Origin: Actinomycetota bacterium
GTDB taxonomy: Bacteria; Actinomycetota; Thermoleophilia; Gaiellales; Gaiellaceae
Direction: 5' to 3'
Assembly (NCBI GenBank): GCA_003162055.1
Contig: PMNA01000013.1
Coordinates: 183,064-247,063 of the forward strand
Length of the DNA: 64,000 nucleotides
Shown: piece after piece, positions 1 through 64,000 of the stretch
Layout: each line of letters opens with the position of its first letter
Numbering within the stretch: position 1 is the first letter of the stretch
The notes under the pieces: generated by a model
Databases searched by the model: none
Seen by the model: the letters and a program-made list of their open reading frames with translations, nothing else
Told to the model about the DNA's origin: nothing
Position numbers and translations under genes: made by a program

Positions 1-2
1 GC

Positions 3-899
3 CCGCTCGATCGCATGGCGGCGGTTGCCGATCGCATCGCCGCCGGTGACATCGGCCAGCGCCTGCGACCGAGTAGGGCCTCGACCGAGCTCGGCAGGCT
101 CGCGACCGCCCTCGACGCGATGCTCGACTCGCTGGCCGAGGCGATCAACTCGGAGCGCGGCGCTCACGAGCGGGCGTCCCTCTCGGAGGAGCGCATGCGT
201 GACTTCCTCTCCGATGCCTCGCACGAACTGCGCACGCCGATCGCCGGCCTGCAGTGGAGCGCCGAGACGCTTCTTCGCCACGGGCGCGAACGTGAGCGGC
301 GCGAGCAACTCTCGTTCGAGATCGCCAGGCAGGCGCGCCGCGCCTCGCAGTTGGTCGCCGACCTACTCTCGATGGCGCGACTCGACCAGGGAATAAAGCT
401 CGAGCGAAAGCCTTTCGATCTCGCCGCGCTGACCGCGGAGGAAGTGGAGCTAGTGCGTGAGCAGGAGCCAAAGCTGCGGCTCAATCTCAAGAGCAACGGC
501 GACTGCCCGCTAGTGGCCGACCCCGAACGTATCCGCCAGGTGGTCTCGAACCTGCTCGATAACGCTCGTAAGGCCACGGGCGGAAAGGGAAAGGTCGATA
601 TCTCCATTGGCCGTAGTGGAACCTATGTCGAGCTCTGGGTACAGGACTCTGGCCCAGGGGTGCCCGAGGCGGAGAGGGAGCACATCTTCGAGCGCTTCGT
701 CCGGCTCAACGACCCGAAAGATTCGAAACGCGGCTACGGCAGTGGGCTCGGGCTCGCGATCGCGCGCGGCTTTGCCGAGGCGCACGGTGGCACTCTGATC
801 TGCGCCGATAGCGACACGGGCGCCCGTTTCGTGCTCAGGCTCCCGCTCAGCGGACGGGGAAAGCGGAACGAGCCGAGCCGAACGGCGCGGGTTTCCTGA
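3..899 (+). CDS. Sensor histidine kinase, C-terminal part (HAMP-HisKA-HATPase); N-terminus lies upstream of the window
   Basis: HAMP-like 'PLDRMAAVADRIAAGDIGQRL' is in frame from the window edge; H-box 'FLSDASHELRTPI'; N-box 'VVSNLLDNARKA'; G boxes 'DSGPGVP' and 'GSGLGLAIA'. Confidence 0.93.
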   Translation, partial: PLDRMAAVADRIAAGDIGQRLRPSRASTELGRLATALDAMLDSLAEAINSERGAHERASLSEERMRDFLSDASHELRTPIAGLQWSAETLLRHGRERERREQLSFEIARQARRASQLVADLLSMARLDQGIKLERKPFDLAALTAEEVELVREQEPKLRLNLKSNGDCPLVADPERIRQVVSNLLDNARKATGGKGKVDISIGRSGTYVELWVQDSGPGVPEAEREHIFERFVRLNDPKDSKRGYGSGLGLAIARGFAEAHGGTLICADSDTGARFVLRLPLSGRGKRNEPSRTARVS

Positions 900-908
900 C
901 GAGAAAGA

Positions 909-936
909 GAAAGCCCCGACTCGCGCCGGGGCTTTC
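909..936. terminator. Hairpin terminator between convergent genes
   Basis: GAAAGCCCCG ... CGGGGCTTTC, a perfect 10-bp stem with an 8-nt loop between the kinase and the convergent aldolase gene. Confidence 0.8.
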
Positions 937-959
937 GTACGAGCGTATTTCGGGCGCTG

Positions 960-1991
960 CTACTTGCGCAGCGTCGTGCCCGTCGAGCGCAGGTCGTCAC
1001 AGGCTTCGACGACGCGAGCGGCCATCGAGGTCTCGCCGGCCTTCCCCCACGAGCGCGGGTCGTAGACCTTCTTGACTCCGACTTCACCGTCGACCTTGAG
1101 CACGCCGTCGTAGTTCTTGAACATGTGATCGGCGATCCCGCGGGTCAGCGCGTACTGAGTGTCGGTGTCGACGTTCATCTTGATGACGCCGTAGTCGAGC
1201 GTCTCACGGATCTGATCGAGCGGCGAGCCCGAGCCGCCGTGGAAGACGAGCAGGAAGCGGGCTTTCTCGCCGTACTTCTCCTCGACCGCGGCCTGGCCGT
1301 CGCGCAGGATGGTCGGCTTGAGTACGACGTTGCCCGGCTTGTAGACGCCGTGCACGTTGCCGAAGGTGGCCGCGAAGAGGTACCCGCCTTTTTCGCCGGT
1401 GCCAAGCGCATCAGCGACGGCGACCATGTCTTCGGGGGTCGTGTAGAGCTTCTCGCGCCCGACGCCCTCATTGTTGACTCCGTCCTCCTCGCCACCGACG
1501 ACGCCGGCCTCGATCTCGAGGATGATGTCGAGCTCGGCGCACTCGGCCAGCAACTGCTTGGCAATCTTCATGTTCTCGGCCAGCGGAATCGGCGAGCCGT
1601 CGAACATGTGGCTCTGGAAGAGCGGCCCCTTGCCCGCAGCGATGCGCTTGCGAGAAACCTCGAGCAGCGGCTTGAGGAAGGTGTCGACCTTCTCCGGATG
1701 GCAGTGGTCGGTGTGCAGGGCGATGTTGACCGGGCACTTCTCGGCAACGATGTGCGCGTACTCGGCCAGTGCGACTGCGCCCAGGACGCCGTCCTTCACG
1801 GTCGCGCCGGAGCCGAACTCGCCACCGCCGGTCGAGACCTGGACGATGCCGTCGGACTTGGCCTCGGCGAATCCGCGTAGAGCGGCGTTCAGGGACTCCG
1901 AGGAGGAGATGTTGATCGCCGGGAAGGCGAACTTGCCGTCTCTGGCGGCGTCGAGCATCTGCTTGTAGGTCTTGGGATCAGCGATGGGCAT
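960..1991 (-). CDS. fba: Class II fructose-bisphosphate aldolase
   Basis: 'FAFPAINISSSESLNAALRG', 'NIALHTDHCHPEKVD', 'SHMFDGSPIPLAENM', 'LEIEAGVVGGEEDGV', 'LVFHGGSGSP'. Confidence 0.95.
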   Translation of the reverse strand: MPIADPKTYKQMLDAARDGKFAFPAINISSSESLNAALRGFAEAKSDGIVQVSTGGGEFGSGATVKDGVLGAVALAEYAHIVAEKCPVNIALHTDHCHPEKVDTFLKPLLEVSRKRIAAGKGPLFQSHMFDGSPIPLAENMKIAKQLLAECAELDIILEIEAGVVGGEEDGVNNEGVGREKLYTTPEDMVAVADALGTGEKGGYLFAATFGNVHGVYKPGNVVLKPTILRDGQAAVEEKYGEKARFLLVFHGGSGSPLDQIRETLDYGVIKMNVDTDTQYALTRGIADHMFKNYDGVLKVDGEVGVKKVYDPRSWGKAGETSMAARVVEACDDLRSTGTTLRK

Positions 1992-2158
1992 TGCAACCTC
2001 TCAATCAGTTCATTCTTGGCGTGTTGGAAAAGCTACAGAGGTAAATACCGAAATCGCCCCGAGTCTGCGTCGGTTCCAGCGGCCAAAGAGGGTCGGTAGA
2101 AACTACTAGGGACCTATTCCGCAGGCCGCATTCCGGTTGGAATAGACCCTGGGCGCTG

Positions 2159-2596
2159 TCAGGCGCTGTCGCGCTGGATGCTGTAGACGGTCGCCCGACC
2201 GCCGTTCAGGCCCTCTTCGATGCGTGCCAGGCGCTCGTCCACGCCGCGCCAGCCGCCGGCGATCAGATCGACGAGTAGGCCCAGATCCTCGACCCGGGCC
2301 AGGCGCTCGGCCTCGATCTCCTGCTTCAGCTCCGCAAGGCGGCGGATGAGCTGGTTGGTGAGCCCGCGCAGCTCGGCAAGCTGCCGGGCGACGGGAAGAG
2401 TCTCGGAGCGTAGACCCTCGCGCACGGCCAGCCCGATCTCCTCGGGCAGGATGGCCTCGAGCTCGGCGCCCATCTGTGTCAGCGCCTCCATCTGCGTCCG
2501 CGCCCGCTCGAAAGCCGCCCTGGTCTGAGACGGGTCGATGGCGTTGCTACTCGCCTGCTCGATCCGTTCGCGCGCTCTTGAAAGTGCCTCTTCCAT
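2159..2596 (-). CDS. Hypothetical coiled-coil protein
   Basis: 145-aa ORF divergent from queA; charged, heptad-like composition. Confidence 0.6.
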   Translation of the reverse strand: MEEALSRARERIEQASSNAIDPSQTRAAFERARTQMEALTQMGAELEAILPEEIGLAVREGLRSETLPVARQLAELRGLTNQLIRRLAELKQEIEAERLARVEDLGLLVDLIAGGWRGVDERLARIEEGLNGGRATVYSIQRDSA

Positions 2597-2623
2597 CGAC
2601 GGGAAGGCTAACGTTGGCGGCGG

Positions 2624-3562
2624 ATGCTCCTGAGCGAACTGGATTATGAGTTACCGCTCGAGCTGATCGCGCAACGGCCGCGTGCGAAGCGCGACGAGTC
2701 GCGCCTGCTCGTGTACGAGCGCTCGAGCGGGGAGGTGCGCCAGCGCCGCTTCAGCGAGCTGCCCGAGGAGCTGCACGGCGAGCTGGTGGTGGTGAACGAC
2801 ACCCGTGTCGTCCCGGCGCGGCTGCATCTGCGCAGGCCCACGGGCGGCCAGGTCGAGGTGCTTCTGATCGAGGCGCTCGGCGGCGGCGAGTGGGAGGCGT
2901 TGGCGCGTCCCTCGCGCAAGTTGCGCCCGGGGCAGCGTCTGGGACCGGTGGAGTTGCTCGAGGCGCTCGGGGAGGGACGCTGGCGGATCGCGCTGGAGGG
3001 CGAGCCGGCCGGAGAGACGCCGCTTCCGCCCTACATCCACGAGAAGCTGGACGACCCAGAGCGCTATCAGACCGTCTTCTCCGAGCATCTGGGCTCGGCG
3101 GCGGCGCCGACCGCCGGACTGCACTTCACGCCCGAGCTGCTCGCGCGCCTCGACGTCGAGCGGATCACCCTGCACGTCGGGCTCGACACCTTCCGTCCCG
3201 TGGCGGTGAACGACCTGCGCGAGCACCAGCTGCACGGCGAGCGCTACGAGCTGAGCTCCGGCGGGCGGCAGAGGATCGAGGCCGCGGACCGTGTGCTGGC
3301 TGTCGGGACGACGAGCGTGCGCGTGCTGGAGACGCTGGCCCGGGGCGGCCCGCTCGCGGGCAGGACGAATCTGTTCGTCTATCCGCCCTTCGAGTTCAAG
3401 CGCGTGAACGCGCTGCTGACGAACTTCCATCTGCCGCGCTCGACCCTGCTGGCGCTGGTGATGGCCTTCGCCGGCGTGGAGGAGACGCGCGAGCTGTATC
3501 GACTGGCGATCGCCGAGGGCTATCGCTTCTACTCCTTCGGCGACGCAATGCTCGTGCTCTGA
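2624..3562 (+). CDS. queA: S-adenosylmethionine:tRNA ribosyltransferase-isomerase
   Basis: 'DYELPLELIAQRPRAKRDESRLLV', 'VVNDTRVVPARL', 'TAGLHFTPELL', 'LTNFHLPRSTLLALVMAFAG'. Confidence 0.96.
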   Translation: MLLSELDYELPLELIAQRPRAKRDESRLLVYERSSGEVRQRRFSELPEELHGELVVVNDTRVVPARLHLRRPTGGQVEVLLIEALGGGEWEALARPSRKLRPGQRLGPVELLEALGEGRWRIALEGEPAGETPLPPYIHEKLDDPERYQTVFSEHLGSAAAPTAGLHFTPELLARLDVERITLHVGLDTFRPVAVNDLREHQLHGERYELSSGGRQRIEAADRVLAVGTTSVRVLETLARGGPLAGRTNLFVYPPFEFKRVNALLTNFHLPRSTLLALVMAFAGVEETRELYRLAIAEGYRFYSFGDAMLVL

Positions 3563-3687
3563 AGCTTCGTCCGCTCGATTCGGCGCGAATCCGATGCGGA
3601 ACCGTTACAGACAGGTAACGCATTCCCGGATAGCCTTCCCTCAGGGGTCATGACCGGTCCCTTGGGGGTGGTTGAGAGCACGATGGC

Positions 3688-4812
3688 GTGACGACCGAGA
3701 AACCGACATTCGAGTTGACCGCGCAGGAAGGCGAAGCGCGCGCCGGCCTGCTCAGGACGACGCACGGTGAGGTGCGGACGCCGGTCTTCATGCCGGTCGG
3801 CACCAAGGCGAGCGTGAAGAGCGTCGATCCCGACGAGTTGCGCGCGCTCGGCGCAGAGATCGTGCTCGCAAACAGCTACCACCTGCACTTCCGCCCGGGC
3901 GAGGAGCTTGTCGAGGAGCTGGGCGGCCTGCACCGCTTCATGGGCTGGTCGGGCCCGATGCTCACCGACTCCGGCGGTTTCCAGGTCTTTTCGCTGCGCG
4001 ACACGCTCCTGGCCGTGGACGAGGAAGGCGTCACCTTCCGCTCGGTCTACGACGGCGAGGCGGCCCGCTTCACGCCTGAGCTCGCGGCCGAGATTCAGTG
4101 CAAGCTGGGCGCCGACATCGCCATGTGCCTCGACGTCTGTCCGCCGGCCGGCGCTCCGCGCTCCGAGCTCGAGCGGGCGGTCGAGCTGACGACGACCTGG
4201 GCGCGGCGGCAAAGGAACGCGCCGCGGGCCGACGGGCAGCTTCTCTTCGGCATCGTCCAGGGCGGGACGGACGAGGGGTTGCGGCGGCGCTCCGCCGAGG
4301 AGCTCGCGGAGCTCGAGTTCGACGGCTACGCGCTCGGAGGCCTGAGCGTGGGGGAGGAGCGCCCGCCGATGCTGGCTGCCACGGGCTTTTCCGCACCGCT
4401 CCTGCCGGCCGATCAGCCGCGTTACTTCATGGGCATCGGTGACCCGGAGGGCGTGCTGGAAGTGATCGAGCGCGGCATCGACATGTTCGACTGCGTGCTG
4501 CCGACGCGCACCGCCCGCACCGGCTCCGCACTGACCTGGGAGGGAAGGATCAACCTCCGCAACGCCCGCTTCGCCCGCGACCAGCGTCCGCTGGAGGAAG
4601 ACTGCGACTGCCCGGCCTGCCGTCGCTTCAGCCGCGCCTACCTGCGCCATCTGGTCAACCAACAGGAGTTGCTTGGACTGCGCCTGCTCAGCCTGCACAA
4701 CCTGCGCTTCCTGATCGAGCTCGTGAGCGGCGCGCGCGAGGCGATCGTGCGCGGAGAGTTCACTCCCTACAAGCGCGACGCGCTTGCCCGCCTGGCCTCG
4801 ACCGCGGCTTGA
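3688..4812 (+). CDS. tgt: tRNA-guanine transglycosylase (GTG start)
   Basis: 'GEVRTPVFMPVGTKASVKSV', 'LTDSGGFQVFSL', 'GIVQGG', 'YFMGIGDPEGVLEVIERGIDMFDCVLPTRTARTG', and a Zn site 'CDCPACRRF...H'. Confidence 0.96.
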   Translation: MTTEKPTFELTAQEGEARAGLLRTTHGEVRTPVFMPVGTKASVKSVDPDELRALGAEIVLANSYHLHFRPGEELVEELGGLHRFMGWSGPMLTDSGGFQVFSLRDTLLAVDEEGVTFRSVYDGEAARFTPELAAEIQCKLGADIAMCLDVCPPAGAPRSELERAVELTTTWARRQRNAPRADGQLLFGIVQGGTDEGLRRRSAEELAELEFDGYALGGLSVGEERPPMLAATGFSAPLLPADQPRYFMGIGDPEGVLEVIERGIDMFDCVLPTRTARTGSALTWEGRINLRNARFARDQRPLEEDCDCPACRRFSRAYLRHLVNQQELLGLRLLSLHNLRFLIELVSGAREAIVRGEFTPYKRDALARLASTAA

Positions 4813-5058
4813 GCTACCGCCTCTCCGGCCCATCGTCGCTTGCCCAGGCACGCGGGCGGCGGGAGTCTGCACAATTCCGGTAGAGGCGCTCGCATCTCGT
4901 CCAGCCGGGCGCTCGATCGAAGGTCCAGCGTGCTTCCGAACTCAGCTCCCGCACTGCTTTCTCTAAACGAGCCTCCGGCGCAGGAACGCAGTAGCCCGGG
5001 CGGAACGCACGCAGACGACTACTCGAACTGCAATTCGTCAAGCTAAGCTGCACGTCCA

Positions 5059-7776
5059 GTGTCCTCGCGTCGACCCCACATCATCCTGATTCTGTTGATC
5101 GCGGCCACGCTGGTCGGGATCTTCCTCTTTGCCGCGCCGAGCTCGCCGCTGTACAAGGCGCCGGCGCTCGGGCTCGATCTCAAGGGCGGCCTGCAGGTGG
5201 TGCTGAAAGCGAAGCCCACTGGCGGTCGCAAGGCGACCAGCGCGGATATGACGCGCTCGATCAGCATCATGCGCAGGCGCGTCGACAAGCTCGGCGTCTC
5301 CGAGCCCGATGTTCGCACCCAGGGCACGGATGAGATCGTGATCGATCTGCCCGGCATAAAAGATCCGAACAGGGCGATGGCGGTGATCGGCAAGCTCGCC
5401 TCGCTACAGCTCTTCGATCTCGAGACGAAGCTCGTCAGCGGCGTCTCGGTGAACGAGGGCAATCTGGTGCCGATACCGCACAAGCTGTTCGACCTGCTCA
5501 CGCTGGTCAAGTCGAAGGTGAAGAGTGGGAATGGTTCCAGCTACTACATCTTCAACACGAATCACAATCTTGTTACCCAGACGTCGTTCAGCAATCTGAA
5601 GCAACTCCAGACCTGGCGCCGGCTGAACACGGACAAGACGAGCAAGAGCGACATAGTTCTCGGCGTGCCGAAACCGAACGAGGTCGTCTCCTGCGACCTC
5701 GTGACGAGCGCCCTCTGCCCGGGGCTCCGCACCCCTCCCAAGGCAGGTCAGACCTGGTGGTACCTCTTCTCTAAAACGCCCAACCTTACTGGCAAGGACC
5801 TGAACGCGAACGGTATCCGCGCCGAGTTCAACAGCTCCAATGGACCGCAGGTCGACCTCAGCTTCAGCTCCAACGGCAACAAGATCTTCCACGAAATCAC
5901 CCGCACCGAGTGGAACCGCGGTCAAGCGTACGGCCCCCAGTCCTTCGCGGTGGTGCTGGACCAAGAATTGATCACCTTCCCGGAGATCGATCCTAAAAAT
6001 CAATCCCTCAACGACGGCATCGACCCCGCGGTCAGCGGCGCGATCATCGAGGGAATCGGCTCGATGAGCGAGGCCAACGACATCGCGACGGTGCTGCAGA
6101 CCGGCGCGCTCCCGGTGAAGTTCACGACCGCCTCTCGGACGCAGATATCGGCCACGCTTGGTAAGGACTCGTTGCGCCAGGCGATGATCGCGGCCCTCGT
6201 CGGGCTGGCGCTGGTGGTCGTCTTCCTGCTCGTCCTCTATCGCTTCCTCGGGCTCGTGGCGGTGATGGGCCTCGGTATCTACGCGGTCTTCCTATACGGA
6301 GTGATCCTGCTCTTCAACGTCACGTTGTCGCTGCCGGGCTTCGCCGGCATGATCCTCACCATCGGCGTCGCGGCCGACGCGAACGTGGTCGTGTTCGAGC
6401 GCATCAAGGAGGAGTCTCGCGCGGGCAAATCGGTGAAGGCCGCAGTCGCCACCGGCTACGAGCGCGGCTTCCACACCATCCTCGACGCCAACGTGGTCAC
6501 CGCGATCACCGCCGCCGTGCTCTTCCTGGTCGCCACGGCGGGCGTCAAGGGCTTTGCGCTGATGCTGCTACTCGGCACCGGCATCTCGCTGATCACCGCG
6601 GTCGCCGGCACGCGCGCCATGCTGGGGCTGCTCTCCAACTTCCGCTGGTTCGACAACCCGAGCTTCATGGGCGCCCACGGAACTCAGCGCGGGCGCTGGT
6701 TGCAGATCGACTTCATGCGCAAGCGCTGGCTGTGGCTTGCGATCTCGGGAGTTGTAGTTCTGGTCAGCGCCAGCTCGCTCGGCATCAAGGGTCTCAACCT
6801 TGGCATCGATTTCAAAGGTGGGTCGCAGATCACCTTCAAGGCGAAGCCGACCCCGCTCTCGACCATACGCAACATCGTCGTCAACACGACCGGCGAGAAA
6901 AGCGCCGTTGTCCAGGGTCAGGGTAAGACGATCGGCGGCTCCGAGAGCTACAAGCAGTTCCAGATTCGTCTGCGCTCGCTCAAAGGCAATCAACAAATCC
7001 AGAACAAGCTCATGAACCAGCTCGAGACGAAGGTGCAGGCCACCAGCCCCAACATCCAGGCCGTCTCGGCCAGCTTCGCTCACGACATCACGGTGAGCGC
7101 GATCAAGGCGCTGATCGTCTCCTTCCTGCTGATCACGGCCTACATCTCGATGCGCTTCGACTTCAAGTTCGCCCTGCCGGTGATCATCGCCGTGCTGCAC
7201 GACATCGTGATCACGGTCGGCGTCTACGCGCTGACTGGCCGGGAGGTGACCACCTCCACGGTGGCCGCGGTGCTGACCGTGCTCGGCTACTCGGTCTACG
7301 ACACGATCATCATCTTCGACCGTGTTCGCGAGAACGTGCCTCTGATGCGCCAGGCGCCGTTCGCCCGCATCGCCAACGTGTCGATCTGGGAGACGATCCG
7401 CCGCTCGCTGGCTACGACCTTCATCACCCTGCTTCCGGTCGGGGCGCTCTTCTTCGCCGGCGGTGTCACGCTCAAGGACTTCGCCTTCGCGCTGCTGATC
7501 GGGATCACCTCCGGCGCCTACTCCTCGATCTTCGTGGCCGCGCCGCTGCTCACGATGTGGAAGGAGCGCGAGCCGGAGTTTGCACGGCGCCTCCATGCTC
7601 AGGACTTCCAGCGTCAGGGAAGTGAAGGACCGGTGGGCAAGGTCTTGCCGCAGCCGGCGATGGCGACGGCGACCGATCGAGCTATCGGTACTGGAATCGC
7701 GCCCGTTCCGGACGCAGCCAAGAGGGAGCGACGCCGGCAACGGCGAAGCTCGAGGCCTCATGGACGACCCCGCTAG
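5059..7776 (+). CDS. secDF: Fused SecD-SecF protein translocase subunit (GTG start)
   Basis: SecD 'GLDLKGGLQVVLKA', 'MILTIGVAADANVVVFERIKEE'; SecF 'GIDFKGGSQITF', 'VLTVLGYSVYDTIIIFDRVREN' in one 905-aa ORF. Confidence 0.95.
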   Translation: MSSRRPHIILILLIAATLVGIFLFAAPSSPLYKAPALGLDLKGGLQVVLKAKPTGGRKATSADMTRSISIMRRRVDKLGVSEPDVRTQGTDEIVIDLPGIKDPNRAMAVIGKLASLQLFDLETKLVSGVSVNEGNLVPIPHKLFDLLTLVKSKVKSGNGSSYYIFNTNHNLVTQTSFSNLKQLQTWRRLNTDKTSKSDIVLGVPKPNEVVSCDLVTSALCPGLRTPPKAGQTWWYLFSKTPNLTGKDLNANGIRAEFNSSNGPQVDLSFSSNGNKIFHEITRTEWNRGQAYGPQSFAVVLDQELITFPEIDPKNQSLNDGIDPAVSGAIIEGIGSMSEANDIATVLQTGALPVKFTTASRTQISATLGKDSLRQAMIAALVGLALVVVFLLVLYRFLGLVAVMGLGIYAVFLYGVILLFNVTLSLPGFAGMILTIGVAADANVVVFERIKEESRAGKSVKAAVATGYERGFHTILDANVVTAITAAVLFLVATAGVKGFALMLLLGTGISLITAVAGTRAMLGLLSNFRWFDNPSFMGAHGTQRGRWLQIDFMRKRWLWLAISGVVVLVSASSLGIKGLNLGIDFKGGSQITFKAKPTPLSTIRNIVVNTTGEKSAVVQGQGKTIGGSESYKQFQIRLRSLKGNQQIQNKLMNQLETKVQATSPNIQAVSASFAHDITVSAIKALIVSFLLITAYISMRFDFKFALPVIIAVLHDIVITVGVYALTGREVTTSTVAAVLTVLGYSVYDTIIIFDRVRENVPLMRQAPFARIANVSIWETIRRSLATTFITLLPVGALFFAGGVTLKDFAFALLIGITSGAYSSIFVAAPLLTMWKEREPEFARRLHAQDFQRQGSEGPVGKVLPQPAMATATDRAIGTGIAPVPDAAKRERRRQRRSSRPHGRPR

Positions 7777-8104
7777 CGGTTCTCGCGCTCTTGCGAGTGA
7801 GCTCGCACTGGCGGCGGTCGGCGTGGTCGCGCTGAGCGCGGAGAGGATCGATGCCCTCGCCGAAGCGATCGCTGCGCGAGGCAACATCACCAGTGTCGAC
7901 GAGGCGCGCGAGTTGCTGCGCGATCAGGTCGAGCGGTGGCGAGAAGACGCGTCGCGCGTGGGCGGTCAGGCGGCGTCCCGCGTGAGTGCGCTCGCGCGGG
8001 ATCTCGGTCTGATGACTCGCGAAGAAGCCGACGAGTTGGAGCTGCGGGTCGCTCAGCTGGAGCACCGCCTGCACCTGCTCGAGCGCGACAGCGATTCGGC
8101 GTGA
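7760..8104 (+). CDS. Small helical phasin-like hypothetical protein
   Basis: In-frame ATG at 7760 gives 'MDDPASGSRALASELALAAVG...LMTREEADELELRVAQLEHRL'; overlaps the secDF end and the next start (GTGA). Confidence 0.7.
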   Translation: MDDPASGSRALASELALAAVGVVALSAERIDALAEAIAARGNITSVDEARELLRDQVERWREDASRVGGQAASRVSALARDLGLMTREEADELELRVAQLEHRLHLLERDSDSA

Positions 8105-9708
8105 GCCACTGGCGAGAGACCGGGAAGAGCTCGAAGCGCTTGCCCCGGCTTCGTGTCGAGCCGGTCATCGCAGCGGCTGCTGCGCTGGTCGGTGTCATCT
8201 CTCTGGTCTCGGCTCTGACTCCAGAACTGGCTGATCGCGCCAGAATCGTCAGGAGCATCCTGCCGCCGGGCTTTCCTGAGCTGGCCCGAGTGCTCGCCTT
8301 GGCCTTCGGCCTGGGCCTACTTCTACTTTCGCGCTCGCTCGCCCGCGGGCGTCAGAGGGCCTGGACGTTGGCGCTGATCGCCGTGATCGGAGTAGCGATT
8401 GCCCATCTGGCGAAGGGCCTCGATTTCGAAGAGTCGATCATCAGCCTGCTGCTCGTAGTCGCGCTTCTGCACTACCGCTCGCATTTCGATGCGCCGGGCG
8501 ATCCGGCCGCTCGACGCCCCGTTGCCGGCACCCTGCTCGCCGTGGTGGCGATGGCCTGCCTCGGTTTCGTTCTCGGTGCCCACGGCGTGTCCGATCGCGT
8601 CGGCGATCTGATCAGCGCCTGCGTAGTGCTGCTTGCTCTGTATTCGCTCGTGCTCTGGCTCGGGCCCCTGCCCGAGCAGGTCAGCCAGTCGCTGGAGGAA
8701 CGGCGCCGGGCGCGGGAGCTGGTCGAGAGCTTCGGCTCGGACAGCCTCGCCTTCTTCACGCTCAGGCGCGACAAGAGCTTCTTCTTCTCCTCCAGCGGCA
8801 ACGCCTTTCTGGCCTATCGGCTGGTCGGCAGCTCGGCGCTGATCAGCGGCGACCCGGTGGGGAAGGAGAGCGAGTTCGCGAGTCTGATCTCCGACTTCGT
8901 CGAGCGCTCGCGCGACAAAGGCTGGCGTGTGGCCGTAGTCGGCGCCGGGAGCGAGCGGCTGAGCCTCTACCGCGAGCAGGGTTTCGCGCGGGTGATCAAG
9001 ATCGGTGACGAGGCGGTCGTGCGGCCTGCTCTCTTCTCGCTCGAGGGCCGTTCGATGAGGAAGGTGCGCCAGTCGTCGCGCAAGGTCGCCGAGCGCGATG
9101 GGATCGAATTCCGCATCGTCCGCGCGAAAGACGCCGACGAGGATCTGCGTCTGCGGCTCGAGCAGATTTCCAGCGCCTGGTTGGCGGGGCGCCGCGAGCG
9201 TGGCTTCTCGATGGCGATGGACGACCTGTTCGCGGCCGGAGGCGTGTTTGCGCTGGCGCTCGACTGCGGCGACGACCCGATCGCCTTTCTACATCTGGTT
9301 CCCAGCCCGGCCGGCGGCGGCTACTCGCTCTCGTCGCAGCGGCGGTTGCCCGGCTCGCCGGGCGGCATCTCGGAGTTCCTCATCGTCGAGGCGCTGGCCT
9401 GGGCGCGCGAGGCGGGCGTGCCCGAGCTCTCGCTCAACTTCTGTGCCTTCCGCAGCCTGCTGCACATCGACGGGCAGGACGAGCGATTGCTACGACGGTT
9501 GGCGCGCGGGACGCTGCTGCGTCTCGATGTGATCTTCCAGATCGAGCGGCTGCGCACCTTCAGCCACAAGTTCCGGCCGCAGTGGCGGCCGCGCTATGTC
9601 TGTCTCGAGCGTTTGAGCGACCTGCCCGTGGTCGGGCTGGCCTATCTCCGTGCCGAGTCTCTGATCGCGGCACCGCGGTCACCAAGCCGCAGACGGCCGC
9701 CGGGATAG
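8101..9708 (+). CDS. DUF2156 / phosphatidylglycerol lysyltransferase C-terminal (MprF-like) protein with N-terminal membrane domain
   Basis: Several TM segments, then 'LRRDKSFFFSSSGNAFLAYRLVGSSALISGDPVG', 'SLNFCAFRSL', 'FSHKFRPQWRPRYVCLE'. GTG at 8101 overlaps the upstream stop. Confidence 0.85.
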   Translation: MSHWRETGKSSKRLPRLRVEPVIAAAAALVGVISLVSALTPELADRARIVRSILPPGFPELARVLALAFGLGLLLLSRSLARGRQRAWTLALIAVIGVAIAHLAKGLDFEESIISLLLVVALLHYRSHFDAPGDPAARRPVAGTLLAVVAMACLGFVLGAHGVSDRVGDLISACVVLLALYSLVLWLGPLPEQVSQSLEERRRARELVESFGSDSLAFFTLRRDKSFFFSSSGNAFLAYRLVGSSALISGDPVGKESEFASLISDFVERSRDKGWRVAVVGAGSERLSLYREQGFARVIKIGDEAVVRPALFSLEGRSMRKVRQSSRKVAERDGIEFRIVRAKDADEDLRLRLEQISSAWLAGRRERGFSMAMDDLFAAGGVFALALDCGDDPIAFLHLVPSPAGGGYSLSSQRRLPGSPGGISEFLIVEALAWAREAGVPELSLNFCAFRSLLHIDGQDERLLRRLARGTLLRLDVIFQIERLRTFSHKFRPQWRPRYVCLERLSDLPVVGLAYLRAESLIAAPRSPSRRRPPG

Positions 9709-9762
9709 GGCTGGAGATAGCGCCTCGCTCGCCCGCTCTGAGCTTCCTGTCAAACTGCGGCT

Positions 9763-11433
9763 ATGAGCGAGCGTTCCAGCGCGAGTAATCTCGGTCGCCT
9801 CTCGGAGATCGCGCAGGTCGCGGTACGTCACGGTTTCGGCTATCTGCTAGCCCGCCATCATCTGAGCGACCTCATTCCCGGGCGGCGAAAGTTGCGCCTC
9901 GAGGAGCCGGCCGTCTCGGAGCGCGGCCGCCACCTGCGCGCGATGCTCGAGGAGCTAGGGCCGACCTTCGTCAAGTTCGGTCAGCTGCTCTCGATGCGCC
10001 CCGACCTTCTCCCGCCTGACCTGATCACGGAGTTGCGCCCGCTACAAGACGATGTCCGGCCCTTCGCCTTCAAAGAGGTTCGCCGAGTTATCCAGGAGGA
10101 TTTCGATCAGTCGCTGGAGCGGCTCTTTCTGGAGTTCGACGAAGAGCCAGTCGCAGCCGCCTCGATCGGCCAGGTGCACAGGGCGGTGCTTCCGAACGGG
10201 CACGTGGTGGCGGTCAAGGTGCAGCGGCCGGGCGCTCCCGAGCAGATCGAATCCGATCTCAGCCTTCTCTACCAGGCCTCCCGCATTCTCAAGGAGCGGG
10301 TGCGGGCGCTCGACTTCATCGACACGCGAGCGGTGGTGGAAGAGTTCGCCCGCTCGATCCATCGCGAGCTCGACTATCACCAGGAGGGCCGAAACGCCGA
10401 CATGCTGCGGCGCCAGTTCGCCGCCGACCAACACGTTCGCGTGCCGCGCGTCTACTGGACTTACACCCGCCCGCGCGTGCTCACGCTCGAGTTCCTGGAG
10501 GGAACGGAGCTGGCCGATCTCGACAGCACCGAGCTCTCGCCCGAGGATCGCCGGACGCTGGCGACGAGGGTCGCCAAGACCTGGATGGAGATGATCTTCA
10601 AGCACGGCGCTTTCCACGGCGATCCGCATCCGGCCAACGTCCTGATGCTCTCGGGACCGGACGAGATCGGACTGGTCGATTTCGGGCTCGTCGGACGGTT
10701 GTCGGACGAGGACATGGGTCGGCTCACCCGCCTGTTCATCGATGCTGCGAGCGAGAACGTCGATGCAATGTCGCAGCGCATCTCCGACCTGGGCGTGCGC
10801 TGCCCGCCCGAGCACGAGCAGAAGTTTGCGCTCGAGATGCGGGAGTTTTATTACCGCTACTACGGGGCGAGCCTGGCCGAGATCGATCCCCTGCAGGTGA
10901 TCCGTGAGGTCTTCGCGATGATCTACTCGCTCAACCTGCACCTGCCCGAGCGCTTCCTTCTGCTCGATAAAGCGCTGGCGACGCTGGCTTCGGTCGGCGC
11001 CGAGCTGACGCCCGACTTCAACGTCTTCGAAGTCGCCAGGCCCTACGCCCGTAATCTCGTGCGCCAGCGCTTCAGCCCCGAGCGGGTGGCCAAGCGGGCC
11101 CGTCGCGACAGCATCGAGCTGGTGCGCGTCGGCCGCGAGCTTCCGCAACTCGCGCACAGCGTTCTCAGCCAGACCCGCGAGGGCCGGCTCGAGATCGGCT
11201 TCGTGCACAAGGGGCTGGAGGACGTGACGCACCAGTTTTCCGTCGCCCTGAACCGGCTCGTGATCGCCTTCGTGGTCATGGGCGGGCTGATCGGCTCGAG
11301 CCTGATCGGCATCTTCGCCCACAAGGGCCCGCATTTCCTTGGCGTGAACGACGTCTCGGTAGCGGGCTTTGCGCTCTCGGGCGTGCTCGGTCTCTGGCTG
11401 CTCTGGGGCGTGATTCGCTCCGGCCGGTTGTAG
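9763..11433 (+). CDS. ABC1/UbiB-family atypical kinase
   Basis: 'LGPTFVKFGQLLSMRPDLLPP', 'PVAAASIGQVHRAVLPNGHVVAVKVQRPG', 'FHGDPHPANVLM', 'LVDFGLVGRL'. Confidence 0.94.
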   Translation: MSERSSASNLGRLSEIAQVAVRHGFGYLLARHHLSDLIPGRRKLRLEEPAVSERGRHLRAMLEELGPTFVKFGQLLSMRPDLLPPDLITELRPLQDDVRPFAFKEVRRVIQEDFDQSLERLFLEFDEEPVAAASIGQVHRAVLPNGHVVAVKVQRPGAPEQIESDLSLLYQASRILKERVRALDFIDTRAVVEEFARSIHRELDYHQEGRNADMLRRQFAADQHVRVPRVYWTYTRPRVLTLEFLEGTELADLDSTELSPEDRRTLATRVAKTWMEMIFKHGAFHGDPHPANVLMLSGPDEIGLVDFGLVGRLSDEDMGRLTRLFIDAASENVDAMSQRISDLGVRCPPEHEQKFALEMREFYYRYYGASLAEIDPLQVIREVFAMIYSLNLHLPERFLLLDKALATLASVGAELTPDFNVFEVARPYARNLVRQRFSPERVAKRARRDSIELVRVGRELPQLAHSVLSQTREGRLEIGFVHKGLEDVTHQFSVALNRLVIAFVVMGGLIGSSLIGIFAHKGPHFLGVNDVSVAGFALSGVLGLWLLWGVIRSGRL

Positions 11434-11556
11434 CGCGGAAGGCTTGAGCGGTCGCGGCCGGTCTGGACGGTTGAGGAAAGTCGGTCACGATTTAGCCGCA
11501 AATCGGCCCCAAAAGGACACTATTCGAGAGCTCGCCCAACTGTTAGTTTCGTTCGC

Positions 11557-11967
11557 ATGAGCGCAGCCGTCCTTCTCGCCGAGCCCGAGCCCCAGTTTCG
11601 CGACCTGCTCGAGCACCAGCTCTCGGTGGCGGGATTCGCGGTGGTCGGGGCCGGTGCCGGCGCCGAGGCGCTGACCCTGGCCGAGCAGGCCGCGCCCGAT
11701 CTCGTCCTGGTCGGGAACGAGCTGCCCGACGCCTCCGCGGCGGAGCTTTGCAGGCGCCTGCGAGAGGGCGAGCCGGGCAGGAGTTGGAACCGCGCGGTGC
11801 CGGTGATCGTGCTCGGCGGCGCCGAGTCCGACGCGGTCGAGCGCGTTCAGGCCTTCGAGCGCGGCTGCGACGACTACCTCACCCAGCCCTTTCACCACCA
11901 GGAGCTGGTGGGATCAATTGCACATTTCTCCGAATCGCCAATTGCACGCAGGAGCAGGGATATTTAG
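11557..11967 (+). pseudogene. Response-regulator receiver gene, truncated at the accessory-region boundary
   Basis: Receiver-like up to 'FERGCDDYLTQPFHHQELV', then unrelated 'GSIAHFSESPIARRSRDI*'. Homology stops at about 11,910. Confidence 0.7.
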
Positions 11968-12085
11968 TGAGGACGGCGATCTGCGGATTCGCCGAACACC
12001 CGCTAAACGGCGAAAAACCGGGCGAAATTCGCGAAATCGGAGGTCGAGCGGATGTCGTCAGGGTCTAAAGACTCCCAACCACGAA

Positions 12086-12116
12086 AAGAAGGCAGGGGCT
12101 AACTCCCTGCCTTCTT
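12086..12116. terminator. Strong hairpin terminator
   Basis: AAGAAGGCAGGG-(7 nt)-CCCTGCCTTCTT, a perfect 12-bp stem just downstream of the transposase stop. Confidence 0.8.
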
Positions 12117-12143
12117 CCTAGTTTTGTGAGCCTGCCGCGAGAG

Positions 12144-13724
12144 CTATGCCGCAGCGGCGAGAGCCACTGGTTCTTTCGCCCGCCGTCGCTGTTCGAGGGC
12201 GAGCGCTTGCACTAAGGCGAAAGTCATCGCGGTTTCGGTTTGAGCCTGTGCGAGCTTGCGAAACCAGCGCTTATTGCGGATGAGCGCAAAGCGGTTTGAG
12301 AGCGTTCCGTGTAAGCCCTCGTTGTGCCCAAACCGCGCATTGCCGTAAGCCTGAGAGTTCGGGTCATCGAAGGTAAGCGGGTTCCCGAAAGCCCAGTCTC
12401 GTTTGGCGACAAGTTCGCTGGGTGAACAGCGCGTGAAGTGATCGTCGGTTAGGCGCCAATCGCCAGAGCGAATAGAGATCGAGCCGCATTTAGGGCACTT
12501 ACCCTCAGAGCGGGCGATGGCATGGCCCTGGCCGTCGAGATATATGCGCTTGGCGACGCCCTTGCCACAGCAGCAGCGAATCTCGCGGTGGTGGTTCGCC
12601 TGCCAGGTCGGGTAGCCGTCGATCGGCAGCCAAGTGTGGCGGGAGTGCTCGGCACGCTTTTTACTGATCTCGCGGTCTGCGTGGCTTGTGAAGTGGATGT
12701 TCTCGACGATGCCCAAAGACCTGACCGCTGCGCGTAGCTCGGGCTTCTGAAACGCTCCATCCGCCGTAAGCACTCGGAGTTGGTTGCGCAAGTACGGCGC
12801 CGCTTCGCGAGCGAACTCACCTTGGAGAAGCTCGAGTGCCGTGTCCTTTTCGGACGCATTGAGCGGTACGAGCCGCCAAGCGATCGGAACGCCGCTCGAG
12901 GAGGAGACCATCACCAAGTTCCAGCCATGCCCGCACTTATCGGGCCCGGCGCTAGTAGGGACGAACCCGCCATCAGGGCAGGTGATCTTCTGACGGTGCC
13001 CAAATATCTTCTGGTAGCGCTCTCCATCGATTACCTCAACGGATCCGAAGTCTTTGCTCTTCTCCTTGCTCTTTCGCTCAGCGTGATAGTGGGTGAGCAC
13101 AGATGAACCATCAAGGTTGAGAAGCCGCGCCTCTTCCTGAAGCTCGGGGGTTTTGAGATGCTCGGCGCGTAGCCGGCGCTCGATCTCCATCCAAATCTCA
13201 GCGCGCCTCTCATCCGAGAAGCGTTGTTTGTGCCGGGTAATGGTCGACTGGGAAGGAACGCCATCGAGGCGGCGCAACGTCTTGACCTTATAAGGCTGGC
13301 TTTGAGCGATCCTTGGTTTATCGAACCCGAGAGTCTTTCGCGGCTCAGCGTCGTCGCCGGCTAGGGTGGCGCGGGTTTTCTTATAGGTCGTGTGCCCGCA
13401 GGCGCGACCGAAGAGCAAGACGAGTTCCAGTTCCTCAGACGTGTAAGCGAACTTGATGCCGCGCTTGGAGCGCTCGGCGTCTATCTCCTCGCAGACCGGA
13501 AGCATGACCTCGCGCCACGCGTCGGTATCGCGGACGAGGAGTGCGTGGTCGGCCTCGGAAAGACCGGCGAGTTCAGGACGCTTCTTAGCCCAGGGCACGT
13601 CACCCGGCCGCGGCTTGGGAAGATTGCCGCTCCAGCGGAGCCGGCGTATCGGGATAGGCTCTTCCTTCGACTTGCCCATGCCGCGACTCTGGCTCGATTT
13701 CGATGTGTCATGGCCTTTACTCAC
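12144..13724 (-). mobile_element. DDE-type transposase ORF with Zn ribbon
   Basis: 526 aa; 'LLNLDGSSVLTHYH', 'VLTADGAFQKPELRAAVRSLGI', 'CCCGKGV...GKCPKCGS', 'RFGHNEGLHGTLSNRFAL'. Element ends not identified. Confidence 0.7.
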
Positions 13725-13909
13725 CCCCGTAAGGTGTCGTCGGACCCCTCATGTGGGGGGTCCACGAGGTCCGAGGAGATCATCAATCACTCGGTTGAGG
13801 GTCAGAACAGAAGGTTTCCGCTTGCACGAGCCGACGATGAAGCCTCGCGAATGCGAGCTTCACGAAAAGCCTGGGATGTTGTCCGCCGTTGTACCTACAG
13901 TTGGCCAGC

Positions 13910-14356
13910 ATGCCGACCATCGAACTCTCCGACCACGTCCGTAAAACAGTCGAGAGAGAGCGGAAGGTCGTCGTAGGCCGCCTCGCTGCTCTTCAGGGGC
14001 AATCGCGTCGCCTTCACGAATTAGTCGCTCTGATCGATGGCGACCTTCAGGAGACAGCCCGTCTGATTCGCAACATAGACGAGATGCTCGGTCTTGCTCC
14101 CCAGCTCTCCCTCGAGTCTTTCCACGGCGAGCTGCGAGGCAAGAAGCTACAAGAGATAGCTATAGAGGTGCTCCGGCAGCGTCGCGGGACGGAGGCAGTC
14201 GTTCACTACAAAGAATGGTTTGACCTCCTAATTGAGGCCGGCCTTCGCATCGCAGGCCGAGACCCTCTCGCGACTTTCCTAACTCAGATCAGCCGTGCGC
14301 CGACCGTCGAATCAGTAAGGCCGCGGTCGGGTCTATACAAGCTGAGAGTCGCCTAG
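13910..14356 (+). CDS. Hypothetical protein: coiled coil plus C-terminal winged-helix (HARE-HTH-like) region
   Basis: ATG at 13910 ('MPTIELSDHVRKTVERERK'); C-terminus 'LQEIAIEVLRQRRGTEAVVHYKEWFDLLIEAGLRIAGRDPLATFLTQISR' reads like a HARE-HTH helix pattern. Confidence 0.65.
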   Translation: MPTIELSDHVRKTVERERKVVVGRLAALQGQSRRLHELVALIDGDLQETARLIRNIDEMLGLAPQLSLESFHGELRGKKLQEIAIEVLRQRRGTEAVVHYKEWFDLLIEAGLRIAGRDPLATFLTQISRAPTVESVRPRSGLYKLRVA

Positions 14357-14398
14357 ATACGCGAGACACGCTGCTCCGTCCGGGCGTCGTGCTACGAC

Positions 14399-14436
14399 TG
14401 CCGTACCTACATACACGTACATTCGCAGGTACGGCA
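14399..14436. promoter_or_regulatory. Inverted repeat upstream of the CBASS operon
   Basis: TGCCGTACCT-(18 nt)-AGGTACGGCA, perfect 10-bp arms, 44 bp upstream of the CD-NTase ATG. Confidence 0.55.
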
Positions 14437-14479
14437 CCTCGACTGACTTCGCCGTACTACTTGCGCAAGGAGAAGTCAC

Positions 14480-15463
14480 ATGGATATCAACGCCGCCTTC
14501 GACAAGCTCCAGCAAAACGTCAACGCCTCACCGGAGGCTGTTACGGAGGCGCGTCGCAGGCGCGACCTCTTTCGCGGCACGTTCGGTAGCGAAGACGATG
14601 TCGAGGAGACCGTTCCATCGGGATCCTTCGCACGAGGGAGCCAAAACGACCCTATTAACGACGTCGACATCATCGTCGTCTATGACGAGACTGAACACGA
14701 AGGATGGGGCACGCCAGGGCCGTCCGCGGAAGAGGCCCTCACCCATGTCCAGGATCGGGTAAAAGCGCTACTCGGCGTGTCCGAGGGTAGCGTCTCCAAA
14801 GAAGTGCGCCTGACCCGCGTTCAGAACCATTCCGTGAAATGCTGGCTTGACGACCCGGATGCAAAGCTGGCATTCACGGTCGATGTAACACCCGCCCTGC
14901 GTGTCGACGAAGAGACGCTCCTCATCCCGGAGAAGAATTCGAGCTGTTGGATCCAGACCGCTCCGGAGCACCTGAATCGCGTCATCGCTGAACGCCACAC
15001 TGACTGGAACAAATTCGTCGGCCAAGTTCGTGTCGTGAAGCGCTGGGGCGCTGACCAGCAGACAGAAATGAAGTCGCTTCTACTGGAGGTGCTCGCCCTT
15101 CATCACCTACCCAAAGAAACACGCTCCAAGGCGTTGGCGCGCTTCTTTGCGGCGGGCGCGAGTGCCGTCCTCAGCCCAGTAGAAGATCCCGCCGGTCTCT
15201 GCGGTGAGATTCAGCCTGACCTCGACCGCGATGCGGCCGCCCGACACTTCACGAAGGCTTCCGAAGCGGCCTGGCGTGCTGTCGAGGCCGAAGATCGCGG
15301 AGAGACAGACCGCGCCGCATGTCTATGGCGCAGCATCTTCGGCGACATCTTTCCGGAGCCTCCCGGTGGATGCAGCAACGGAAACGGAGCGAAAGCGGTC
15401 GGAGGCGCTGCAGCTAGCGTCCACCGACGACCCATACGGGATGCTCCCCAAGGTGGGCAGTGA
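14480..15463 (+). CDS. CBASS CD-NTase (cGAS/DncV-like nucleotidyltransferase)
   Basis: Pol-beta NTase motifs 'VPSGSFARGSQNDPINDVDIIVVYD' (GS...DxD) and third-acid segment 'LAFTVDVTPAL'; first gene of a CBASS operon. Confidence 0.9.
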   Translation: MDINAAFDKLQQNVNASPEAVTEARRRRDLFRGTFGSEDDVEETVPSGSFARGSQNDPINDVDIIVVYDETEHEGWGTPGPSAEEALTHVQDRVKALLGVSEGSVSKEVRLTRVQNHSVKCWLDDPDAKLAFTVDVTPALRVDEETLLIPEKNSSCWIQTAPEHLNRVIAERHTDWNKFVGQVRVVKRWGADQQTEMKSLLLEVLALHHLPKETRSKALARFFAAGASAVLSPVEDPAGLCGEIQPDLDRDAAARHFTKASEAAWRAVEAEDRGETDRAACLWRSIFGDIFPEPPGGCSNGNGAKAVGGAAASVHRRPIRDAPQGGQ

Positions 15464-15972
15464 ACGATTGGCCTCGGCAGACATGGATCGAGGCCGAGCC
15501 GAAACGCGCGGATCGAGAGCGAGCGGCAATGGCCAGCCTTGCGCCAGATATGGAGTGGAGTGAAGTGTCGCCGGCTGGCGGCTGGGAAGGGTATGCGCCT
15601 CTCTGGCCAATCGCGCGAGCGAAACCACGAAAGCTCAAGGGGCTTGTCGAGGGGCGGAGACTGCGTTTATGCGTTCTCTACTCACAGGGCTTTCCGATGG
15701 CCCAACCGGTACTTTTCCCGCTCGATCCTGAGCCGCCCGTTGAGCGACGGACTGTCCACGATTGGCACCTGAACGGAGACGGAAGCCTTTGCCTACTCCG
15801 GACGGTCGATCTCTGGAACGGTCGTGAAACTGCAGCCGATCTGGTCGTGAAAGCGTCCGGATGGTTCATCGAGTACATGTTGATGGAGCGAGGGCTAATT
15901 GAGGCAATGACCGAGAACGGCATCCATTCAAATAAGTCCCTAGACGCTCTGATTAGGGGTCTCGACCTGTGA
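15460..15972 (+). CDS. E2-like (ubiquitin-conjugating-fold) protein, stand-alone Cap2 N-terminal equivalent
   Basis: 'VHDWHLNGDGSLCLLRTVDLWNGRETAADLVVKASGWFIEYML' has the H...GxLCL E2-like Cys motif; GTG start overlaps the CD-NTase stop (GTGA). Confidence 0.85.
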   Translation: MNDWPRQTWIEAEPKRADRERAAMASLAPDMEWSEVSPAGGWEGYAPLWPIARAKPRKLKGLVEGRRLRLCVLYSQGFPMAQPVLFPLDPEPPVERRTVHDWHLNGDGSLCLLRTVDLWNGRETAADLVVKASGWFIEYMLMERGLIEAMTENGIHSNKSLDALIRGLDL

Positions 15973-17249
15973 ACTACGATTACGCACTCCTACCGCGAGC
16001 CGTTGCGGATGCAATCTTGGCGTACGGTGGTTCGTGGGGACATCTCAATACGCGTTTCGACCCAGGCGAGGGTCTCATCGTCGTGACTGGCTACTCGAAG
16101 GGACAAAGTTCAGGGCGTTCCACAGTCCAGGTGCCTTGGCTGGATGATCACTACTCGAAGCCGGTCTCCGTATCGCCGTTCTCAGGTTATTGGTATCGAG
16201 CTGACCCTGAGCTACACGTCCTGGGTTATCAAGCACATCGCCGAGCGAGTGCTGTCACGCTCGATTTCTTTCGGGCAAACGTCAAGGGCTTTCGAAGCCC
16301 GCACCAGACGCTTGCGACGTTCGTGATCACCGTTTGCGAAGTGGAGGGCCAACCAGACTTCGCGGGCTGGGGAGTCACCGTGGACGGTGCAGCAAGGTTT
16401 TCCCTCGATGTCGTTGATGATGATCCCGATCTCTTTCTACCTCTCGGAGAAGCCTGGCCACGCGAAAAGTTGGCGAGCCCGCTAGTCACTGTTATAGGTG
16501 TCGGCAGTATCGGGAGCGCCGCTTGCGAGGCCCTCTCTGGTTATGCCATCCGGAATCTGGCGCTGGTGGACCCGGATCGACTCAAGGAACACAACTTCGC
16601 TCGGCACCGGGCTAATCCACGAGACATAGGACGGTACAAAGTCAACGCCGTCGCCAACGCGTTGCAAGAGCGCGATAAGCGATTAAAGGTCGAGCGCTAC
16701 CCGCTTGATGTTGTCCATGACGCGGACACTATGCGTCCACTGTTTCGACGAAGCTCATCCATCCTCGTGTGCTCGGACGGGGTTGAGTCTCGCCGAGTTG
16801 CCAATCACTTGGCATGCCGCGCCGGCACCCGTGTTGTCTTCGCGTGTGTCCTGGAAGACGGAGCCTTCGGAGAAGTGCTTCAGGTAAGACCCGGGGTAAC
16901 GGCGTGCCTTTTCTGCTCCAGAGAGCAACTCGTCGAGAAAGGAGCGATGGATCCAGAGCCGAGCCTCGATGCCGGATACACCACGGGCCAGCGCCACCTC
17001 CCAATGACGGCGGTTGGGGGCGACCTCGATTTTGTCGGGAAGTTCGCGGCTCGTGTTGCGGTTTCGGGCATTCTCGAGTCGCTCGGTTATTTAAAAGAGA
17101 AGCTGCCCGGAGACCAAGCCGTCATTGGCTTGCGCCCGCCTCTAGAAAAAGCAGAAGCGCCCTTCGACGTCGAGCACACGCTCATGGTCTCTTGGAACTC
17201 ACTCGGGCGTCCGAGCCCAGACTGTCCGAGCTGCGGAGGAGAGTCGTGA
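15969..17249 (+). CDS. E1-like ThiF/MoeB-fold adenylyltransferase, stand-alone Cap2 C-terminal equivalent
   Basis: 'VTVIGVGSIGSAACEALSGYAIRNLALVDPDRLKEHNFARH' nucleotide-binding segment; CxxC pairs 'CLFC' and 'CPSC'; ~170-aa N-terminal extension; GTGA overlap with the E2 gene. Confidence 0.88.
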   Translation: MNYDYALLPRAVADAILAYGGSWGHLNTRFDPGEGLIVVTGYSKGQSSGRSTVQVPWLDDHYSKPVSVSPFSGYWYRADPELHVLGYQAHRRASAVTLDFFRANVKGFRSPHQTLATFVITVCEVEGQPDFAGWGVTVDGAARFSLDVVDDDPDLFLPLGEAWPREKLASPLVTVIGVGSIGSAACEALSGYAIRNLALVDPDRLKEHNFARHRANPRDIGRYKVNAVANALQERDKRLKVERYPLDVVHDADTMRPLFRRSSSILVCSDGVESRRVANHLACRAGTRVVFACVLEDGAFGEVLQVRPGVTACLFCSREQLVEKGAMDPEPSLDAGYTTGQRHLPMTAVGGDLDFVGKFAARVAVSGILESLGYLKEKLPGDQAVIGLRPPLEKAEAPFDVEHTLMVSWNSLGRPSPDCPSCGGES

Positions 17250-17773
17250 CAGGGAAGGTACGGATCGCGTCTGGAGCGGTCGCAACTATTGCGGCCAAAG
17301 CCGCTGCGTCTTCGGACGGCTTCGAGACCGGGGGGATACTTCTGGGATTCGAGGCGAGTTGGCTTGGCGAGGTGCTAGTTCTCGAAGCTGGCGGTCCTGG
17401 CCCAAACGCAGAACGACGACGCGATTTCTTCTGTCGCGACCTCGGACACGCGCAACGCCTCGCGAACGATGCCTTCTTACGCACGACTGCACGATGGATA
17501 GGCGAGTGGCACACACATCCCTACGGCCCTCTCGCGCCCAGCCGCAAAGACCTCCGAACCTACCGGCGGTTCTTGCGAGACCCAGAACTCGGATTCAAGA
17601 GCTTCATCGCCGTTATAGTCGGATCGAACGACGGAGAATGGAAAAAGCCGCGCGCTGCCGCATGGCTAATCGGCTTGCGCCGGGTTCTTCCAGCCCTGCT
17701 TCTTCCGGGCCTTGACCGCCTCGACATTGTCTTGGAGAACTCGCCGATCGATGGGAGAGACGATGACCGCTGA
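17246..17773 (+). CDS. JAB/MPN metalloprotease (Cap3-like deconjugase)
   Basis: GTG at 17246 gives 'MTGKVRIASG...'; JAMM motif 'GEWHTHPYGPLAPSRKD' (HxHP...SxxD); GTGA overlap with the E1 gene. Confidence 0.9.
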   Translation: MTGKVRIASGAVATIAAKAAASSDGFETGGILLGFEASWLGEVLVLEAGGPGPNAERRRDFFCRDLGHAQRLANDAFLRTTARWIGEWHTHPYGPLAPSRKDLRTYRRFLRDPELGFKSFIAVIVGSNDGEWKKPRAAAWLIGLRRVLPALLLPGLDRLDIVLENSPIDGRDDDR

Positions 17774-19223
17774 ATACGGTCTTCCAAGCCCGAGCGGAGC
17801 GCTTATCGCCGGATATGACTACCAGCACCTCTTCACATGGCTTCAGGCGCTGGGGCTACTTCGGGAAGAGGAAGGCATAACGCGCATCGGGCTTGAAGTC
17901 GGCGGCCAACACAACGTCGACGATCTCGTTGTTCATCACAAGGAACCCCCGACTCTCTACTACCAGGTCAAGTTTGTAATGGCCCAAGGAGAACCTCTCA
18001 GCCACGAGTGGTTTACCGATTCGGGCGGAGCAACTAAAAGTCCGCTACAACGCTTTTACGAGAGCTTCGTCAAGCTCTCCGATGGTGACGTTCGCCCGGA
18101 GATGGCCTTGGAGACGAATCGCTGGCCGGTCGCCGGCGACCCGATACTGAGCTACGTGGATGGCCAGACGCACAAGTTAGTCCCGCGCCTCCCGCTAGCC
18201 GCGGCTGGCTCAGCCTCCGGGGCAGTACGGCGCGAGTGGGCGGAGCATCTAGGGATTGACGAGCCTGCGCTCTACGAGATGCTCGGGCATCTCGCCATCT
18301 GCGCCGGGCGAGGCTCGCTCGAAGATCTCCGCGAACGCTGCTGCTGGCGTATGTGCTCGGTTGGCCTGCTCGATGATCTGGATTCGGTCGATGTCGGCAT
18401 GGGCGAGATACGCCGCCTCATCCGCGAGGGTGTTCGCGCACTTGACGTCGAACGTCTGAGGGCGATCATCGCCAGTAAGCGACTTGAGCGGGGCGCTGCG
18501 CGTGCCACGCTTCTTGTCCAGCAGATAAAGAAAGATCCGTGGCCAGAACTCGCGACCGCCTCTGTCGACTGGGTTGATCTGTTCGAGGGAGATGCTCCCG
18601 AGGAGCGACGGCAGCTTCGCGACCCGAGTGGATGGAACGGCGTCCTTCGTTCTCAGCTACGTGAGGCTCGTGCGGAGATTGAACGCAGTGGCCTTCTCGA
18701 CGTTCTAGTCGTCGGGGCGATGCGACTGTCCACTGGCCTAGTCGTTGGTGCCGAGATGGCCAATGTCGCCGGGTTCTCAGTGGCGATTCGTCAAGGCGAT
18801 GAAGAGTGGTCGAGCACCGGAGAGAAGGGAAAGGCTGACCTCGAGGTAGAGAGCACTGAGGTCGGGGCGGGGCAAGAACTCGCTATCGGCATCAGTATCG
18901 CCACTGACCTAAGCGAGGACGTTCTTCCCTTCCTCGAAAACGAGGCTGCCACCGTTGGCCGGTTCGTGAACTTCCATCTCGCGTGCGGCGTCGGGCGAGA
19001 CGTAATCAGAGGGTCTGCGGAGGCTCGTGCGCTAGCTCAGTACCTGCTCGATGCAATTAGGAGCGCTAGCCGTGGATTCAACCGTGTCCACCTGTTCGTC
19101 GCCTGTCCACTGGGTCTAGCGCTTATGCTCGGCCACGTCTGGAATCGGATGCCCGAGACTCAGCTCTACGACGATCTCGGCTATGGGCGAGGATACGCGC
19201 CGACGTTCTTTTTGCACGGCTAG
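17763..19223 (+). CDS. CBASS effector, Cap4-like: N-terminal nuclease domain and C-terminal SAVED domain
   Basis: 'SGALIAGYDYQHLFTWLQAL...LEVGGQHNVDDLVVHH...YYQVKFV' (PD-(D/E)xK-like, QxK); C-terminal 'RVHLFVACPLGLALMLGHVWNRMPETQLYDD' is SAVED-like. Confidence 0.85.
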   Translation: MTAEYGLPSPSGALIAGYDYQHLFTWLQALGLLREEEGITRIGLEVGGQHNVDDLVVHHKEPPTLYYQVKFVMAQGEPLSHEWFTDSGGATKSPLQRFYESFVKLSDGDVRPEMALETNRWPVAGDPILSYVDGQTHKLVPRLPLAAAGSASGAVRREWAEHLGIDEPALYEMLGHLAICAGRGSLEDLRERCCWRMCSVGLLDDLDSVDVGMGEIRRLIREGVRALDVERLRAIIASKRLERGAARATLLVQQIKKDPWPELATASVDWVDLFEGDAPEERRQLRDPSGWNGVLRSQLREARAEIERSGLLDVLVVGAMRLSTGLVVGAEMANVAGFSVAIRQGDEEWSSTGEKGKADLEVESTEVGAGQELAIGISIATDLSEDVLPFLENEAATVGRFVNFHLACGVGRDVIRGSAEARALAQYLLDAIRSASRGFNRVHLFVACPLGLALMLGHVWNRMPETQLYDDLGYGRGYAPTFFLHG

Positions 19224-19392
19224 CTTGAGCGCGCGCGCCACTATGAATCATGCGAGGATTGCCGTCTAGGAGTATGGAGGCACCGAAGACCGCTACTCCG
19301 CCGATTAGCGACACGAGGCCGGCAATCGGAGCAAAGGCGAGGATCACCCCGCACATCATTCCGAAGGGAATCGCTAGTGCTTCAGCCTTCAT
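19123..19392 (-). CDS. Possible small membrane protein
   Basis: 'MKAEALAIPFGMMCGVILAFAPIAGLVSLIGGVAVFGASILL' has two hydrophobic segments; the C-terminal part is antisense to the Cap4-like gene, so the end is doubtful. Confidence 0.3.
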   Translation of the reverse strand: MKAEALAIPFGMMCGVILAFAPIAGLVSLIGGVAVFGASILLDGNPRMIHSGARAQASRAKRTSARILAHSRDRRRAESRASDSRRGRA

Positions 19393-19439
19393 GCATTTAG
19401 TATGCGTCTGCTTGATCTAGCGCAACCGAGTTTCCGCGA

Positions 19440-19790
19440 TTGGAGATAACTAGCTTGAGTCCTCTGTACGCGATAGCTGTTGGAGCGATCCCGTCGGTGC
19501 TGGCTTTCGCATATCAGCTGAACATGCATCGCCAGGTCCCACCAGGGAACCGCTTACTAGCACTAATCGCCACGATCGTTCCGTCTGCGGCCTGGGTTGT
19601 GAGCATCATCGTCGTGGTGCGCAATGAGCCTCCCGGCGACATCGTTCGCTGGGTCGTGGTACTCGGCATCGCCCTTCCGTCGATCTACGTGTTTCAGAAA
19701 ACGCTCTTGTTGCTTTGGCGTTGGCCTTGGCCCCCGGGCAAAGCGCAGGAAGCTGCAGATCGGATGAAGCTTCCCGAGGACGATTTGTAG
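19440..19790 (+). CDS. Small membrane protein
   Basis: 116 aa with about three predicted TM segments. Confidence 0.55.
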   Translation: MEITSLSPLYAIAVGAIPSVLAFAYQLNMHRQVPPGNRLLALIATIVPSAAWVVSIIVVVRNEPPGDIVRWVVVLGIALPSIYVFQKTLLLLWRWPWPPGKAQEAADRMKLPEDDL

Positions 19791-19914
19791 TTGCCGGCGC
19801 CTCACATGTAGTACGCGTACGTAGGCTCGACGTATGAGCCGTCGGGCAGGTGCTTGATGATGTCGGCGACCTGCCGGGCTGTTCGTAGCGTCACCGACTT
19901 CGCGAAGGCCGATT

Positions 19915-20961
19915 CTATTCTCCGGCTAGCTCGGCCAGTCTCTCCCTCACACCTTCGAAGTTCGAGTCCTCCGCCAGGATTCGCTCGAGGTCTTTCCTCG
20001 CCATCCCCTTCTTTCCCTGAGCCAGGAAGTTCGTCGCCCGCTCGAGAAGAGCGTGGTGACGGATCGCCGCGTCGCGCGAGCGTGACTTGAGCGCTGCTTT
20101 GAAGGACTCGTGGGCGGCATCAAGGAAGCCCTGCTCTCTGAGCGCGACGCCGCGGAAGACGAGAAGAAGCGCGCTCGCGTCGTCTTCGTTTGCAACCTTC
20201 TCGGTCAACTCTACGACTTCATCGAAGCGTTTCATCTGGGCGTAGAGCTCGGCGAGAGAGACGGCGCAGTAGGTTGAGGGCTCGAGCTGCTCAACCGTAT
20301 CTGCCGCCTTCTCCAGTTCGCCCTCGAGCTGGTAGATCTCGGCCAGTGCTAGACCAACTGCATCGCGATTGAGGGGGAGATCTGCGGTCACTCCATCGGC
20401 GATGTTGATCTGGGCATACCCGTGGACATAGCGACTGAAGAAAGGAGTCGTAGCTGGGTCCTGGCTGGTGGCGAACACGCTCTCGAGGCATCCCTTGGCC
20501 TTATCCCGCTCGTCGTTCAGAAGTAACAGCCCGGCGAGCGTGTAGGCGGGAACCCTGAAACCGGCGTCCTGATCGCCCACGGCCTTCATCGCGAGCGCGT
20601 CCTGCTTCTGAACTGCCTTGTAGAGGTCTTTCTCCCCACGAGGGGCGAAGAGACCAGGTTTCGTCGGCCTAGCGACCGGAGCCGAAGGAGCCGAGTGCGG
20701 ACGGGCCGCCTGCTTCTTACCGCCCCTCGTCTTCTGGTAATAGAGGCCGGAGACGCCGGAACTAGCGCTAACGGTTCGTCGACCACTTGAATGGACGCTG
20801 TATCGAGGCCCGGCTCCGCGCGCGCCCACGGTCATCCCCGCACCTCTTTTCGTGACGTTCAGTCGGACGCCCGGCGCGACTTTGAAGGACTTGCGAACCC
20901 GAAACCCGCCCATCGTCTGCTCCTTCGGTAGCTGAAGGTCGAGCCTATCGCCCGGAGTCAA
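19915..20961 (-). CDS. DUF4236 domain plus TPR-like repeat protein
   Basis: 'MGGFRVRKSFKVAPGVRLNVTKRGAGMTVGARGAGPRYSVHSSGRRT' is DUF4236-like; the rest is helical, TPR-like. Confidence 0.8.
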   Translation of the reverse strand: MTPGDRLDLQLPKEQTMGGFRVRKSFKVAPGVRLNVTKRGAGMTVGARGAGPRYSVHSSGRRTVSASSGVSGLYYQKTRGGKKQAARPHSAPSAPVARPTKPGLFAPRGEKDLYKAVQKQDALAMKAVGDQDAGFRVPAYTLAGLLLLNDERDKAKGCLESVFATSQDPATTPFFSRYVHGYAQINIADGVTADLPLNRDAVGLALAEIYQLEGELEKAADTVEQLEPSTYCAVSLAELYAQMKRFDEVVELTEKVANEDDASALLLVFRGVALREQGFLDAAHESFKAALKSRSRDAAIRHHALLERATNFLAQGKKGMARKDLERILAEDSNFEGVRERLAELAGE

Positions 20962-20992
20962 GGGAATCCAGGTAGGCAGCTACTGTTGCAGG

Positions 20993-22312
20993 ATGGGTCA
21001 GTTCGATCACATCGTTGCTGCTCTGAACGCGAGCCCGATCACGGCGGCCTTCAAGGAGATGGCCGAGGCGAACGATTTCAGTCGTCTCGACAAGAGCGAT
21101 GCGATACGTCACCACTTTCTACCCCAGTTCATGCTCCGGGAGTTCGCCCATACACATGCCGGGAAGGACTGCCTCTTCCAAATGGAGGCGAAGAGCCGCA
21201 GGGCCCCGCGGCGGGTAGACGTGAAAACGGCCGCTTCGCGCCGACGCCTATACGCTGCACCAGATGATGACGGCGAGTTATCGAACCGAAATGAAGCGTA
21301 CCTTGCACTGATCGAGGATCACGCGGCCCCGGCCTTACGTCAGCTGATCAGCGACCCGACTTCGATTTCGGCGGGGCAACGAGCAACCATCGCCATTTTC
21401 GTTGCCGTCCAAACGATGCGGACGCCGGCTGCGGCGGAGCAGGTGACGGAAGTGGCGAATATGGCGTTTCAGACCTGGGCGGCTGAGATCTACTCGGATA
21501 AAGAGGCGTTTGCGGCGCGCCATCGTGAGTTCTCCGGGGGCGACCCGAGCGACGAAGAAGTCGAGGCTTTTCGACAGGAAATGATCGCGAGCGTTCGGGA
21601 TGGGCGAGTCCGCCTGGCTGGTCAGGCCGCTGCGCTCTCTTCCGGCCTCACTCATGCAATCGAGATCGTTCCGATGTTGATCGAGTTCGACTGGACGCTC
21701 CTTCAGGCTCCCAGCGGCGGGTTCATCACCTCCGACCGCGCGTACGCCATCCATGACCCTGCTCCACGGTTTCCTTGGGGGCATCAAGCTCTACTCAGCT
21801 CTGAAAAGAGCGAGACGACGATGCCCCTCGGCGACAAAACTTGCCTGCTCATGCGACCGACGCCGATGGGTTGCGGTCTTCATGTGAGGGAGGCGTCGGC
21901 GAAAGAGATCGAGACGATCAACCTGAGGACGTACGGATGGGCCGATGAGTATCTGTTCGCCCGAACGCAGGATGCGCTCGCTGAAGTGCGGAAGGCGGCG
22001 AAACGAAGACCCGGAGACGTCGTGCGACCAAAGCCCTTTGCACGAGTCGTTCTGCTCGACCGTGATCCGGACGACAACTCTCTTGCCGAGGAAAACATAC
22101 GACGTGGCTGGCCGCCCTGGCTCTCAGATGAGGCAGGCGACCCTCACGACTACATGATCATCCCTAGCGACAAGCCACATCCGGAGTTACTCGCCCGAGT
22201 CGAGGATCTCACCGAGCAGCGCGCACGGAAACGGGCCGGAGCCGGTCCAGATGAACCGTTTGAGGGAGGACTCACGAGCATCGAGCTGCATCCGTTCGAT
22301 ATCGAGCCTTAA
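20993..22312 (+). CDS. DUF4238-like protein
   Basis: 'HHFLPQFMLREFAHTHAGKDCLFQ' N-terminal signature; 439 aa. Confidence 0.75.
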   Translation: MGQFDHIVAALNASPITAAFKEMAEANDFSRLDKSDAIRHHFLPQFMLREFAHTHAGKDCLFQMEAKSRRAPRRVDVKTAASRRRLYAAPDDDGELSNRNEAYLALIEDHAAPALRQLISDPTSISAGQRATIAIFVAVQTMRTPAAAEQVTEVANMAFQTWAAEIYSDKEAFAARHREFSGGDPSDEEVEAFRQEMIASVRDGRVRLAGQAAALSSGLTHAIEIVPMLIEFDWTLLQAPSGGFITSDRAYAIHDPAPRFPWGHQALLSSEKSETTMPLGDKTCLLMRPTPMGCGLHVREASAKEIETINLRTYGWADEYLFARTQDALAEVRKAAKRRPGDVVRPKPFARVVLLDRDPDDNSLAEENIRRGWPPWLSDEAGDPHDYMIIPSDKPHPELLARVEDLTEQRARKRAGAGPDEPFEGGLTSIELHPFDIEP

Positions 22313-22337
22313 AGCGGTTTGAGGTAATCGCGAAGGT

Positions 22338-23399
22338 CTACTCGCTGGCCTGACCGCCCCGCCACCGAAACGCGCGCCGAAAGCCGGCTTGCTCGGCCTC
22401 CTCGACCGTTCGGGCGTAGAACTCGCCGCGTTCCGTGTGCACGACCGTCGCGTCGTACATCTGGTCGAAAGGAAGGTGATAGATCTTCTCGCCTGTGGTC
22501 ATCGAGACGTTGCACTTGATGCAGGGGTTGCTCTCGTCCAGGGCAAATCCCTCATCGACCTTGATCTCGAGCCTCTGAGCGAAGGCTCGAGCTCGTTCAG
22601 AGAGCTTGGTCGTCGTTACGAACCGGCCGGTGACGCTGGCGTCAGGGTTGTCGATCCGAAATGCGGTGACGGTGCCGAAGAGCTGGAAGACGTGCTTCTC
22701 GTGGATTGTCTTCTCCCTTGCCCAGCGCTTGCACTGGGTCACCTCGATCAGCCCGTCCTTAAGCGCAATCACGTCACGACCGAGATCCTCGAGACCTTTC
22801 TCGATGCCGTAGTAGCTGACATCGAAGCCGTCGGCCTCGTAGAGGTAGCCGACGTAGCGTTCGTAGTCGCGGCCGACCTGCCATCTCGACTTCTTCGCCT
22901 TCCAGTAGCGATCGAGGGCCCGTTGGTTTCTGGCGACTGGGGGCAGCGATGCCCATCCCTCGCGCGTCAGCCACTCGGAAACTGGGTCATCGGTGGTGTC
23001 CACGTCTGCGGAGGCGAGCTTGACGTAGCTCTCCTCCTCTTCGAGGTCGCGGAGTTCCGTCAGCCAAGGCACGTGCCACTCGTAAAGCTTGAGGAGCTGC
23101 TCGAGATACTTCGCACGCTTGCGGATTACCGCCAGCTCCTTGCTCTTAGCCCGAACGACCTCCGCCGATTGGTATGCCGGGTGCGACTTCCGGATGAGAT
23201 CGTCGGCTTCGATCTTTCCACGAGCGAGTTCGTACTCCGCCCATGCCTCGGCGATCAGCTCGATGCCGGCGAAGCGGTTCTCAAGCATCGTCTCGAGCAG
23301 CTTCTGACCCTCTTCAATCCTCTCCGCGAGAGCTCGCGCGTCGGCGGTCACCTTCGTGAAGTGCCGAAGCGACTTCTCCACCTCCTGCGGCAGGAACAT
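22338..23399 (-). CDS. Mrr-like restriction endonuclease with N-terminal coiled coil
   Basis: 'VGRDYERYVGYLYEADGFDVSYYGIEKGLEDLGRDVIALKDGLIEVTQCKRWA' is Mrr-cat-like; C-terminal Cys-containing module 'CIKCNVSMTTGEKIYHLPFDQMYDATV...GEFYARTVEEAEQAGFRRAFRW'. Confidence 0.85.
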   Translation of the reverse strand: MFLPQEVEKSLRHFTKVTADARALAERIEEGQKLLETMLENRFAGIELIAEAWAEYELARGKIEADDLIRKSHPAYQSAEVVRAKSKELAVIRKRAKYLEQLLKLYEWHVPWLTELRDLEEEESYVKLASADVDTTDDPVSEWLTREGWASLPPVARNQRALDRYWKAKKSRWQVGRDYERYVGYLYEADGFDVSYYGIEKGLEDLGRDVIALKDGLIEVTQCKRWAREKTIHEKHVFQLFGTVTAFRIDNPDASVTGRFVTTTKLSERARAFAQRLEIKVDEGFALDESNPCIKCNVSMTTGEKIYHLPFDQMYDATVVHTERGEFYARTVEEAEQAGFRRAFRWRGGQASE

Positions 23400-23656
23400 C
23401 AGTACCTCTCCGCCGCCGGCTTCCGTCCTCGCTCGATCGGATACTCGTCCGCTTCGAGCGGGAGTCGCCCATCAGGCGGGCGGGGGAAGCGCTCATAGAA
23501 AGAGGCGATTGCGCGCTCCAGACCTTCGATCTCAAGTAGCGCCCGCGCAGTGGCCCGGCGCAGGCGCGAGAGGATGTACTGGTACCGGGCCATCTCCACA
23601 CCAATCCAGGCGCCGACTGCGAGAACGACCAACAGCACGAGGACGCCGCTACTCAT
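23399..23656 (-). CDS. Single-TM small protein upstream of the Mrr-like gene
   Basis: 'MSSGVLVLLVVLAVGAWIGVEMARYQYIL...'; its stop overlaps the nuclease ATG (ATGA). Confidence 0.7.
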   Translation of the reverse strand: MSSGVLVLLVVLAVGAWIGVEMARYQYILSRLRRATARALLEIEGLERAIASFYERFPRPPDGRLPLEADEYPIERGRKPAAERY

Positions 23657-23928
23657 TGTCTGAATACCTCACGCGACCACCCTACGCGCCCGGTTGGGCC
23701 GATTTCAACAACCGGAAATTAAGCCCCGCAGCGCATCAACGGAAATTGAGAACGAACGCTCGTTTGGGGCCATAGCTATCGCTCAACCGCGTGGCGTCGT
23801 GTGACGCGCGGCACTTGTCTCTCTCTTCCACAACGGGTGGAAACGCGTGCGCGGGTACATGATCGCTTCATATCGCTTTCTTTCAGGAGGTCGCTATCGA
23901 CAGGTCGCCTACGTTCTACGAGTTTCGG

Positions 23929-24486
23929 GTGAAGCTCAAGGGGGCCTTCGCGTCCATAGCCAAGACGCGCATGACTCGCCTTGGCGAGTGGCAGTACTCG
24001 ACGAAGAAACCCTCAGGTATCCGGGTCGATTCGCTCTGTTCTGCCCTTCTGGCGAAGATGTGCCTCAGGCCTTGCCCGACAAGCCAAAGACGCCGGCGGC
24101 GGGGAAACGAGCGAAAGAACAAAGCCCAGAAGATCTCAAGCCGACGAGCGAGACAGCCGAAGCGCCGACGCCTGCGCCCCTTCTGTCCTGACTGCGGAGC
24201 GAAGATAGGCGAGCGCCACAAGGAGCGATGCGACGTCGAGCGCTGCTCTGTCTGCTTAAAGCAGCGCCTCCTCTGCGATTGCGAAGGCCACGATCCATGG
24301 GCCGAGGCCTGGGCAGGCGAGTGGCCGGGCGCGGCGGAATGTCGAGCAAGAGGATGGTGGGCGACGAGGTCTCCGGGACTCGGTTGGCAACCGTGCTCTC
24401 CGGAAACGCCAGGGGCAATCGAGGACATCAACCGTCTGACCGTATATCGGGAGGCCGGCGTTGATTGTTTGTACGAGGACGAGTGA
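23929..24486 (+). CDS. Cys-rich protein, C-terminal domain of unknown function; N-terminal boundary uncertain
   Basis: '[58 protein letters not shown]...[19 protein letters not shown]'. A fragment homologous to its C-terminus lies at 27.9-28.0 kb. Confidence 0.5.
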
Positions 24487-24519
24487 GTAGGCCGTACGAC
24501 TGAACCGCTTGAACTCTCG

Positions 24520-26475
24520 CTACCAGCCTGACCGGATTTCCGGAAGGTCTTCTGGAAGCCATGGATGAAGACCATCTATGACTCTCTGGATCTGTCGCGT
24601 ATCTACCTCGATGCCGACTGCGACTTCCCGGCGGAGTCGAAGAGCCGAGGCTATCGCGGCGGCGAGTCCCTGAGAATCGATTGCTCGAGCGGCATCGAGC
24701 AATGCGCGAAGGGTCTTGAGCGACGTATTTATCGGCACCTCGGGGTTGAGCGCCTGGAGAGTGCTATACGCGAAGATCTTCTCCGCGTGCGCTTTCGACA
24801 CGAGCGGCGAACCATCGATCGTCCAAGCGGCCGTGGCGAGCGTGAATGCGATCGTCTTCTCCTGCTCGTCTTCGGCCTTGCCCCAGTTGCGAAACGGTGC
24901 GACGGGCCCAAAGGCGGTGTGGCTGCCGTCTTCGTCTGTGGCGTTGAGCTTCAGACTCTCGCAGCCTTCTGGCAACACTGACACGACGCTTGAGATCACG
25001 CCGGTCTTGTCCTGCCCGTCTCGATCGCCACTCGCAGTGAAGGCGCTTCCCTCTCTCGTCACTTCAACGTTATGCCAGCCGTTGAGGAGCAGCACGAACT
25101 TGATCCTTCCCTCGTCTCCGATGTCGATCTGGAGTAGCTCTTCCACGACGATCGAGTTTGCTCCAGCGGCGACGAGGGCTGCGATCGTCCCCCAGTACAT
25201 AGCCGTGATCGATTCGATGCCCGCGAGCGTGATATCCACAAGTTCATCGTCAGTCAGGTAATCGAGCTTGCCGCGGGTGCCAGTGAGGTGGACGCCTCCT
25301 TCATCGATCTCGAATGCTCTGTGAGCGTCGGCGTCGCGAAGCTTCGGGTCGAGGCCAAGGAGGAGATCGTCGTGCCCTTGTTGGGCCGCCTTATCCAGCA
25401 GGGCTCCGATATCGCGCCGTTGTTCGCTCGCATATGGACGTCTGTTTTCGACTGCGATCAGGGTCGCGAGCAACGGATGGGCGATGCGTTCGATCTGTCG
25501 AGCAGCGAGCCTGATCGCTGACTGCACATGGCGCCTGCGGTTCGTGCTCGCAGCCGTTACGGCAGTCGACTCGAAGCCGGCATCGAGCGCTTCTTGAGCC
25601 ACGCTCGCTAGATCTCGCCGCCACTGCTTATCGTCGAGCAACGCTTGTAGAGCAACATCATGGGGTGTGAGCTGCCGATACACGGTCTGCGACACAGCCC
25701 AGAAGCGCTGCTTGTTCATTGACGTCTCGACAGCGAAATCGAGCAGGCGGAGGGCTACGCCAAAGCCTTGTGGGCAGGTGATATCGCCTCCGGTGATTCG
25801 GTCGAAAAGCTCCGCGCCCTGAGTGTCGAGCGAGACCAAATCAGAGCTTCCCGAGAGCGCGGCGATGGCTTCCGCACCAGCGACTAGGCCATCATCCTCT
25901 TGCGAAGGGTCGCCTTCTGTCCGCTCCGACCACTCTGAGTGCTGGTTGAAGCGGTCGAGCACTTGTGCCGCTCTATCGAGGGCCGCCTGTCCACGAGCTT
26001 CCCCTTCCTTAGCCTCATCGATTGTCGGTGCGACGAGCGCTGATAGATAGGCGTCGCGGATCTCGTTATAGGCGGAGAGCACTTCGTCTACCGTGTCCCA
26101 AAGCGCATAGAGTGGTCGCAGTCGCCTCGTGTTTTCGACCCGTCCCTGAAGTGTCTCGAGGTCTCCTAAGGCATTCCGAAGACCGGCGGCGGCCTCGTCA
26201 ACGGATGCCTCCTCTACACGTCGGCAAGCTGCGACGAAGCTGTCTAACCAGGGACGAAGGACTCGAAAGGCCTCTTCGGCACGTAGGGGTTCTCCTTCTC
26301 GGTTGGGCTTTGGCCTAGATGCGCGGTCAACGATGGTTTGGCGCCGTTTTACGTTTTCGTCCACTTCGCCCTCTGGGACACAGGAACAGCTCGGACACCG
26401 CTGCGCGGTTTGACGCTCGGCGCCGCAAGCACAGAGAACCAGCGAAAAAGAGACCGAGAACTCACCCATCTTCAC
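24520..26475 (-). CDS. Large Zn-ribbon protein with HEPN-like Rx4H segment
   Basis: N-terminal 'CACGAERQTAQRCPSC'; internal 'LDPKLRDADAHRAFEIDEGGVHLTGTRGKLDYLTDDELVDITLAGIE' resembles the conserved end of HEPN domains. Confidence 0.7.
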   Translation of the reverse strand: MKMGEFSVSFSLVLCACGAERQTAQRCPSCSCVPEGEVDENVKRRQTIVDRASRPKPNREGEPLRAEEAFRVLRPWLDSFVAACRRVEEASVDEAAAGLRNALGDLETLQGRVENTRRLRPLYALWDTVDEVLSAYNEIRDAYLSALVAPTIDEAKEGEARGQAALDRAAQVLDRFNQHSEWSERTEGDPSQEDDGLVAGAEAIAALSGSSDLVSLDTQGAELFDRITGGDITCPQGFGVALRLLDFAVETSMNKQRFWAVSQTVYRQLTPHDVALQALLDDKQWRRDLASVAQEALDAGFESTAVTAASTNRRRHVQSAIRLAARQIERIAHPLLATLIAVENRRPYASEQRRDIGALLDKAAQQGHDDLLLGLDPKLRDADAHRAFEIDEGGVHLTGTRGKLDYLTDDELVDITLAGIESITAMYWGTIAALVAAGANSIVVEELLQIDIGDEGRIKFVLLLNGWHNVEVTREGSAFTASGDRDGQDKTGVISSVVSVLPEGCESLKLNATDEDGSHTAFGPVAPFRNWGKAEDEQEKTIAFTLATAAWTIDGSPLVSKAHAEKIFAYSTLQALNPEVPINTSLKTLRALLDAARAIDSQGLAAAIASALRLRREVAVGIEVDTRQIQRVIDGLHPWLPEDLPEIRSGW

Positions 26476-26508
26476 AGAATGCCTATCGGCTCGGCGCGAT
26501 TCTGGCTA

Positions 26509-27255
26509 CTACCGCAGTACGAATCGACCGCGAATCGGTTCGACCTGGGCCTCGCCGATATAGCCTTCGAGCACATAGCTCGATGCGAAGATGTGCTCGG
26601 GTATGAGTCCACGGCGCTCTCGGAGCAGCTCCAAGACTGACGTTGGCCAGTGCTCGTTGGAGTTGCCGGGTGACTCGCAGGTCACTGCGAAGATAGCCCT
26701 GATGTTCTCGAGCAGCTCGCTGCCGAAGACCTCGTTCAGGTCGAACGCCTCGACGATGACGACGAGATCGAAGTCGTCGCTCGCATCATGGCGAATCACC
26801 TTAGACTCGACCTCGATGTCAGCTGGAACATCGTCAGATGGGAACCCGGCGAGCTGACCATCGAGCACTAGGGCGATTTCCTCAGCTAGCGCTTGGGCGA
26901 GCGCGACCTTCTTCTTGGCTCCGGCCCGATGCCACGTCCGAGCCTTGACGGTGATGATGAGTGAGGTGGTGGGGAGGTGCTTCGGCTGCATTCTGCGAAG
27001 TTCGGGTTTATTGAGATTCAACGCTCTATCGATATCGACCCAGCGGTAGTCGCCGTACTGCTCCCCAGGCTTCAGCCAGATGCACTCCCGGGTGGAATCT
27101 TGGGGTCGGCGGCTGCGGATGACGGACAGTTGAGTCGGGCCTGAATCCGGGAAAGCAACTTCGACGACCGGATACACGCCTTCGACCCAGACCGAACTGA
27201 CCGCTCCGTACTCACTACCGCGGCGGCCTCTCGCGTGCGAGATCGCAAGACCCAC
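26509..27255 (-). CDS. Hypothetical protein, paralogous at its C-terminus to 34566..34820
   Basis: C-terminal 'NEHWPTSVLELLRERRGLIPEHIFASSYVLEGYIGEAQVEPIRGRFVLR' matches 'EEHWPTVVLDRLREQHRLAPDHIYASSFALEGRIGEIRVKPVRGRLVLR'. Confidence 0.5.
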   Translation of the reverse strand: MGLAISHARGRRGSEYGAVSSVWVEGVYPVVEVAFPDSGPTQLSVIRSRRPQDSTRECIWLKPGEQYGDYRWVDIDRALNLNKPELRRMQPKHLPTTSLIITVKARTWHRAGAKKKVALAQALAEEIALVLDGQLAGFPSDDVPADIEVESKVIRHDASDDFDLVVIVEAFDLNEVFGSELLENIRAIFAVTCESPGNSNEHWPTSVLELLRERRGLIPEHIFASSYVLEGYIGEAQVEPIRGRFVLR

Positions 27256-27569
27256 AAGGTGCTCGTGTTCCGCTCAAAGCTCTGCCTTGCTCTTGCGCCC
27301 GGCCACGCCGCATCAATCGGCAAGCGCAAGTGTGAACTAAACGTCTGAGGAGCCTCGGGCCGGTCCAGCGCTTGAGCTTTATGGCTTGCGAGGCTCCTCG
27401 GGGGAAGACGCTCTTTCGGGATTAGTCGAAAGGCCTCGGCGTGGGCCTACGCACCGGCGAGGGCGGTGGACCGCTTGATGGTCTCGATTCTCTCATCATG
27501 GCTTGGCAAGGTAGGGCGCTCTTGGAGCGCCATGGAGCTACTTCGGTCTCGCCGCGAGATCTGGCCAGC

Positions 27570-27767
27570 TCGACTCTGGCCAGGGTGGCTCGATCGAAAC
27601 GATGCTGAGAAGCGGCCCGAATGCCGGTTCATCCTCAATGACGGAGCGCATCGCACGCTCGGCCGCCTCCCGCGTGGCGAAGAGATCGATGGCGAAGTCG
27701 GAGTCGGAGGAGACCAAGGCCTAGAGCGACATCTCCGAGTATTCAACTAGATCACAGGAAGGCCGTA
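27570..27767 (-). pseudogene. Remnant of the 34775..35131 gene family with an in-frame stop
   Basis: Minus strand reads 'MSL*ALVSSDSDFAIDLFATREAAERAMRSVIEDEPAFGPLLSIVSIEPPW' versus 'MIFYALTSSDSNFAIDVFATRAAAEAAMRSVIEDEPAFEPLLSIVLVEPPW'. Confidence 0.7.
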
Positions 27768-27891
27768 GTCGTCATCCGAGGTCGCTGCGACACTGATTTT
27801 GAATCATGTCGTCATCCGGCTATGCGAACATACGTCCGTGACCAAAGACGAAGCTCACCAGTACGCACTCGAGCTTTTCGCAGCCTACCCG

Positions 27892-27943
27892 GGCGTTTAC
27901 GCGTAGTGACATGGCTAGATGAGTAGCGCGTCGTAAGGCGGCC
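27892..27943 (+). repeat. 52-bp direct repeat, copy 1 (51/52 identical to 43149..43200)
   Basis: GGCGTTTACGCGTAGTGACATGGCTAGATGAGTAGCGCGTCG[T/C]AAGGCGGCC, aligned by eye. Confidence 0.9.
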
Positions 27944-28043
27944 CTGTCCTCCGGATACGCCTGGCGCGGTCGAAGACATCAACCGCCTGGTCTTCTATCG
28001 CGAGGCTGGAGTCGACTGCTTGTACGACGGTGAGGAAGGATAA
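27941..28043 (+). pseudogene. C-terminal fragment of the 23929..24486 Cys-rich gene family
   Basis: '[33 protein letters not shown]' versus '[31 protein letters not shown]'; upstream part missing. Confidence 0.75.
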
Positions 28044-28158
28044 GCTCATGGGAGAGCTGAGAGCGCTAACTTAGGCCTATCGATACCCTGAGTCGTGGGG
28101 AGAATGGGTACCTGGCCAAAACCGGGCCGCAATCCGGCGCGCTTTGTATCGTGGACCT

Positions 28159-29760
28159 GTGAGTACCGAGATACTGATTACCGAGTTCGTCGAGCGCGTT
28201 CGCGAACAGGCCCGCTCGCTTGAGCCAGAGGAGATCCGCCGGGCGCTCGCTTCCGAACTCCGCAATGTTGCCCGTGCATATGCACGAAACCCGGCCGACT
28301 GGTCGGCCTGGGCGAACGGAGTCGACGTGCCCGGCGACGCCTACGAGGCTCTCGTCAGCGGCGCCGATCGTCGCGACGCCGGCCAGTTCCAGACGCCCGC
28401 CTCGGCAGCCGACCTGATGGCAGCCTGGCTGTTACAAGAGCCCACCGAGCTACTTCTCGACCCCGGCGTCGGAGCGGGCCGCCTTCTCTTCCGGGCGGTT
28501 CAGCGCCCCGAGTCAAGCCCGAAGCGACTTCTTGGCCTCGACGTCGATCCGGTGTCCCTTGAAATGGCACGCGTGAACCTGCTCTTGCGCGGGATTACCA
28601 ACTGCGGGCTTCGGCAGACCAACTTCTTAGTCGGAGACCTTCATGAGCGTCCGGACGCGCTGATCTGTAACCCACCCTATTCCCGCCATCACGCGATCCC
28701 CGCCACCGAGAAGGAGGCGATCCACACCGGTTTCGAGGAACGGCTTGGGCTACGCCTCAGCCGCCTTGCGGGCCTTCACGTCCTGTTCTTGGTTCGCGCG
28801 CTTGAGATCATTGAATACGGCGGTCGTCTCGCATTCATCACCCCCGCAGAGTGGCTGGACGCGAACTACGGGCGCGCCGTCAAGCGCTTCGTACTTGACC
28901 ACGCTCAGGTCGAAGCGCTGGTGATCTGGGAGCACGACCACCTCTTCTTCGACGGCGCGCTAACCACGGCTGCGATCACCCTTCTGCGGGCTGGGGCGCC
29001 CAGCTCCGGGCCGACTCGTGTGGTTCGTCTTCCGCGGCGCCAGCTCGCGGTTGAGGAGGTGATCGCTGCGATTGCCGGTGAGAACACGAGACTTCGCGTC
29101 GACGACGTCGAGCTTTCCGCCGAGGCCAAGTGGAGCCGGCCGGCTAGGCGGCGCACGCCCCGCGGTACACCGCTGAAGGACCTCGCGCGGGTGCGCCGCG
29201 GGATTGCCACCGGCTGTAACCGCTTCTTCGTTGTCTCCGAAGCTTCTCGTCGTAAGAATCGACTTAATCTTTCCCACGTACGCCCCTGTATCGCTACGCC
29301 GCGTCTTATATTGGGAGACGAACTGGCGGTTCATGCCCTCGAGTGCCTTCCGGACGACGTTCCTCGCTGGGTACTCGATTGTCGGGATCCGAACGCAGAA
29401 AGGGTCGGCCCCCTCGGGAGGTATTTGCGCTGGGGCAAGGAGACTTTCGGGGCACATACCGGTTATCTCGCGTCCCGGCGCGATCCCTGGTACGCCCTCG
29501 AGCGTCGAGAAGCGTCCCCGATCCTCTTCACTTACATGAATCGCCAGCATCCGCGCTTTATCCGGAATCGCGCCGGAGCCATACCACTCAACACGTTTCT
29601 CATCGTCGAACCGCACGACGGCGTCGATGCGGACAAGCTGTGGTGGGCCCTTAACAGCGCTCACGTCATGCGGCAGCTTGCAGGCGCGCGGCGCAATTAC
29701 GGCGGCGGTCTCTGGAAACTTGAACCACGGGAACTCGGTAATCTCAAAGTCCGGCTGTAG
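28159..29760 (+). CDS. N6-adenine DNA methyltransferase of the XamI-like R-M system
   Basis: 'LLDPGVGAGRLL' motif I-like, 'ALICNPPYSRHH' (NPPY), 'IEYGGRLAFITPAEWLDANYG'; adjacent to the REase gene. Confidence 0.9.
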   Translation: MSTEILITEFVERVREQARSLEPEEIRRALASELRNVARAYARNPADWSAWANGVDVPGDAYEALVSGADRRDAGQFQTPASAADLMAAWLLQEPTELLLDPGVGAGRLLFRAVQRPESSPKRLLGLDVDPVSLEMARVNLLLRGITNCGLRQTNFLVGDLHERPDALICNPPYSRHHAIPATEKEAIHTGFEERLGLRLSRLAGLHVLFLVRALEIIEYGGRLAFITPAEWLDANYGRAVKRFVLDHAQVEALVIWEHDHLFFDGALTTAAITLLRAGAPSSGPTRVVRLPRRQLAVEEVIAAIAGENTRLRVDDVELSAEAKWSRPARRRTPRGTPLKDLARVRRGIATGCNRFFVVSEASRRKNRLNLSHVRPCIATPRLILGDELAVHALECLPDDVPRWVLDCRDPNAERVGPLGRYLRWGKETFGAHTGYLASRRDPWYALERREASPILFTYMNRQHPRFIRNRAGAIPLNTFLIVEPHDGVDADKLWWALNSAHVMRQLAGARRNYGGGLWKLEPRELGNLKVRL

Positions 29761-29809
29761 TACCTGCCGCTGAGCGAGGGACGGGGCCCCGCATGGCGAA
29801 GATACTGGC

Positions 29810-30760
29810 GTGCCACGCCCGCCTGATTCCTGGACAGAGAAGGAGCTGGAGGGAGACGCCGCGGAGGCGCGGCGTCGTTTCGTGCTTGAACGGCGCTCGG
29901 CTCTTGCTCGCGAGCAGAAGACCTACGCACAGTGGCTTGTCGAGTACACATCGGCCGTTCGTCGCCTGCTTGGAGCCAGCAACGATCTTCGCGATCTCGT
30001 AGCGTCAGCGCTGACCGAGCGAGAGCTTCTCAATCTCGCTCGCTATCTCGCCGTCCCGCCAATCAGCCTAGACGACCTCGATACGCTGACCGATGCGTGC
30101 TTTGGTCTCTGGGTCGGGCAAAAGACCGAGCGCGGAACTCGCCCGACGGACGAGGAGTTTGCCTCTGCGGCGGAACTCATCTCCGAACGTATTGACCACG
30201 GACGGGCGCCGTGGCTCGCCCTGGGACGATCTCCGACGGAGATCGAACGCGAGAACTTCGCCAATTGGATGGCGTCAATCCCGGCAATGAATAGGCTAAC
30301 GACGATACGACGCGGCGAGCGTTCGCGCCAGCAGGAGGACCTGACGCGCGCTGCGGCCAAGGCAGCCGGATACCGGCCGGCCATATCACCCGGCACGCTG
30401 ACGGATCCGGTCAAAGACATGTACCCGGGCACTTACTCGCAAAAGAGTCGCCGCTTGCTCGGTACCAATATGGACGTGCCAATCCGGCTCAAAGCGAATC
30501 ACGCGACCGGCCAAGTCTTCATCGCGGTCGAGTGCAAAGTCTCGAACAGCTCGCTCAACAGCCGAAAACGGCTTCTTGAGATTAGAAGCAAGCGAGAAAC
30601 TTGGGACTCATCGGGGCTTCCGCACAGATTCAGAACTGCAGCCGTCCTTACCGGTGTTTTCGACGTCGGTCGCCTAATCGAGACCCAGGACACTGGCGTC
30701 CTGATCTTCTGGGAGCACCGACTCCAAGACTTGACTGAGTTTCTTCAAGCGAGAGCTTGA
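29810..30760 (+). CDS. XamI-family type II restriction endonuclease (GTG start)
   Basis: 'KSRRLLGTNMDVPIRLKANHATGQVFIAVECKVSNSSLNSRKRLLEIRSKRETW...TAAVLTGVFDVGRLIETQDTGVLIFWEHRL'. Confidence 0.88.
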   Translation: MPRPPDSWTEKELEGDAAEARRRFVLERRSALAREQKTYAQWLVEYTSAVRRLLGASNDLRDLVASALTERELLNLARYLAVPPISLDDLDTLTDACFGLWVGQKTERGTRPTDEEFASAAELISERIDHGRAPWLALGRSPTEIERENFANWMASIPAMNRLTTIRRGERSRQQEDLTRAAAKAAGYRPAISPGTLTDPVKDMYPGTYSQKSRRLLGTNMDVPIRLKANHATGQVFIAVECKVSNSSLNSRKRLLEIRSKRETWDSSGLPHRFRTAAVLTGVFDVGRLIETQDTGVLIFWEHRLQDLTEFLQARA

Positions 30761-30905
30761 CTCATCTCGCGGGTGCTCGCGCTAAAGCTCATCAGCTTGT
30801 ACTGTCATCCGTAATGTGGTCCGGTCGGCGATCGCCCGTCGCGGAGGGCGTGCCCATCGGGCGCGATATGCACATTCGGTCTAGTCAGTAGACAGCGAAG
30901 ACCCT

Positions 30906-30919
30906 TATGTCATAACATA
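30906..30919. promoter_or_regulatory. Imperfect palindrome, candidate RHH operator
   Basis: TATGTCATAACATA, 6 of 7 symmetric pairs match; 51 bp upstream of the RHH gene's ATG. Confidence 0.35.
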
Positions 30920-30969
30920 CTGCGCGTTTATCCGTCCACGAGTTGACATATCTGGTATATTGTTGGCGA

Positions 30970-32049
30970 ATGGTACCCGAGCCCACCAACAAGACCACCC
31001 GAACGCATCCAAACGGACAGCCACTGCGGCTCGTAAAGGCCTGGCTTCCGGTAGATCTTGTTCGACGCCTCGACCGAACCATCCTCGACTCCAACGGGGC
31101 CTACGCCGACCGCACCGAGTTCTTGATCGAGGCCATCAACGATCGCCTCGACGAGGATGCCAACGTTGAGAGCGCGGCCGATATCTCTGACCCCCGAGCA
31201 AACAAAGCGCAAGCGACCCCCATCGCCCACGAGACCTACGAGGTCGCCAACGGGCGGCTGACCGACGCGGAGGTGGAGAGCGTCCAGTTTGGAGATTGGC
31301 TAGACGCCGACTCTGAGCCTCCCACTTTGCCCACAGCCGAGGGCCCAGCCTTCAACTTCGGCCTCCACAATCGCGATCTGCCCACACTCTGGGCCTTTGA
31401 CTGGCTCTGCCGCCTGGTGTTGCGGCTTGGAGAGCCGATAGCCTGGGCGGAGTTCGAGGCTGAGATTCTGCCTCGCGCGTGGGCCATGGGTCGCGTCCTT
31501 CGCCAACGTGACCTAAGCGGCGATCACCCGATCAAGCTCGTCGCGGGCTTCCCGACCAACCTCAAGAAGCGGGAGGCTACAGAGCGCCGCTTCATGGCCC
31601 ACTTCGTGACGGCTTTGAGTGGCAGCGGCCCGACCGGTCCGTTGTTCGTCTTTCGCATGATCGGGAGCGAGAAGACGCGTGACGAGTTGCGTCTCGCTCC
31701 GTCTTTAAGCGGTCTTGAAGTCTTTAAAGCGTTGATTGGCGCCGACTTGAGCACGTTTACGCCTTTTCCGCAGGAGGCCTGGCTGGTCTTTGCGTCTCAT
31801 CTTCGAGGGCGTGCGCCAGAAGAGCTACAAGGCTGGTTGCGGGTCATGGGCTTGGTAGCCGAGCAACCGACTCGCGACGAACTAGTCAAGCGGTGCGACT
31901 GGTGGTCAGGTAGCGCCGCCGACACGAACACAATGAGCTACGTGGCTCGGGGTCGTGAATGGGGCCTAGTTGAGCCCAAGCTTGATAGCGGTCGCTATCG
32001 GCTCACGGCCTTTGGGCAAGAGATCGTCCAAGGAGAGGAGAAATCGTGA
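30970..32049 (+). CDS. Ribbon-helix-helix N-terminus with long C-terminal region; partner of the GHKL ATPase
   Basis: 'LRLVKAWLPVDLVRRLDRTILDSNGAYADRTEFLIEAINDRL' reads as an RHH fold; stop overlaps the next GTG start. Confidence 0.75.
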   Translation: MVPEPTNKTTRTHPNGQPLRLVKAWLPVDLVRRLDRTILDSNGAYADRTEFLIEAINDRLDEDANVESAADISDPRANKAQATPIAHETYEVANGRLTDAEVESVQFGDWLDADSEPPTLPTAEGPAFNFGLHNRDLPTLWAFDWLCRLVLRLGEPIAWAEFEAEILPRAWAMGRVLRQRDLSGDHPIKLVAGFPTNLKKREATERRFMAHFVTALSGSGPTGPLFVFRMIGSEKTRDELRLAPSLSGLEVFKALIGADLSTFTPFPQEAWLVFASHLRGRAPEELQGWLRVMGLVAEQPTRDELVKRCDWWSGSAADTNTMSYVARGREWGLVEPKLDSGRYRLTAFGQEIVQGEEKS

Positions 32050-34493
32050 TGGATCCGCTGATCGCCACGGCGCTCAACGCACGCACTCGCGCCGACGTCG
32101 ATCGGCTCGAAGCCGAACTGGTCAAGCACTTCGGCCGGAAACAGTCTCGGTATCTCGGCGACAACGAGGCCAACTGGTCGTCAGTAGCCAGCGGCGTTGA
32201 CCCCCGGGCAGTCATTTTCGAGCGCGTCACCAACATGTGGGACGCCGTAATCGAAGCCGAGGCGCTGCGATGCGGGAAGACCTCATTCCCCGATCCGGCC
32301 GCTGCGGCTCGAGACCTACTCAGCGTGCCCAAGGGGGGCCTGACCGAGTTAGCACTAGGTGAGAGGCGTACGCTCGCTGAGCGGTGCGTCTTTTCGCTGC
32401 TTGACTCAAGCGACTCGGTTCGCCGCCCTACGATCGCCAGTCGTGATAAGGGCATCGGCCTGACGACAATCGAGGTGCCGCGAACCATTCTCTCCCTTGA
32501 GCGCAGCAACAAGCTACGTAAGCCGTACCTTCACGGGGTCTTCGGCAAGGGTGGATCGGTGGCATGCCTGTTCAGCGAGGCCACAATCATCGTGACCCGG
32601 AAGCAACCCGATCTGCTGATGGAGGGCGAGGAAGATCGCGTAACCCTTGCTGTCGTTCGCCAGAGCGACGCCGATGATGTGGGTCTACCTTTCTTCCGGT
32701 ATTTGGTTGGTCCAGATCCGAGGGACGTCGACGGCCTCCCCTACTCAGTCCTGGCCAGTGAGGCGTCGGAGTTCGAGCCGGGTACCTTGGTCATGGAGAT
32801 CGGCTACCAAGCGGAGAAGATGGGTCGCCAGCAGTGGCAGTACGAGGAGTCGATCTACGCTTTTGCTGAGACATTACTGTTCCGCCCCACGATTCCCTAT
32901 GCCCTATTTGATCAGCGCAGCGATGTGGCGAACGTACGGCCAAAGGATCGCCGCGATAAGCCGGAGATCATCATGGGCCTTGGTCAGCGGCTCGATGCGA
33001 CAGAAGCTGGTAATCGCGGACTGATCGCGTCTAGTCGGCCGGCCACACTAAACGTCCCGAGTGTCGGCGATCTCAAAGTCCGCTGGTGGCTGTTCGAAAA
33101 CGGCGATCATGTGCGCCGTCGTGCCGCGAAAGGCAACGTCGCACTCTTCGTCGCCAACGGCCAGGTCCATCATTCATGGGATAGGGCGAGATTCCGTGAC
33201 TTAGTCGATCACCGCTATCGTCGGGTCTCCGAGCGCATCATTGTGGAGATCGATACGGCCCAGGTCCCACAAAAGACCCGGGTTCGCATCTTCTCCTCGT
33301 TTCGCGACACGCTCTTGAAAAGCCCTGAGGCTGTAGCGATTGAGGATGCGATTGCGGATTGGCTGAGTAAGGAGGGGGACCTGGACGAGGCCGAATCGAA
33401 GTTCACGCGCGAGGCCTTACGTACGGCTGGAACTCGGGTCAGCGCAGCCCTCCGGAGGAATCTGAACCGGGCCCTTAAGTCCAAGATCCCCGGCCTCGTC
33501 GCTGCCGGGCCCGGCGGTCGTAGCGGGGGCGGGACCACCAAGCCGCCGAAACCTCGGCCCAAGGAGGACTTACTCCCCGAGCCGACGATGCTCACCGGGC
33601 CCGAGGCACTTGAGATCGTTCCCGGTGAACGAAAGTCCTTCTATCTAGTCTGTAATGCCGTCGATGGCTTTGTACCCGACGTCGGCGAGCTGGTAATCAC
33701 TGCCGAACAGGGCGCGCCGGAGTTCAGCTACGGCATTGGTGACCTACGCCAAGGCCGCGTGCACATAAGCCTGCTCGCGCCCGAGGATGCATCGCTTGGT
33801 ACTTATGAGCTGCGAGCCGCACTCTCCTGGATGAAGAGAGCTGGCGGCTTTACGACCCTAGGCTGGCCCATCAAGGTCAAGCTCGTCAAGGAACACGCCG
33901 TAAGGAAGGCGGACGGCGGAAAGAAGAAGCGGCAACGTGGAGAAGGAGGCGATGTCGCTCTAGTCTGGGACAGGCCGAACGAGAACAACGAATGGGGTGA
34001 GGATGTAGTAGGTGAACTGCAGGAGATGAAAGGCGACGATCTGGCGAAGCTCCGACCCGAGGAGTACGCGGACCTCGATGGGATGCAGGAGAAGGTCGCA
34101 ACCATCGTCCTGAATGAGGAGTTCCCAGGCCTCAAGAGCTACTTGGGCGCAGGTGCCCACCAGATCGGTGATGCGTGGATTACAGCCCGGAAGGAGCGTT
34201 ACGCACTGGCGGTTGGCGTGACAGTTGCTCGTCTGACGCTCCAAGAAGACGAGTTGCGGCGCAAGCACACTGACTGGGAACGGCAGCACAACGGTCGGGA
34301 AGAGCCGCCCAGGCCAATGGACGAAAAACAGATGGTAAGAGCCCTGCAGCAACACGCAGCCGGGGTTCTGGTGGTCTTGCCTAGCGGGGAACAGCTCTGG
34401 GATGAGCCGAGCAGCGACGTCGCCGAGTCGGACGGTCATGCGGTAGCCGCCTCGGTCACGCTATCGGGCGAACCGGCCGGGCCGGGCGAGTAG
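32046..34493 (+). CDS. GHKL (HSP90/MutL-like) ATPase protein, 815 aa
   Basis: N-box 'FERVTNMWDAVIEAEA', G1 'SRDKGIGLTTIEV', G2 'HGVFGKGGSVACL'. Confidence 0.8.
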   Translation: MMDPLIATALNARTRADVDRLEAELVKHFGRKQSRYLGDNEANWSSVASGVDPRAVIFERVTNMWDAVIEAEALRCGKTSFPDPAAAARDLLSVPKGGLTELALGERRTLAERCVFSLLDSSDSVRRPTIASRDKGIGLTTIEVPRTILSLERSNKLRKPYLHGVFGKGGSVACLFSEATIIVTRKQPDLLMEGEEDRVTLAVVRQSDADDVGLPFFRYLVGPDPRDVDGLPYSVLASEASEFEPGTLVMEIGYQAEKMGRQQWQYEESIYAFAETLLFRPTIPYALFDQRSDVANVRPKDRRDKPEIIMGLGQRLDATEAGNRGLIASSRPATLNVPSVGDLKVRWWLFENGDHVRRRAAKGNVALFVANGQVHHSWDRARFRDLVDHRYRRVSERIIVEIDTAQVPQKTRVRIFSSFRDTLLKSPEAVAIEDAIADWLSKEGDLDEAESKFTREALRTAGTRVSAALRRNLNRALKSKIPGLVAAGPGGRSGGGTTKPPKPRPKEDLLPEPTMLTGPEALEIVPGERKSFYLVCNAVDGFVPDVGELVITAEQGAPEFSYGIGDLRQGRVHISLLAPEDASLGTYELRAALSWMKRAGGFTTLGWPIKVKLVKEHAVRKADGGKKKRQRGEGGDVALVWDRPNENNEWGEDVVGELQEMKGDDLAKLRPEEYADLDGMQEKVATIVLNEEFPGLKSYLGAGAHQIGDAWITARKERYALAVGVTVARLTLQEDELRRKHTDWERQHNGREEPPRPMDEKQMVRALQQHAAGVLVVLPSGEQLWDEPSSDVAESDGHAVAASVTLSGEPAGPGE

Positions 34494-34565
34494 CGATCAT
34501 CCTGGTTCAAGCCAGTGCGTGGGCAGTGAATTCCGCCTAGCCCGTAGCGAGGCCTCGCTCGCGTC

Positions 34566-34820
34566 CTAACGCAGCACAAGACGGCCACGTACCGGTTTCA
34601 CTCGAATCTCGCCGATGCGGCCTTCTAGGGCGAAGCTTGACGCGTAGATGTGATCGGGCGCGAGCCTGTGCTGCTCTCGGAGCCTGTCCAAGACCACTGT
34701 AGGCCAGTGCTCCTCGGAGTCGCGCAGGGACTTCTGCGTCGCTTCGAATAGGGCTTGGACCTTTTCATGGAGCGCTACTGCAAGTTCGCGGCCAGATCTG
34801 CCCAACTCGGCGTCGTCCAA
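34566..34820 (-). CDS. Short paralog of the C-terminus of 26509..27255
   Basis: Shared 'EHWPT-VL-LRE....HI-ASS-LEG-IGE--V-P-RGR-VLR' pattern; possibly a truncated gene. Confidence 0.45.
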   Translation of the reverse strand: MDDAELGRSGRELAVALHEKVQALFEATQKSLRDSEEHWPTVVLDRLREQHRLAPDHIYASSFALEGRIGEIRVKPVRGRLVLR

Positions 34821-35131
34821 GGTGGTTCGACGAGAACGATGCTGAGGAGCGGCTCGAACGCCGGCTCATCTTCGATGACGGAGCGCATAGCGGCCTCGGC
34901 TGCAGCCCGTGTGGCGAAGACGTCGATAGCGAAGTTAGAGTCAGAGGAGGTGAGGGCGTAGAAAATCATGTCGTCCATGATGCCGCTATGAAAGAATCGT
35001 TTGACGAATACACGAGCAAGGTCTCCGACTACATACGGGGCTGCCTGATGTGCGAGATCAACGGCGAGTACTTCGCGCCGGCTGGAGAAGGACTCGGAGC
35101 CATCATCAGTGTGCTCACCACGAACGAGCAC
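34775..35131 (-). CDS. Hypothetical protein, intact relative of the 27.6-kb remnant
   Basis: 'ALTSSDSNFAIDVFATRAAAEAAMRSVIEDEPAFEPLLSIVLVEPPW'; the 5' part overlaps the divergent 34988 ORF, so the start may be the internal Met near 34.97 kb. Confidence 0.45.
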   Translation of the reverse strand: MLVRGEHTDDGSESFSSRREVLAVDLAHQAAPYVVGDLARVFVKRFFHSGIMDDMIFYALTSSDSNFAIDVFATRAAAEAAMRSVIEDEPAFEPLLSIVLVEPPWTTPSWADLAANLQ

Positions 35132-35497
35132 GCTGGACTGATTAAGTCGATTAGAGAAATCAACTCAACCGCTGGGCCTTTCCCGAGGAATGCTTCATGG
35201 CAGGGTCCTTGGTATAGAGACGCATCCTCCCTATTTGGCCTTGATGTTGAGCTAGACGCGAAACCCGAGCTTAGGTTGCTTATCGAGATCGACACCGAGA
35301 CTCCACCGAAACACGTTCGTCTACTTAGGGTTGCGAGTTCGCTCAGACTCCGCTTTCTTAGCTCTGAGTCTGGCGACGACATTTCTGCGCTTCCAACGCT
35401 CACGACCCTGAATATCCCCATAAAGCCAACAGATGCGTTCGAGGTACTTCGGCAGCTCGAAAGCTGGCTCTTCGCGGGACAGGTCAGATCGAATTGA
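34988..35497 (+). CDS. Hypothetical protein
   Basis: 169-aa ORF with normal composition. Confidence 0.6.
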   Translation: MKESFDEYTSKVSDYIRGCLMCEINGEYFAPAGEGLGAIISVLTTNEHAGLIKSIREINSTAGPFPRNASWQGPWYRDASSLFGLDVELDAKPELRLLIEIDTETPPKHVRLLRVASSLRLRFLSSESGDDISALPTLTTLNIPIKPTDAFEVLRQLESWLFAGQVRSN

Positions 35498-35700
35498 TAC
35501 CTCAGAGAGGGCTAAGGACGACACAGATGAGAGCAACGAGGTGCGCGGCTTGGTCGACCGCTCAACAGCCTTAGTTAGGGTGGAACGATGAACGTCGATC
35601 ACAAAGCGAGTGTAGGTTGCGCACGATTACGCCCCAAGAAGTTCGCTGACCACTCCTCATTTGTGTACATGGCAAGACGATTTCGTGCCATAGGTCTTTT

Positions 35701-36375
35701 GTGGCCCCAACCTCGGCCGTCGACATTATCGCCGTTGCCTTCGTTGCTCTCTTACCGGTAGAGCAGGAGGAGGCGTTCGCGCGCATTAGTGACACACGTC
35801 TGAAGAGGATCGCCGGCGAAGAGGGGGAGACCGCGAGGTATATACGGTCGCTTCGCCGGGTTGCCGAGCGCGTTGGTGGGGATCTCACCCCCGATACCTA
35901 TAAGTCCGCTCGACGCGAGCTGGTCTCCGCCGGCGAGGACATCCTCGACCTCAACGCCGTCATCCGTTACTTCCACACCTGGAGAGCGGCAAAGGAAGCC
36001 GTCGGACTCTCGGAGACAACCACGCCTCTGAAGATCGAAGCCCGCTTTCGCTCAAGATTGATAGGCAAGGTCCAGACGTATCGCGAGGAGGTGCTACGCG
36101 ACGCTCTCGAAAAGTGCGTCGCGGCCCTAGGGCACGTGCCGTTGGTGGTCGAGTACGCTCACTGGCGCCATCGCGAGATCGAGCTGGCGAAAGCTCGCGG
36201 GAAAGACCTGTGGCTTCCGAGCGACTCTCCCTACAGGCGTCGCTGGGGCGACTGGGATAGCGCTCTTCAGCACTTCGGTTACGACGATGAAGCTCGTCTT
36301 AAGCGCTTCGAGCCGGGCCGCGCACGGGCTGCGGAAGCGATAGAGCCGTACAAGTACCGGTCTTCAGAGCACTGA
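35701..36375 (+). CDS. Hypothetical protein with homing-endonuclease-associated-repeat-like segment
   Basis: 'LRDALEKCVAALGHVPLVVEYAHWRHREIELAKARGKDLWLPSDSPYRRRWGDWDSALQHFGY'. Confidence 0.6.
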   Translation: MAPTSAVDIIAVAFVALLPVEQEEAFARISDTRLKRIAGEEGETARYIRSLRRVAERVGGDLTPDTYKSARRELVSAGEDILDLNAVIRYFHTWRAAKEAVGLSETTTPLKIEARFRSRLIGKVQTYREEVLRDALEKCVAALGHVPLVVEYAHWRHREIELAKARGKDLWLPSDSPYRRRWGDWDSALQHFGYDDEARLKRFEPGRARAAEAIEPYKYRSSEH

Positions 36376-36450
36376 GATCGCTACCCGCCGCCTCCGGGCG
36401 AAAACCTGCCGCCTACGCACCGGGTAAAACCGCGGCATAGTAGTGGCGAC

Positions 36451-37233
36451 ATGGAGAGCGCTTACCTCATCGAAGGCCGCTTCTACGGGTATCGCGAGAA
36501 CCCACGTCGAACGGATTCACCGCTTCTGAAGGTCAAGCTCGTGGCCAAAGTCGGGCGTCGCGGCCACGTCAAGGTGCGCTACGAGGACGGGCCACATCCG
36601 GGCCTCGAGGAATACGTCAAGACGCGCCAGATAGTCGTTCCGTGGAGTGACCGTAGAGTCTTCCTTCGCGACGAAGAGCAATTTGAACGCCTCCACGAGC
36701 ACGCCAAGGGTGTGCGAGGCGGCGCCATCGTCGACGCCATAAGGAGAATCCTCGAATCAAGTGGTGAGCCAAGCGCTGGCGCTGAGGTTGGCGGGCTCTC
36801 GATGCCCCTCGACGAGGTCGAAAACATCACGATGCGAGCTGGCCTTGAAGGGCCACCCGAGAAGCTCCATCCGCTCGGCTTCGTCGATCGCCAAGGCGAC
36901 GTTCATCTTCCCCTCGAGGGAGCTGAACGCCTGGCTCGCGCCTTCGCGGCAGCTGAACCTCAGACCGTCCTGATGTACATCGAGGACTTCGAGGAGCAGT
37001 ACCGAGCGAAAGGTTACGCCCAGGGCGAGCGCTACTACCACGATCTCTTGCGCCAATATCAACCGGGCTTCGCGCTAGCGCGTCAGTGGGCTGGGTTTGA
37101 GCGCGAGGTTGAGGAACTTCAGAAAGAGATCGGTCGGCTTCGAGGGCTCGTCTCGATGGCCGCCTACGACCTCGAAGCGGCTGGGGCAGATAACAAGGCT
37201 CGTAGGCTACGGCGCGCTCTCGATGGCCGCTAG
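36451..37233 (+). CDS. Hypothetical protein
   Basis: 260-aa ORF; 'YLIEGRFYGYRENPRRTDSPLLKVKLVAKVGRRGHVKVRYEDGPHPGLEEYVKTRQIVVPW'. Confidence 0.65.
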   Translation: MESAYLIEGRFYGYRENPRRTDSPLLKVKLVAKVGRRGHVKVRYEDGPHPGLEEYVKTRQIVVPWSDRRVFLRDEEQFERLHEHAKGVRGGAIVDAIRRILESSGEPSAGAEVGGLSMPLDEVENITMRAGLEGPPEKLHPLGFVDRQGDVHLPLEGAERLARAFAAAEPQTVLMYIEDFEEQYRAKGYAQGERYYHDLLRQYQPGFALARQWAGFEREVEELQKEIGRLRGLVSMAAYDLEAAGADNKARRLRRALDGR

Positions 37234-37329
37234 GAACACGCGGAGGGACTTGACGCGGTACCTGTAGCGGCCCTTCGTGAAGAAGAGCCGCTACAGGGCT
37301 GGGCCGCAAATAGCGCGACCGTTTGCGGA

Positions 37330-37470
37330 CTATCTGCGGTGTCGGTCTGTGTAGTGGTAAGTGTACGGAGGACGCTTGCGCCGCTTGACGTACGGGGTCT
37401 CTGAAGACGCCGCTGAAATGGCCGCATCCCAGAGAGCGGAGAAGTTGGGTTTCTTCTTTTTCTCGGTCAT
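37330..37470 (-). CDS. Possible 46-aa basic small protein (below the ORF-track cut-off)
   Basis: 'MTEKKKKPNFSALWDAAISAASSETPYVKRRKRPPYTYHYTDRHRR'. Confidence 0.3.
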   Translation of the reverse strand: MTEKKKKPNFSALWDAAISAASSETPYVKRRKRPPYTYHYTDRHRR

Positions 37471-37633
37471 GGCGTGATAGGTAGCGCACGGAATAGGTGC
37501 CATGGTTGTCGATTAACTAAGTGTCGATAATGATTCGTCTGCCCAGCGCCTTTCAGAGATATGAGCCCAAGACGATGAATGAGCGGATGCGAGAATCCCG
37601 GTTAATATGCATACGAGACGATAGTGTTAAGAC

Positions 37634-37843
37634 ATGTTGCGCCAGGGTGGGAGAAACGGAGCCAGTAGATTATCGATTGAAGCAGTTGCTTATTACATAG
37701 TCTGTTGTATCACCGCGTTAGGTGGGGTAGTACTCCTTCTTCTATACTCAGGAGCAAATAGAGACGTCGGCCTCATCCTCCTCGGACAGGCGACCTTCGG
37801 CTATTTCTTAGGCACCGCGTTTATCCGATTGTGGGAACATTAA
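37634..37843 (+). CDS. Small 2-TM protein
   Basis: 'AVAYYIVCCITALGGVVLLLLYSGANRDVGLILLGQATFGYFLG'. Confidence 0.45.
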   Translation: MLRQGGRNGASRLSIEAVAYYIVCCITALGGVVLLLLYSGANRDVGLILLGQATFGYFLGTAFIRLWEH

Positions 37844-38205
37844 TCTGTCGAGTGTTTCTCCTGCTCCTTCATTAAAAGGCCCGAGAGAAGTCTACACTTG
37901 TACCAGCAGATAAATGCCGCCGACGCTATAACAAAGCCAATGAACGGTAAATAGCGTACCGCACCATTGCCGATGTAGGTTGTTCCAAGGGAACCAAGTA
38001 TAAAACTCGCAAGGAATGCGATGGATCCGTATAACTTCGCACGTTGTAGAAGATTAGAATCAATCCGGTAAGCCGCGTATTCGGTAAGCATATTAACTAG
38101 AAGAGCAAATGCACCTACTAGAAACGCGAACTCGAGAAGAACCGAAGTAAACGGAGTTGAAGCAAGCATTGAGTCGAATATCGTGAAGGATACGTTAATC
38201 ATTTG
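37840..38205 (-). CDS. Membrane protein, about 4 TM
   Basis: From internal Met 'MINVSFTIFDSMLASTPFTSVLLEFAFLVGAFALLVNML'; four hydrophobic segments. Confidence 0.5.
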   Translation of the reverse strand, partial: QMINVSFTIFDSMLASTPFTSVLLEFAFLVGAFALLVNMLTEYAAYRIDSNLLQRAKLYGSIAFLASFILGSLGTTYIGNGAVRYLPFIGFVIASAAFICWYKCRLLSGLLMKEQEKHSTD

Positions 38206-38237
38206 AACTAAGTACACGATATGAAGATGAGTGGGCG

Positions 38238-38936
38238 TTAACCAACTGGAGCAACTCCGAAAACTTTCTCGTAGAGCTTCTGCCAATTGGTGGCGATCTG
38301 GCGCTGGGCGCTTTGGAGGCTCATCGACGCGGAGCAGACGAGGCTGTGGAGCTTGTTCTCGAGCTTGTCCTTGACGTGGTATCCGGGGTGCGCGTTCGCC
38401 TTCTCGGGGAAGAGGTTGGCGATGTCGTTTGAGCCGCCCAGCTCTAGCGAGACGATGTGGTCAATCTCAAGCGACGAGCCGTACGACGCGGGCGCCATCC
38501 CGTATTCCTCTTCGACCTCGTACTTCTCCGATTGAGGAACGTTTCGAATCGAACTTGTGCTGAAGCTGGAAGAGCACAAAACGTTCTTCGTCAGCTTTGA
38601 GTAATACGCGCCGGGCGAACAGCCGCGATCGGGGTTAGGGCCGAGCTTGCAACCCGAGGTCTTTGTTCTACTTCCAAGCAGAACGGTCTTACCGACATCG
38701 ACATTTCCGCTAGAGGCACTCGACGTTGTGGAAGACGAGGAGGACGAACTCCCGTTTAGCCACTGAGCGACGCCGCCATGGTGAGAGCAGGCTCCCTGGT
38801 GGTGTACGGCGTAGCTATAGGTACCGTCGGTACAACGGGCTGTGGCGCCCGGGGGAGAGGAACCCATAGCGGCCGCTGATGTGCCGAGGCCAACTATGGC
38901 CGCGGCAAGTAGTAAGAGCACGAGCGAGCGTTTCAC
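38238..38936 (-). CDS. Secreted DUF3761 + HNH-like nuclease
   Basis: Signal peptide 'MKRSLVLLLLAAAIVGLGTSAAA' (GTG at 38936); 'CTDGTYSYAVHHQGACSHHGGVAQWL' (DUF3761-like); 'LEIDHIVSLELGGSNDIANLFPEKA' (HNH-like). Confidence 0.8.
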   Translation of the reverse strand: MKRSLVLLLLAAAIVGLGTSAAAMGSSPPGATARCTDGTYSYAVHHQGACSHHGGVAQWLNGSSSSSSSTTSSASSGNVDVGKTVLLGSRTKTSGCKLGPNPDRGCSPGAYYSKLTKNVLCSSSFSTSSIRNVPQSEKYEVEEEYGMAPASYGSSLEIDHIVSLELGGSNDIANLFPEKANAHPGYHVKDKLENKLHSLVCSASMSLQSAQRQIATNWQKLYEKVFGVAPVG

Positions 38937-39040
38937 CGGAGCCTCCTGGATCGCGACTTTGGTCAAGCGGAGTCTTCTCTTGGTTTCCGGCTCTGTCAAG
39001 CGACTCCGCGTCGTCGTCGACCGTTAGCGCTCAGGTGAGA

Positions 39041-39775
39041 TCAGCTACGTGGCTGGCGGATTATTAAGTCAAGGACGTCGCCGATGAGCGTCGGTATCGG
39101 AGGAAACCCCGAACAATCTGGCTCGTAGCGCTCGTGGTATGGCGGTCGGGGCTGCACAAGCCGCGTATCGAGCGATACCTCCGCGATGTCATCACCCTTG
39201 CAGTACGGACATCTACGAGGTATCCCGCCTGCTTCCCCGCAGCAGACGGAGCGGCAGCGGCCACAGCGCCACTTTGAGAAATCGTGGTAGCCGGCGTTTC
39301 GCGCGAGGAGGCGCTGGCAGTCGAGTACCGCAGGCGACGTCAGATCATAAGACGCCCAATCCATAAGGCCGGGCTCGTCGTCTGTCTCATCGGTGAGCGC
39401 TCCTCCAATCAGGACTCCGGTCTCATCGAGCGCGAGTAAAAGGAAGTTCTCCTCGCTCCAACTCAGTGGAATGGCCACACTGACCTGGGACGCCCCGGTT
39501 ATCTCGATCCAGCAAAGGAAGACGTTCTCGAATAGTTCCTTCGGGCCCATTCCGTCCTCTGGCGTCCAGGCAAGGACGAACGGTCGCTTGAGGCGGGGCC
39601 CGCTGGCGAAGAGGAAGGCAGGCGGGAGTTGCCGTGAAGCAGCGAGCACAACCTGGATGTGACACCAGCTGTGAAACGCACGCAGCGACATCGGAGAGCC
39701 CGGCTTTGGATTCGCTCGACGCTTACCCATCGCCACGTCCTTGCCGCGGCGGCGAGTCTTGGGTGGGAGGAGCAT
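39041..39775 (-). CDS. Zn-ribbon protein, second gene of two-gene module copy 1
   Basis: 'GSPMSLRAFHSWCHIQVVL...RCGRCRSVCCGEAGGIPRRCPYCKGDDIAEVSLDTRL'; homologous to 42112..42669. Confidence 0.65.
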   Translation of the reverse strand: MLLPPKTRRRGKDVAMGKRRANPKPGSPMSLRAFHSWCHIQVVLAASRQLPPAFLFASGPRLKRPFVLAWTPEDGMGPKELFENVFLCWIEITGASQVSVAIPLSWSEENFLLLALDETGVLIGGALTDETDDEPGLMDWASYDLTSPAVLDCQRLLARNAGYHDFSKWRCGRCRSVCCGEAGGIPRRCPYCKGDDIAEVSLDTRLVQPRPPYHERYEPDCSGFPPIPTLIGDVLDLIIRQPRS

Positions 39776-39796
39776 CCTTGGAGGCGAGACGATCTC

Positions 39797-40051
39797 TCAT
39801 CCCACTCCGTCCCCGCGGACGATGACGAAGTTGCTCTCGACTATCTCCTTGGCGCGCTTCTGAAGTTCCGCATAGTCGAAGGGCGCCGCTTCGCCAAGCG
39901 CGAGATCCGTTGCAAAGTGGTTGAGCGAACAAATCTCGGCGTTCTCGATCGTCTCGGCGTCGAGGTCAACAGCGAAGATGATGCGGAGGTCATAGACGAC
40001 GAGGGCGCGTAGCGGCATACGTTGATAGCTAGCACGCGGTCGGCGGGCCAT
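39797..40051 (-). CDS. Small protein, first gene of module copy 1
   Basis: 'MPLRALVVYDLRIIFAVDLDAETIENAEICSLNHFATDLALGEA' versus 'MSLRVNAVYNARLVFTLDLDERKIESIELRSLSHIATGLALKRT' at 42948..43202. Confidence 0.65.
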   Translation of the reverse strand: MARRPRASYQRMPLRALVVYDLRIIFAVDLDAETIENAEICSLNHFATDLALGEAAPFDYAELQKRAKEIVESNFVIVRGDGVG

Positions 40052-40134
40052 GGTGTCGAGACTCTAAGCGAACTAGTAGCGATCCTCCCGATGTCCCAGT
40101 TGACATCTCGGCGAGCGCCGTTCAGCATGGGCGC

Positions 40135-41412
40135 GTGCCCAAACTAGATCTACGGCTCGCGCTAGTGGTACTAATCTCGGCGGTCGCGGGGGCGGGAGTG
40201 ACACTGGCTATTGGGCGTGGAACCATGCGTACGGTGACGACGACCGTGACGGCTGGGTCATCTAGCGTGTCTGCTGTGAGCGGAAAGTCGACATCGTCTA
40301 GAACGTCGAAAGACCTAACAGCTGGGCAAATTGTGGCCGCTCTCCGATGCAACGCGCTTCCGATTGGTCAAGTGGAGAACTACACCCAGCGAACAGACGT
40401 CAACCATTTGCTGGGGCGGCCCGGCGGCTACGTGTCGAAAGCAAACTGGGTTGACGCGCGAATCAAGGATCAGGTACCGGGTTTCGACGTCGCAGACGGC
40501 GGGTCGGTTGAGGTCTTCACCAATCTCGGTGATGCCAAGTCGCGCCTTAACTACTTGGTGAGTATTGGAAAGGCCGCGCCTGCGCTGATGAACGAGTACG
40601 ACTACTTAGTTGGCCGGGCCGTGCTCCGCGTTTCGACGACGCTAATCCCGAGCGAGGCGGCCGAATACAAGAAGGAGACAGAAGGGGTCATAGCGAACCC
40701 GAACTCGTCTCACGAACAGTGCACGCCTCCACACCGCTCGGTGAGCACGAAGCCGCCTAAGCCCCTTGCCGCTAAGGCCTCGGGGTTCATCGGAGGCGGC
40801 AATCCGCCTCTTCCTGCGGGCGCCCCGGGCAAACTCGCAATCGTCGCAACGGGCCCGTACGGCGATTCAACAGGCACGAACGGTAAGACTGTGCCTGTCG
40901 TTGTGCGGAATAACACTTCGCAGATCATGACCAACATCACGGTCACGGGGACGGCGAACACAAAAGGCGGAGAATTACTCGCTACCGGCCGTGATCAAGA
41001 TCTGTATCCGAATGTCGTGCGCCCAGGTGAGATAACGCTCGGCTACGTCTACTTCGACGATAAGCAACTACCGAACGCCGTCTTCAAGCTCGAAGCGACG
41101 GGTACACCACAAGCCTCCGACGAATACGACACTCGGGCGGATCTGCTTGTAACGCAAGCCACTCATCGAGGCGGGAGCGTCGTCGGATACTTGAAGAACG
41201 GACTTCCGAGCGGAGTGACGGGCCCCATTCAGGTTTACGTGCTGTGTTTTTCTACCCAAGGCCGGCTTCTCGCCCAGTACGAAGCCTTCACGGATCAGGA
41301 CAGCGCAGCTCCGGGTAAGTCGATTCCATTCGTGGTCGATCTCTTAACGCCCAGCGGAGGCAGTGCTTCCTGCCCCATCTTTCTAGCTGCCGCCGGCGCT
41401 CATACTGACTAG
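40135..41412 (+). CDS. Membrane-anchored or exported hypothetical protein (GTG start)
   Basis: N-terminal hydrophobic 'LALVVLISAVAGAGVTLAIG', then a Ser/Thr-rich linker and beta-rich C-terminus. Confidence 0.7.
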   Translation: MPKLDLRLALVVLISAVAGAGVTLAIGRGTMRTVTTTVTAGSSSVSAVSGKSTSSRTSKDLTAGQIVAALRCNALPIGQVENYTQRTDVNHLLGRPGGYVSKANWVDARIKDQVPGFDVADGGSVEVFTNLGDAKSRLNYLVSIGKAAPALMNEYDYLVGRAVLRVSTTLIPSEAAEYKKETEGVIANPNSSHEQCTPPHRSVSTKPPKPLAAKASGFIGGGNPPLPAGAPGKLAIVATGPYGDSTGTNGKTVPVVVRNNTSQIMTNITVTGTANTKGGELLATGRDQDLYPNVVRPGEITLGYVYFDDKQLPNAVFKLEATGTPQASDEYDTRADLLVTQATHRGGSVVGYLKNGLPSGVTGPIQVYVLCFSTQGRLLAQYEAFTDQDSAAPGKSIPFVVDLLTPSGGSASCPIFLAAAGAHTD

Positions 41413-41440
41413 TAGCGGCCGGCGCGAGGCACCGAGTGGC

Positions 41441-41968
41441 TCAATACGGCGAATGTCTCTTTGAAGACCGGTTGAGCGTACAGAGAGTAGGCGCCGAGCG
41501 TCCCTGCGGCCGGAAGACGACTACCGCACTCGGAAAGGGAGCGGGGGCTGTTCCACGACCGAACTTGAGCCGGCCGCGCACTAAGCGGATTTCATCGGCC
41601 TGCATGGCCCAGTCGTGCCACCAAGCAGTATCGGTTCTAGCCGGAACAAGGCAGACAACGGTCGCCCCCTCGAGAGAGCTGAGGTAGGCCTTCTCTATCC
41701 AGGCGCCGATGGTGCGTCCGTAGGGCGGATTCATAAAGCAGGCACCGCGCCACTCTTGGGCGAGCCCGTCGTCTTCAATGGTGAAGTAGCGTGGGCACTT
41801 CGCGTTCTCTTCGGAGGAGCAGACATCGACCTCAAAGTGGAACTCGCGGTCGAGGAGGTTGAAGAAGTCTTGTGGGGTGGCCCAGTTATCCGTGTCGCTC
41901 GAGTAGCCGGGGCCGCCTGCTCCCCAGAGCGTTGACTTGCTGTTGGTGTGAGTCGCGTTGGTATCCAT
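41441..41968 (-). CDS. Phage-type DNA N6-adenine methyltransferase (Dam family)
   Basis: 'DNWATPQDFFNLLDREFHFEVDVCSSEENAKC', 'CFMNPPYGRTIGAWIEKA', 'VVCLVPARTDTAWWHDW'. Confidence 0.9.
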   Translation of the reverse strand: MDTNATHTNSKSTLWGAGGPGYSSDTDNWATPQDFFNLLDREFHFEVDVCSSEENAKCPRYFTIEDDGLAQEWRGACFMNPPYGRTIGAWIEKAYLSSLEGATVVCLVPARTDTAWWHDWAMQADEIRLVRGRLKFGRGTAPAPFPSAVVVFRPQGRSAPTLCTLNRSSKRHSPY

Positions 41969-42111
41969 ACGCGACTCGTGGGGTCCGCAAGGCGAGCTTC
42001 GCCGGCCTCGTCGAGAGGCCGATCGTCAAGCACTCGTTTGAGGGAGAGATTGGCGGCGCGCCGCGCGCCGAGCAACGAGCGCGCGGGAGGTCGCCACTGC
42101 CTCTTCTTCCT

Positions 42112-42669
42112 CTACTGCCGACGCGGTCGCTGCTGCGGGCTTTTGTAGGCTCGCCAATGGACAAAGCGCCGGGAACGATCAAGCGAAACGGGCGGGAGAC
42201 CTTCTCGAAGGCCTGTGATGACGTCGAGAATCTCCTGGGCGATAGTCGGGTTCGGGCATAGCTCCGAGTAGTCGAACTCCTCGTCGTAGGGAGGAAGGGG
42301 AGGTGCAAGCGGAGTCTCCAGCGGGACGGCTGCAACGTTCTCACTCCCACAGAACTCGCAGGGCACGGGTGCGGATGCCGCCTCTTCTAGACAGATGCTC
42401 TGACACTTCTCGCATTGCCACTTCGTGGCATTCTCGTAGCCGGCCTTCCGCGCCAGGAGCCGCTCCCACTTGACGGTCGAGAAGGGCGCCGTGGTCTCGG
42501 GAATCCAGCCACAGAACTCGATGTGGTCGCGGACTATCTCCGCATGGGCCGATTCGGCTATGGCTCCAGTCTCGTCGGCTGTCACGAGAAGGACGCCTGG
42601 GTTCTCGTCAGGGATGATGATTGAGACCCCAACCTGGGAGGCCTCGTTCGACTTAATCCAGTCGGGCAA
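42112..42669 (-). CDS. Zn-ribbon protein, second gene of module copy 2; homology extends upstream to about 42.83 kb without a clear start codon
   Basis: 'KWQCEKCQSICLEEAASAPVPCEFCGSENVAAVPLETPL'; the same frame upstream reads 'GSPVSLLSFHAWCRVQIALEAFLGQRPELLFQNG'. Confidence 0.5.
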   Translation of the reverse strand: MPDWIKSNEASQVGVSIIIPDENPGVLLVTADETGAIAESAHAEIVRDHIEFCGWIPETTAPFSTVKWERLLARKAGYENATKWQCEKCQSICLEEAASAPVPCEFCGSENVAAVPLETPLAPPLPPYDEEFDYSELCPNPTIAQEILDVITGLREGLPPVSLDRSRRFVHWRAYKSPQQRPRRQ

Positions 42670-42947
42670 GACGGCCTCGATGAACTCGAGGCCGCTTCCG
42701 GGATGGCCCTTGACCTGCCAGGCACAGGCGGAGGCGCCATTGAGAGCAGAGCCGTTTTGGAAGAGAAGCTCCGGTCTCTGACCGAGAAAGGCCTCGAGAG
42801 CTATTTGAACGCGACACCACGCGTGGAACGAAAGAAGAGAAACGGGTGAGCCACGCTCAGTCAGAATTGGACTACTCAGATAACCAGCTCCTTGAATATC
42901 GAGAGTGCTCCGGGTGAGGAGCGCGCACGCGTGTTTGCGAAACGCGT

Positions 42948-43202
42948 TCAGCTAGAGCTGTTCCACTGGATGGTGATGGGGTCTCCCTCGACGATCTCGC
43001 GCGTTCGCTCGTGGATTTCTTCCCAGTCTTCCGGGACGGTTCGCTTGAGCGCGAGACCGGTTGCGATATGGCTGAGTGAGCGCAGCTCGATCGACTCGAT
43101 CTTTCGCTCGTCGAGGTCGAGGGTGAAGACCAGGCGGGCGTTGTAGACGGCGTTTACGCGTAGTGACATGGCTAGATGAGTAGCGCGTCGCAAGGCGGCC
43201 AT
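42948..43202 (-). CDS. Small protein, first gene of module copy 2
   Basis: ATG at 43202 gives 'MAALRRATHLAMSLRVNAVYNARLVFTLDLDERKIESIELRSLSHIATGLALKRT'. Confidence 0.6.
   Translation of the reverse strand: MAALRRATHLAMSLRVNAVYNARLVFTLDLDERKIESIELRSLSHIATGLALKRTVPEDWEEIHERTREIVEGDPITIQWNSSS
43149..43200 (+). repeat. 52-bp direct repeat, copy 2
   Basis: 51/52 identical to 27892..27943; lies inside the 5' end of the 42948..43202 gene. Confidence 0.9.
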
Positions 43203-43310
43203 GGAGTGGGAGGGGTCTGAGGCGGAGAGTTGACGCGTCGGAGTCGTCCGGACTCCCGCCGGCAACAGATCCGCATTCATGGTGCGACACCCGCGGGCTA
43301 GCGTCGGTTA

Positions 43311-43517
43311 GTGAAAGTCGGACTCAGCGATCCCAGTCGCTTCCCCGACTTACGAGACTTCTTCCAGTGCGTTCAGGCCGTCGCCGAGATCTCCGGCGAG
43401 GTTGTTGTCGTCGGGCCAGTAGGGGTGGCCGGCCCACGGCAAGAAGAGCGGCAGCTCCGAGCGTACCTAGATACATGGCTGAGCCTCTACAGGGAGGGAG
43501 TGGAGGTTAGGCCGTGA
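43311..43517 (+). CDS. Small hypothetical protein
   Basis: 68-aa ORF; GTG start. Confidence 0.35.
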   Translation: MKVGLSDPSRFPDLRDFFQCVQAVAEISGEVVVVGPVGVAGPRQEERQLRAYLDTWLSLYREGVEVRP

Positions 43518-43678
43518 GGTGATGAGGTGCCTAAGTGAACTACTCGGTCGACTCTGTGCGCTCCAGTAGCGTTGATAGAAGTTTCACCGGTCTTCTATCT
43601 CGTACGCTGGCTCCGAAGACGGTACCCTGACGGCGAGTGAGGCTAGGCAAATAGTTCTTTCTGAGGTCCCTCTCCCAT

Positions 43679-44482
43679 ATGTCTGAGATGAACAAAACGG
43701 AAACTGCGGCCGCCACTAAGCATCTTGAAGTTGCCGGACTCCATATTCGGTGCCTTACGCGTGGCAGTGGCAGGCCAGTGCTGGTGCTCCATGGTTGGGG
43801 TGGCAGCATCGAGTCCGTTCTTCCCGTCGTGACCTCGTTAGCCTCGGTCGCGACCGTGTATGCAATCGACGCGCCTGGATTCGGCGAGTCGGATCCTCCG
43901 CCGCGGGCCTGGGGTACGGGTGAATACGCCGAGTTCATAAACGAGCTTCTCGAGACCCTCGCGCTTAGCCGGCTAACCGTCGTCGGGCACTCATTTGGCG
44001 GTCGCATAGCTATCCGCCTCGCCGTTGAGTATCCACATCGAGTGGAGAAACTGATCCTCGTCAACAGCGCCGGGATCCGACCTAGACGGAAAGCAAGGTA
44101 CTATCGTCGCGTCGCGCTCGCGAAGGTCGGGAAGGCTCTTGGACGTTTCGCCGGTCTTCCTGGAAGACGCCTCCAAGCCCGAATCGTGCGAAGCACTGCC
44201 TCACCTGACTACCTGAGCGCCGGCGAGCTTCGATCGACCTTCGTCCGAGTCGTGAATGAAGACCTGGCGCCCCTCTTACCAAAGATCGCCGTTCCCACGC
44301 TTCTCCTCTGGGGAGGTCGGGATGAGGAGACGCCGTTGTCCCAAGGAAGGCTGATGGAGAAGCTCATACCTGATGCGGGACTCGTCGTCTTCGAACGCGC
44401 CGGACATTACAGCTACATCGACGAGCCCGACGCGTTTGGAAGGGTCGCTCGGAACTTCGTTGAAGCGAAAGGCGTAGCGTGA
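43679..44482 (+). CDS. Alpha/beta hydrolase
   Basis: 'VLVLHGWGGSIES', nucleophile elbow 'VVGHSFGGRIA', 'PTLLLWGGRDEETPL', 'FERAGHYSYIDEPDAF'. Confidence 0.92.
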   Translation: MSEMNKTETAAATKHLEVAGLHIRCLTRGSGRPVLVLHGWGGSIESVLPVVTSLASVATVYAIDAPGFGESDPPPRAWGTGEYAEFINELLETLALSRLTVVGHSFGGRIAIRLAVEYPHRVEKLILVNSAGIRPRRKARYYRRVALAKVGKALGRFAGLPGRRLQARIVRSTASPDYLSAGELRSTFVRVVNEDLAPLLPKIAVPTLLLWGGRDEETPLSQGRLMEKLIPDAGLVVFERAGHYSYIDEPDAFGRVARNFVEAKGVA

Positions 44483-46122
44483 CAGTGGTGTTTCTTGGTT
44501 CCGTCGTGGTGGTGGTAGCTATCGTCGCCGATTACTCCGGGCGCGCTCGGAGGTGGCTGCATATCTACCAACTAGAGCACTATGACGGCGTGCGTCTCCT
44601 CCATTGGTGGCATCGTCGACGCGACCTTCTTCATCCGGCGGCGCTTCTCGTTTCCGTTTGCGCTCTTATCGCGGCTGACGCCTTACTCGCCCTGGACATC
44701 AGTTGGGCGGCGGCGGTTCTACTCATTCCTATTACAATCGCCTCCGCTGTGGTCGCCCTTCGTGAGTGGCGACGGCCAGAGAAAAAGGAGTTCGTGTTTA
44801 CCGCGAGGGCTAAGCGTCTGTTCGCTACCTCTCTCGTTCCAGCTGCTTTCTTCGTCCTCGTTTTTTGCGCGCTCGCGATCGTCGAGGCCGGCACACTTTC
44901 AGCGGTAGCTCTCGGCTCGCTGCTTGGGGCCGGTCTGTTGATGGTGATCGTCGTGCCCGCCCTTCTGATTACGGCCAATGCTGCCTTATCGCCTGTTCAG
45001 AGACGAGTCAATGGCCGCTTTGTATCGAATGCGCGGGCCAAGCTCACGGCCGTTAGCCCTATAACGATTGGGATTACGGGAAGCTTCGGGAAGACTACGA
45101 CCAAGTTTTGCGTAGGTGCCGTGCTGTCGACCGCTGGCGAGACATACGTGACCCCCGATAGTTTCAACAGTTTTCTCGGGGTCACGCGCGCGATTAATGA
45201 AGGCTTGGGACTAGAACACCAATTCTTCGTGGTCGAGATGGGTGCGTATCGCAAAGGCGATATCGCCGAGCTGTGCAATCTAACAAAGCCGAAAATCGGC
45301 ATCTTGACGGCGATCGGCGCAATGCATCTTGAGCGTTTCGGGTCTATCGATGCGATCAGTCGAGCAAAGGCAGAGCTATGTAGAGGGCTGTCAATGGATG
45401 GGCATTTCGTCACGAACGCGGACGACGCCCTCTGTCGTGCGATTGCGGAGGCCGCCGAGGTTCCAGTTACTCTATTTGGGATCGAGTCTTCAGATGCGGA
45501 TATACGCGCAACGGATATAGACGTTACGCTCGACAAAACATCATTCACTCTTCATCTTAACGAGCGGGAATATCCGGTGGAGTCTCATCTTCTGGGACGG
45601 CATAATGTGCTTAATCTTCTTGCGGCCGCCGCCTGCGGCGCAGTAGTCGGTATCGACGAAGAGCGGATCGTCCGCGCGCTTGAAATAGTTGAAGCGCCAC
45701 CTCATCGACTCGCTCGCATCGAGAATCGAGCGACGGGGATCACCGTCATCGATGACGCGTATAACTCGAATCCCGATGGCGCAGCCGCCGCTCTGGAAAT
45801 CTTGAACACGCATACGAATGGCCGCCGCGTCTTAGTGACACCGGGGATGGTCGAATTAGGGGAACAAGAGAAAGCAGCGAATATCGCATTCGGTCGAACC
45901 GCCGCGAGAGTCTGTGATTTCGTGATCCTCGTCGGAGGAGAGCTGACGGAGCCGATCGAGCGAGGTCTTAAAGACGGGGGGCTTGCCGACGACCGGATCG
46001 TGCACTCGCCGGATGTCGAGCATGCGACGAGAGAACTCAGTAAGATCATCCGTGCGGGCGATATTGTTTTGTTCGAGAATGATCTACCGGACACCTACAT
46101 CGATGAGCGACGCGAAGGCTGA
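44479..46122 (+). CDS. Membrane-domain-fused Mur ligase (MurF-like catalytic region)
   Basis: N-terminal hydrophobic segments, then P-loop 'ITIGITGSFGKTTTK', 'VVEMGAYRKGDIAELCNLTKPKIGILTAIGAMHLERFGS', 'LLGRHNVLNLLAA', 'VIDDAYNSNPDGAAAALE'. GTGA overlap with the hydrolase. Confidence 0.9.
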   Translation: MTVVFLGSVVVVVAIVADYSGRARRWLHIYQLEHYDGVRLLHWWHRRRDLLHPAALLVSVCALIAADALLALDISWAAAVLLIPITIASAVVALREWRRPEKKEFVFTARAKRLFATSLVPAAFFVLVFCALAIVEAGTLSAVALGSLLGAGLLMVIVVPALLITANAALSPVQRRVNGRFVSNARAKLTAVSPITIGITGSFGKTTTKFCVGAVLSTAGETYVTPDSFNSFLGVTRAINEGLGLEHQFFVVEMGAYRKGDIAELCNLTKPKIGILTAIGAMHLERFGSIDAISRAKAELCRGLSMDGHFVTNADDALCRAIAEAAEVPVTLFGIESSDADIRATDIDVTLDKTSFTLHLNEREYPVESHLLGRHNVLNLLAAAACGAVVGIDEERIVRALEIVEAPPHRLARIENRATGITVIDDAYNSNPDGAAAALEILNTHTNGRRVLVTPGMVELGEQEKAANIAFGRTAARVCDFVILVGGELTEPIERGLKDGGLADDRIVHSPDVEHATRELSKIIRAGDIVLFENDLPDTYIDERREG

Positions 46123-46154
46123 CCGCGGTGACGCGGAGGAGAACTCAAACCGGA

Positions 46155-46376
46155 ATGACTGAGCGCAGCCTATATATCTTAAACGTGAAGTTCGGGAACC
46201 AACACATTCGCCTGTTCTTTGAAGGTCCGAACGAGGAAACAGGCGGTAGAGATGAGTTTAACGCTACGCGCCGCGGAATAAACGAAATCGGCGATAACAG
46301 TTCGGACTTCGAGTCGTTCTTGGGCGGTGTTATCGCTCACTTCGCTACCGCTGGGTTCATACGGATAGCTCATTAG
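46155..46376 (+). CDS. Small protein between the Mur ligase and the D-Ala-D-Ala ligase
   Basis: 'MTERSLYILNVKFGNQHIRLFFEGPNEETGGRDEFNATRRGINEIGDNSSDFESFLGGVIAHFATAGFIRIAH'; the track ORF starts at GTG 46128. Confidence 0.5.
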   Translation: MTERSLYILNVKFGNQHIRLFFEGPNEETGGRDEFNATRRGINEIGDNSSDFESFLGGVIAHFATAGFIRIAH

Positions 46377-46399
46377 TAGAAAGGTTTAGGAGCGAGTTA

Positions 46400-47560
46400 A
46401 TGAGAGTTGGAGTGATTTTCGGCGGTGCGTCTGTTGAACACGATGTATCAATAATCACCGCTCTTCAGGCGATGGCTGTTCTATCGGTAAGGCACTTGGT
46501 CGTGCCCATTTACATCACGCGAGCCGGCCGCTGGCTTAGCGGAGACAACCTCCGCGATATCGAGACTTATCGCACGGACGTCGAACCTAACGTTACCGAG
46601 GTTTACCGCGATCTGAGCGATGGAGTCATTCGTCCTCTTAAGGGAAAGAGAGGCATTTTTGGTCGAGGTGCCAAGGAGGCGGTTGTCGACACGATCTTGC
46701 CGGCCGTGCATGGGACATATGGCGAGGACGGATCGCTTCAGGGTCTGCTCGAGCTGAGTGGCGTTCCGTATGTTGGTAGTTCGGTCAGTGCTTCGGCCGT
46801 GGCGATGGACAAGATCCTAACGAAGGCGGTCTTGAGGGCACACGGTCTCCCTACGCTAGAGTCAAAAGAGATTCTGCGCGAAACATGGGTCGAACGCGGC
46901 GAAGAGGTCGTGACATTAGCTTCGGAGACTTTTCGGTGGCCTGTATATGTGAAGCCAGTCTCCTTGGGTTCTAGCATCGGTGTTAATCGTTGTGTTGATG
47001 AAGTACAAGCAATAGAAGCTCTACGGCTCGTGTTCGAACTTGATCGAGCGGCGCTTATAGAACCAAGCGTCGAGCACGCGGTTGAGATTAACTGCGCCGT
47101 TCTAGGTGCTCACGGCGGCGATCTCCGAGCTTCGGTTTGCGAGCAGCCAATCGCTCAACAAGAGGTCTTGTCGTTCGATGACAAGTACTTGCGCGGCAGT
47201 AAGACCGAAGGCATGAAAGGCGCCGAGCGGATCATTCCCGCGCCGATAGGCGAAGGCGCGACGAAGAGAGTCCAGGAGCTTGCGAAACAATCGTTCTCGG
47301 CCCTCGGGTGCGCTGGCCTAGCTCGCGTTGACTTCTTGATGGACAAAGATGGACGAATTATCGTCAACGAGCTGAACACGATTCCTGGATCGCTTTCTTT
47401 CTATCTCTGGGAACATGATGGCTTCGCTTTCGCTGATCTACTCGACGAGCTTCTACGACTAGCGTTCGTCGAGCACGAAAAGAAGCGAGCAACAACGAGG
47501 GTGTTCGCGAGCACGCTTCTGGCTAGCGCGCCGGTGTCTGGTGTTAAGGGGAATGTATGA
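46400..47560 (+). CDS. D-alanine--D-alanine ligase family ATP-grasp enzyme
   Basis: 'VIFGGASVEHDVSIITALQAM', 'VHGTYGEDGSLQGLLELSGVPYVGSSVSASAVAMDK', 'VKPVSLGSSIGV', 'SFDDKYL', 'VDFLMDKDGRIIVNELNTIPG'. Confidence 0.94.
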   Translation: MRVGVIFGGASVEHDVSIITALQAMAVLSVRHLVVPIYITRAGRWLSGDNLRDIETYRTDVEPNVTEVYRDLSDGVIRPLKGKRGIFGRGAKEAVVDTILPAVHGTYGEDGSLQGLLELSGVPYVGSSVSASAVAMDKILTKAVLRAHGLPTLESKEILRETWVERGEEVVTLASETFRWPVYVKPVSLGSSIGVNRCVDEVQAIEALRLVFELDRAALIEPSVEHAVEINCAVLGAHGGDLRASVCEQPIAQQEVLSFDDKYLRGSKTEGMKGAERIIPAPIGEGATKRVQELAKQSFSALGCAGLARVDFLMDKDGRIIVNELNTIPGSLSFYLWEHDGFAFADLLDELLRLAFVEHEKKRATTRVFASTLLASAPVSGVKGNV

Positions 47561-47612
47561 GAGCCGAGCAAGTCGTCGTGCGTGTAGTAGGGTCTATACG
47601 CGAGGAAAGCAA

Positions 47613-48056
47613 GTGAGCGATCATAGTGAGTTTGCGTCAGAGCTAGCGATTCTGCGAGGCGAGGGGCCTCCGCTTGAGGACCCTGACCCCGATTCGCTTG
47701 CCGAGCGAGAGGTCAACCGTCGCTGGGCGGCAATGAGGCGCCTTGGAGAGAATAATGTGTACGAGGCCGACGACCTAATTCGTCGTCAGCTGTACGCCAG
47801 CGACCCGACTCTCCGCGCTGAGGCAATCCACGTCCTTCTGGGTATCTGGCGGCGCTCCGACCTCCTAGGTTACGTAATCGAGCTAGCTGCGGATCGTGAC
47901 GAGTACCCGATGGTTCGCATGGTCGCAATCGAAGCGCTCGGTCTCTCGGATTTAGTTGAGAATGAGTCCGTGAGTAAGTTCGTTCGAGAGCTTGCCGTGC
48001 GCGAGGATGAGCCAGAGGTTAAGCGAGCGGCGACGAAGATACTAGAGCGGGGATGA
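47613..48056 (+). CDS. HEAT-repeat-like protein
   Basis: 'TLRAEAIHVLLGIWRRSDLLGYVIELAADRDEYPMVRMVAIEALGLSDLVEN...REDEPEVKRAATKILE'; GTG start; stop overlaps the VanX-like ATG. Confidence 0.65.
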   Translation: MSDHSEFASELAILRGEGPPLEDPDPDSLAEREVNRRWAAMRRLGENNVYEADDLIRRQLYASDPTLRAEAIHVLLGIWRRSDLLGYVIELAADRDEYPMVRMVAIEALGLSDLVENESVSKFVRELAVREDEPEVKRAATKILERG

Positions 48057-48730
48057 CGACTGACCCGCACGGGGAGCCGCTGCCCTGGCAGCAAGTTCCA
48101 ATCGCCGAGTGCGGAGAACCTCTAGAGAGGGTTATCCCGGGTGATCGTCTTCTTGTCGACCCCATCTACCGGCGTTTAGGCTATCCGGAGGCGCTCGACC
48201 GTGTATTCCTCCGAACCGGAGTCATCGATCGCCTTCGTGCCGCGGCGCAAGCGTTGCCCGACGGGTTCGCTATACAAGTATGGGACGGGTGGCGGCCAGT
48301 CTCCTTGCAATCGCGACTCTACAACGACTATAAGGCGGAACTCGTCGATAGCTCATCACTCGATGGCGCTGAACTCGAAGATCTCGTGGCGAAGTTCGTT
48401 TCCATGCCCTCTTCTGATCCAACACATCCATCGCCTCATTTAACTGGGGGCGCTGTCGATTTGACACTAACGGATTTAACGGGAACACCATTAGATATGG
48501 GCAGCTCTTTCGACGAACTAACCGAGCGCTCGTACACCGATTACTACGGCACAACGAGCGATAATAGTCATACGATCTTTCGAGAACGTCGAGAGATGCT
48601 ACTCGCGGTCATGCATGGGGTAGGGTTCACTAACTTCGAGTCCGAGTGGTGGCACTTCGACTACGGAGACCAGTTTTGGGCAGAGGCTATGTCACGGTCA
48701 GCGGTTTATGGGAAGGTATCGCCCGTATAG
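48053..48730 (+). CDS. VanX-like D-Ala-D-Ala dipeptidase
   Basis: 'SPHLTGGAVDLTL' (SxHxxGxAxD) and 'ESEWWHFDYGDQFWA' (ExxWH) match the VanX Zn/catalytic motifs. Confidence 0.9.
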   Translation: MTTDPHGEPLPWQQVPIAECGEPLERVIPGDRLLVDPIYRRLGYPEALDRVFLRTGVIDRLRAAAQALPDGFAIQVWDGWRPVSLQSRLYNDYKAELVDSSSLDGAELEDLVAKFVSMPSSDPTHPSPHLTGGAVDLTLTDLTGTPLDMGSSFDELTERSYTDYYGTTSDNSHTIFRERREMLLAVMHGVGFTNFESEWWHFDYGDQFWAEAMSRSAVYGKVSPV

Positions 48731-48746
48731 CAGTCGTCATTGACGT

Positions 48747-49988
48747 TCACCAGATAAATACACATCCACTGCCAACGAAGACCCAATCCGCCGGTCCGGT
48801 GCTTACGTCACAGTGATCATACTCATTCGCGAGTATGCGCAGTCCCTTATCGTACGGCTTCTGCGCAGAAAGGAATGTCTCAAGTTTAACGTCCGTAATC
48901 TCCCCGTGGGTACCGGAGTAATTTAAGCGAATCTCCGGGTTCCTCGTTGGCGACGTGAGATAGACAGGGAAATACCGCTGGCTCTTGTGTTGATAGGTCT
49001 TTAGTTCGATTTCTATAGATACTGTTTCGGAGAGCGCTTTCTGTATCGGCTTCGGTAAAGCAAAGCCCCAGCGGAGACCACGTTCATCCGCCCAAACGTT
49101 GCTCGGAGAGATCGACGATCCATCAATGTGCAGTTGCGGGTAAAACAATTGGCTGGCGAGTGCAAAGCGACGTTCCGCTTCTTCATGGCCGAACCGCGGT
49201 TGTTTTGCTCTTGCGACTGCCTCCGAATGAATCGGAAGCATCGAAGTCAAGCTTGAGCGATCGGTATCAGACAAATACACGATCTCTCGAAGAAAGAAGT
49301 TCGGGTCTTTAAACCATTCGGGCAGCGTATCGTTATCGAAAGCGCATGCTATGAAGAATTCGGGATGGCTGTCGAACGCACTCTGCTTGTACTTAAGGGT
49401 CGTGTGTAGCTCCCAGTAGTCCGCAGGATCAAGCGAAATAGCAGAATCGGCATCGCGAATCACGACGGGAACGTCGAGAGCTTTAATGTCGATAACGTAA
49501 CGCCATTCCTCTTTAAACCCGCGACGACCGTGCTCGAGATACGGCTCGACCGCTTGTTGCCAGTAAGCAGAACCGATCTCATTACCGAGACGAGCACGGA
49601 GAAGGTTCTCGATAGACGCTTCGACGACCTCGGGATGTAAGAACATGTTGATAGCTTCCGGGCTCTTATAGAAATCAGAACTAAGAGTTAGAAGTTCAGC
49701 GTAGTCATCAGAAGAGCGTTTCAGGACGGAGAGGTAGTTTTGTATGGATGAGCCGGCGAGGCCAGTAGACAACGCGACGATGATCTCGCTAGCGACGCTG
49801 ATATGAAGATGGCGTACGCCAACGTATATAACGAACGCGAACCCGAATAACGCGAGAACTACACAGATCACAAGAAAGATAAGAGCGCGGAGAAGGTCGT
49901 TCTGGCGCTTAAGTTCGAAGACCCGCAACCGAGGATCGTCATGATAGAGATGACGAGGCAAAGGTGCTAAACGACGCCGAGTGGACAC
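48747..49988 (-). CDS. Two-TM membrane protein of unknown function
   Basis: N-terminal 'ALIFLVICVVLALFGFAFVIYVGV' and 'SEIIVALSTGLAGSSIQNYL', then a ~300-aa soluble region. Confidence 0.7.
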   Translation of the reverse strand: MSTRRRLAPLPRHLYHDDPRLRVFELKRQNDLLRALIFLVICVVLALFGFAFVIYVGVRHLHISVASEIIVALSTGLAGSSIQNYLSVLKRSSDDYAELLTLSSDFYKSPEAINMFLHPEVVEASIENLLRARLGNEIGSAYWQQAVEPYLEHGRRGFKEEWRYVIDIKALDVPVVIRDADSAISLDPADYWELHTTLKYKQSAFDSHPEFFIACAFDNDTLPEWFKDPNFFLREIVYLSDTDRSSLTSMLPIHSEAVARAKQPRFGHEEAERRFALASQLFYPQLHIDGSSISPSNVWADERGLRWGFALPKPIQKALSETVSIEIELKTYQHKSQRYFPVYLTSPTRNPEIRLNYSGTHGEITDVKLETFLSAQKPYDKGLRILANEYDHCDVSTGPADWVFVGSGCVFIW

Positions 49989-50028
49989 TGTAACGACTCC
50001 TTGAGCGGTAATAACGACCTAACCGCGG

Positions 50029-50475
50029 TTAAATTGAGGGAGGAAGCCATAGTTTTGCGGTCGGTTGAGGAGTTTCCGGCTGGACAGAGGCCGACGAGGC
50101 CGACACACTCGAGACAGCATAATCGTGCACGATCCGTTCGGCGGCTTCCAACGTGATATCGGCAGGCGTGGTACGACGGGAACCTCTTCGCGATCCGTTA
50201 GCGAGCAGATGGCGTGGCGGAGTCCTGCTGGAAACCCAAGCACGAACTTCACCCCAACAACAAGTCGCGCGTTGAACCATTCAGGCGTTCCAGTAAGGAC
50301 ACCTTCTGGATCCTTGATGCTGCCGTCTTTTGTGACGTTCCAGCGAGCGCCGACGGAGTCGTCAGTCATCACGATCGTTTGGACACCCGCTGCTTCGCCG
50401 CCTTCGACGATCGACGTGAGGCGAGTCGAAGTCTCCTCGGTGAAGCCACGAGGATATCCCGTTACGACGAGGATA
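50029..50475 (-). pseudogene. Fragment of an FtsK/SpoIIIE-like ATPase gene, probably frameshifted
   Basis: Minus strand reads 'DYHILVVTGYPRGFTEETSTRLTSIVEGGEAAGVQTIVMTDDSV...' then, in another frame, 'PADITLEAAERIVHDYAVSSVSASSASVQPETPQ'. Confidence 0.5.
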
Positions 50476-51163
50476 TGGTAATCACCTCGTCCTTCGAGAT
50501 CTCGTGCCAGAGAGGCAGAATCACTTGCTTGCCGCTGACAGCCATCGTCACCAAGCCGTCGAGTTCGTACTGCGGCCAGCCCTTGGCGAAGAAGGCGTGG
50601 GAGAGAACCACAACACCGAAGTTGCTATTGGCGATGCCACTGTCGATCTTCTGCCTGAGGCTATCTCCGATCCTCAGCTCGAACTCGTCGTACCAGACAC
50701 GAAGCTCGCGCTCCTGAAGGGCAACGGCAAGCGGGCGCACGATCGCATCCTTGTCTTCGGTTGCGTGCGAGATGAAGACGTCGAACTCGCGCTCCTCAGT
50801 GGCTCGCGCCGGTGGAATATCGCTCACGTTGTGAGCGATCTCGGCGAGGTCTCGACGCTGCTCGCGGATCGGAGGCAACGGCTTGAAGGCAGAAGCGCGA
50901 ATGACCCGAGCGCCGCTGCGGATCTGTCCGCCTCGGAGTCCTTGCATGTCCACCACGACGAACCAATGACCACTATGGGGAATACCGATCCGAGTCGGGG
51001 ACCGGGTTGCCAGACCTCCCCAATAACGATGGTCTGCGGAGCGCTTGTAACGGCTGAGATTCGAGCTGTCGAGAAGGCGGACGTTGGCGCCCGTTGAGAG
51101 TGTGACCTCGGCGACATCGCCCCGATTGCAGTGACCAAGGTCGTATTGCAGGAAGTCGGCCAT
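50462..51163 (-). CDS. DUF1883-TIR domain protein, C-terminus altered at a junction
   Basis: 'MADFLQYDLGHCNRGDVAEVTLSTGANVRLLDSSNLSRYKRSADHRYWGGLATRSPTRIGIPHSGHWFVVVDMQG' plus TIR 'FDVFISHATEDKDAIVRPLAVALQERELRVWYDEFELRIGDSLRQKIDSGIANSNFGVVVLSHAFFAKGWPQYELDGL'. Confidence 0.88.
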   Translation of the reverse strand: MADFLQYDLGHCNRGDVAEVTLSTGANVRLLDSSNLSRYKRSADHRYWGGLATRSPTRIGIPHSGHWFVVVDMQGLRGGQIRSGARVIRASAFKPLPPIREQRRDLAEIAHNVSDIPPARATEEREFDVFISHATEDKDAIVRPLAVALQERELRVWYDEFELRIGDSLRQKIDSGIANSNFGVVVLSHAFFAKGWPQYELDGLVTMAVSGKQVILPLWHEISKDEVITISSS

Positions 51164-51324
51164 ATCGCCCTCTGAGGGAGGCCTAGTGTATTGAGCGCCT
51201 CAGAAGGTTCTCGCGATTCTTAGGTCTACGGCGTCTTTTCAGCGAGATCTCGACTAGAGGGGGGCGACCGAACTCGATGGTTAACTGCTTGAAGCGAGCG
51301 GAGAGACAGTGGATACTGCGCCCA

Positions 51325-52089
51325 ATGAGACTGCTAATCAGGACGGCACTTGGCACCCTTCTCTTCGTGACGATGACAGTCGCGCCGAGCGGCTGCGGCA
51401 GCTCCGCGAAGGGATCTCCGGACAACACGCATTCGACAGCCGCCCTCAAGGCAGCCTACAACGCATCGATTCAGGCTTATCTGAAGCCCGACCCCGAGAA
51501 GTTCTGCTCTTCCCTGACCGCCAGGGGACAGCAACGTCTCGTCGCCGAACTGAACTCGGGCGGGATCACCGTCGGTGACGGGAGGGTCAAGGACTGTAAG
51601 GACGCGGTCATGGCCGCCTACGCCCTGATGAAGATGTTCTCGGTCGCTCCAAAAGAGACGATCACAGCCGCGGCTGTCGCCGGCGATAACGGAACTGTCC
51701 ACTGGGTCTCAAAGAGCGCGACCAGCACTGACAAGGGGGTGGCGAAGCTCGTCTATCAGGATGGTCGCTGGTTGATCGACGATATGGGATCTAGTGACAG
51801 CGGCTCTTCCGACGAGGAGCAGGCGAAAGCCGACATCTCGCGCTGGCTTTCCAACTGGTGCAGCCTCAAGCCTGGCATGACGAAGGCCGAGGCGATCGCC
51901 AAGATGGGTACGCCGACGACTTCCTACGATGCCACCCAGGCCACTCCGCAGCTGAACTGGGAGCAGGGCGCCTACAGCTTCACCGCCTTCATGGACACGG
52001 ACAACGTCCTCGATCAGCTTCAGGCCGACTATTCGCACCTCGGCAAACGAGACCGCTCGAAGCTTTCCTGCCCTGATACTCGCCGATAG
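51325..52089 (+). CDS. Putative lipoprotein
   Basis: 'MRLLIRTALGTLLFVTMTVAPSGCGSSAKG' lipobox from ATG 51325. Confidence 0.7.
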   Translation: MRLLIRTALGTLLFVTMTVAPSGCGSSAKGSPDNTHSTAALKAAYNASIQAYLKPDPEKFCSSLTARGQQRLVAELNSGGITVGDGRVKDCKDAVMAAYALMKMFSVAPKETITAAAVAGDNGTVHWVSKSATSTDKGVAKLVYQDGRWLIDDMGSSDSGSSDEEQAKADISRWLSNWCSLKPGMTKAEAIAKMGTPTTSYDATQATPQLNWEQGAYSFTAFMDTDNVLDQLQADYSHLGKRDRSKLSCPDTRR

Positions 52090-52231
52090 CAGGACCCCGG
52101 CAACCCACCCGATCGTGTGGTGCTTGCTGGACAGAAACGTGCTCGTGGTGGCCGGCGGGCGCCGGTTGACAGAACGCTGACAAAAGTGGGATGCTCGCTT
52201 CCCCTCCCCCGAAGTAGGCGTTCTCAAAGGA

Positions 52232-52948
52232 GTGAGCAGCGTGGCGCTAGTCAAGTGTGAGGACTGCGGTAACGACGTTTCAACGGCGGCCGCGGCTTGT
52301 CCGAACTGCGGCAGGCCGATGGACACGACTCTGGCCTCGCTCCCGACTGGCGCTGCTCCGGCCCCCACACCGACCGTAGCCGCCCCTCCAACGGCCCAGA
52401 CGCCGCAGCCGCCTGCCGTTCCTCCTCCGCCCATGACCGCGAAGGGAATCTGGTTCCGGCGGCACCCGATCATCACCGTCATTCTCGCGCTGATTATCCT
52501 CGGCGCGATCGGCTCCGCCCTCTCCAAGGGGAATGGCTCCGGATCATCCGGGACGTCCGCGAACAAGCCGTTCACAGCCGCGTCGACATCCACCACGTCA
52601 CCGGCAACGACCTCAGCGCCACCGGCGCCAAAGATGACCGCGGCACAGGAGCAGGCAATCCAGTCCGCCCAGAACTACCTGTCGATGGGCAGCGGGTTCT
52701 CTCGCGCCGGGCTCATCGATCAGTTGTCGTCATCAGCCGGTGAGGGCTTCCCCAAGGCTGTCGTCATCTTTGCGATCAATCACCTCCAGGTGAACTGGAA
52801 TGAGGAGGCCGTCAAGTCCGCCAAGGGCTACATGGCGATGGGCATGGGGTTCTCTCGCGATGGGCTGATCGAACAGTTGTCTTCGTCAGCCGGTGCGGGC
52901 TTCACCCACGCGCAAGCCGTGTACGCGGCGAACCAGGTCGGCCTGTAA
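52232..52948 (+). CDS. Zn-ribbon, single-TM protein with two Ltp-family repeats
   Basis: 'CEDCGNDVSTAAAACPNCGRPM'; TM 'HPIITVILALIILGAIGSAL'; repeats 'SAQNYLSMGSGFSRAGLIDQLSSSAGEGF' and 'SAKGYMAMGMGFSRDGLIEQLSSSAGAGFTHAQAVYAANQ'. Confidence 0.82.
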   Translation: MSSVALVKCEDCGNDVSTAAAACPNCGRPMDTTLASLPTGAAPAPTPTVAAPPTAQTPQPPAVPPPPMTAKGIWFRRHPIITVILALIILGAIGSALSKGNGSGSSGTSANKPFTAASTSTTSPATTSAPPAPKMTAAQEQAIQSAQNYLSMGSGFSRAGLIDQLSSSAGEGFPKAVVIFAINHLQVNWNEEAVKSAKGYMAMGMGFSRDGLIEQLSSSAGAGFTHAQAVYAANQVGL

Positions 52949-53326
52949 CCGCGCAAGCCGTTTCAGGCAAGCGCAGCCCGATAAGTCGCTCTTATGCGAA
53001 ACTCTGGCCAGCATCGCGGCGGTCCGCCTCCGGGAGGACTAGGTGGTCTTAAGCGGAAACCCCACAACTCTGAAAGTAAGTAATGGTCGCCTAGATAACG
53101 CCCCGCGAGCGATCGAAGATCCGCGGGGCTGATTGCCGGTGCAACGACTTCCTGAGCGTCGCCACTGCCCGTCGGCGGAGGAGCGTTCCCTTGGGAATCA
53201 AGCATCTCATCTCCCTCTAGCCGCGAACCGGGGACGCTTGCGCGGGCTTGGCTTTGGCCAGCTGCGTCGCGGAGCAGTATCGTACTTTGCCACCGAGCGC
53301 GCTGACAAAAGCGAGCACTCTTCACC

Positions 53327-53587
53327 TTACTTTCGTACCGCGATCGGAACTTCGATCGCCTCCGGCGGTGACGTTGTCCCGTTTCGCCTATCGACAAGCC
53401 AACCGAGGGAAACGAGCATTTCCATGACCTCAGAGACGGGAAGTCGGTCTGTCACCTGGTGTGAGCGGTCCCTCTTAAGCCAATCCCAAGGCCGGCCACA
53501 CCAGTAGCCGAGTCGCCCCCACGGTGAACGCTCGCGTCTGGGAAACTCGATCTGCCGGCCTAGCTCACAGCTGGGGCAGGGTGCCAT
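53327..53587 (-). CDS. Cys-rich protein, probably longer upstream but with no clear start
   Basis: Upstream frame 'LFEIPTLEAIARLLNLSEDEHCEYCCNEGLVCVDWSKVGTEQ' joins 'MAPCPSCELGRQIEFP'; a stop precedes LFEIPT and no ATG/GTG/TTG was found. Confidence 0.4.
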   Translation of the reverse strand: MAPCPSCELGRQIEFPRRERSPWGRLGYWCGRPWDWLKRDRSHQVTDRLPVSEVMEMLVSLGWLVDRRNGTTSPPEAIEVPIAVRK

Positions 53588-53807
53588 CTGCTCCGTTCCG
53601 ACCTTACTCCAGTCGACGCAGACGAGGCCTTCGTTGCAGCAGTACTCGCAGTGCTCGTCTTCGGAGAGGTTAAGGAGGCGGGCGATCGCTTCGAGAGTAG
53701 GAATTTCAAAGAGCTATATCTGGGCGCTTGAGAACGAACAGGCGCCGCAGCGCCGCCGACCGTCGGGTAAGAGTCTCTTTTGAATCGCAAGCGCACTAGG
53801 CGTCACC

Positions 53808-54014
53808 GTGTATGAGCTTTTTGCTGCTCGAACTCAGCTCGAGGAGGCTGGGATGCCCGCGGGCCTAAAGGAGTTCGCCGAGGAGGAGGGACTGCCAGAG
53901 AGTGATGTTTTAATGCTCGCGCGCATCGAGTTTCGGGGCGAGCAGCCTCACATGGCCGAAGGTTGGCGCTTCCTCCACAACGCCATTATGTACAGCACGA
54001 CGAGCGACCTATAA
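53808..54014 (+). CDS. Small hypothetical protein
   Basis: 68-aa ORF. Confidence 0.4.
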   Translation: MYELFAARTQLEEAGMPAGLKEFAEEEGLPESDVLMLARIEFRGEQPHMAEGWRFLHNAIMYSTTSDL

Positions 54015-54128
54015 GTTGGTCATACTCTATCTTGACTCGTATAGCAAAGATGCGATCGTTATTAACGCCGCCGGTAAGCGCCGGCGTCGGTCAGCTGTTC
54101 CGCTAACTCGCACGAAGGAGACCCAGGC

Positions 54129-54326
54129 ATGGCGACAGAGTGGGAGTACAAGGTTGTCCTCGTCAGCGAGTGGAACAACCCTGTGGAGTCAAACATCGAC
54201 GACGAACTCAACAAGCTCGGACGCGGGGGTTGGGAACTCTGCGGGATTGTCCCCGAGTACCAAGTGCCCTTCGGCGATCTTCCGAGGTTTGTTCTAAAAC
54301 GGCCGAAGGGCGTCGCGACCCCATAG
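54129..54326 (+). CDS. DUF4177-like small protein
   Basis: 'WEYKVVLVSEW...LNKLGRGGWELCGIVPEYQ...FVLKRPK'. Confidence 0.65.
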   Translation: MATEWEYKVVLVSEWNNPVESNIDDELNKLGRGGWELCGIVPEYQVPFGDLPRFVLKRPKGVATP

Positions 54327-54505
54327 TGACTCGACGGCGTGTCGTCGTTCGCGATACACCTTTGAGCGCCAAACGATCGTTCAGCTGCTTAACAAAGCGG
54401 AGCCGAGGAGTTTCGGGATCATCCTCTCTGGCGCTGCGTTGGGCGTGACTCACGGTTCTCTTGTCAAAACGGTATATCCTTCGCCAGGAAAGGCTGTCTG
54501 ACTAG

Positions 54506-55120
54506 ATGGATTCCCCCCAAGTCACCGAAAGCCGGTCTCCTCTACCGAGCGGGATCACGCCGCCAACGGCGAGCGGCGCCTGGGTACTCGTAAGCGCTCT
54601 AGTGGTCGTGATCGGCAGCCTCGGCGCCTGGGTTGAAACCCCAGCTGGCAACATCTACGGCGCCCAAGGGATCGGCTGGATCGGCGCCCTCCTCGGTGGC
54701 TTTGCGCTCGTTGCCTCAGTTGTTCGTATCCTCTTTAATCGCGCGAGTTGGCCACTTGTCTTCGTGGTATTCATAGGTATCGGGGGATTTATAACCGCTG
54801 TCTTCCTCTGGATTGCTCTCAGAACCTTTGGAGCGGCGAGCTGGATCTGGAATACAGTGATCGCCCACTGGTCGTCGAGCAATGACCTCGGTCGCTTCCA
54901 CGCCTCGACTGGTTGGGGTCTCTACCTATTGCTCCTGGGATCACTCAGCCTCACCATCTCGCCCCTCTTTCTGCTCGCCTCCGAAGGCCGGGCAAAGTTA
55001 CGGCAACGCTCTCTCCGAGACCGGGTACGTGATCGCGCAAAGACTGCAGTTGACGCACCCAAGCATCCCGCGGACGCGAGCGACGACGTCCCTGTCGTTC
55101 AGCGCGATAGCCTCCTTTGA
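54506..55120 (+). CDS. Membrane protein, about 4 TM, first gene of the vWA/tubulin-like operon
   Basis: Four hydrophobic segments and a charged C-terminus; stop overlaps the next ORF. Confidence 0.65.
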   Translation: MDSPQVTESRSPLPSGITPPTASGAWVLVSALVVVIGSLGAWVETPAGNIYGAQGIGWIGALLGGFALVASVVRILFNRASWPLVFVVFIGIGGFITAVFLWIALRTFGAASWIWNTVIAHWSSSNDLGRFHASTGWGLYLLLLGSLSLTISPLFLLASEGRAKLRQRSLRDRVRDRAKTAVDAPKHPADASDDVPVVQRDSLL

Positions 55121-55158
55121 GACATGGGCGCTTGACATGTGGGACGCCGTGTGAACAT

Positions 55159-57486
55159 ATGGCCAAACTAGGCCCTCGGCGGCGGAGCATGATGCGGATG
55201 AGTTTGTGGGGTGACAAGTGCATACATCGAGCATGCGTGCTGACCACGGCGAGAAGTCTGCGCGCGCTGTTAATCGTGCTTGTCGCGCTCGCTGTCACAT
55301 CGACTACTAGCGGCGTGGCAGGGAGAAGGTCGAGCACCCAGCTAAAGCCGATACGGGTGGTCGTCTTGATTGATGAGTCTGGGTCTGAGACGTCAACATC
55401 GATCGCGAGCGAGCGCGATGCAGCATCGCTTCTAGCGCTGAGCGAGCTCTCAAACGATTCGTCGTTTCTCGTTGCGGGCTTCGGTAGCAGTAATCGTCGT
55501 GGTCAGACCGCTGTTACCTCGTATTGCCAATTCGTCCCACTCTCGACGCCGAATGCTCGGGAACGCGCGGCCGCGTGTGCGCGTCGAGCGCATGCTCGAA
55601 CTGCTGCCCAGGGGAATGACACCGATCAGCAGGCGGCGCTTCGCTTCGCGGTTGACGCCCTGACCTCGACTCCCGCAGGAACGACGCCGGTTATCTTCCT
55701 CATGACCGATGGCGTTCTCGATGTCAGCCACTCCCCGCAGTATGGAAGGACGCCAGGCGGTCGCGACCGAGAGGCGCTTCGTCTAGTTCAAGCGGACGTC
55801 CTCCCAACTGCGCGGCGAGCTGGCGTGCAGATCTGGCCTATTGGCTTCGGCCCGCAAGCAAACAAGGCCGACCTTAACCGCTTCGCAGTAGGAGGTGCTG
55901 GCGCGAATGCAGAGTGTTCAGGACCTGAAGCGCGACCGCACGCCATCGTGGCCGAAGGCGCATCCCATTTGCTGGTTGATCTACTCACCGCGTTGGGGCG
56001 GGCGCGCTGTGCTCATGTGGAATCGCCAACTAGTGGGCGGGTTGAAGCGGGAAAGACGCTAACGCTTCGCGTGACGATCCCAGTGATCGCGACCGACGGC
56101 GCGATCACTGTGACAAAACTCGACCCCAGCTTCAGGGTTGCTTACTTTGATCCGGCGGGGCAGCAAGTTCCAGCGAGAGGCGAGCTAAACGGCCAGATCT
56201 TCTCGCTCTCGGGACAGAATGATCGGGTAGAAGCCCTCCGTATCGAGAACCCTCAACCGGGGACGTGGAAGATTGAAATCACAGACCCGGCACGCCACCC
56301 CGGCCAAACGGTGAGTGCACTCGCTGTTTGGGAGGGGGCACTGAGCGCGGCTATCGTGCTCGATCCTCCGAATCCGCTGCCAGGCCAAAAGGCTCACGTT
56401 CAGGTCATTCTGCAGACTCGCTATGGGGTCGTCCGCAACCCGAGTGCGCTTCGAGGGCTGAGTGCCTCAGCCGTCGCGAGCGGTTCGTTCGGGACACTCT
56501 CGATTCCGCTGAACGACAATGGCCGGGGGCAGGACGCTCGCGCACATGACGGCATATTTAGTGGGTTGTTCACTTTCCCTAAGGGCACGAGTGGGTGTGT
56601 TCATCTCACCGGCAAGATCGCCGGGCGAGGCATCGCTTCGGATCAGCGCGCATATGACTTTTGCCCGCCGCCTCCGGGCCTTTCCGCGACATTCGATGTC
56701 AATTGGCCGGTTCACCTTCACGCAGGAGACTCGGTCAAAGGCTCTGTATTGGTTACGAACCAGACCGGTAATCAAGAAGGATCGTTGAGCCTATCGGAGA
56801 TCTCAAACGGCGCGCTCGTTACAGTAGCGCCAGCCAACGTCAAGCTTGCGAATGGTACTTCGCGTATTTCTTTCCGCGTGACGTTCTCAAACCGCTCTAC
56901 AAAGGGCGATGTCACGGGACGACTCCAACTGCGAACCCGTGATGGACATTCAATCTCGGAGACATATATCTCAACGCGTATCGTCACGCCCCCCGGTTTC
57001 TTCGCTCGCTTCTGGTGGTTGCTCGTCGCGGCCTTTCTGATAAGCGGAACTGGGGCCGCGACGGTTACTGCTCGACGGCGGAAAGCTCTTAGGCTTGCAC
57101 GAGTTGACGGGTTACTCGCGCGCCTTCGGCGCGATGGGAAGGAATTGAGCACTTTGTCTGCTCCGCTAAGCGAGAACATTTTCCGCTTGCAATACATCGA
57201 TGACAGCGACGCGGAGCCGCGTCTGCGCCTTGCGATGAACGATGGCGAGGCAAACCTGTTGGTGACTCGCTCCGGGATGGGCTATGCAGTCGAGGGTCCA
57301 GGACGCACACGAACGACAGCCGATTTCGGCGCGGAGGTTCTGATTAATGACGATGTCATGCTTGTTATCGAAGATGTTTCGGTCAGGAAGGCCGCCGATA
57401 CGGTTGCAGTCGGTGAATCTCCAAAGCAGTCGTTTGGTCCGTATATAGCCGACGAACCAAGCGAACCCCCGGACATCTTGATGTAA
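55159..57486 (+). CDS. Exported vWA-domain protein with C-terminal TM and cytoplasmic tail
   Basis: 'RVVVLIDESGSETSTS' MIDAS-like DxSxS; 'TTPVIFLMTDGVLD'; late TM 'FWWLLVAAFLISGTGAATVTARRRK'. The track ORF starts at TTG 55117. Confidence 0.8.
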   Translation: MAKLGPRRRSMMRMSLWGDKCIHRACVLTTARSLRALLIVLVALAVTSTTSGVAGRRSSTQLKPIRVVVLIDESGSETSTSIASERDAASLLALSELSNDSSFLVAGFGSSNRRGQTAVTSYCQFVPLSTPNARERAAACARRAHARTAAQGNDTDQQAALRFAVDALTSTPAGTTPVIFLMTDGVLDVSHSPQYGRTPGGRDREALRLVQADVLPTARRAGVQIWPIGFGPQANKADLNRFAVGGAGANAECSGPEARPHAIVAEGASHLLVDLLTALGRARCAHVESPTSGRVEAGKTLTLRVTIPVIATDGAITVTKLDPSFRVAYFDPAGQQVPARGELNGQIFSLSGQNDRVEALRIENPQPGTWKIEITDPARHPGQTVSALAVWEGALSAAIVLDPPNPLPGQKAHVQVILQTRYGVVRNPSALRGLSASAVASGSFGTLSIPLNDNGRGQDARAHDGIFSGLFTFPKGTSGCVHLTGKIAGRGIASDQRAYDFCPPPPGLSATFDVNWPVHLHAGDSVKGSVLVTNQTGNQEGSLSLSEISNGALVTVAPANVKLANGTSRISFRVTFSNRSTKGDVTGRLQLRTRDGHSISETYISTRIVTPPGFFARFWWLLVAAFLISGTGAATVTARRRKALRLARVDGLLARLRRDGKELSTLSAPLSENIFRLQYIDDSDAEPRLRLAMNDGEANLLVTRSGMGYAVEGPGRTRTTADFGAEVLINDDVMLVIEDVSVRKAADTVAVGESPKQSFGPYIADEPSEPPDILM

Positions 57487-57502
57487 CGAAAAAGGAGATC
57501 GT

Positions 57503-60500
57503 GTGAAGATCTACCAGAGGTTTTTGTACGTCGGGCTAGGCGGCACGGGATTGAAGATTGGTGCGCAACTCGAGCAGAGGTTGAGGCTCGAGCTCTGCGG
57601 CGCAGATGGGCTTGCGCTCGCTTCCAACCCGGCCTTTGGTGGGTCGCTGAGCCCGTTCGAGTTGCCAAAGTTCGTTCAATTTATCTACGCGGATTTTGAT
57701 GAACGCGAACGTCGATCCGTCGAGAGTGCAAGTGAACGGTTCACAAGGAGTGCCGCAGCAAGGAACACCGCGACTTTCATCTCCAACCTTACGCCCCATC
57801 AAAACAGCTATGCGAAGGTCGCCGAAAGCCTGCGTACCGAGTGTTATCCGCTCGTAAGGGAATGGCTGCCGCCCGAGGACAATGAGCCAAAAGTTGCGCC
57901 GCTTCGGGACGGCGCAGGCCAGTATCCGACGGTTGGTCGAGCGGCATTCTTCGAGACGATTCGCGCTCAAGGACTTGTGAGCATCGAGGACCCGTTGGAG
58001 AAAGCGATCGCGAGGCTAGCGAATGCCGGCGGTGAACTGGATGGCTTTCTCGGTAAGCAAGCACGCCGTGGCTGCGACGTCTTCGTCGGCTTCTCGGTGG
58101 CGGGCGGCACGGGAACAGGTGTCTTCTACGATTTTCTCAGGCTCGTTTCGTGGAAAGTGAAGGAGGTCCTTGGGACCGGGGCAGATAGCCACGTGCATGT
58201 GTATCCGCTCGTAGTCTTGCCATCTGCTTTTGACGAAGGCAAAGGAGGGGGACGAGCAGCGCAGCTCAACGGCGGGCCGGCGCTGCGCGAGCTGTTCGCT
58301 GCGATCGATCGCTGCAACACCGGTGTTTCAGGCCCGGCTCCCGCTTACCCCGGTGCGGAGCACAAGTCTATTCCAGCGGAGATCGACGCTAGAACTGCGT
58401 TCATTTTCCGGCGGCCCGAGGCAATCACGATTGAAGATCTTCACCGCTCGATAGTGTCGTTCGTCGTCTCGCTGATAGGAACGGAACTTCGTACCCAGGA
58501 GGGCACCGCAGAGGGATCGTTTGCATCCTGGTTCGTCAATCGGGCCGGCGAGCGTCGGAACAGCGCTCCTGACGGGATTGGAAGGCAGCCGGCGTCCGCG
58601 GCGATCTCCGCGCAACTGACTATCCCGCTTGAGCAGATTTCTGAAATCCTCGCTTCGCGGCTTGTCGCGGACGCAACGCATGAGCTGCGCAAGCCGAAAC
58701 AGACCGAAAACAACCGTGACGAGATTCAAGCGTTCATCGCTGCAGCGGGTGTTACACCCCTTCAAGAGAGAGCGTATGTTGATCCACTCCCGTCGCTCGC
58801 TCACGACCTGCGAGGTGCTCGCGATATCTTCGCTCAACTTACACAGCGGCGTGAGACGGCCGTTCAGTACGTCCGCTCGTTCCAGAAGAGCCTCGATACT
58901 CGGGTAGCGCAACTTGCGGAGGGTTTCAACTACGGGGAGGGCGTCAAAGCCGTCGCTTCCAAGCACGACCTCTTCCGCGTTGCGCGTATAGCGCTCGGCG
59001 ACGCTCGTCTCGACGACAACAGAATAAACGAAGAAGGTGTCGTTGGCTTTCTTCGACGTAGGGCTGAGCCTCTTCAGCCCGAAGGCACTGACTTCGCGCT
59101 CACGGCTCCAACTCCACCGCAGCTCGGCGATAGCCTCGCTGGCATCGTCAAAGTGAAACTCTCGGATCCCGAGCCGAGGAACGCGCTTGAGACACAAAAC
59201 CGATGGTACGAGTGGCGAACGCAAGCAGAATGGCACGCGGCTTGGGCTAAATACGCAGAGTATTGGCGTCCAAAGGCAGACTCGTTGCGTAAAACCCTTA
59301 GCGAGATTGTCGAGGCGTTTAATGCGCATGCAACGGCCGAGCAGGAAAGGTTCCAGGAGAACTGTCATCGCCTCTACAGCGCAACACGCGGTGTCGTCTA
59401 CTTCCTGCCGGAGAGCGGTTCGACAAATGACTTGAGCCTCTTCTACGAGACTGCGGTTCTTCCGAGGCTACGGGAGCGACTCAAGCTTCCCGAAGGTAGC
59501 GATGAGGGCCAGATCCTCGATCGGATAATGGGGCAATCGTGGCTCGATGCCTATCTCGCGTCTACCCAGGCGCCTGCAGAGCAGACCGTCGAGTTTGTAC
59601 TAGACAAGGCCGAATCCGAGATCTACTCACTTCTTGCCGACGGGGGCGACGAAGAGAAACCGATCCTCCCACGCCTCTCAACCCTTCTCGCCGCGGTCGC
59701 GTCCGGCGCGACCGAACAAGCTGGGCTTCAGACCGGCCTTGTCGAACGTTTCCGGACTAGCGTCGGGTCACTTGTTCCGGCCGGCTTCGAGCCCGAGGGA
59801 TCAGGAAATGTCGATGTTCAGGTCTTTTATCCCGCTGCGGGGAAAAGCAGTGAGATCGAAGGATTCCTCGAGAAAGCTATTGCGGTCGGAGACCAGAACC
59901 CGGATTTCCACCAGATCGCAGACTCAAACTTCCTGGGTGTTGTCATTACGCGCGTCGCATTACCGGCGACTCAGATTCGGGAGTACAAGGACCTGATGCG
60001 GCTCTGGGCGGATGCTATTGACAATCCACGGCAGGACGATTACCTCGCGTGGCGGCAACGGCTCGGTTTTGACGCGCGGTGGATTGTGCTTGACGAAGAT
60101 GACCGCGTACAAGTGCTTCTCTGTCTCCTTAACGCGATGTGGGACGGTTCAATTCAGGTCGTCAAGGGTACGTCCGAAAGCCCCGAGCGAATTGCAATTC
60201 ATCAGTATGACGCCCCAGATGCGCCGCCAATCGAACTCGATTTCAAGGCATATGGGGATCTATCGCGCTGGTCGAATGTCCTACGCGCGTACGAGCGCTA
60301 TGCCCTCGGGCGTGAAGAAACGACGAGTCAGCGTTGTGCGCAACTGATGAAACGGCTCGCGCCCTACGGCGTCAGCGAAGACCCAGCGCCACCGAGCGAT
60401 CTCTATCGGGCCTTTCGGATTCTCGTCACTGAGCAAGCGGCTCGCGCCCAAGCGGTTGTCGATCGGGTCGCCGATCAGGCGAAGCCCGCCGCGCGCCAGG

Positions 60501-60625
60501 CTCTTGATTTTTGGACTGACACCGTACCCAAAGCACTTGAGCGGGAGTTTTTCGGAGGGGGCGGCCCGCGCGGACGAAACCATCTCCAACTCTTCGACAG
60601 CTTCGGTGAATCGGGTACATCGTGA
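57503..60625 (+). CDS. Large tubulin/FtsZ-like (Tubulin_2-type) protein, 1040 aa
   Basis: 'FLYVGLGGTGLKIGAQLEQRL' and 'DVFVGFSVAGGTGTGVFYDFLRL' (tubulin-superfamily GGTGTG). Confidence 0.85.
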   Translation: MKIYQRFLYVGLGGTGLKIGAQLEQRLRLELCGADGLALASNPAFGGSLSPFELPKFVQFIYADFDERERRSVESASERFTRSAAARNTATFISNLTPHQNSYAKVAESLRTECYPLVREWLPPEDNEPKVAPLRDGAGQYPTVGRAAFFETIRAQGLVSIEDPLEKAIARLANAGGELDGFLGKQARRGCDVFVGFSVAGGTGTGVFYDFLRLVSWKVKEVLGTGADSHVHVYPLVVLPSAFDEGKGGGRAAQLNGGPALRELFAAIDRCNTGVSGPAPAYPGAEHKSIPAEIDARTAFIFRRPEAITIEDLHRSIVSFVVSLIGTELRTQEGTAEGSFASWFVNRAGERRNSAPDGIGRQPASAAISAQLTIPLEQISEILASRLVADATHELRKPKQTENNRDEIQAFIAAAGVTPLQERAYVDPLPSLAHDLRGARDIFAQLTQRRETAVQYVRSFQKSLDTRVAQLAEGFNYGEGVKAVASKHDLFRVARIALGDARLDDNRINEEGVVGFLRRRAEPLQPEGTDFALTAPTPPQLGDSLAGIVKVKLSDPEPRNALETQNRWYEWRTQAEWHAAWAKYAEYWRPKADSLRKTLSEIVEAFNAHATAEQERFQENCHRLYSATRGVVYFLPESGSTNDLSLFYETAVLPRLRERLKLPEGSDEGQILDRIMGQSWLDAYLASTQAPAEQTVEFVLDKAESEIYSLLADGGDEEKPILPRLSTLLAAVASGATEQAGLQTGLVERFRTSVGSLVPAGFEPEGSGNVDVQVFYPAAGKSSEIEGFLEKAIAVGDQNPDFHQIADSNFLGVVITRVALPATQIREYKDLMRLWADAIDNPRQDDYLAWRQRLGFDARWIVLDEDDRVQVLLCLLNAMWDGSIQVVKGTSESPERIAIHQYDAPDAPPIELDFKAYGDLSRWSNVLRAYERYALGREETTSQRCAQLMKRLAPYGVSEDPAPPSDLYRAFRILVTEQAARAQAVVDRVADQAKPAARQALDFWTDTVPKALEREFFGGGGPRGRNHLQLFDSFGESGTS

Positions 60626-63009
60626 AGCTCACACCGTTAAATTACGTCACCGTTGTCGACCTCGATGCGGATGTAAACGACATTGGTAACGACTTCTCCG
60701 AGTTCCAACGGAGGCAATTGCCGGATGCGTCCGGTGGTCTCGTAGATGCGACGCGAGTCGTTGTCTTCGGTCGCTATTCAGGGCTTTGTGCATGTGAGTC
60801 GCTCGTCGAGGATCTCGTTCTCTCCGCATCGGTTGAACGAATACTCTTCGTTGTGACCGGTAGCGAAGAGGATCCCGGGCCCGGGGGATGTGTCCTCGAG
60901 CTACCGGTGCCACTTGGACGTAAAACAGCGGCAGTGCTTTGGATCGGTGACCCTCGGGGCGTTCTCTGGCGAATGAGAACGGCAAAAGCACAGGCACTGA
61001 CTGTCTCACGCGACGATCCAGAGGGCGAGGCGGCGCACGCCGCTCTGATCGACTGCCTGCGCCTTCCAGAGGTGTTTGACGCCGTTTTTGATTCAACGGT
61101 CGAGATCTCAACTATCGTCTCGCCGGGCCTGCATGTCGTAGTTCCTGGTGGTGGTGGAGCGGAGCTATTAAGTACCGCCGATGCCTCGGCCATTCACACC
61201 TTGGCTGGCGAGACGGCTCTTGATCTCCAAGAACTTGTTGGCACAGTGCCGCCGGCGATTGAAGGGAAGACATTCCTTTTTGGGAATGCGCCACCACCAC
61301 CAGAAATATTCGAGGCTGAAGGCCCTATCGGGCGACTGGTGCGCGAGATACATGAGTGTCATGCTGGAGCAACGAAGGCAGCGAGCGAGATCATAGAGCG
61401 GCCAAGCGTGCGCGCTAGAGCGGACGAGCCCACGAAGCGGATAAGGATTCTAGGCCAGGTGTTCTCTTCGTTGAAGACACTCTTGCGCGACGACCTTTTC
61501 GAACACGTCGATGGCTCGGATGGACTCGATCCGTCGGAGATCCAGGTGCTGAAGAAGGCCGGGCTTCGCGCAGCCGCGATTCAGCCGCGTACGGAGACGA
61601 ACTCCGGCGAGGCAGAGAACGAGCTGCGCGACTTCACTGTATCCGAGCTTCGCAAAACGGGATCTCTACTCGCTGTCGTCGGTGAGCTTCGAGTAATGGC
61701 CGATCGAGCACGACCGCGTTCCAGTCGAGAAACGATTGCGGCTCTTGATAACGCCTGCCCCGATTCCTTAATCGACCATCTGAAGTCTTTCCCATCGCTT
61801 CGTATCAGGCTCGGAGGCGCTCATCCGCTCACAACACTGTTCGCGCTCTTCGCTGTGACTCTCTGTATCCCGCCAGCGTTCATCCCACTTCCGATTGCTG
61901 GAGTTGTTCTGCTGGCGCTTGCGATGTTGCTTCTTTCTGGAACGACGACTCTGCGCAACCTTAAGGGTTTCTTCGCGCTCGAACGAGACAAGCTCTATGT
62001 GGTTGGTGGGACTGCAGCTGCGGGAATGATCGTGGGCGGAATTGTCCGGGCGACGGCAGAATCAAACGCGCTCACTATCGGTGCGTCGATCGCAGTGCCA
62101 CTTCTCTACGCTTTATGGGCGCGCGAAGTCTGGCACGACTCAACGGTTCGTTGGGTTGAAGGAGCGAGGCTTGAAGAGGTGCTTCCAGCGCTCGATCAAA
62201 TGCTCGACACAACGGTTGGTGTAACGATGAACGATTGGATTTTGGCCAACCCGCGAGTCCAGTTTGCGCGAACCGCAACTCGGATTGCAGACGCGTTGGA
62301 GCAGATCCGCGCTGGGTTGTTGGGAGAAATAGCTCCCAGCTCGGATGTGCAAACGCGCAGCGCGGAGTTGGTACGGAGGCGCTGCAACCCAGCCGTAAGA
62401 GCTGATCTGGATGAGCACGTTGGCGGTGGGCTATTGAGTCACGCAAATGAGATTGAGGAAATCGTCATGCACGACTACATCGATCTCATCGAGTCCTCGA
62501 TCGCGGAACACTGGGTTAGCATAAACTCCGCTCCCAACGACCAGTCGCCGAAAACCGTGTACGAGGCTTTTCAAGAACGCAGTCTCGAGTATCGTAACGA
62601 ATTGCAGCTTCACGGACTCTTCCGAGAGGCGACAGTCGGATTTGCGACAAACGGCAACCGCAGTGTGCGCGGAGCCAGAAAACGCGCAGACCTTTTAGCG
62701 GATCTCTGGCGTGAGATCGACGGCCTCGATGATCTTCTCGCCGTTACTCCCGATAGCGACATCGTTCAGTTCTGCGCGCCGGACGATTTGCTTCTCCTCA
62801 ACGAGAGTCCAGAGAGTGCGAAGATGGTGCGGTTTGCACCTGCGAGCTATTCACGAGACGGCTCGGGTTTACAGGTTACGCGTACCGAGATGATGTTGAT
62901 CGCCGGTGTCCTCAGACTCGTCCCATTACGAGCTGGCACCGCGCGTATCACGCCAGAGCGTAAACCAAAGCGCAAACGGCGATCGGCGGATGCGACTGCT
63001 TCTTCTTAG
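60622..63009 (+). CDS. Large membrane protein following the tubulin-like gene (795 aa)
   Basis: TM cluster 'LTTLFALFAVTLCIPPAFIPLPIAGVVLLALAMLLL' and 'LYVVGGTAAAGMIVGGIV'; GTGA overlap with the tubulin-like stop. Confidence 0.75.
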   Translation: MKLTPLNYVTVVDLDADVNDIGNDFSEFQRRQLPDASGGLVDATRVVVFGRYSGLCACESLVEDLVLSASVERILFVVTGSEEDPGPGGCVLELPVPLGRKTAAVLWIGDPRGVLWRMRTAKAQALTVSRDDPEGEAAHAALIDCLRLPEVFDAVFDSTVEISTIVSPGLHVVVPGGGGAELLSTADASAIHTLAGETALDLQELVGTVPPAIEGKTFLFGNAPPPPEIFEAEGPIGRLVREIHECHAGATKAASEIIERPSVRARADEPTKRIRILGQVFSSLKTLLRDDLFEHVDGSDGLDPSEIQVLKKAGLRAAAIQPRTETNSGEAENELRDFTVSELRKTGSLLAVVGELRVMADRARPRSSRETIAALDNACPDSLIDHLKSFPSLRIRLGGAHPLTTLFALFAVTLCIPPAFIPLPIAGVVLLALAMLLLSGTTTLRNLKGFFALERDKLYVVGGTAAAGMIVGGIVRATAESNALTIGASIAVPLLYALWAREVWHDSTVRWVEGARLEEVLPALDQMLDTTVGVTMNDWILANPRVQFARTATRIADALEQIRAGLLGEIAPSSDVQTRSAELVRRRCNPAVRADLDEHVGGGLLSHANEIEEIVMHDYIDLIESSIAEHWVSINSAPNDQSPKTVYEAFQERSLEYRNELQLHGLFREATVGFATNGNRSVRGARKRADLLADLWREIDGLDDLLAVTPDSDIVQFCAPDDLLLLNESPESAKMVRFAPASYSRDGSGLQVTRTEMMLIAGVLRLVPLRAGTARITPERKPKRKRRSADATASS

Positions 63010-63164
63010 CTTATCCTTGAGGCAAACCGCTGCTCACGCTTAAGCACGTGGGTCTCGCCCGACTTACGGGAAGAGCTGGCAAATCCAGAAATACCTCTTC
63101 GATCGATGGAGGCGGGCGGGTATTTGTACTCTGGCAACGGGTGTAATAATCGCGGAGCGATGAG

Positions 63165-64000
63165 TTGACCTTACGATCTAGTAGGAACGAAGCATCGAGT
63201 AAAAACACTACTGGCGGTGCGTCTGGATTCACTCGATACCAAAGGTTCCGTTACGCTTTCGACAGAACCTTGTCGCGAGGAACATTACCGCTCACGATTT
63301 GGCTCGTCGCAGCTAGTCTTCTATTTGTCGGGCTTTTTACGACGGTAGTTTTACTCGGCCGATTAGCGCCTGCGGGGGCCGATGGACGAAGACCAGGTGT
63401 GTCGCGGCAGTTTTATAATGACTTGCTGCACATAATCGATCCTGGCGCTCTCACCCACGATGCTCTCGGCGGCGAGGTAGTAGGGTGGGCCTTTCTCATA
63501 ATAATGCTTACGGTGACTGTTGCCGGCTTGTTTGTATTCGGCTCATTTATCGGCATCATATCGACCGGGCTTCAAGAGAGGTTAACCGAGCTCCGCAAAG
63601 GCCACTCGGTCGTACTCGAGCGGGATCACACATTGATCTTAGGATGGTCGCCAAATGTTATCACGATAATTACCGAGATCCTTATAGCGAGGTCAACTGA
63701 GAAAAGGCCTCCGATCGTCGTGTTCGCTAATAGGGACAAAAACGAGATGGAAGATGAGATCCGCTCTAAAGTCGATGAAATCCGACGCGCTCGGCTCGTA
63801 GTTAGGACGGGCGATCCAACCGATCCTGACGAGCTAGCGATATCAAACCCTCAAGGAGCACGCTCAATTATTGTTCTTGGCGAAAGTGGCGATGATCCCG
63901 ACTCCGAAGTACTTAAAACAATTCTCGCCATCGTCCAGAGTCCTGAACGTAAACGCGGCTCTTATCACATAGTTGGTGTCCTTCGTGACTCCGACAATCT
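63165..64000 (+). CDS. CASTOR/POLLUX-like ion channel with RCK-like domain, 3' truncated by the window edge
   Basis: Open from TTG 63165: 'LLHIIDPGALTHDALGGEVVGWAFLIIMLTVTVAGLFVFGSFIGIISTGLQERLTELRKGHSVVLERDHTLILGWSPNVITIITEIL'. Absent from the ORF track because no stop lies in the window. Confidence 0.8.
   Translation, partial: MTLRSSRNEASSKNTTGGASGFTRYQRFRYAFDRTLSRGTLPLTIWLVAASLLFVGLFTTVVLLGRLAPAGADGRRPGVSRQFYNDLLHIIDPGALTHDALGGEVVGWAFLIIMLTVTVAGLFVFGSFIGIISTGLQERLTELRKGHSVVLERDHTLILGWSPNVITIITEILIARSTEKRPPIVVFANRDKNEMEDEIRSKVDEIRRARLVVRTGDPTDPDELAISNPQGARSIIVLGESGDDPDSEVLKTILAIVQSPERKRGSYHIVGVLRDSDN

Follow-up and report, generated by a model that had tools for sequence, protein, structure and literature searches.

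A membrane-embedded relative of MurF encoded with a serine hydrolase and Ddl: a candidate alternative means of finishing the stem peptide of peptidoglycan

Introduction

MurF and Ddl are regarded as soluble enzymes of almost universal occurrence, and both are viewed as targets for drugs. Canonical MurF (TIGR01143) contains an N-terminal UDP-binding domain followed by central ATPase and C-terminal domains. MurT/GatD is a related system, in which a relative of the Mur ligases acts with a glutaminase partner, and on a membrane-bound substrate rather than on soluble UDP precursors. In VanHAX clusters and with the murF2 genes of glycopeptide producers, a Ddl-family ligase, a VanX-type dipeptidase and a second MurF are found together, and E. 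coli DdpX hydrolyzes D-Ala-D-Ala in the cytoplasm. Here we describe an operon that resembles each of these systems in part, located in a 64,000-nucleotide stretch of actinomycetotal DNA (hereafter the window). One of its products, named TM-MurF here, is a widespread and apparently undescribed membrane-embedded version of MurF; no description of the enzyme or of its gene set was found in the open-access full text searched, an absence that is not proof of novelty.

The operon and its conserved core

The operon comprises six open reading frames at positions 43679-48730, all on the + strand, with a GTGA overlap at 44479 between the hydrolase and TM-MurF genes and an ATGA overlap at 48053 between the HEAT and VanX-like genes. 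An ORF check thus bore out the gene arrangement given in the first-pass annotation, Pfam agreed with its family assignments for the hydrolase, Mur ligase, Ddl, HEAT and M15 proteins, and by alignment the active sites of the hydrolase and of the VanX-like protein look intact, the latter as that annotation had stated. The first gene (43679..44482, +) encodes an alpha/beta-fold serine hydrolase (PF00561, Abhydrolase_1, 4e-35), the second (44479..46122, +) the membrane-integral Mur ligase TM-MurF (PF08245, Mur_ligase_M, 2e-42; PF02875, Mur_ligase_C, 1e-15), and the fourth (46400..47560, +) the D-Ala-D-Ala ligase Ddl (PF01820, Dala_Dala_lig_N, 5e-29; PF07478, Dala_Dala_lig_C, 1e-42). The others are a small ORF of ~73-82 aa (46128..46376, +) for which Pfam, NCBIfam and PADLOC searches gave no match, a HEAT-repeat protein (47541..48056, +; PF13646, HEAT_2, 9e-10) and a VanX/DdpX-like M15 dipeptidase (48053..48730, +; PF01427, Peptidase_M15, 3.5e-25). 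An in-frame ATG near 46155 is a likelier start for the small ORF than 46128, as is a GTG at ~47613, downstream of an AGGA-rich stretch, for the HEAT ORF than 47541.

The hydrolase, TM-MurF and Ddl genes form a core triad that was found in at least 12 phyla. Their order recurs in most of ~107 related loci, and therefore is not due to chance. It had been proposed to look for the whole six-gene order in other genomes; the triad part proved widely conserved, and the remainder rare or missing. VanX directly follows the triad in two other loci (L149 and L164), relatives of the small ORF occur in two Oscillospiraceae triads (L157 and L126), in each case immediately after ddl, and no relatives of the HEAT protein were found at the other triad loci examined. 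These three genes are accessories. Some TM-MurF genes among the related loci have no adjacent hydrolase or Ddl gene, so that neither is strictly needed beside TM-MurF. Beyond the triad no neighbor was commonly recurrent across the related loci, and the flanks are varied and largely ordinary chromosomal genes. A search of viral contigs gave five pattern matches and no relatives; a search of plasmids gave matches to the ligase part only (35-70% of the query), none of them covering the transmembrane domain.

Properties of the encoded proteins

TM-MurF retains MurF domains 2 and 3, with about five transmembrane helices in place of the UDP-binding domain 1. According to the secondary structure of the AlphaFold model (pLDDT 93, pTM 0.91), this N-terminal membrane region is encoded at 44479..45053 (+), with helices at residues 3-32, 53-71, 75-98, 109-137 and 142-169. 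The best fold match of the model is MurF (4qf5; 364 columns, 2.5 A). TM-MurF scores 243 bits against TIGR01143, below the cut-off of 288.6, and covers only model positions 65-403, the N-terminal UDP-binding domain being unmatched; the other TM-MurFs tested also fall below this curated cut-off. The Mur catalytic core and the D-Ala-D-Ala binding motif of canonical MurF are present, with the P-loop, H283, K297 and DD-YN-NP all conserved. In a phylogenetic tree, TM-MurFs form a monophyletic sister group of canonical MurF (support 100/98 and 100/100). The membrane region carries a conserved cytosolic-face motif, Q31/Y35/W43 and K102/T108/R110/R113, of which Q31, Y35, T108 and R110 are invariant in 81 sequences. 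One family of relatives (f8) is without the TM2-TM3 hairpin and retains the motif.

In the hydrolase, Ser105, Asp215 and His243, together with Ser175-x-Asp177-Tyr178, a motif of the family, are unchanged or almost unchanged among 101 relatives, and likewise in alignment A3. Its AlphaFold model (pLDDT 95) has general esterases and lipases as nearest PDB folds, with the phospholipase PlaF (6i8w) ranking first, and the fold search of the PDB indicated no more specific function. The Ddl scores above the cut-off of NCBIfam PRK01966.1-4 and far below those of all Van-type NCBIfam models. Its omega-loop pair K262-Y263 aligns with the K-Y of E. coli-type DdlA/DdlB, which marks it, as judged from this motif, as a D-Ala-D-Ala-type ligase; a C-terminal extension of ~30 residues is Gly/Lys-rich in most relatives. 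The VanX-like protein has zinc and catalytic positions aligning with those of VanX 1R44, its only PDB sequence match, although it falls below the NCBIfam VanX cut-off. It has no obvious signal peptide, and its gene is the only PF01427 member found in the genome.

Probable replacement of canonical MurF and Ddl

In the phylum of the window, TM-MurF was detected in 28 of 397 genomes, and canonical MurF was absent from 27 of these 28 (Fisher 1.9e-22). In a Bacillota family, all 14 TM-MurF genomes lack canonical MurF, which is present in 133 of the 134 others (1.0e-18). The phylum count used canonical-MurF thresholds of 1e-77/1e-78, which divergent canonical MurFs can escape; for this reason it was backed by a looser search at 1e-30 covering 13 triad genomes of the phylum, and by a tree of all Mur-type ligases from four TM-MurF genomes, three of them of cultured isolates, which contained MurC, MurD, MurE, FolC, MurT-like proteins and TM-MurF and no MurF. 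The triad Ddl is the sole Ddl in 13 of the 13 triad genomes of the phylum tested. At a Poribacteria locus (L104), the gene order rsmH-ftsL-ftsI-murE-[triad]-mraY-murD-ftsW-murG-murC is that of the E. coli dcw cluster, with the triad exactly where murF would be. TM-MurF replaces canonical MurF in both samples, and in several lineages the triad provides the only MurF and Ddl present. Canonical MurF exceeded the curated cut-off in 4 of 50 triad genomes, and six Bacteroidota genomes carry a full-length MurF on a ~830-residue ORF, probably a MurF-alanine racemase. Universal replacement was rejected because TM-MurF and canonical MurF coexist in Bacteroidota and some Clostridia.

The operon as island cargo

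The operon of the window is itself an exception to the replacement pattern. It lies on a ~59 kb island, of which 12000..64000 is the left part and whose right edge lies ~6.9 kb past the end of the window. The island is absent from a relative of the same genus (G024), where the orthologues of window positions 11557-11967 and of a gene 70.9 kb from the start of the window are <1 kb apart. The GC content is 0.59 in the island, 0.66 in the flanks and 0.565 in the operon. Besides the operon, the island holds CBASS and a TIR protein, together with what is probably a restriction-modification pair of type II, in line with the defense-rich setting noted at first pass. Intact murF and ddl genes were located elsewhere in the genome, where housekeeping copies had been suggested to be sought, so that the operon is an extra copy beside the canonical genes and not the genome's only source of either enzyme.

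What does the triad do?

The triad is likely an alternative module for the stem peptide, in which TM-MurF ligates at the membrane and which has replaced MurF and Ddl in many bacteria. Ddl would make D-Ala-D-Ala, and TM-MurF, its soluble UDP-MurNAc-binding domain swapped for a membrane domain, would join the dipeptide to MurNAc-tripeptide at the cytoplasmic membrane face, with the dedicated serine hydrolase presumably working alongside both. The invariance of the residues beside the membrane favors this explanation. A peptidoglycan-stem module had already been suggested in the first-pass annotation, and it agrees with the near-absence of canonical MurF from the TM-MurF genomes of both samples, with the triad Ddl being the only Ddl in the phylum genomes tested, and with the place of the triad in a dcw cluster; the loss of the UDP-binding domain and the role of the triad as sole MurF and Ddl in several lineages had been overlooked. 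In the genome of the window, the module is supernumerary, and the probable role of the D-Ala-D-Ala dipeptidase is to trim the pool of dipeptide or to recycle it.

The acceptor of TM-MurF is most likely a lipid-linked precursor (lipid I/II-tripeptide), as suggested by the domain swap and the analogy with MurT. We propose more tentatively, and with somewhat more doubt than conviction, that in hundreds of the sampled species the muramyl peptide is first transferred to undecaprenyl phosphate and only then receives D-Ala-D-Ala, through the action of TM-MurF on lipid-linked tripeptide with its dedicated Ddl and serine hydrolase. MraY of B. subtilis takes a precursor that carries just two amino acids (PMC4987650). 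Alternatively, TM-MurF may be an anchored MurF that still uses soluble UDP-MurNAc-tripeptide, its transmembrane domain merely positioning it near MraY. This is conceivable but in our judgment rather doubtful: the catalytic core is the same as that of MurF and the gene occupies the murF place upstream of mraY, whereas the domain by which Mur ligases bind uridine and contact the pyrophosphate is missing, and the residues at the membrane interface are invariant across phyla, not merely hydrophobic.

The triad is not mainly a resistance or defense cassette. The VanX-like dipeptidase of the operon, with an intact active site and adjoining a Ddl and a second MurF in a genome that has host ddl and murF elsewhere, might recall a VanHAX-like cassette, in which an altered dipeptide is used by a dedicated MurF while VanX removes host D-Ala-D-Ala. 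However, the Ddl carries the K-Y omega-loop motif, most triads lack VanX, and in L149 and L164 VanX stands beside the genome's sole Ddl. In the operon and the neighboring ORFs that were scanned, no VanH or VanT gene for supply of D-Lac or D-Ser was seen, as had been noted at first pass, nor were VanRS-like genes seen adjoining the operon. Glycopeptide resistance, raised in that annotation, was therefore rejected as a role, and from these sequence features a cassette of this kind is very unlikely. Envelope-based defense against phages, also raised there, or against toxins is about equally improbable: the operon does share its island with defense genes, but PADLOC models match none of its six proteins, no defense-type neighbor recurs at the other loci, where the flanks look chromosomal, and the triad MurF is the sole MurF in many genomes. 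A dedicated route to a small peptide of D-amino acids, or to some other secondary metabolite, would accord with the ligase-hydrolase pairs that peptide natural-product clusters can contain and with the general fold matches of the hydrolase. It is scarcely credible, given that TM-MurF and canonical MurF exclude each other in the two samples, that the triad Ddl is the only one in the phylum genomes tested and that the triad takes the murF place in a dcw cluster.

TM-MurF replaces canonical MurF in cultured bacteria, including Peptoniphilus, Gracilibacillus and Aquibacillus, as well as in actinobacterial families; database murF calls therefore conceal two different enzymes. Completion of the stem peptide on the lipid carrier becomes a testable question, and, if the lipid-stage reading is true, the accepted order of peptidoglycan synthesis would be altered. 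The window adds a case of the module as defense-island cargo in a genome already having MurF and Ddl.

Comparison with known systems

What distinguishes the triad from its described relatives? Compared with VanHAX clusters and producers' murF2, the window has a VanX-type dipeptidase, recognized by its M15 domain and the 1r44 active-site positions, but no VanH, VanT or VanRS was seen, the Ddl is by its sequence of the D-Ala-D-Ala type rather than a D-Ala-D-Lac or D-Ala-D-Ser ligase, the MurF lacks domain 1, and VanX is rare among the relatives. Among NCBIfam models, the M15 protein matches DdpX best, though below the cut-off, and a like cytoplasmic activity is predicted; no ddp peptide transporter was seen beside the gene, which sits in a stem-peptide operon. 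TM-MurF shares with canonical MurF the central ATPase and C-terminal domains, the MurF-type D-Ala-D-Ala motif, a sister-clade relationship and, in L104, the position in the dcw cluster; it differs in having transmembrane helices where MurF has its UDP-binding domain, and ENDLPD instead of VLVKGSR as C-terminal motif. MurT has no such transmembrane domain, lies on another branch of the tree and adds ammonia to D-Glu, with a class I glutaminase as partner, whereas TM-MurF groups with MurF and is paired with a serine alpha/beta hydrolase (Ser-Asp-His). The likeness to MurT/GatD would lie in the combination of a Mur ligase relative, a partner enzyme and a putative membrane-bound substrate.

Operon and ligase architecture

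The six plus-strand ORFs that the first-pass annotation had placed at 43679–48730 (alpha/beta hydrolase, MurF-like ligase, small ORF, Ddl, HEAT protein and VanX-like dipeptidase) are present there, as are its GTGA and ATGA junction overlaps, and its family assignments were confirmed by Pfam and NCBIfam searches. In MurF, the UDP moiety of the substrate is held by the N-terminal domain. The membrane-integral ligase (TM-MurF) aligns to the NCBIfam MurF model (418 positions) only from position 65 onward; it lacks that domain and has ~190 residues with membrane helices instead. A confident AlphaFold model (81 sequences; pLDDT 93, pTM 0.91) contains long helices at residues 3–32, 53–71, 75–98, 109–137 and 142–169, read as five predicted transmembrane helices, followed by one more helix that connects to the ligase part. 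The top PDB fold match is Acinetobacter baumannii MurF (364 columns, 2.5 Å), a span consistent with domains 2 and 3 alone. TM-MurFs conserve the P-loop, H283, K297 and a DD-YN-NP motif, whereas ENDLPD stands in place of the C-terminal VLVKGSR motif of MurF. In a tree with E. coli Mur ligases, TM-MurFs formed a single clade (100/100), with canonical MurF as its sister (joint support 100/98).

Little or no variation is seen at residues Q31, Y35, T108 and R110 in 81–108 relatives, and one family (f8) that is missing the TM2–TM3 hairpin retains them too. By the positive-inside rule these residues would be on the cytosolic side of the membrane, the expected location of a lipid-linked pyrophosphate.

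Distribution and replacement of canonical MurF

A family-specific profile run against a collection of 84,980 species gave at least 529 confirmed TM-MurF matches. The best 80 of these span at least 12 phyla, with Bacillota and Bacteroidota dominant, and most of them carry the order hydrolase-MurF-Ddl (the triad). This three-gene order does recur elsewhere; recurrence of the gene order was a check put forward by the first-pass annotation. No conserved neighbours outside the triad were found among the loci compared.

TM-MurF was detected in 28 of 397 genomes of the window's phylum, adjoined by the hydrolase and/or Ddl in all 27 other than the window's own. Canonical MurF (E ≤ 1e-78) was found in 330 of the 397, yet among the 28 TM-MurF genomes that of the window alone has it. 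When 13 of the TM-MurF genomes were searched at a looser threshold (E ≤ 1e-30), TM-MurF and weaker, MurE-strength matches were all that came up; the triad Ddl is the sole Ddl of these 13. Within the Gracilibacillus family, canonical MurF is present in 0 of the 14 genomes (of 148) with TM-MurF and in 133 of the 134 without. The p-values for this exclusivity (Fisher 1.9e-22 in the phylum, 1.0e-18 in the family) overstate independent events because the genomes are related by shared ancestry; the pattern agrees in two phyla. In a tree of Mur-type ligases from Gracilibacillus, Aquibacillus, Peptoniphilus and a single-contig actinobacterial genome (G183), MurC, MurD, MurE, FolC or MurT-like proteins and TM-MurF were recovered, and canonical MurF was not found. 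A Poribacteria genome holds the triad between murE and mraY in an otherwise E. coli-like dcw cluster.

Among 50 triad genomes, four have canonical MurF above the cut-off beside the triad, and six Bacteroidota (L111, L118, L125, L129, L154, L163) have full-length MurF within an ORF of ~830 residues, probably as a fusion with alanine racemase. Since some triad genomes also hold MurF, the triad occurs either as the only system or alongside another.

Partner genes

The hydrolase Ser-Asp-His triad and a Ser-x-Asp-Tyr motif are (near-)invariant in 101 relatives, and the folds nearest to the enzyme are those of general esterases and lipases. An omega-loop Tyr is associated with D-Ala-D-Ala ligases, and His or Phe with Lac- or Ser-type Van ligases; the operon Ddl has the Lys-Tyr motif typical of the former. 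It also carries an extension of ~30 residues; in most relatives this stretch is basic and rich in Gly and Lys, and it could serve for binding to the membrane or to a partner. The tail has no counterpart in E. coli DdlB, and the canonical Ddl of the window's genome ends without it. Triad Ddl C-termini (e.g., L111, L118, L151) show unusual repeats such as GGKMGGKMG. In Aquibacillus (L149) and a Bacillota MAG (L164), VanX comes directly after the triad, and in two Oscillospiraceae loci (L157, L126) a relative of the small ORF comes directly after ddl.

Genomic island

The housekeeping murF and ddl that the first-pass annotation had proposed seeking do exist elsewhere in the window's genome: murF lies ~30 kb downstream together with murE, murD and murC, and a different contig carries a canonical ddl. 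No full-length TM-MurF was found in other genomes of the window's family (103 sampled). The operon lies in an island of ~59 kb (12000–64000 and ~6.9 kb beyond the window), whose two flanking genes are <1 kb apart in a same-genus genome, so that the island varies within the genus. Its GC content is 0.59, against 0.66 for the flanks, and the operon itself has 0.565. Among the matches listed, the closest to the window's TM-MurF is from a Solirubrobacterales MAG (L096, 50% identity), and horizontal acquisition is therefore probable. L096 also has a tandem pair of Ddl-like ORFs (8817–11147), with a minus-strand ATPase ORF between them and the TM-MurF relative.

The region was rightly described as defence-rich. 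It holds a CBASS locus detected by PADLOC (14480–19223; cyclase at 1e-125, E2, E1-type and SAVED-PDDEXK effector), in which ORF 16814–17773 probably contains a JAB peptidase; a type II methyltransferase adjoining a restriction-enzyme-like ORF (28144–30760); and a DUF1883-TIR protein (50462–51163, −) matching the PADLOC PDC-S66 and ThsB models. A transposase-like ORF (12144–13724, −) is located at the left edge. The products of an apparent operon (54506–63009) are one membrane protein, one VWA-like protein and two proteins of 1040 aa (tubulin-like GGTG start) and 795 aa.

Proposed function and comparison with known systems

The domain swap, conserved partners, replacement pattern and dcw placement are all shown by the computational analysis. 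TM-MurF would add D-Ala-D-Ala at the membrane, and the triad is probably an alternative D-Ala-D-Ala-adding module; that the acceptor is lipid-linked is nearly an even call, leaning slightly against. VanX may recycle surplus dipeptide. One guess is that the second copy in the window's genome provides redundancy against Ddl or MurF inhibitors. No description of TM-MurF or the triad was found in the open full-text literature; TM-MurF appears to be a previously undescribed MurF variant, and the step order is possibly new.

B. subtilis MraY accepts a precursor with just two amino acids (PMC4987650), which makes late D-Ala-D-Ala addition feasible. The Mur ligase relative MurT amidates lipid I and II rather than a soluble UDP precursor, its lipid substrate lacking the uridine that the Mur N-terminal domain holds (PMC6085368).
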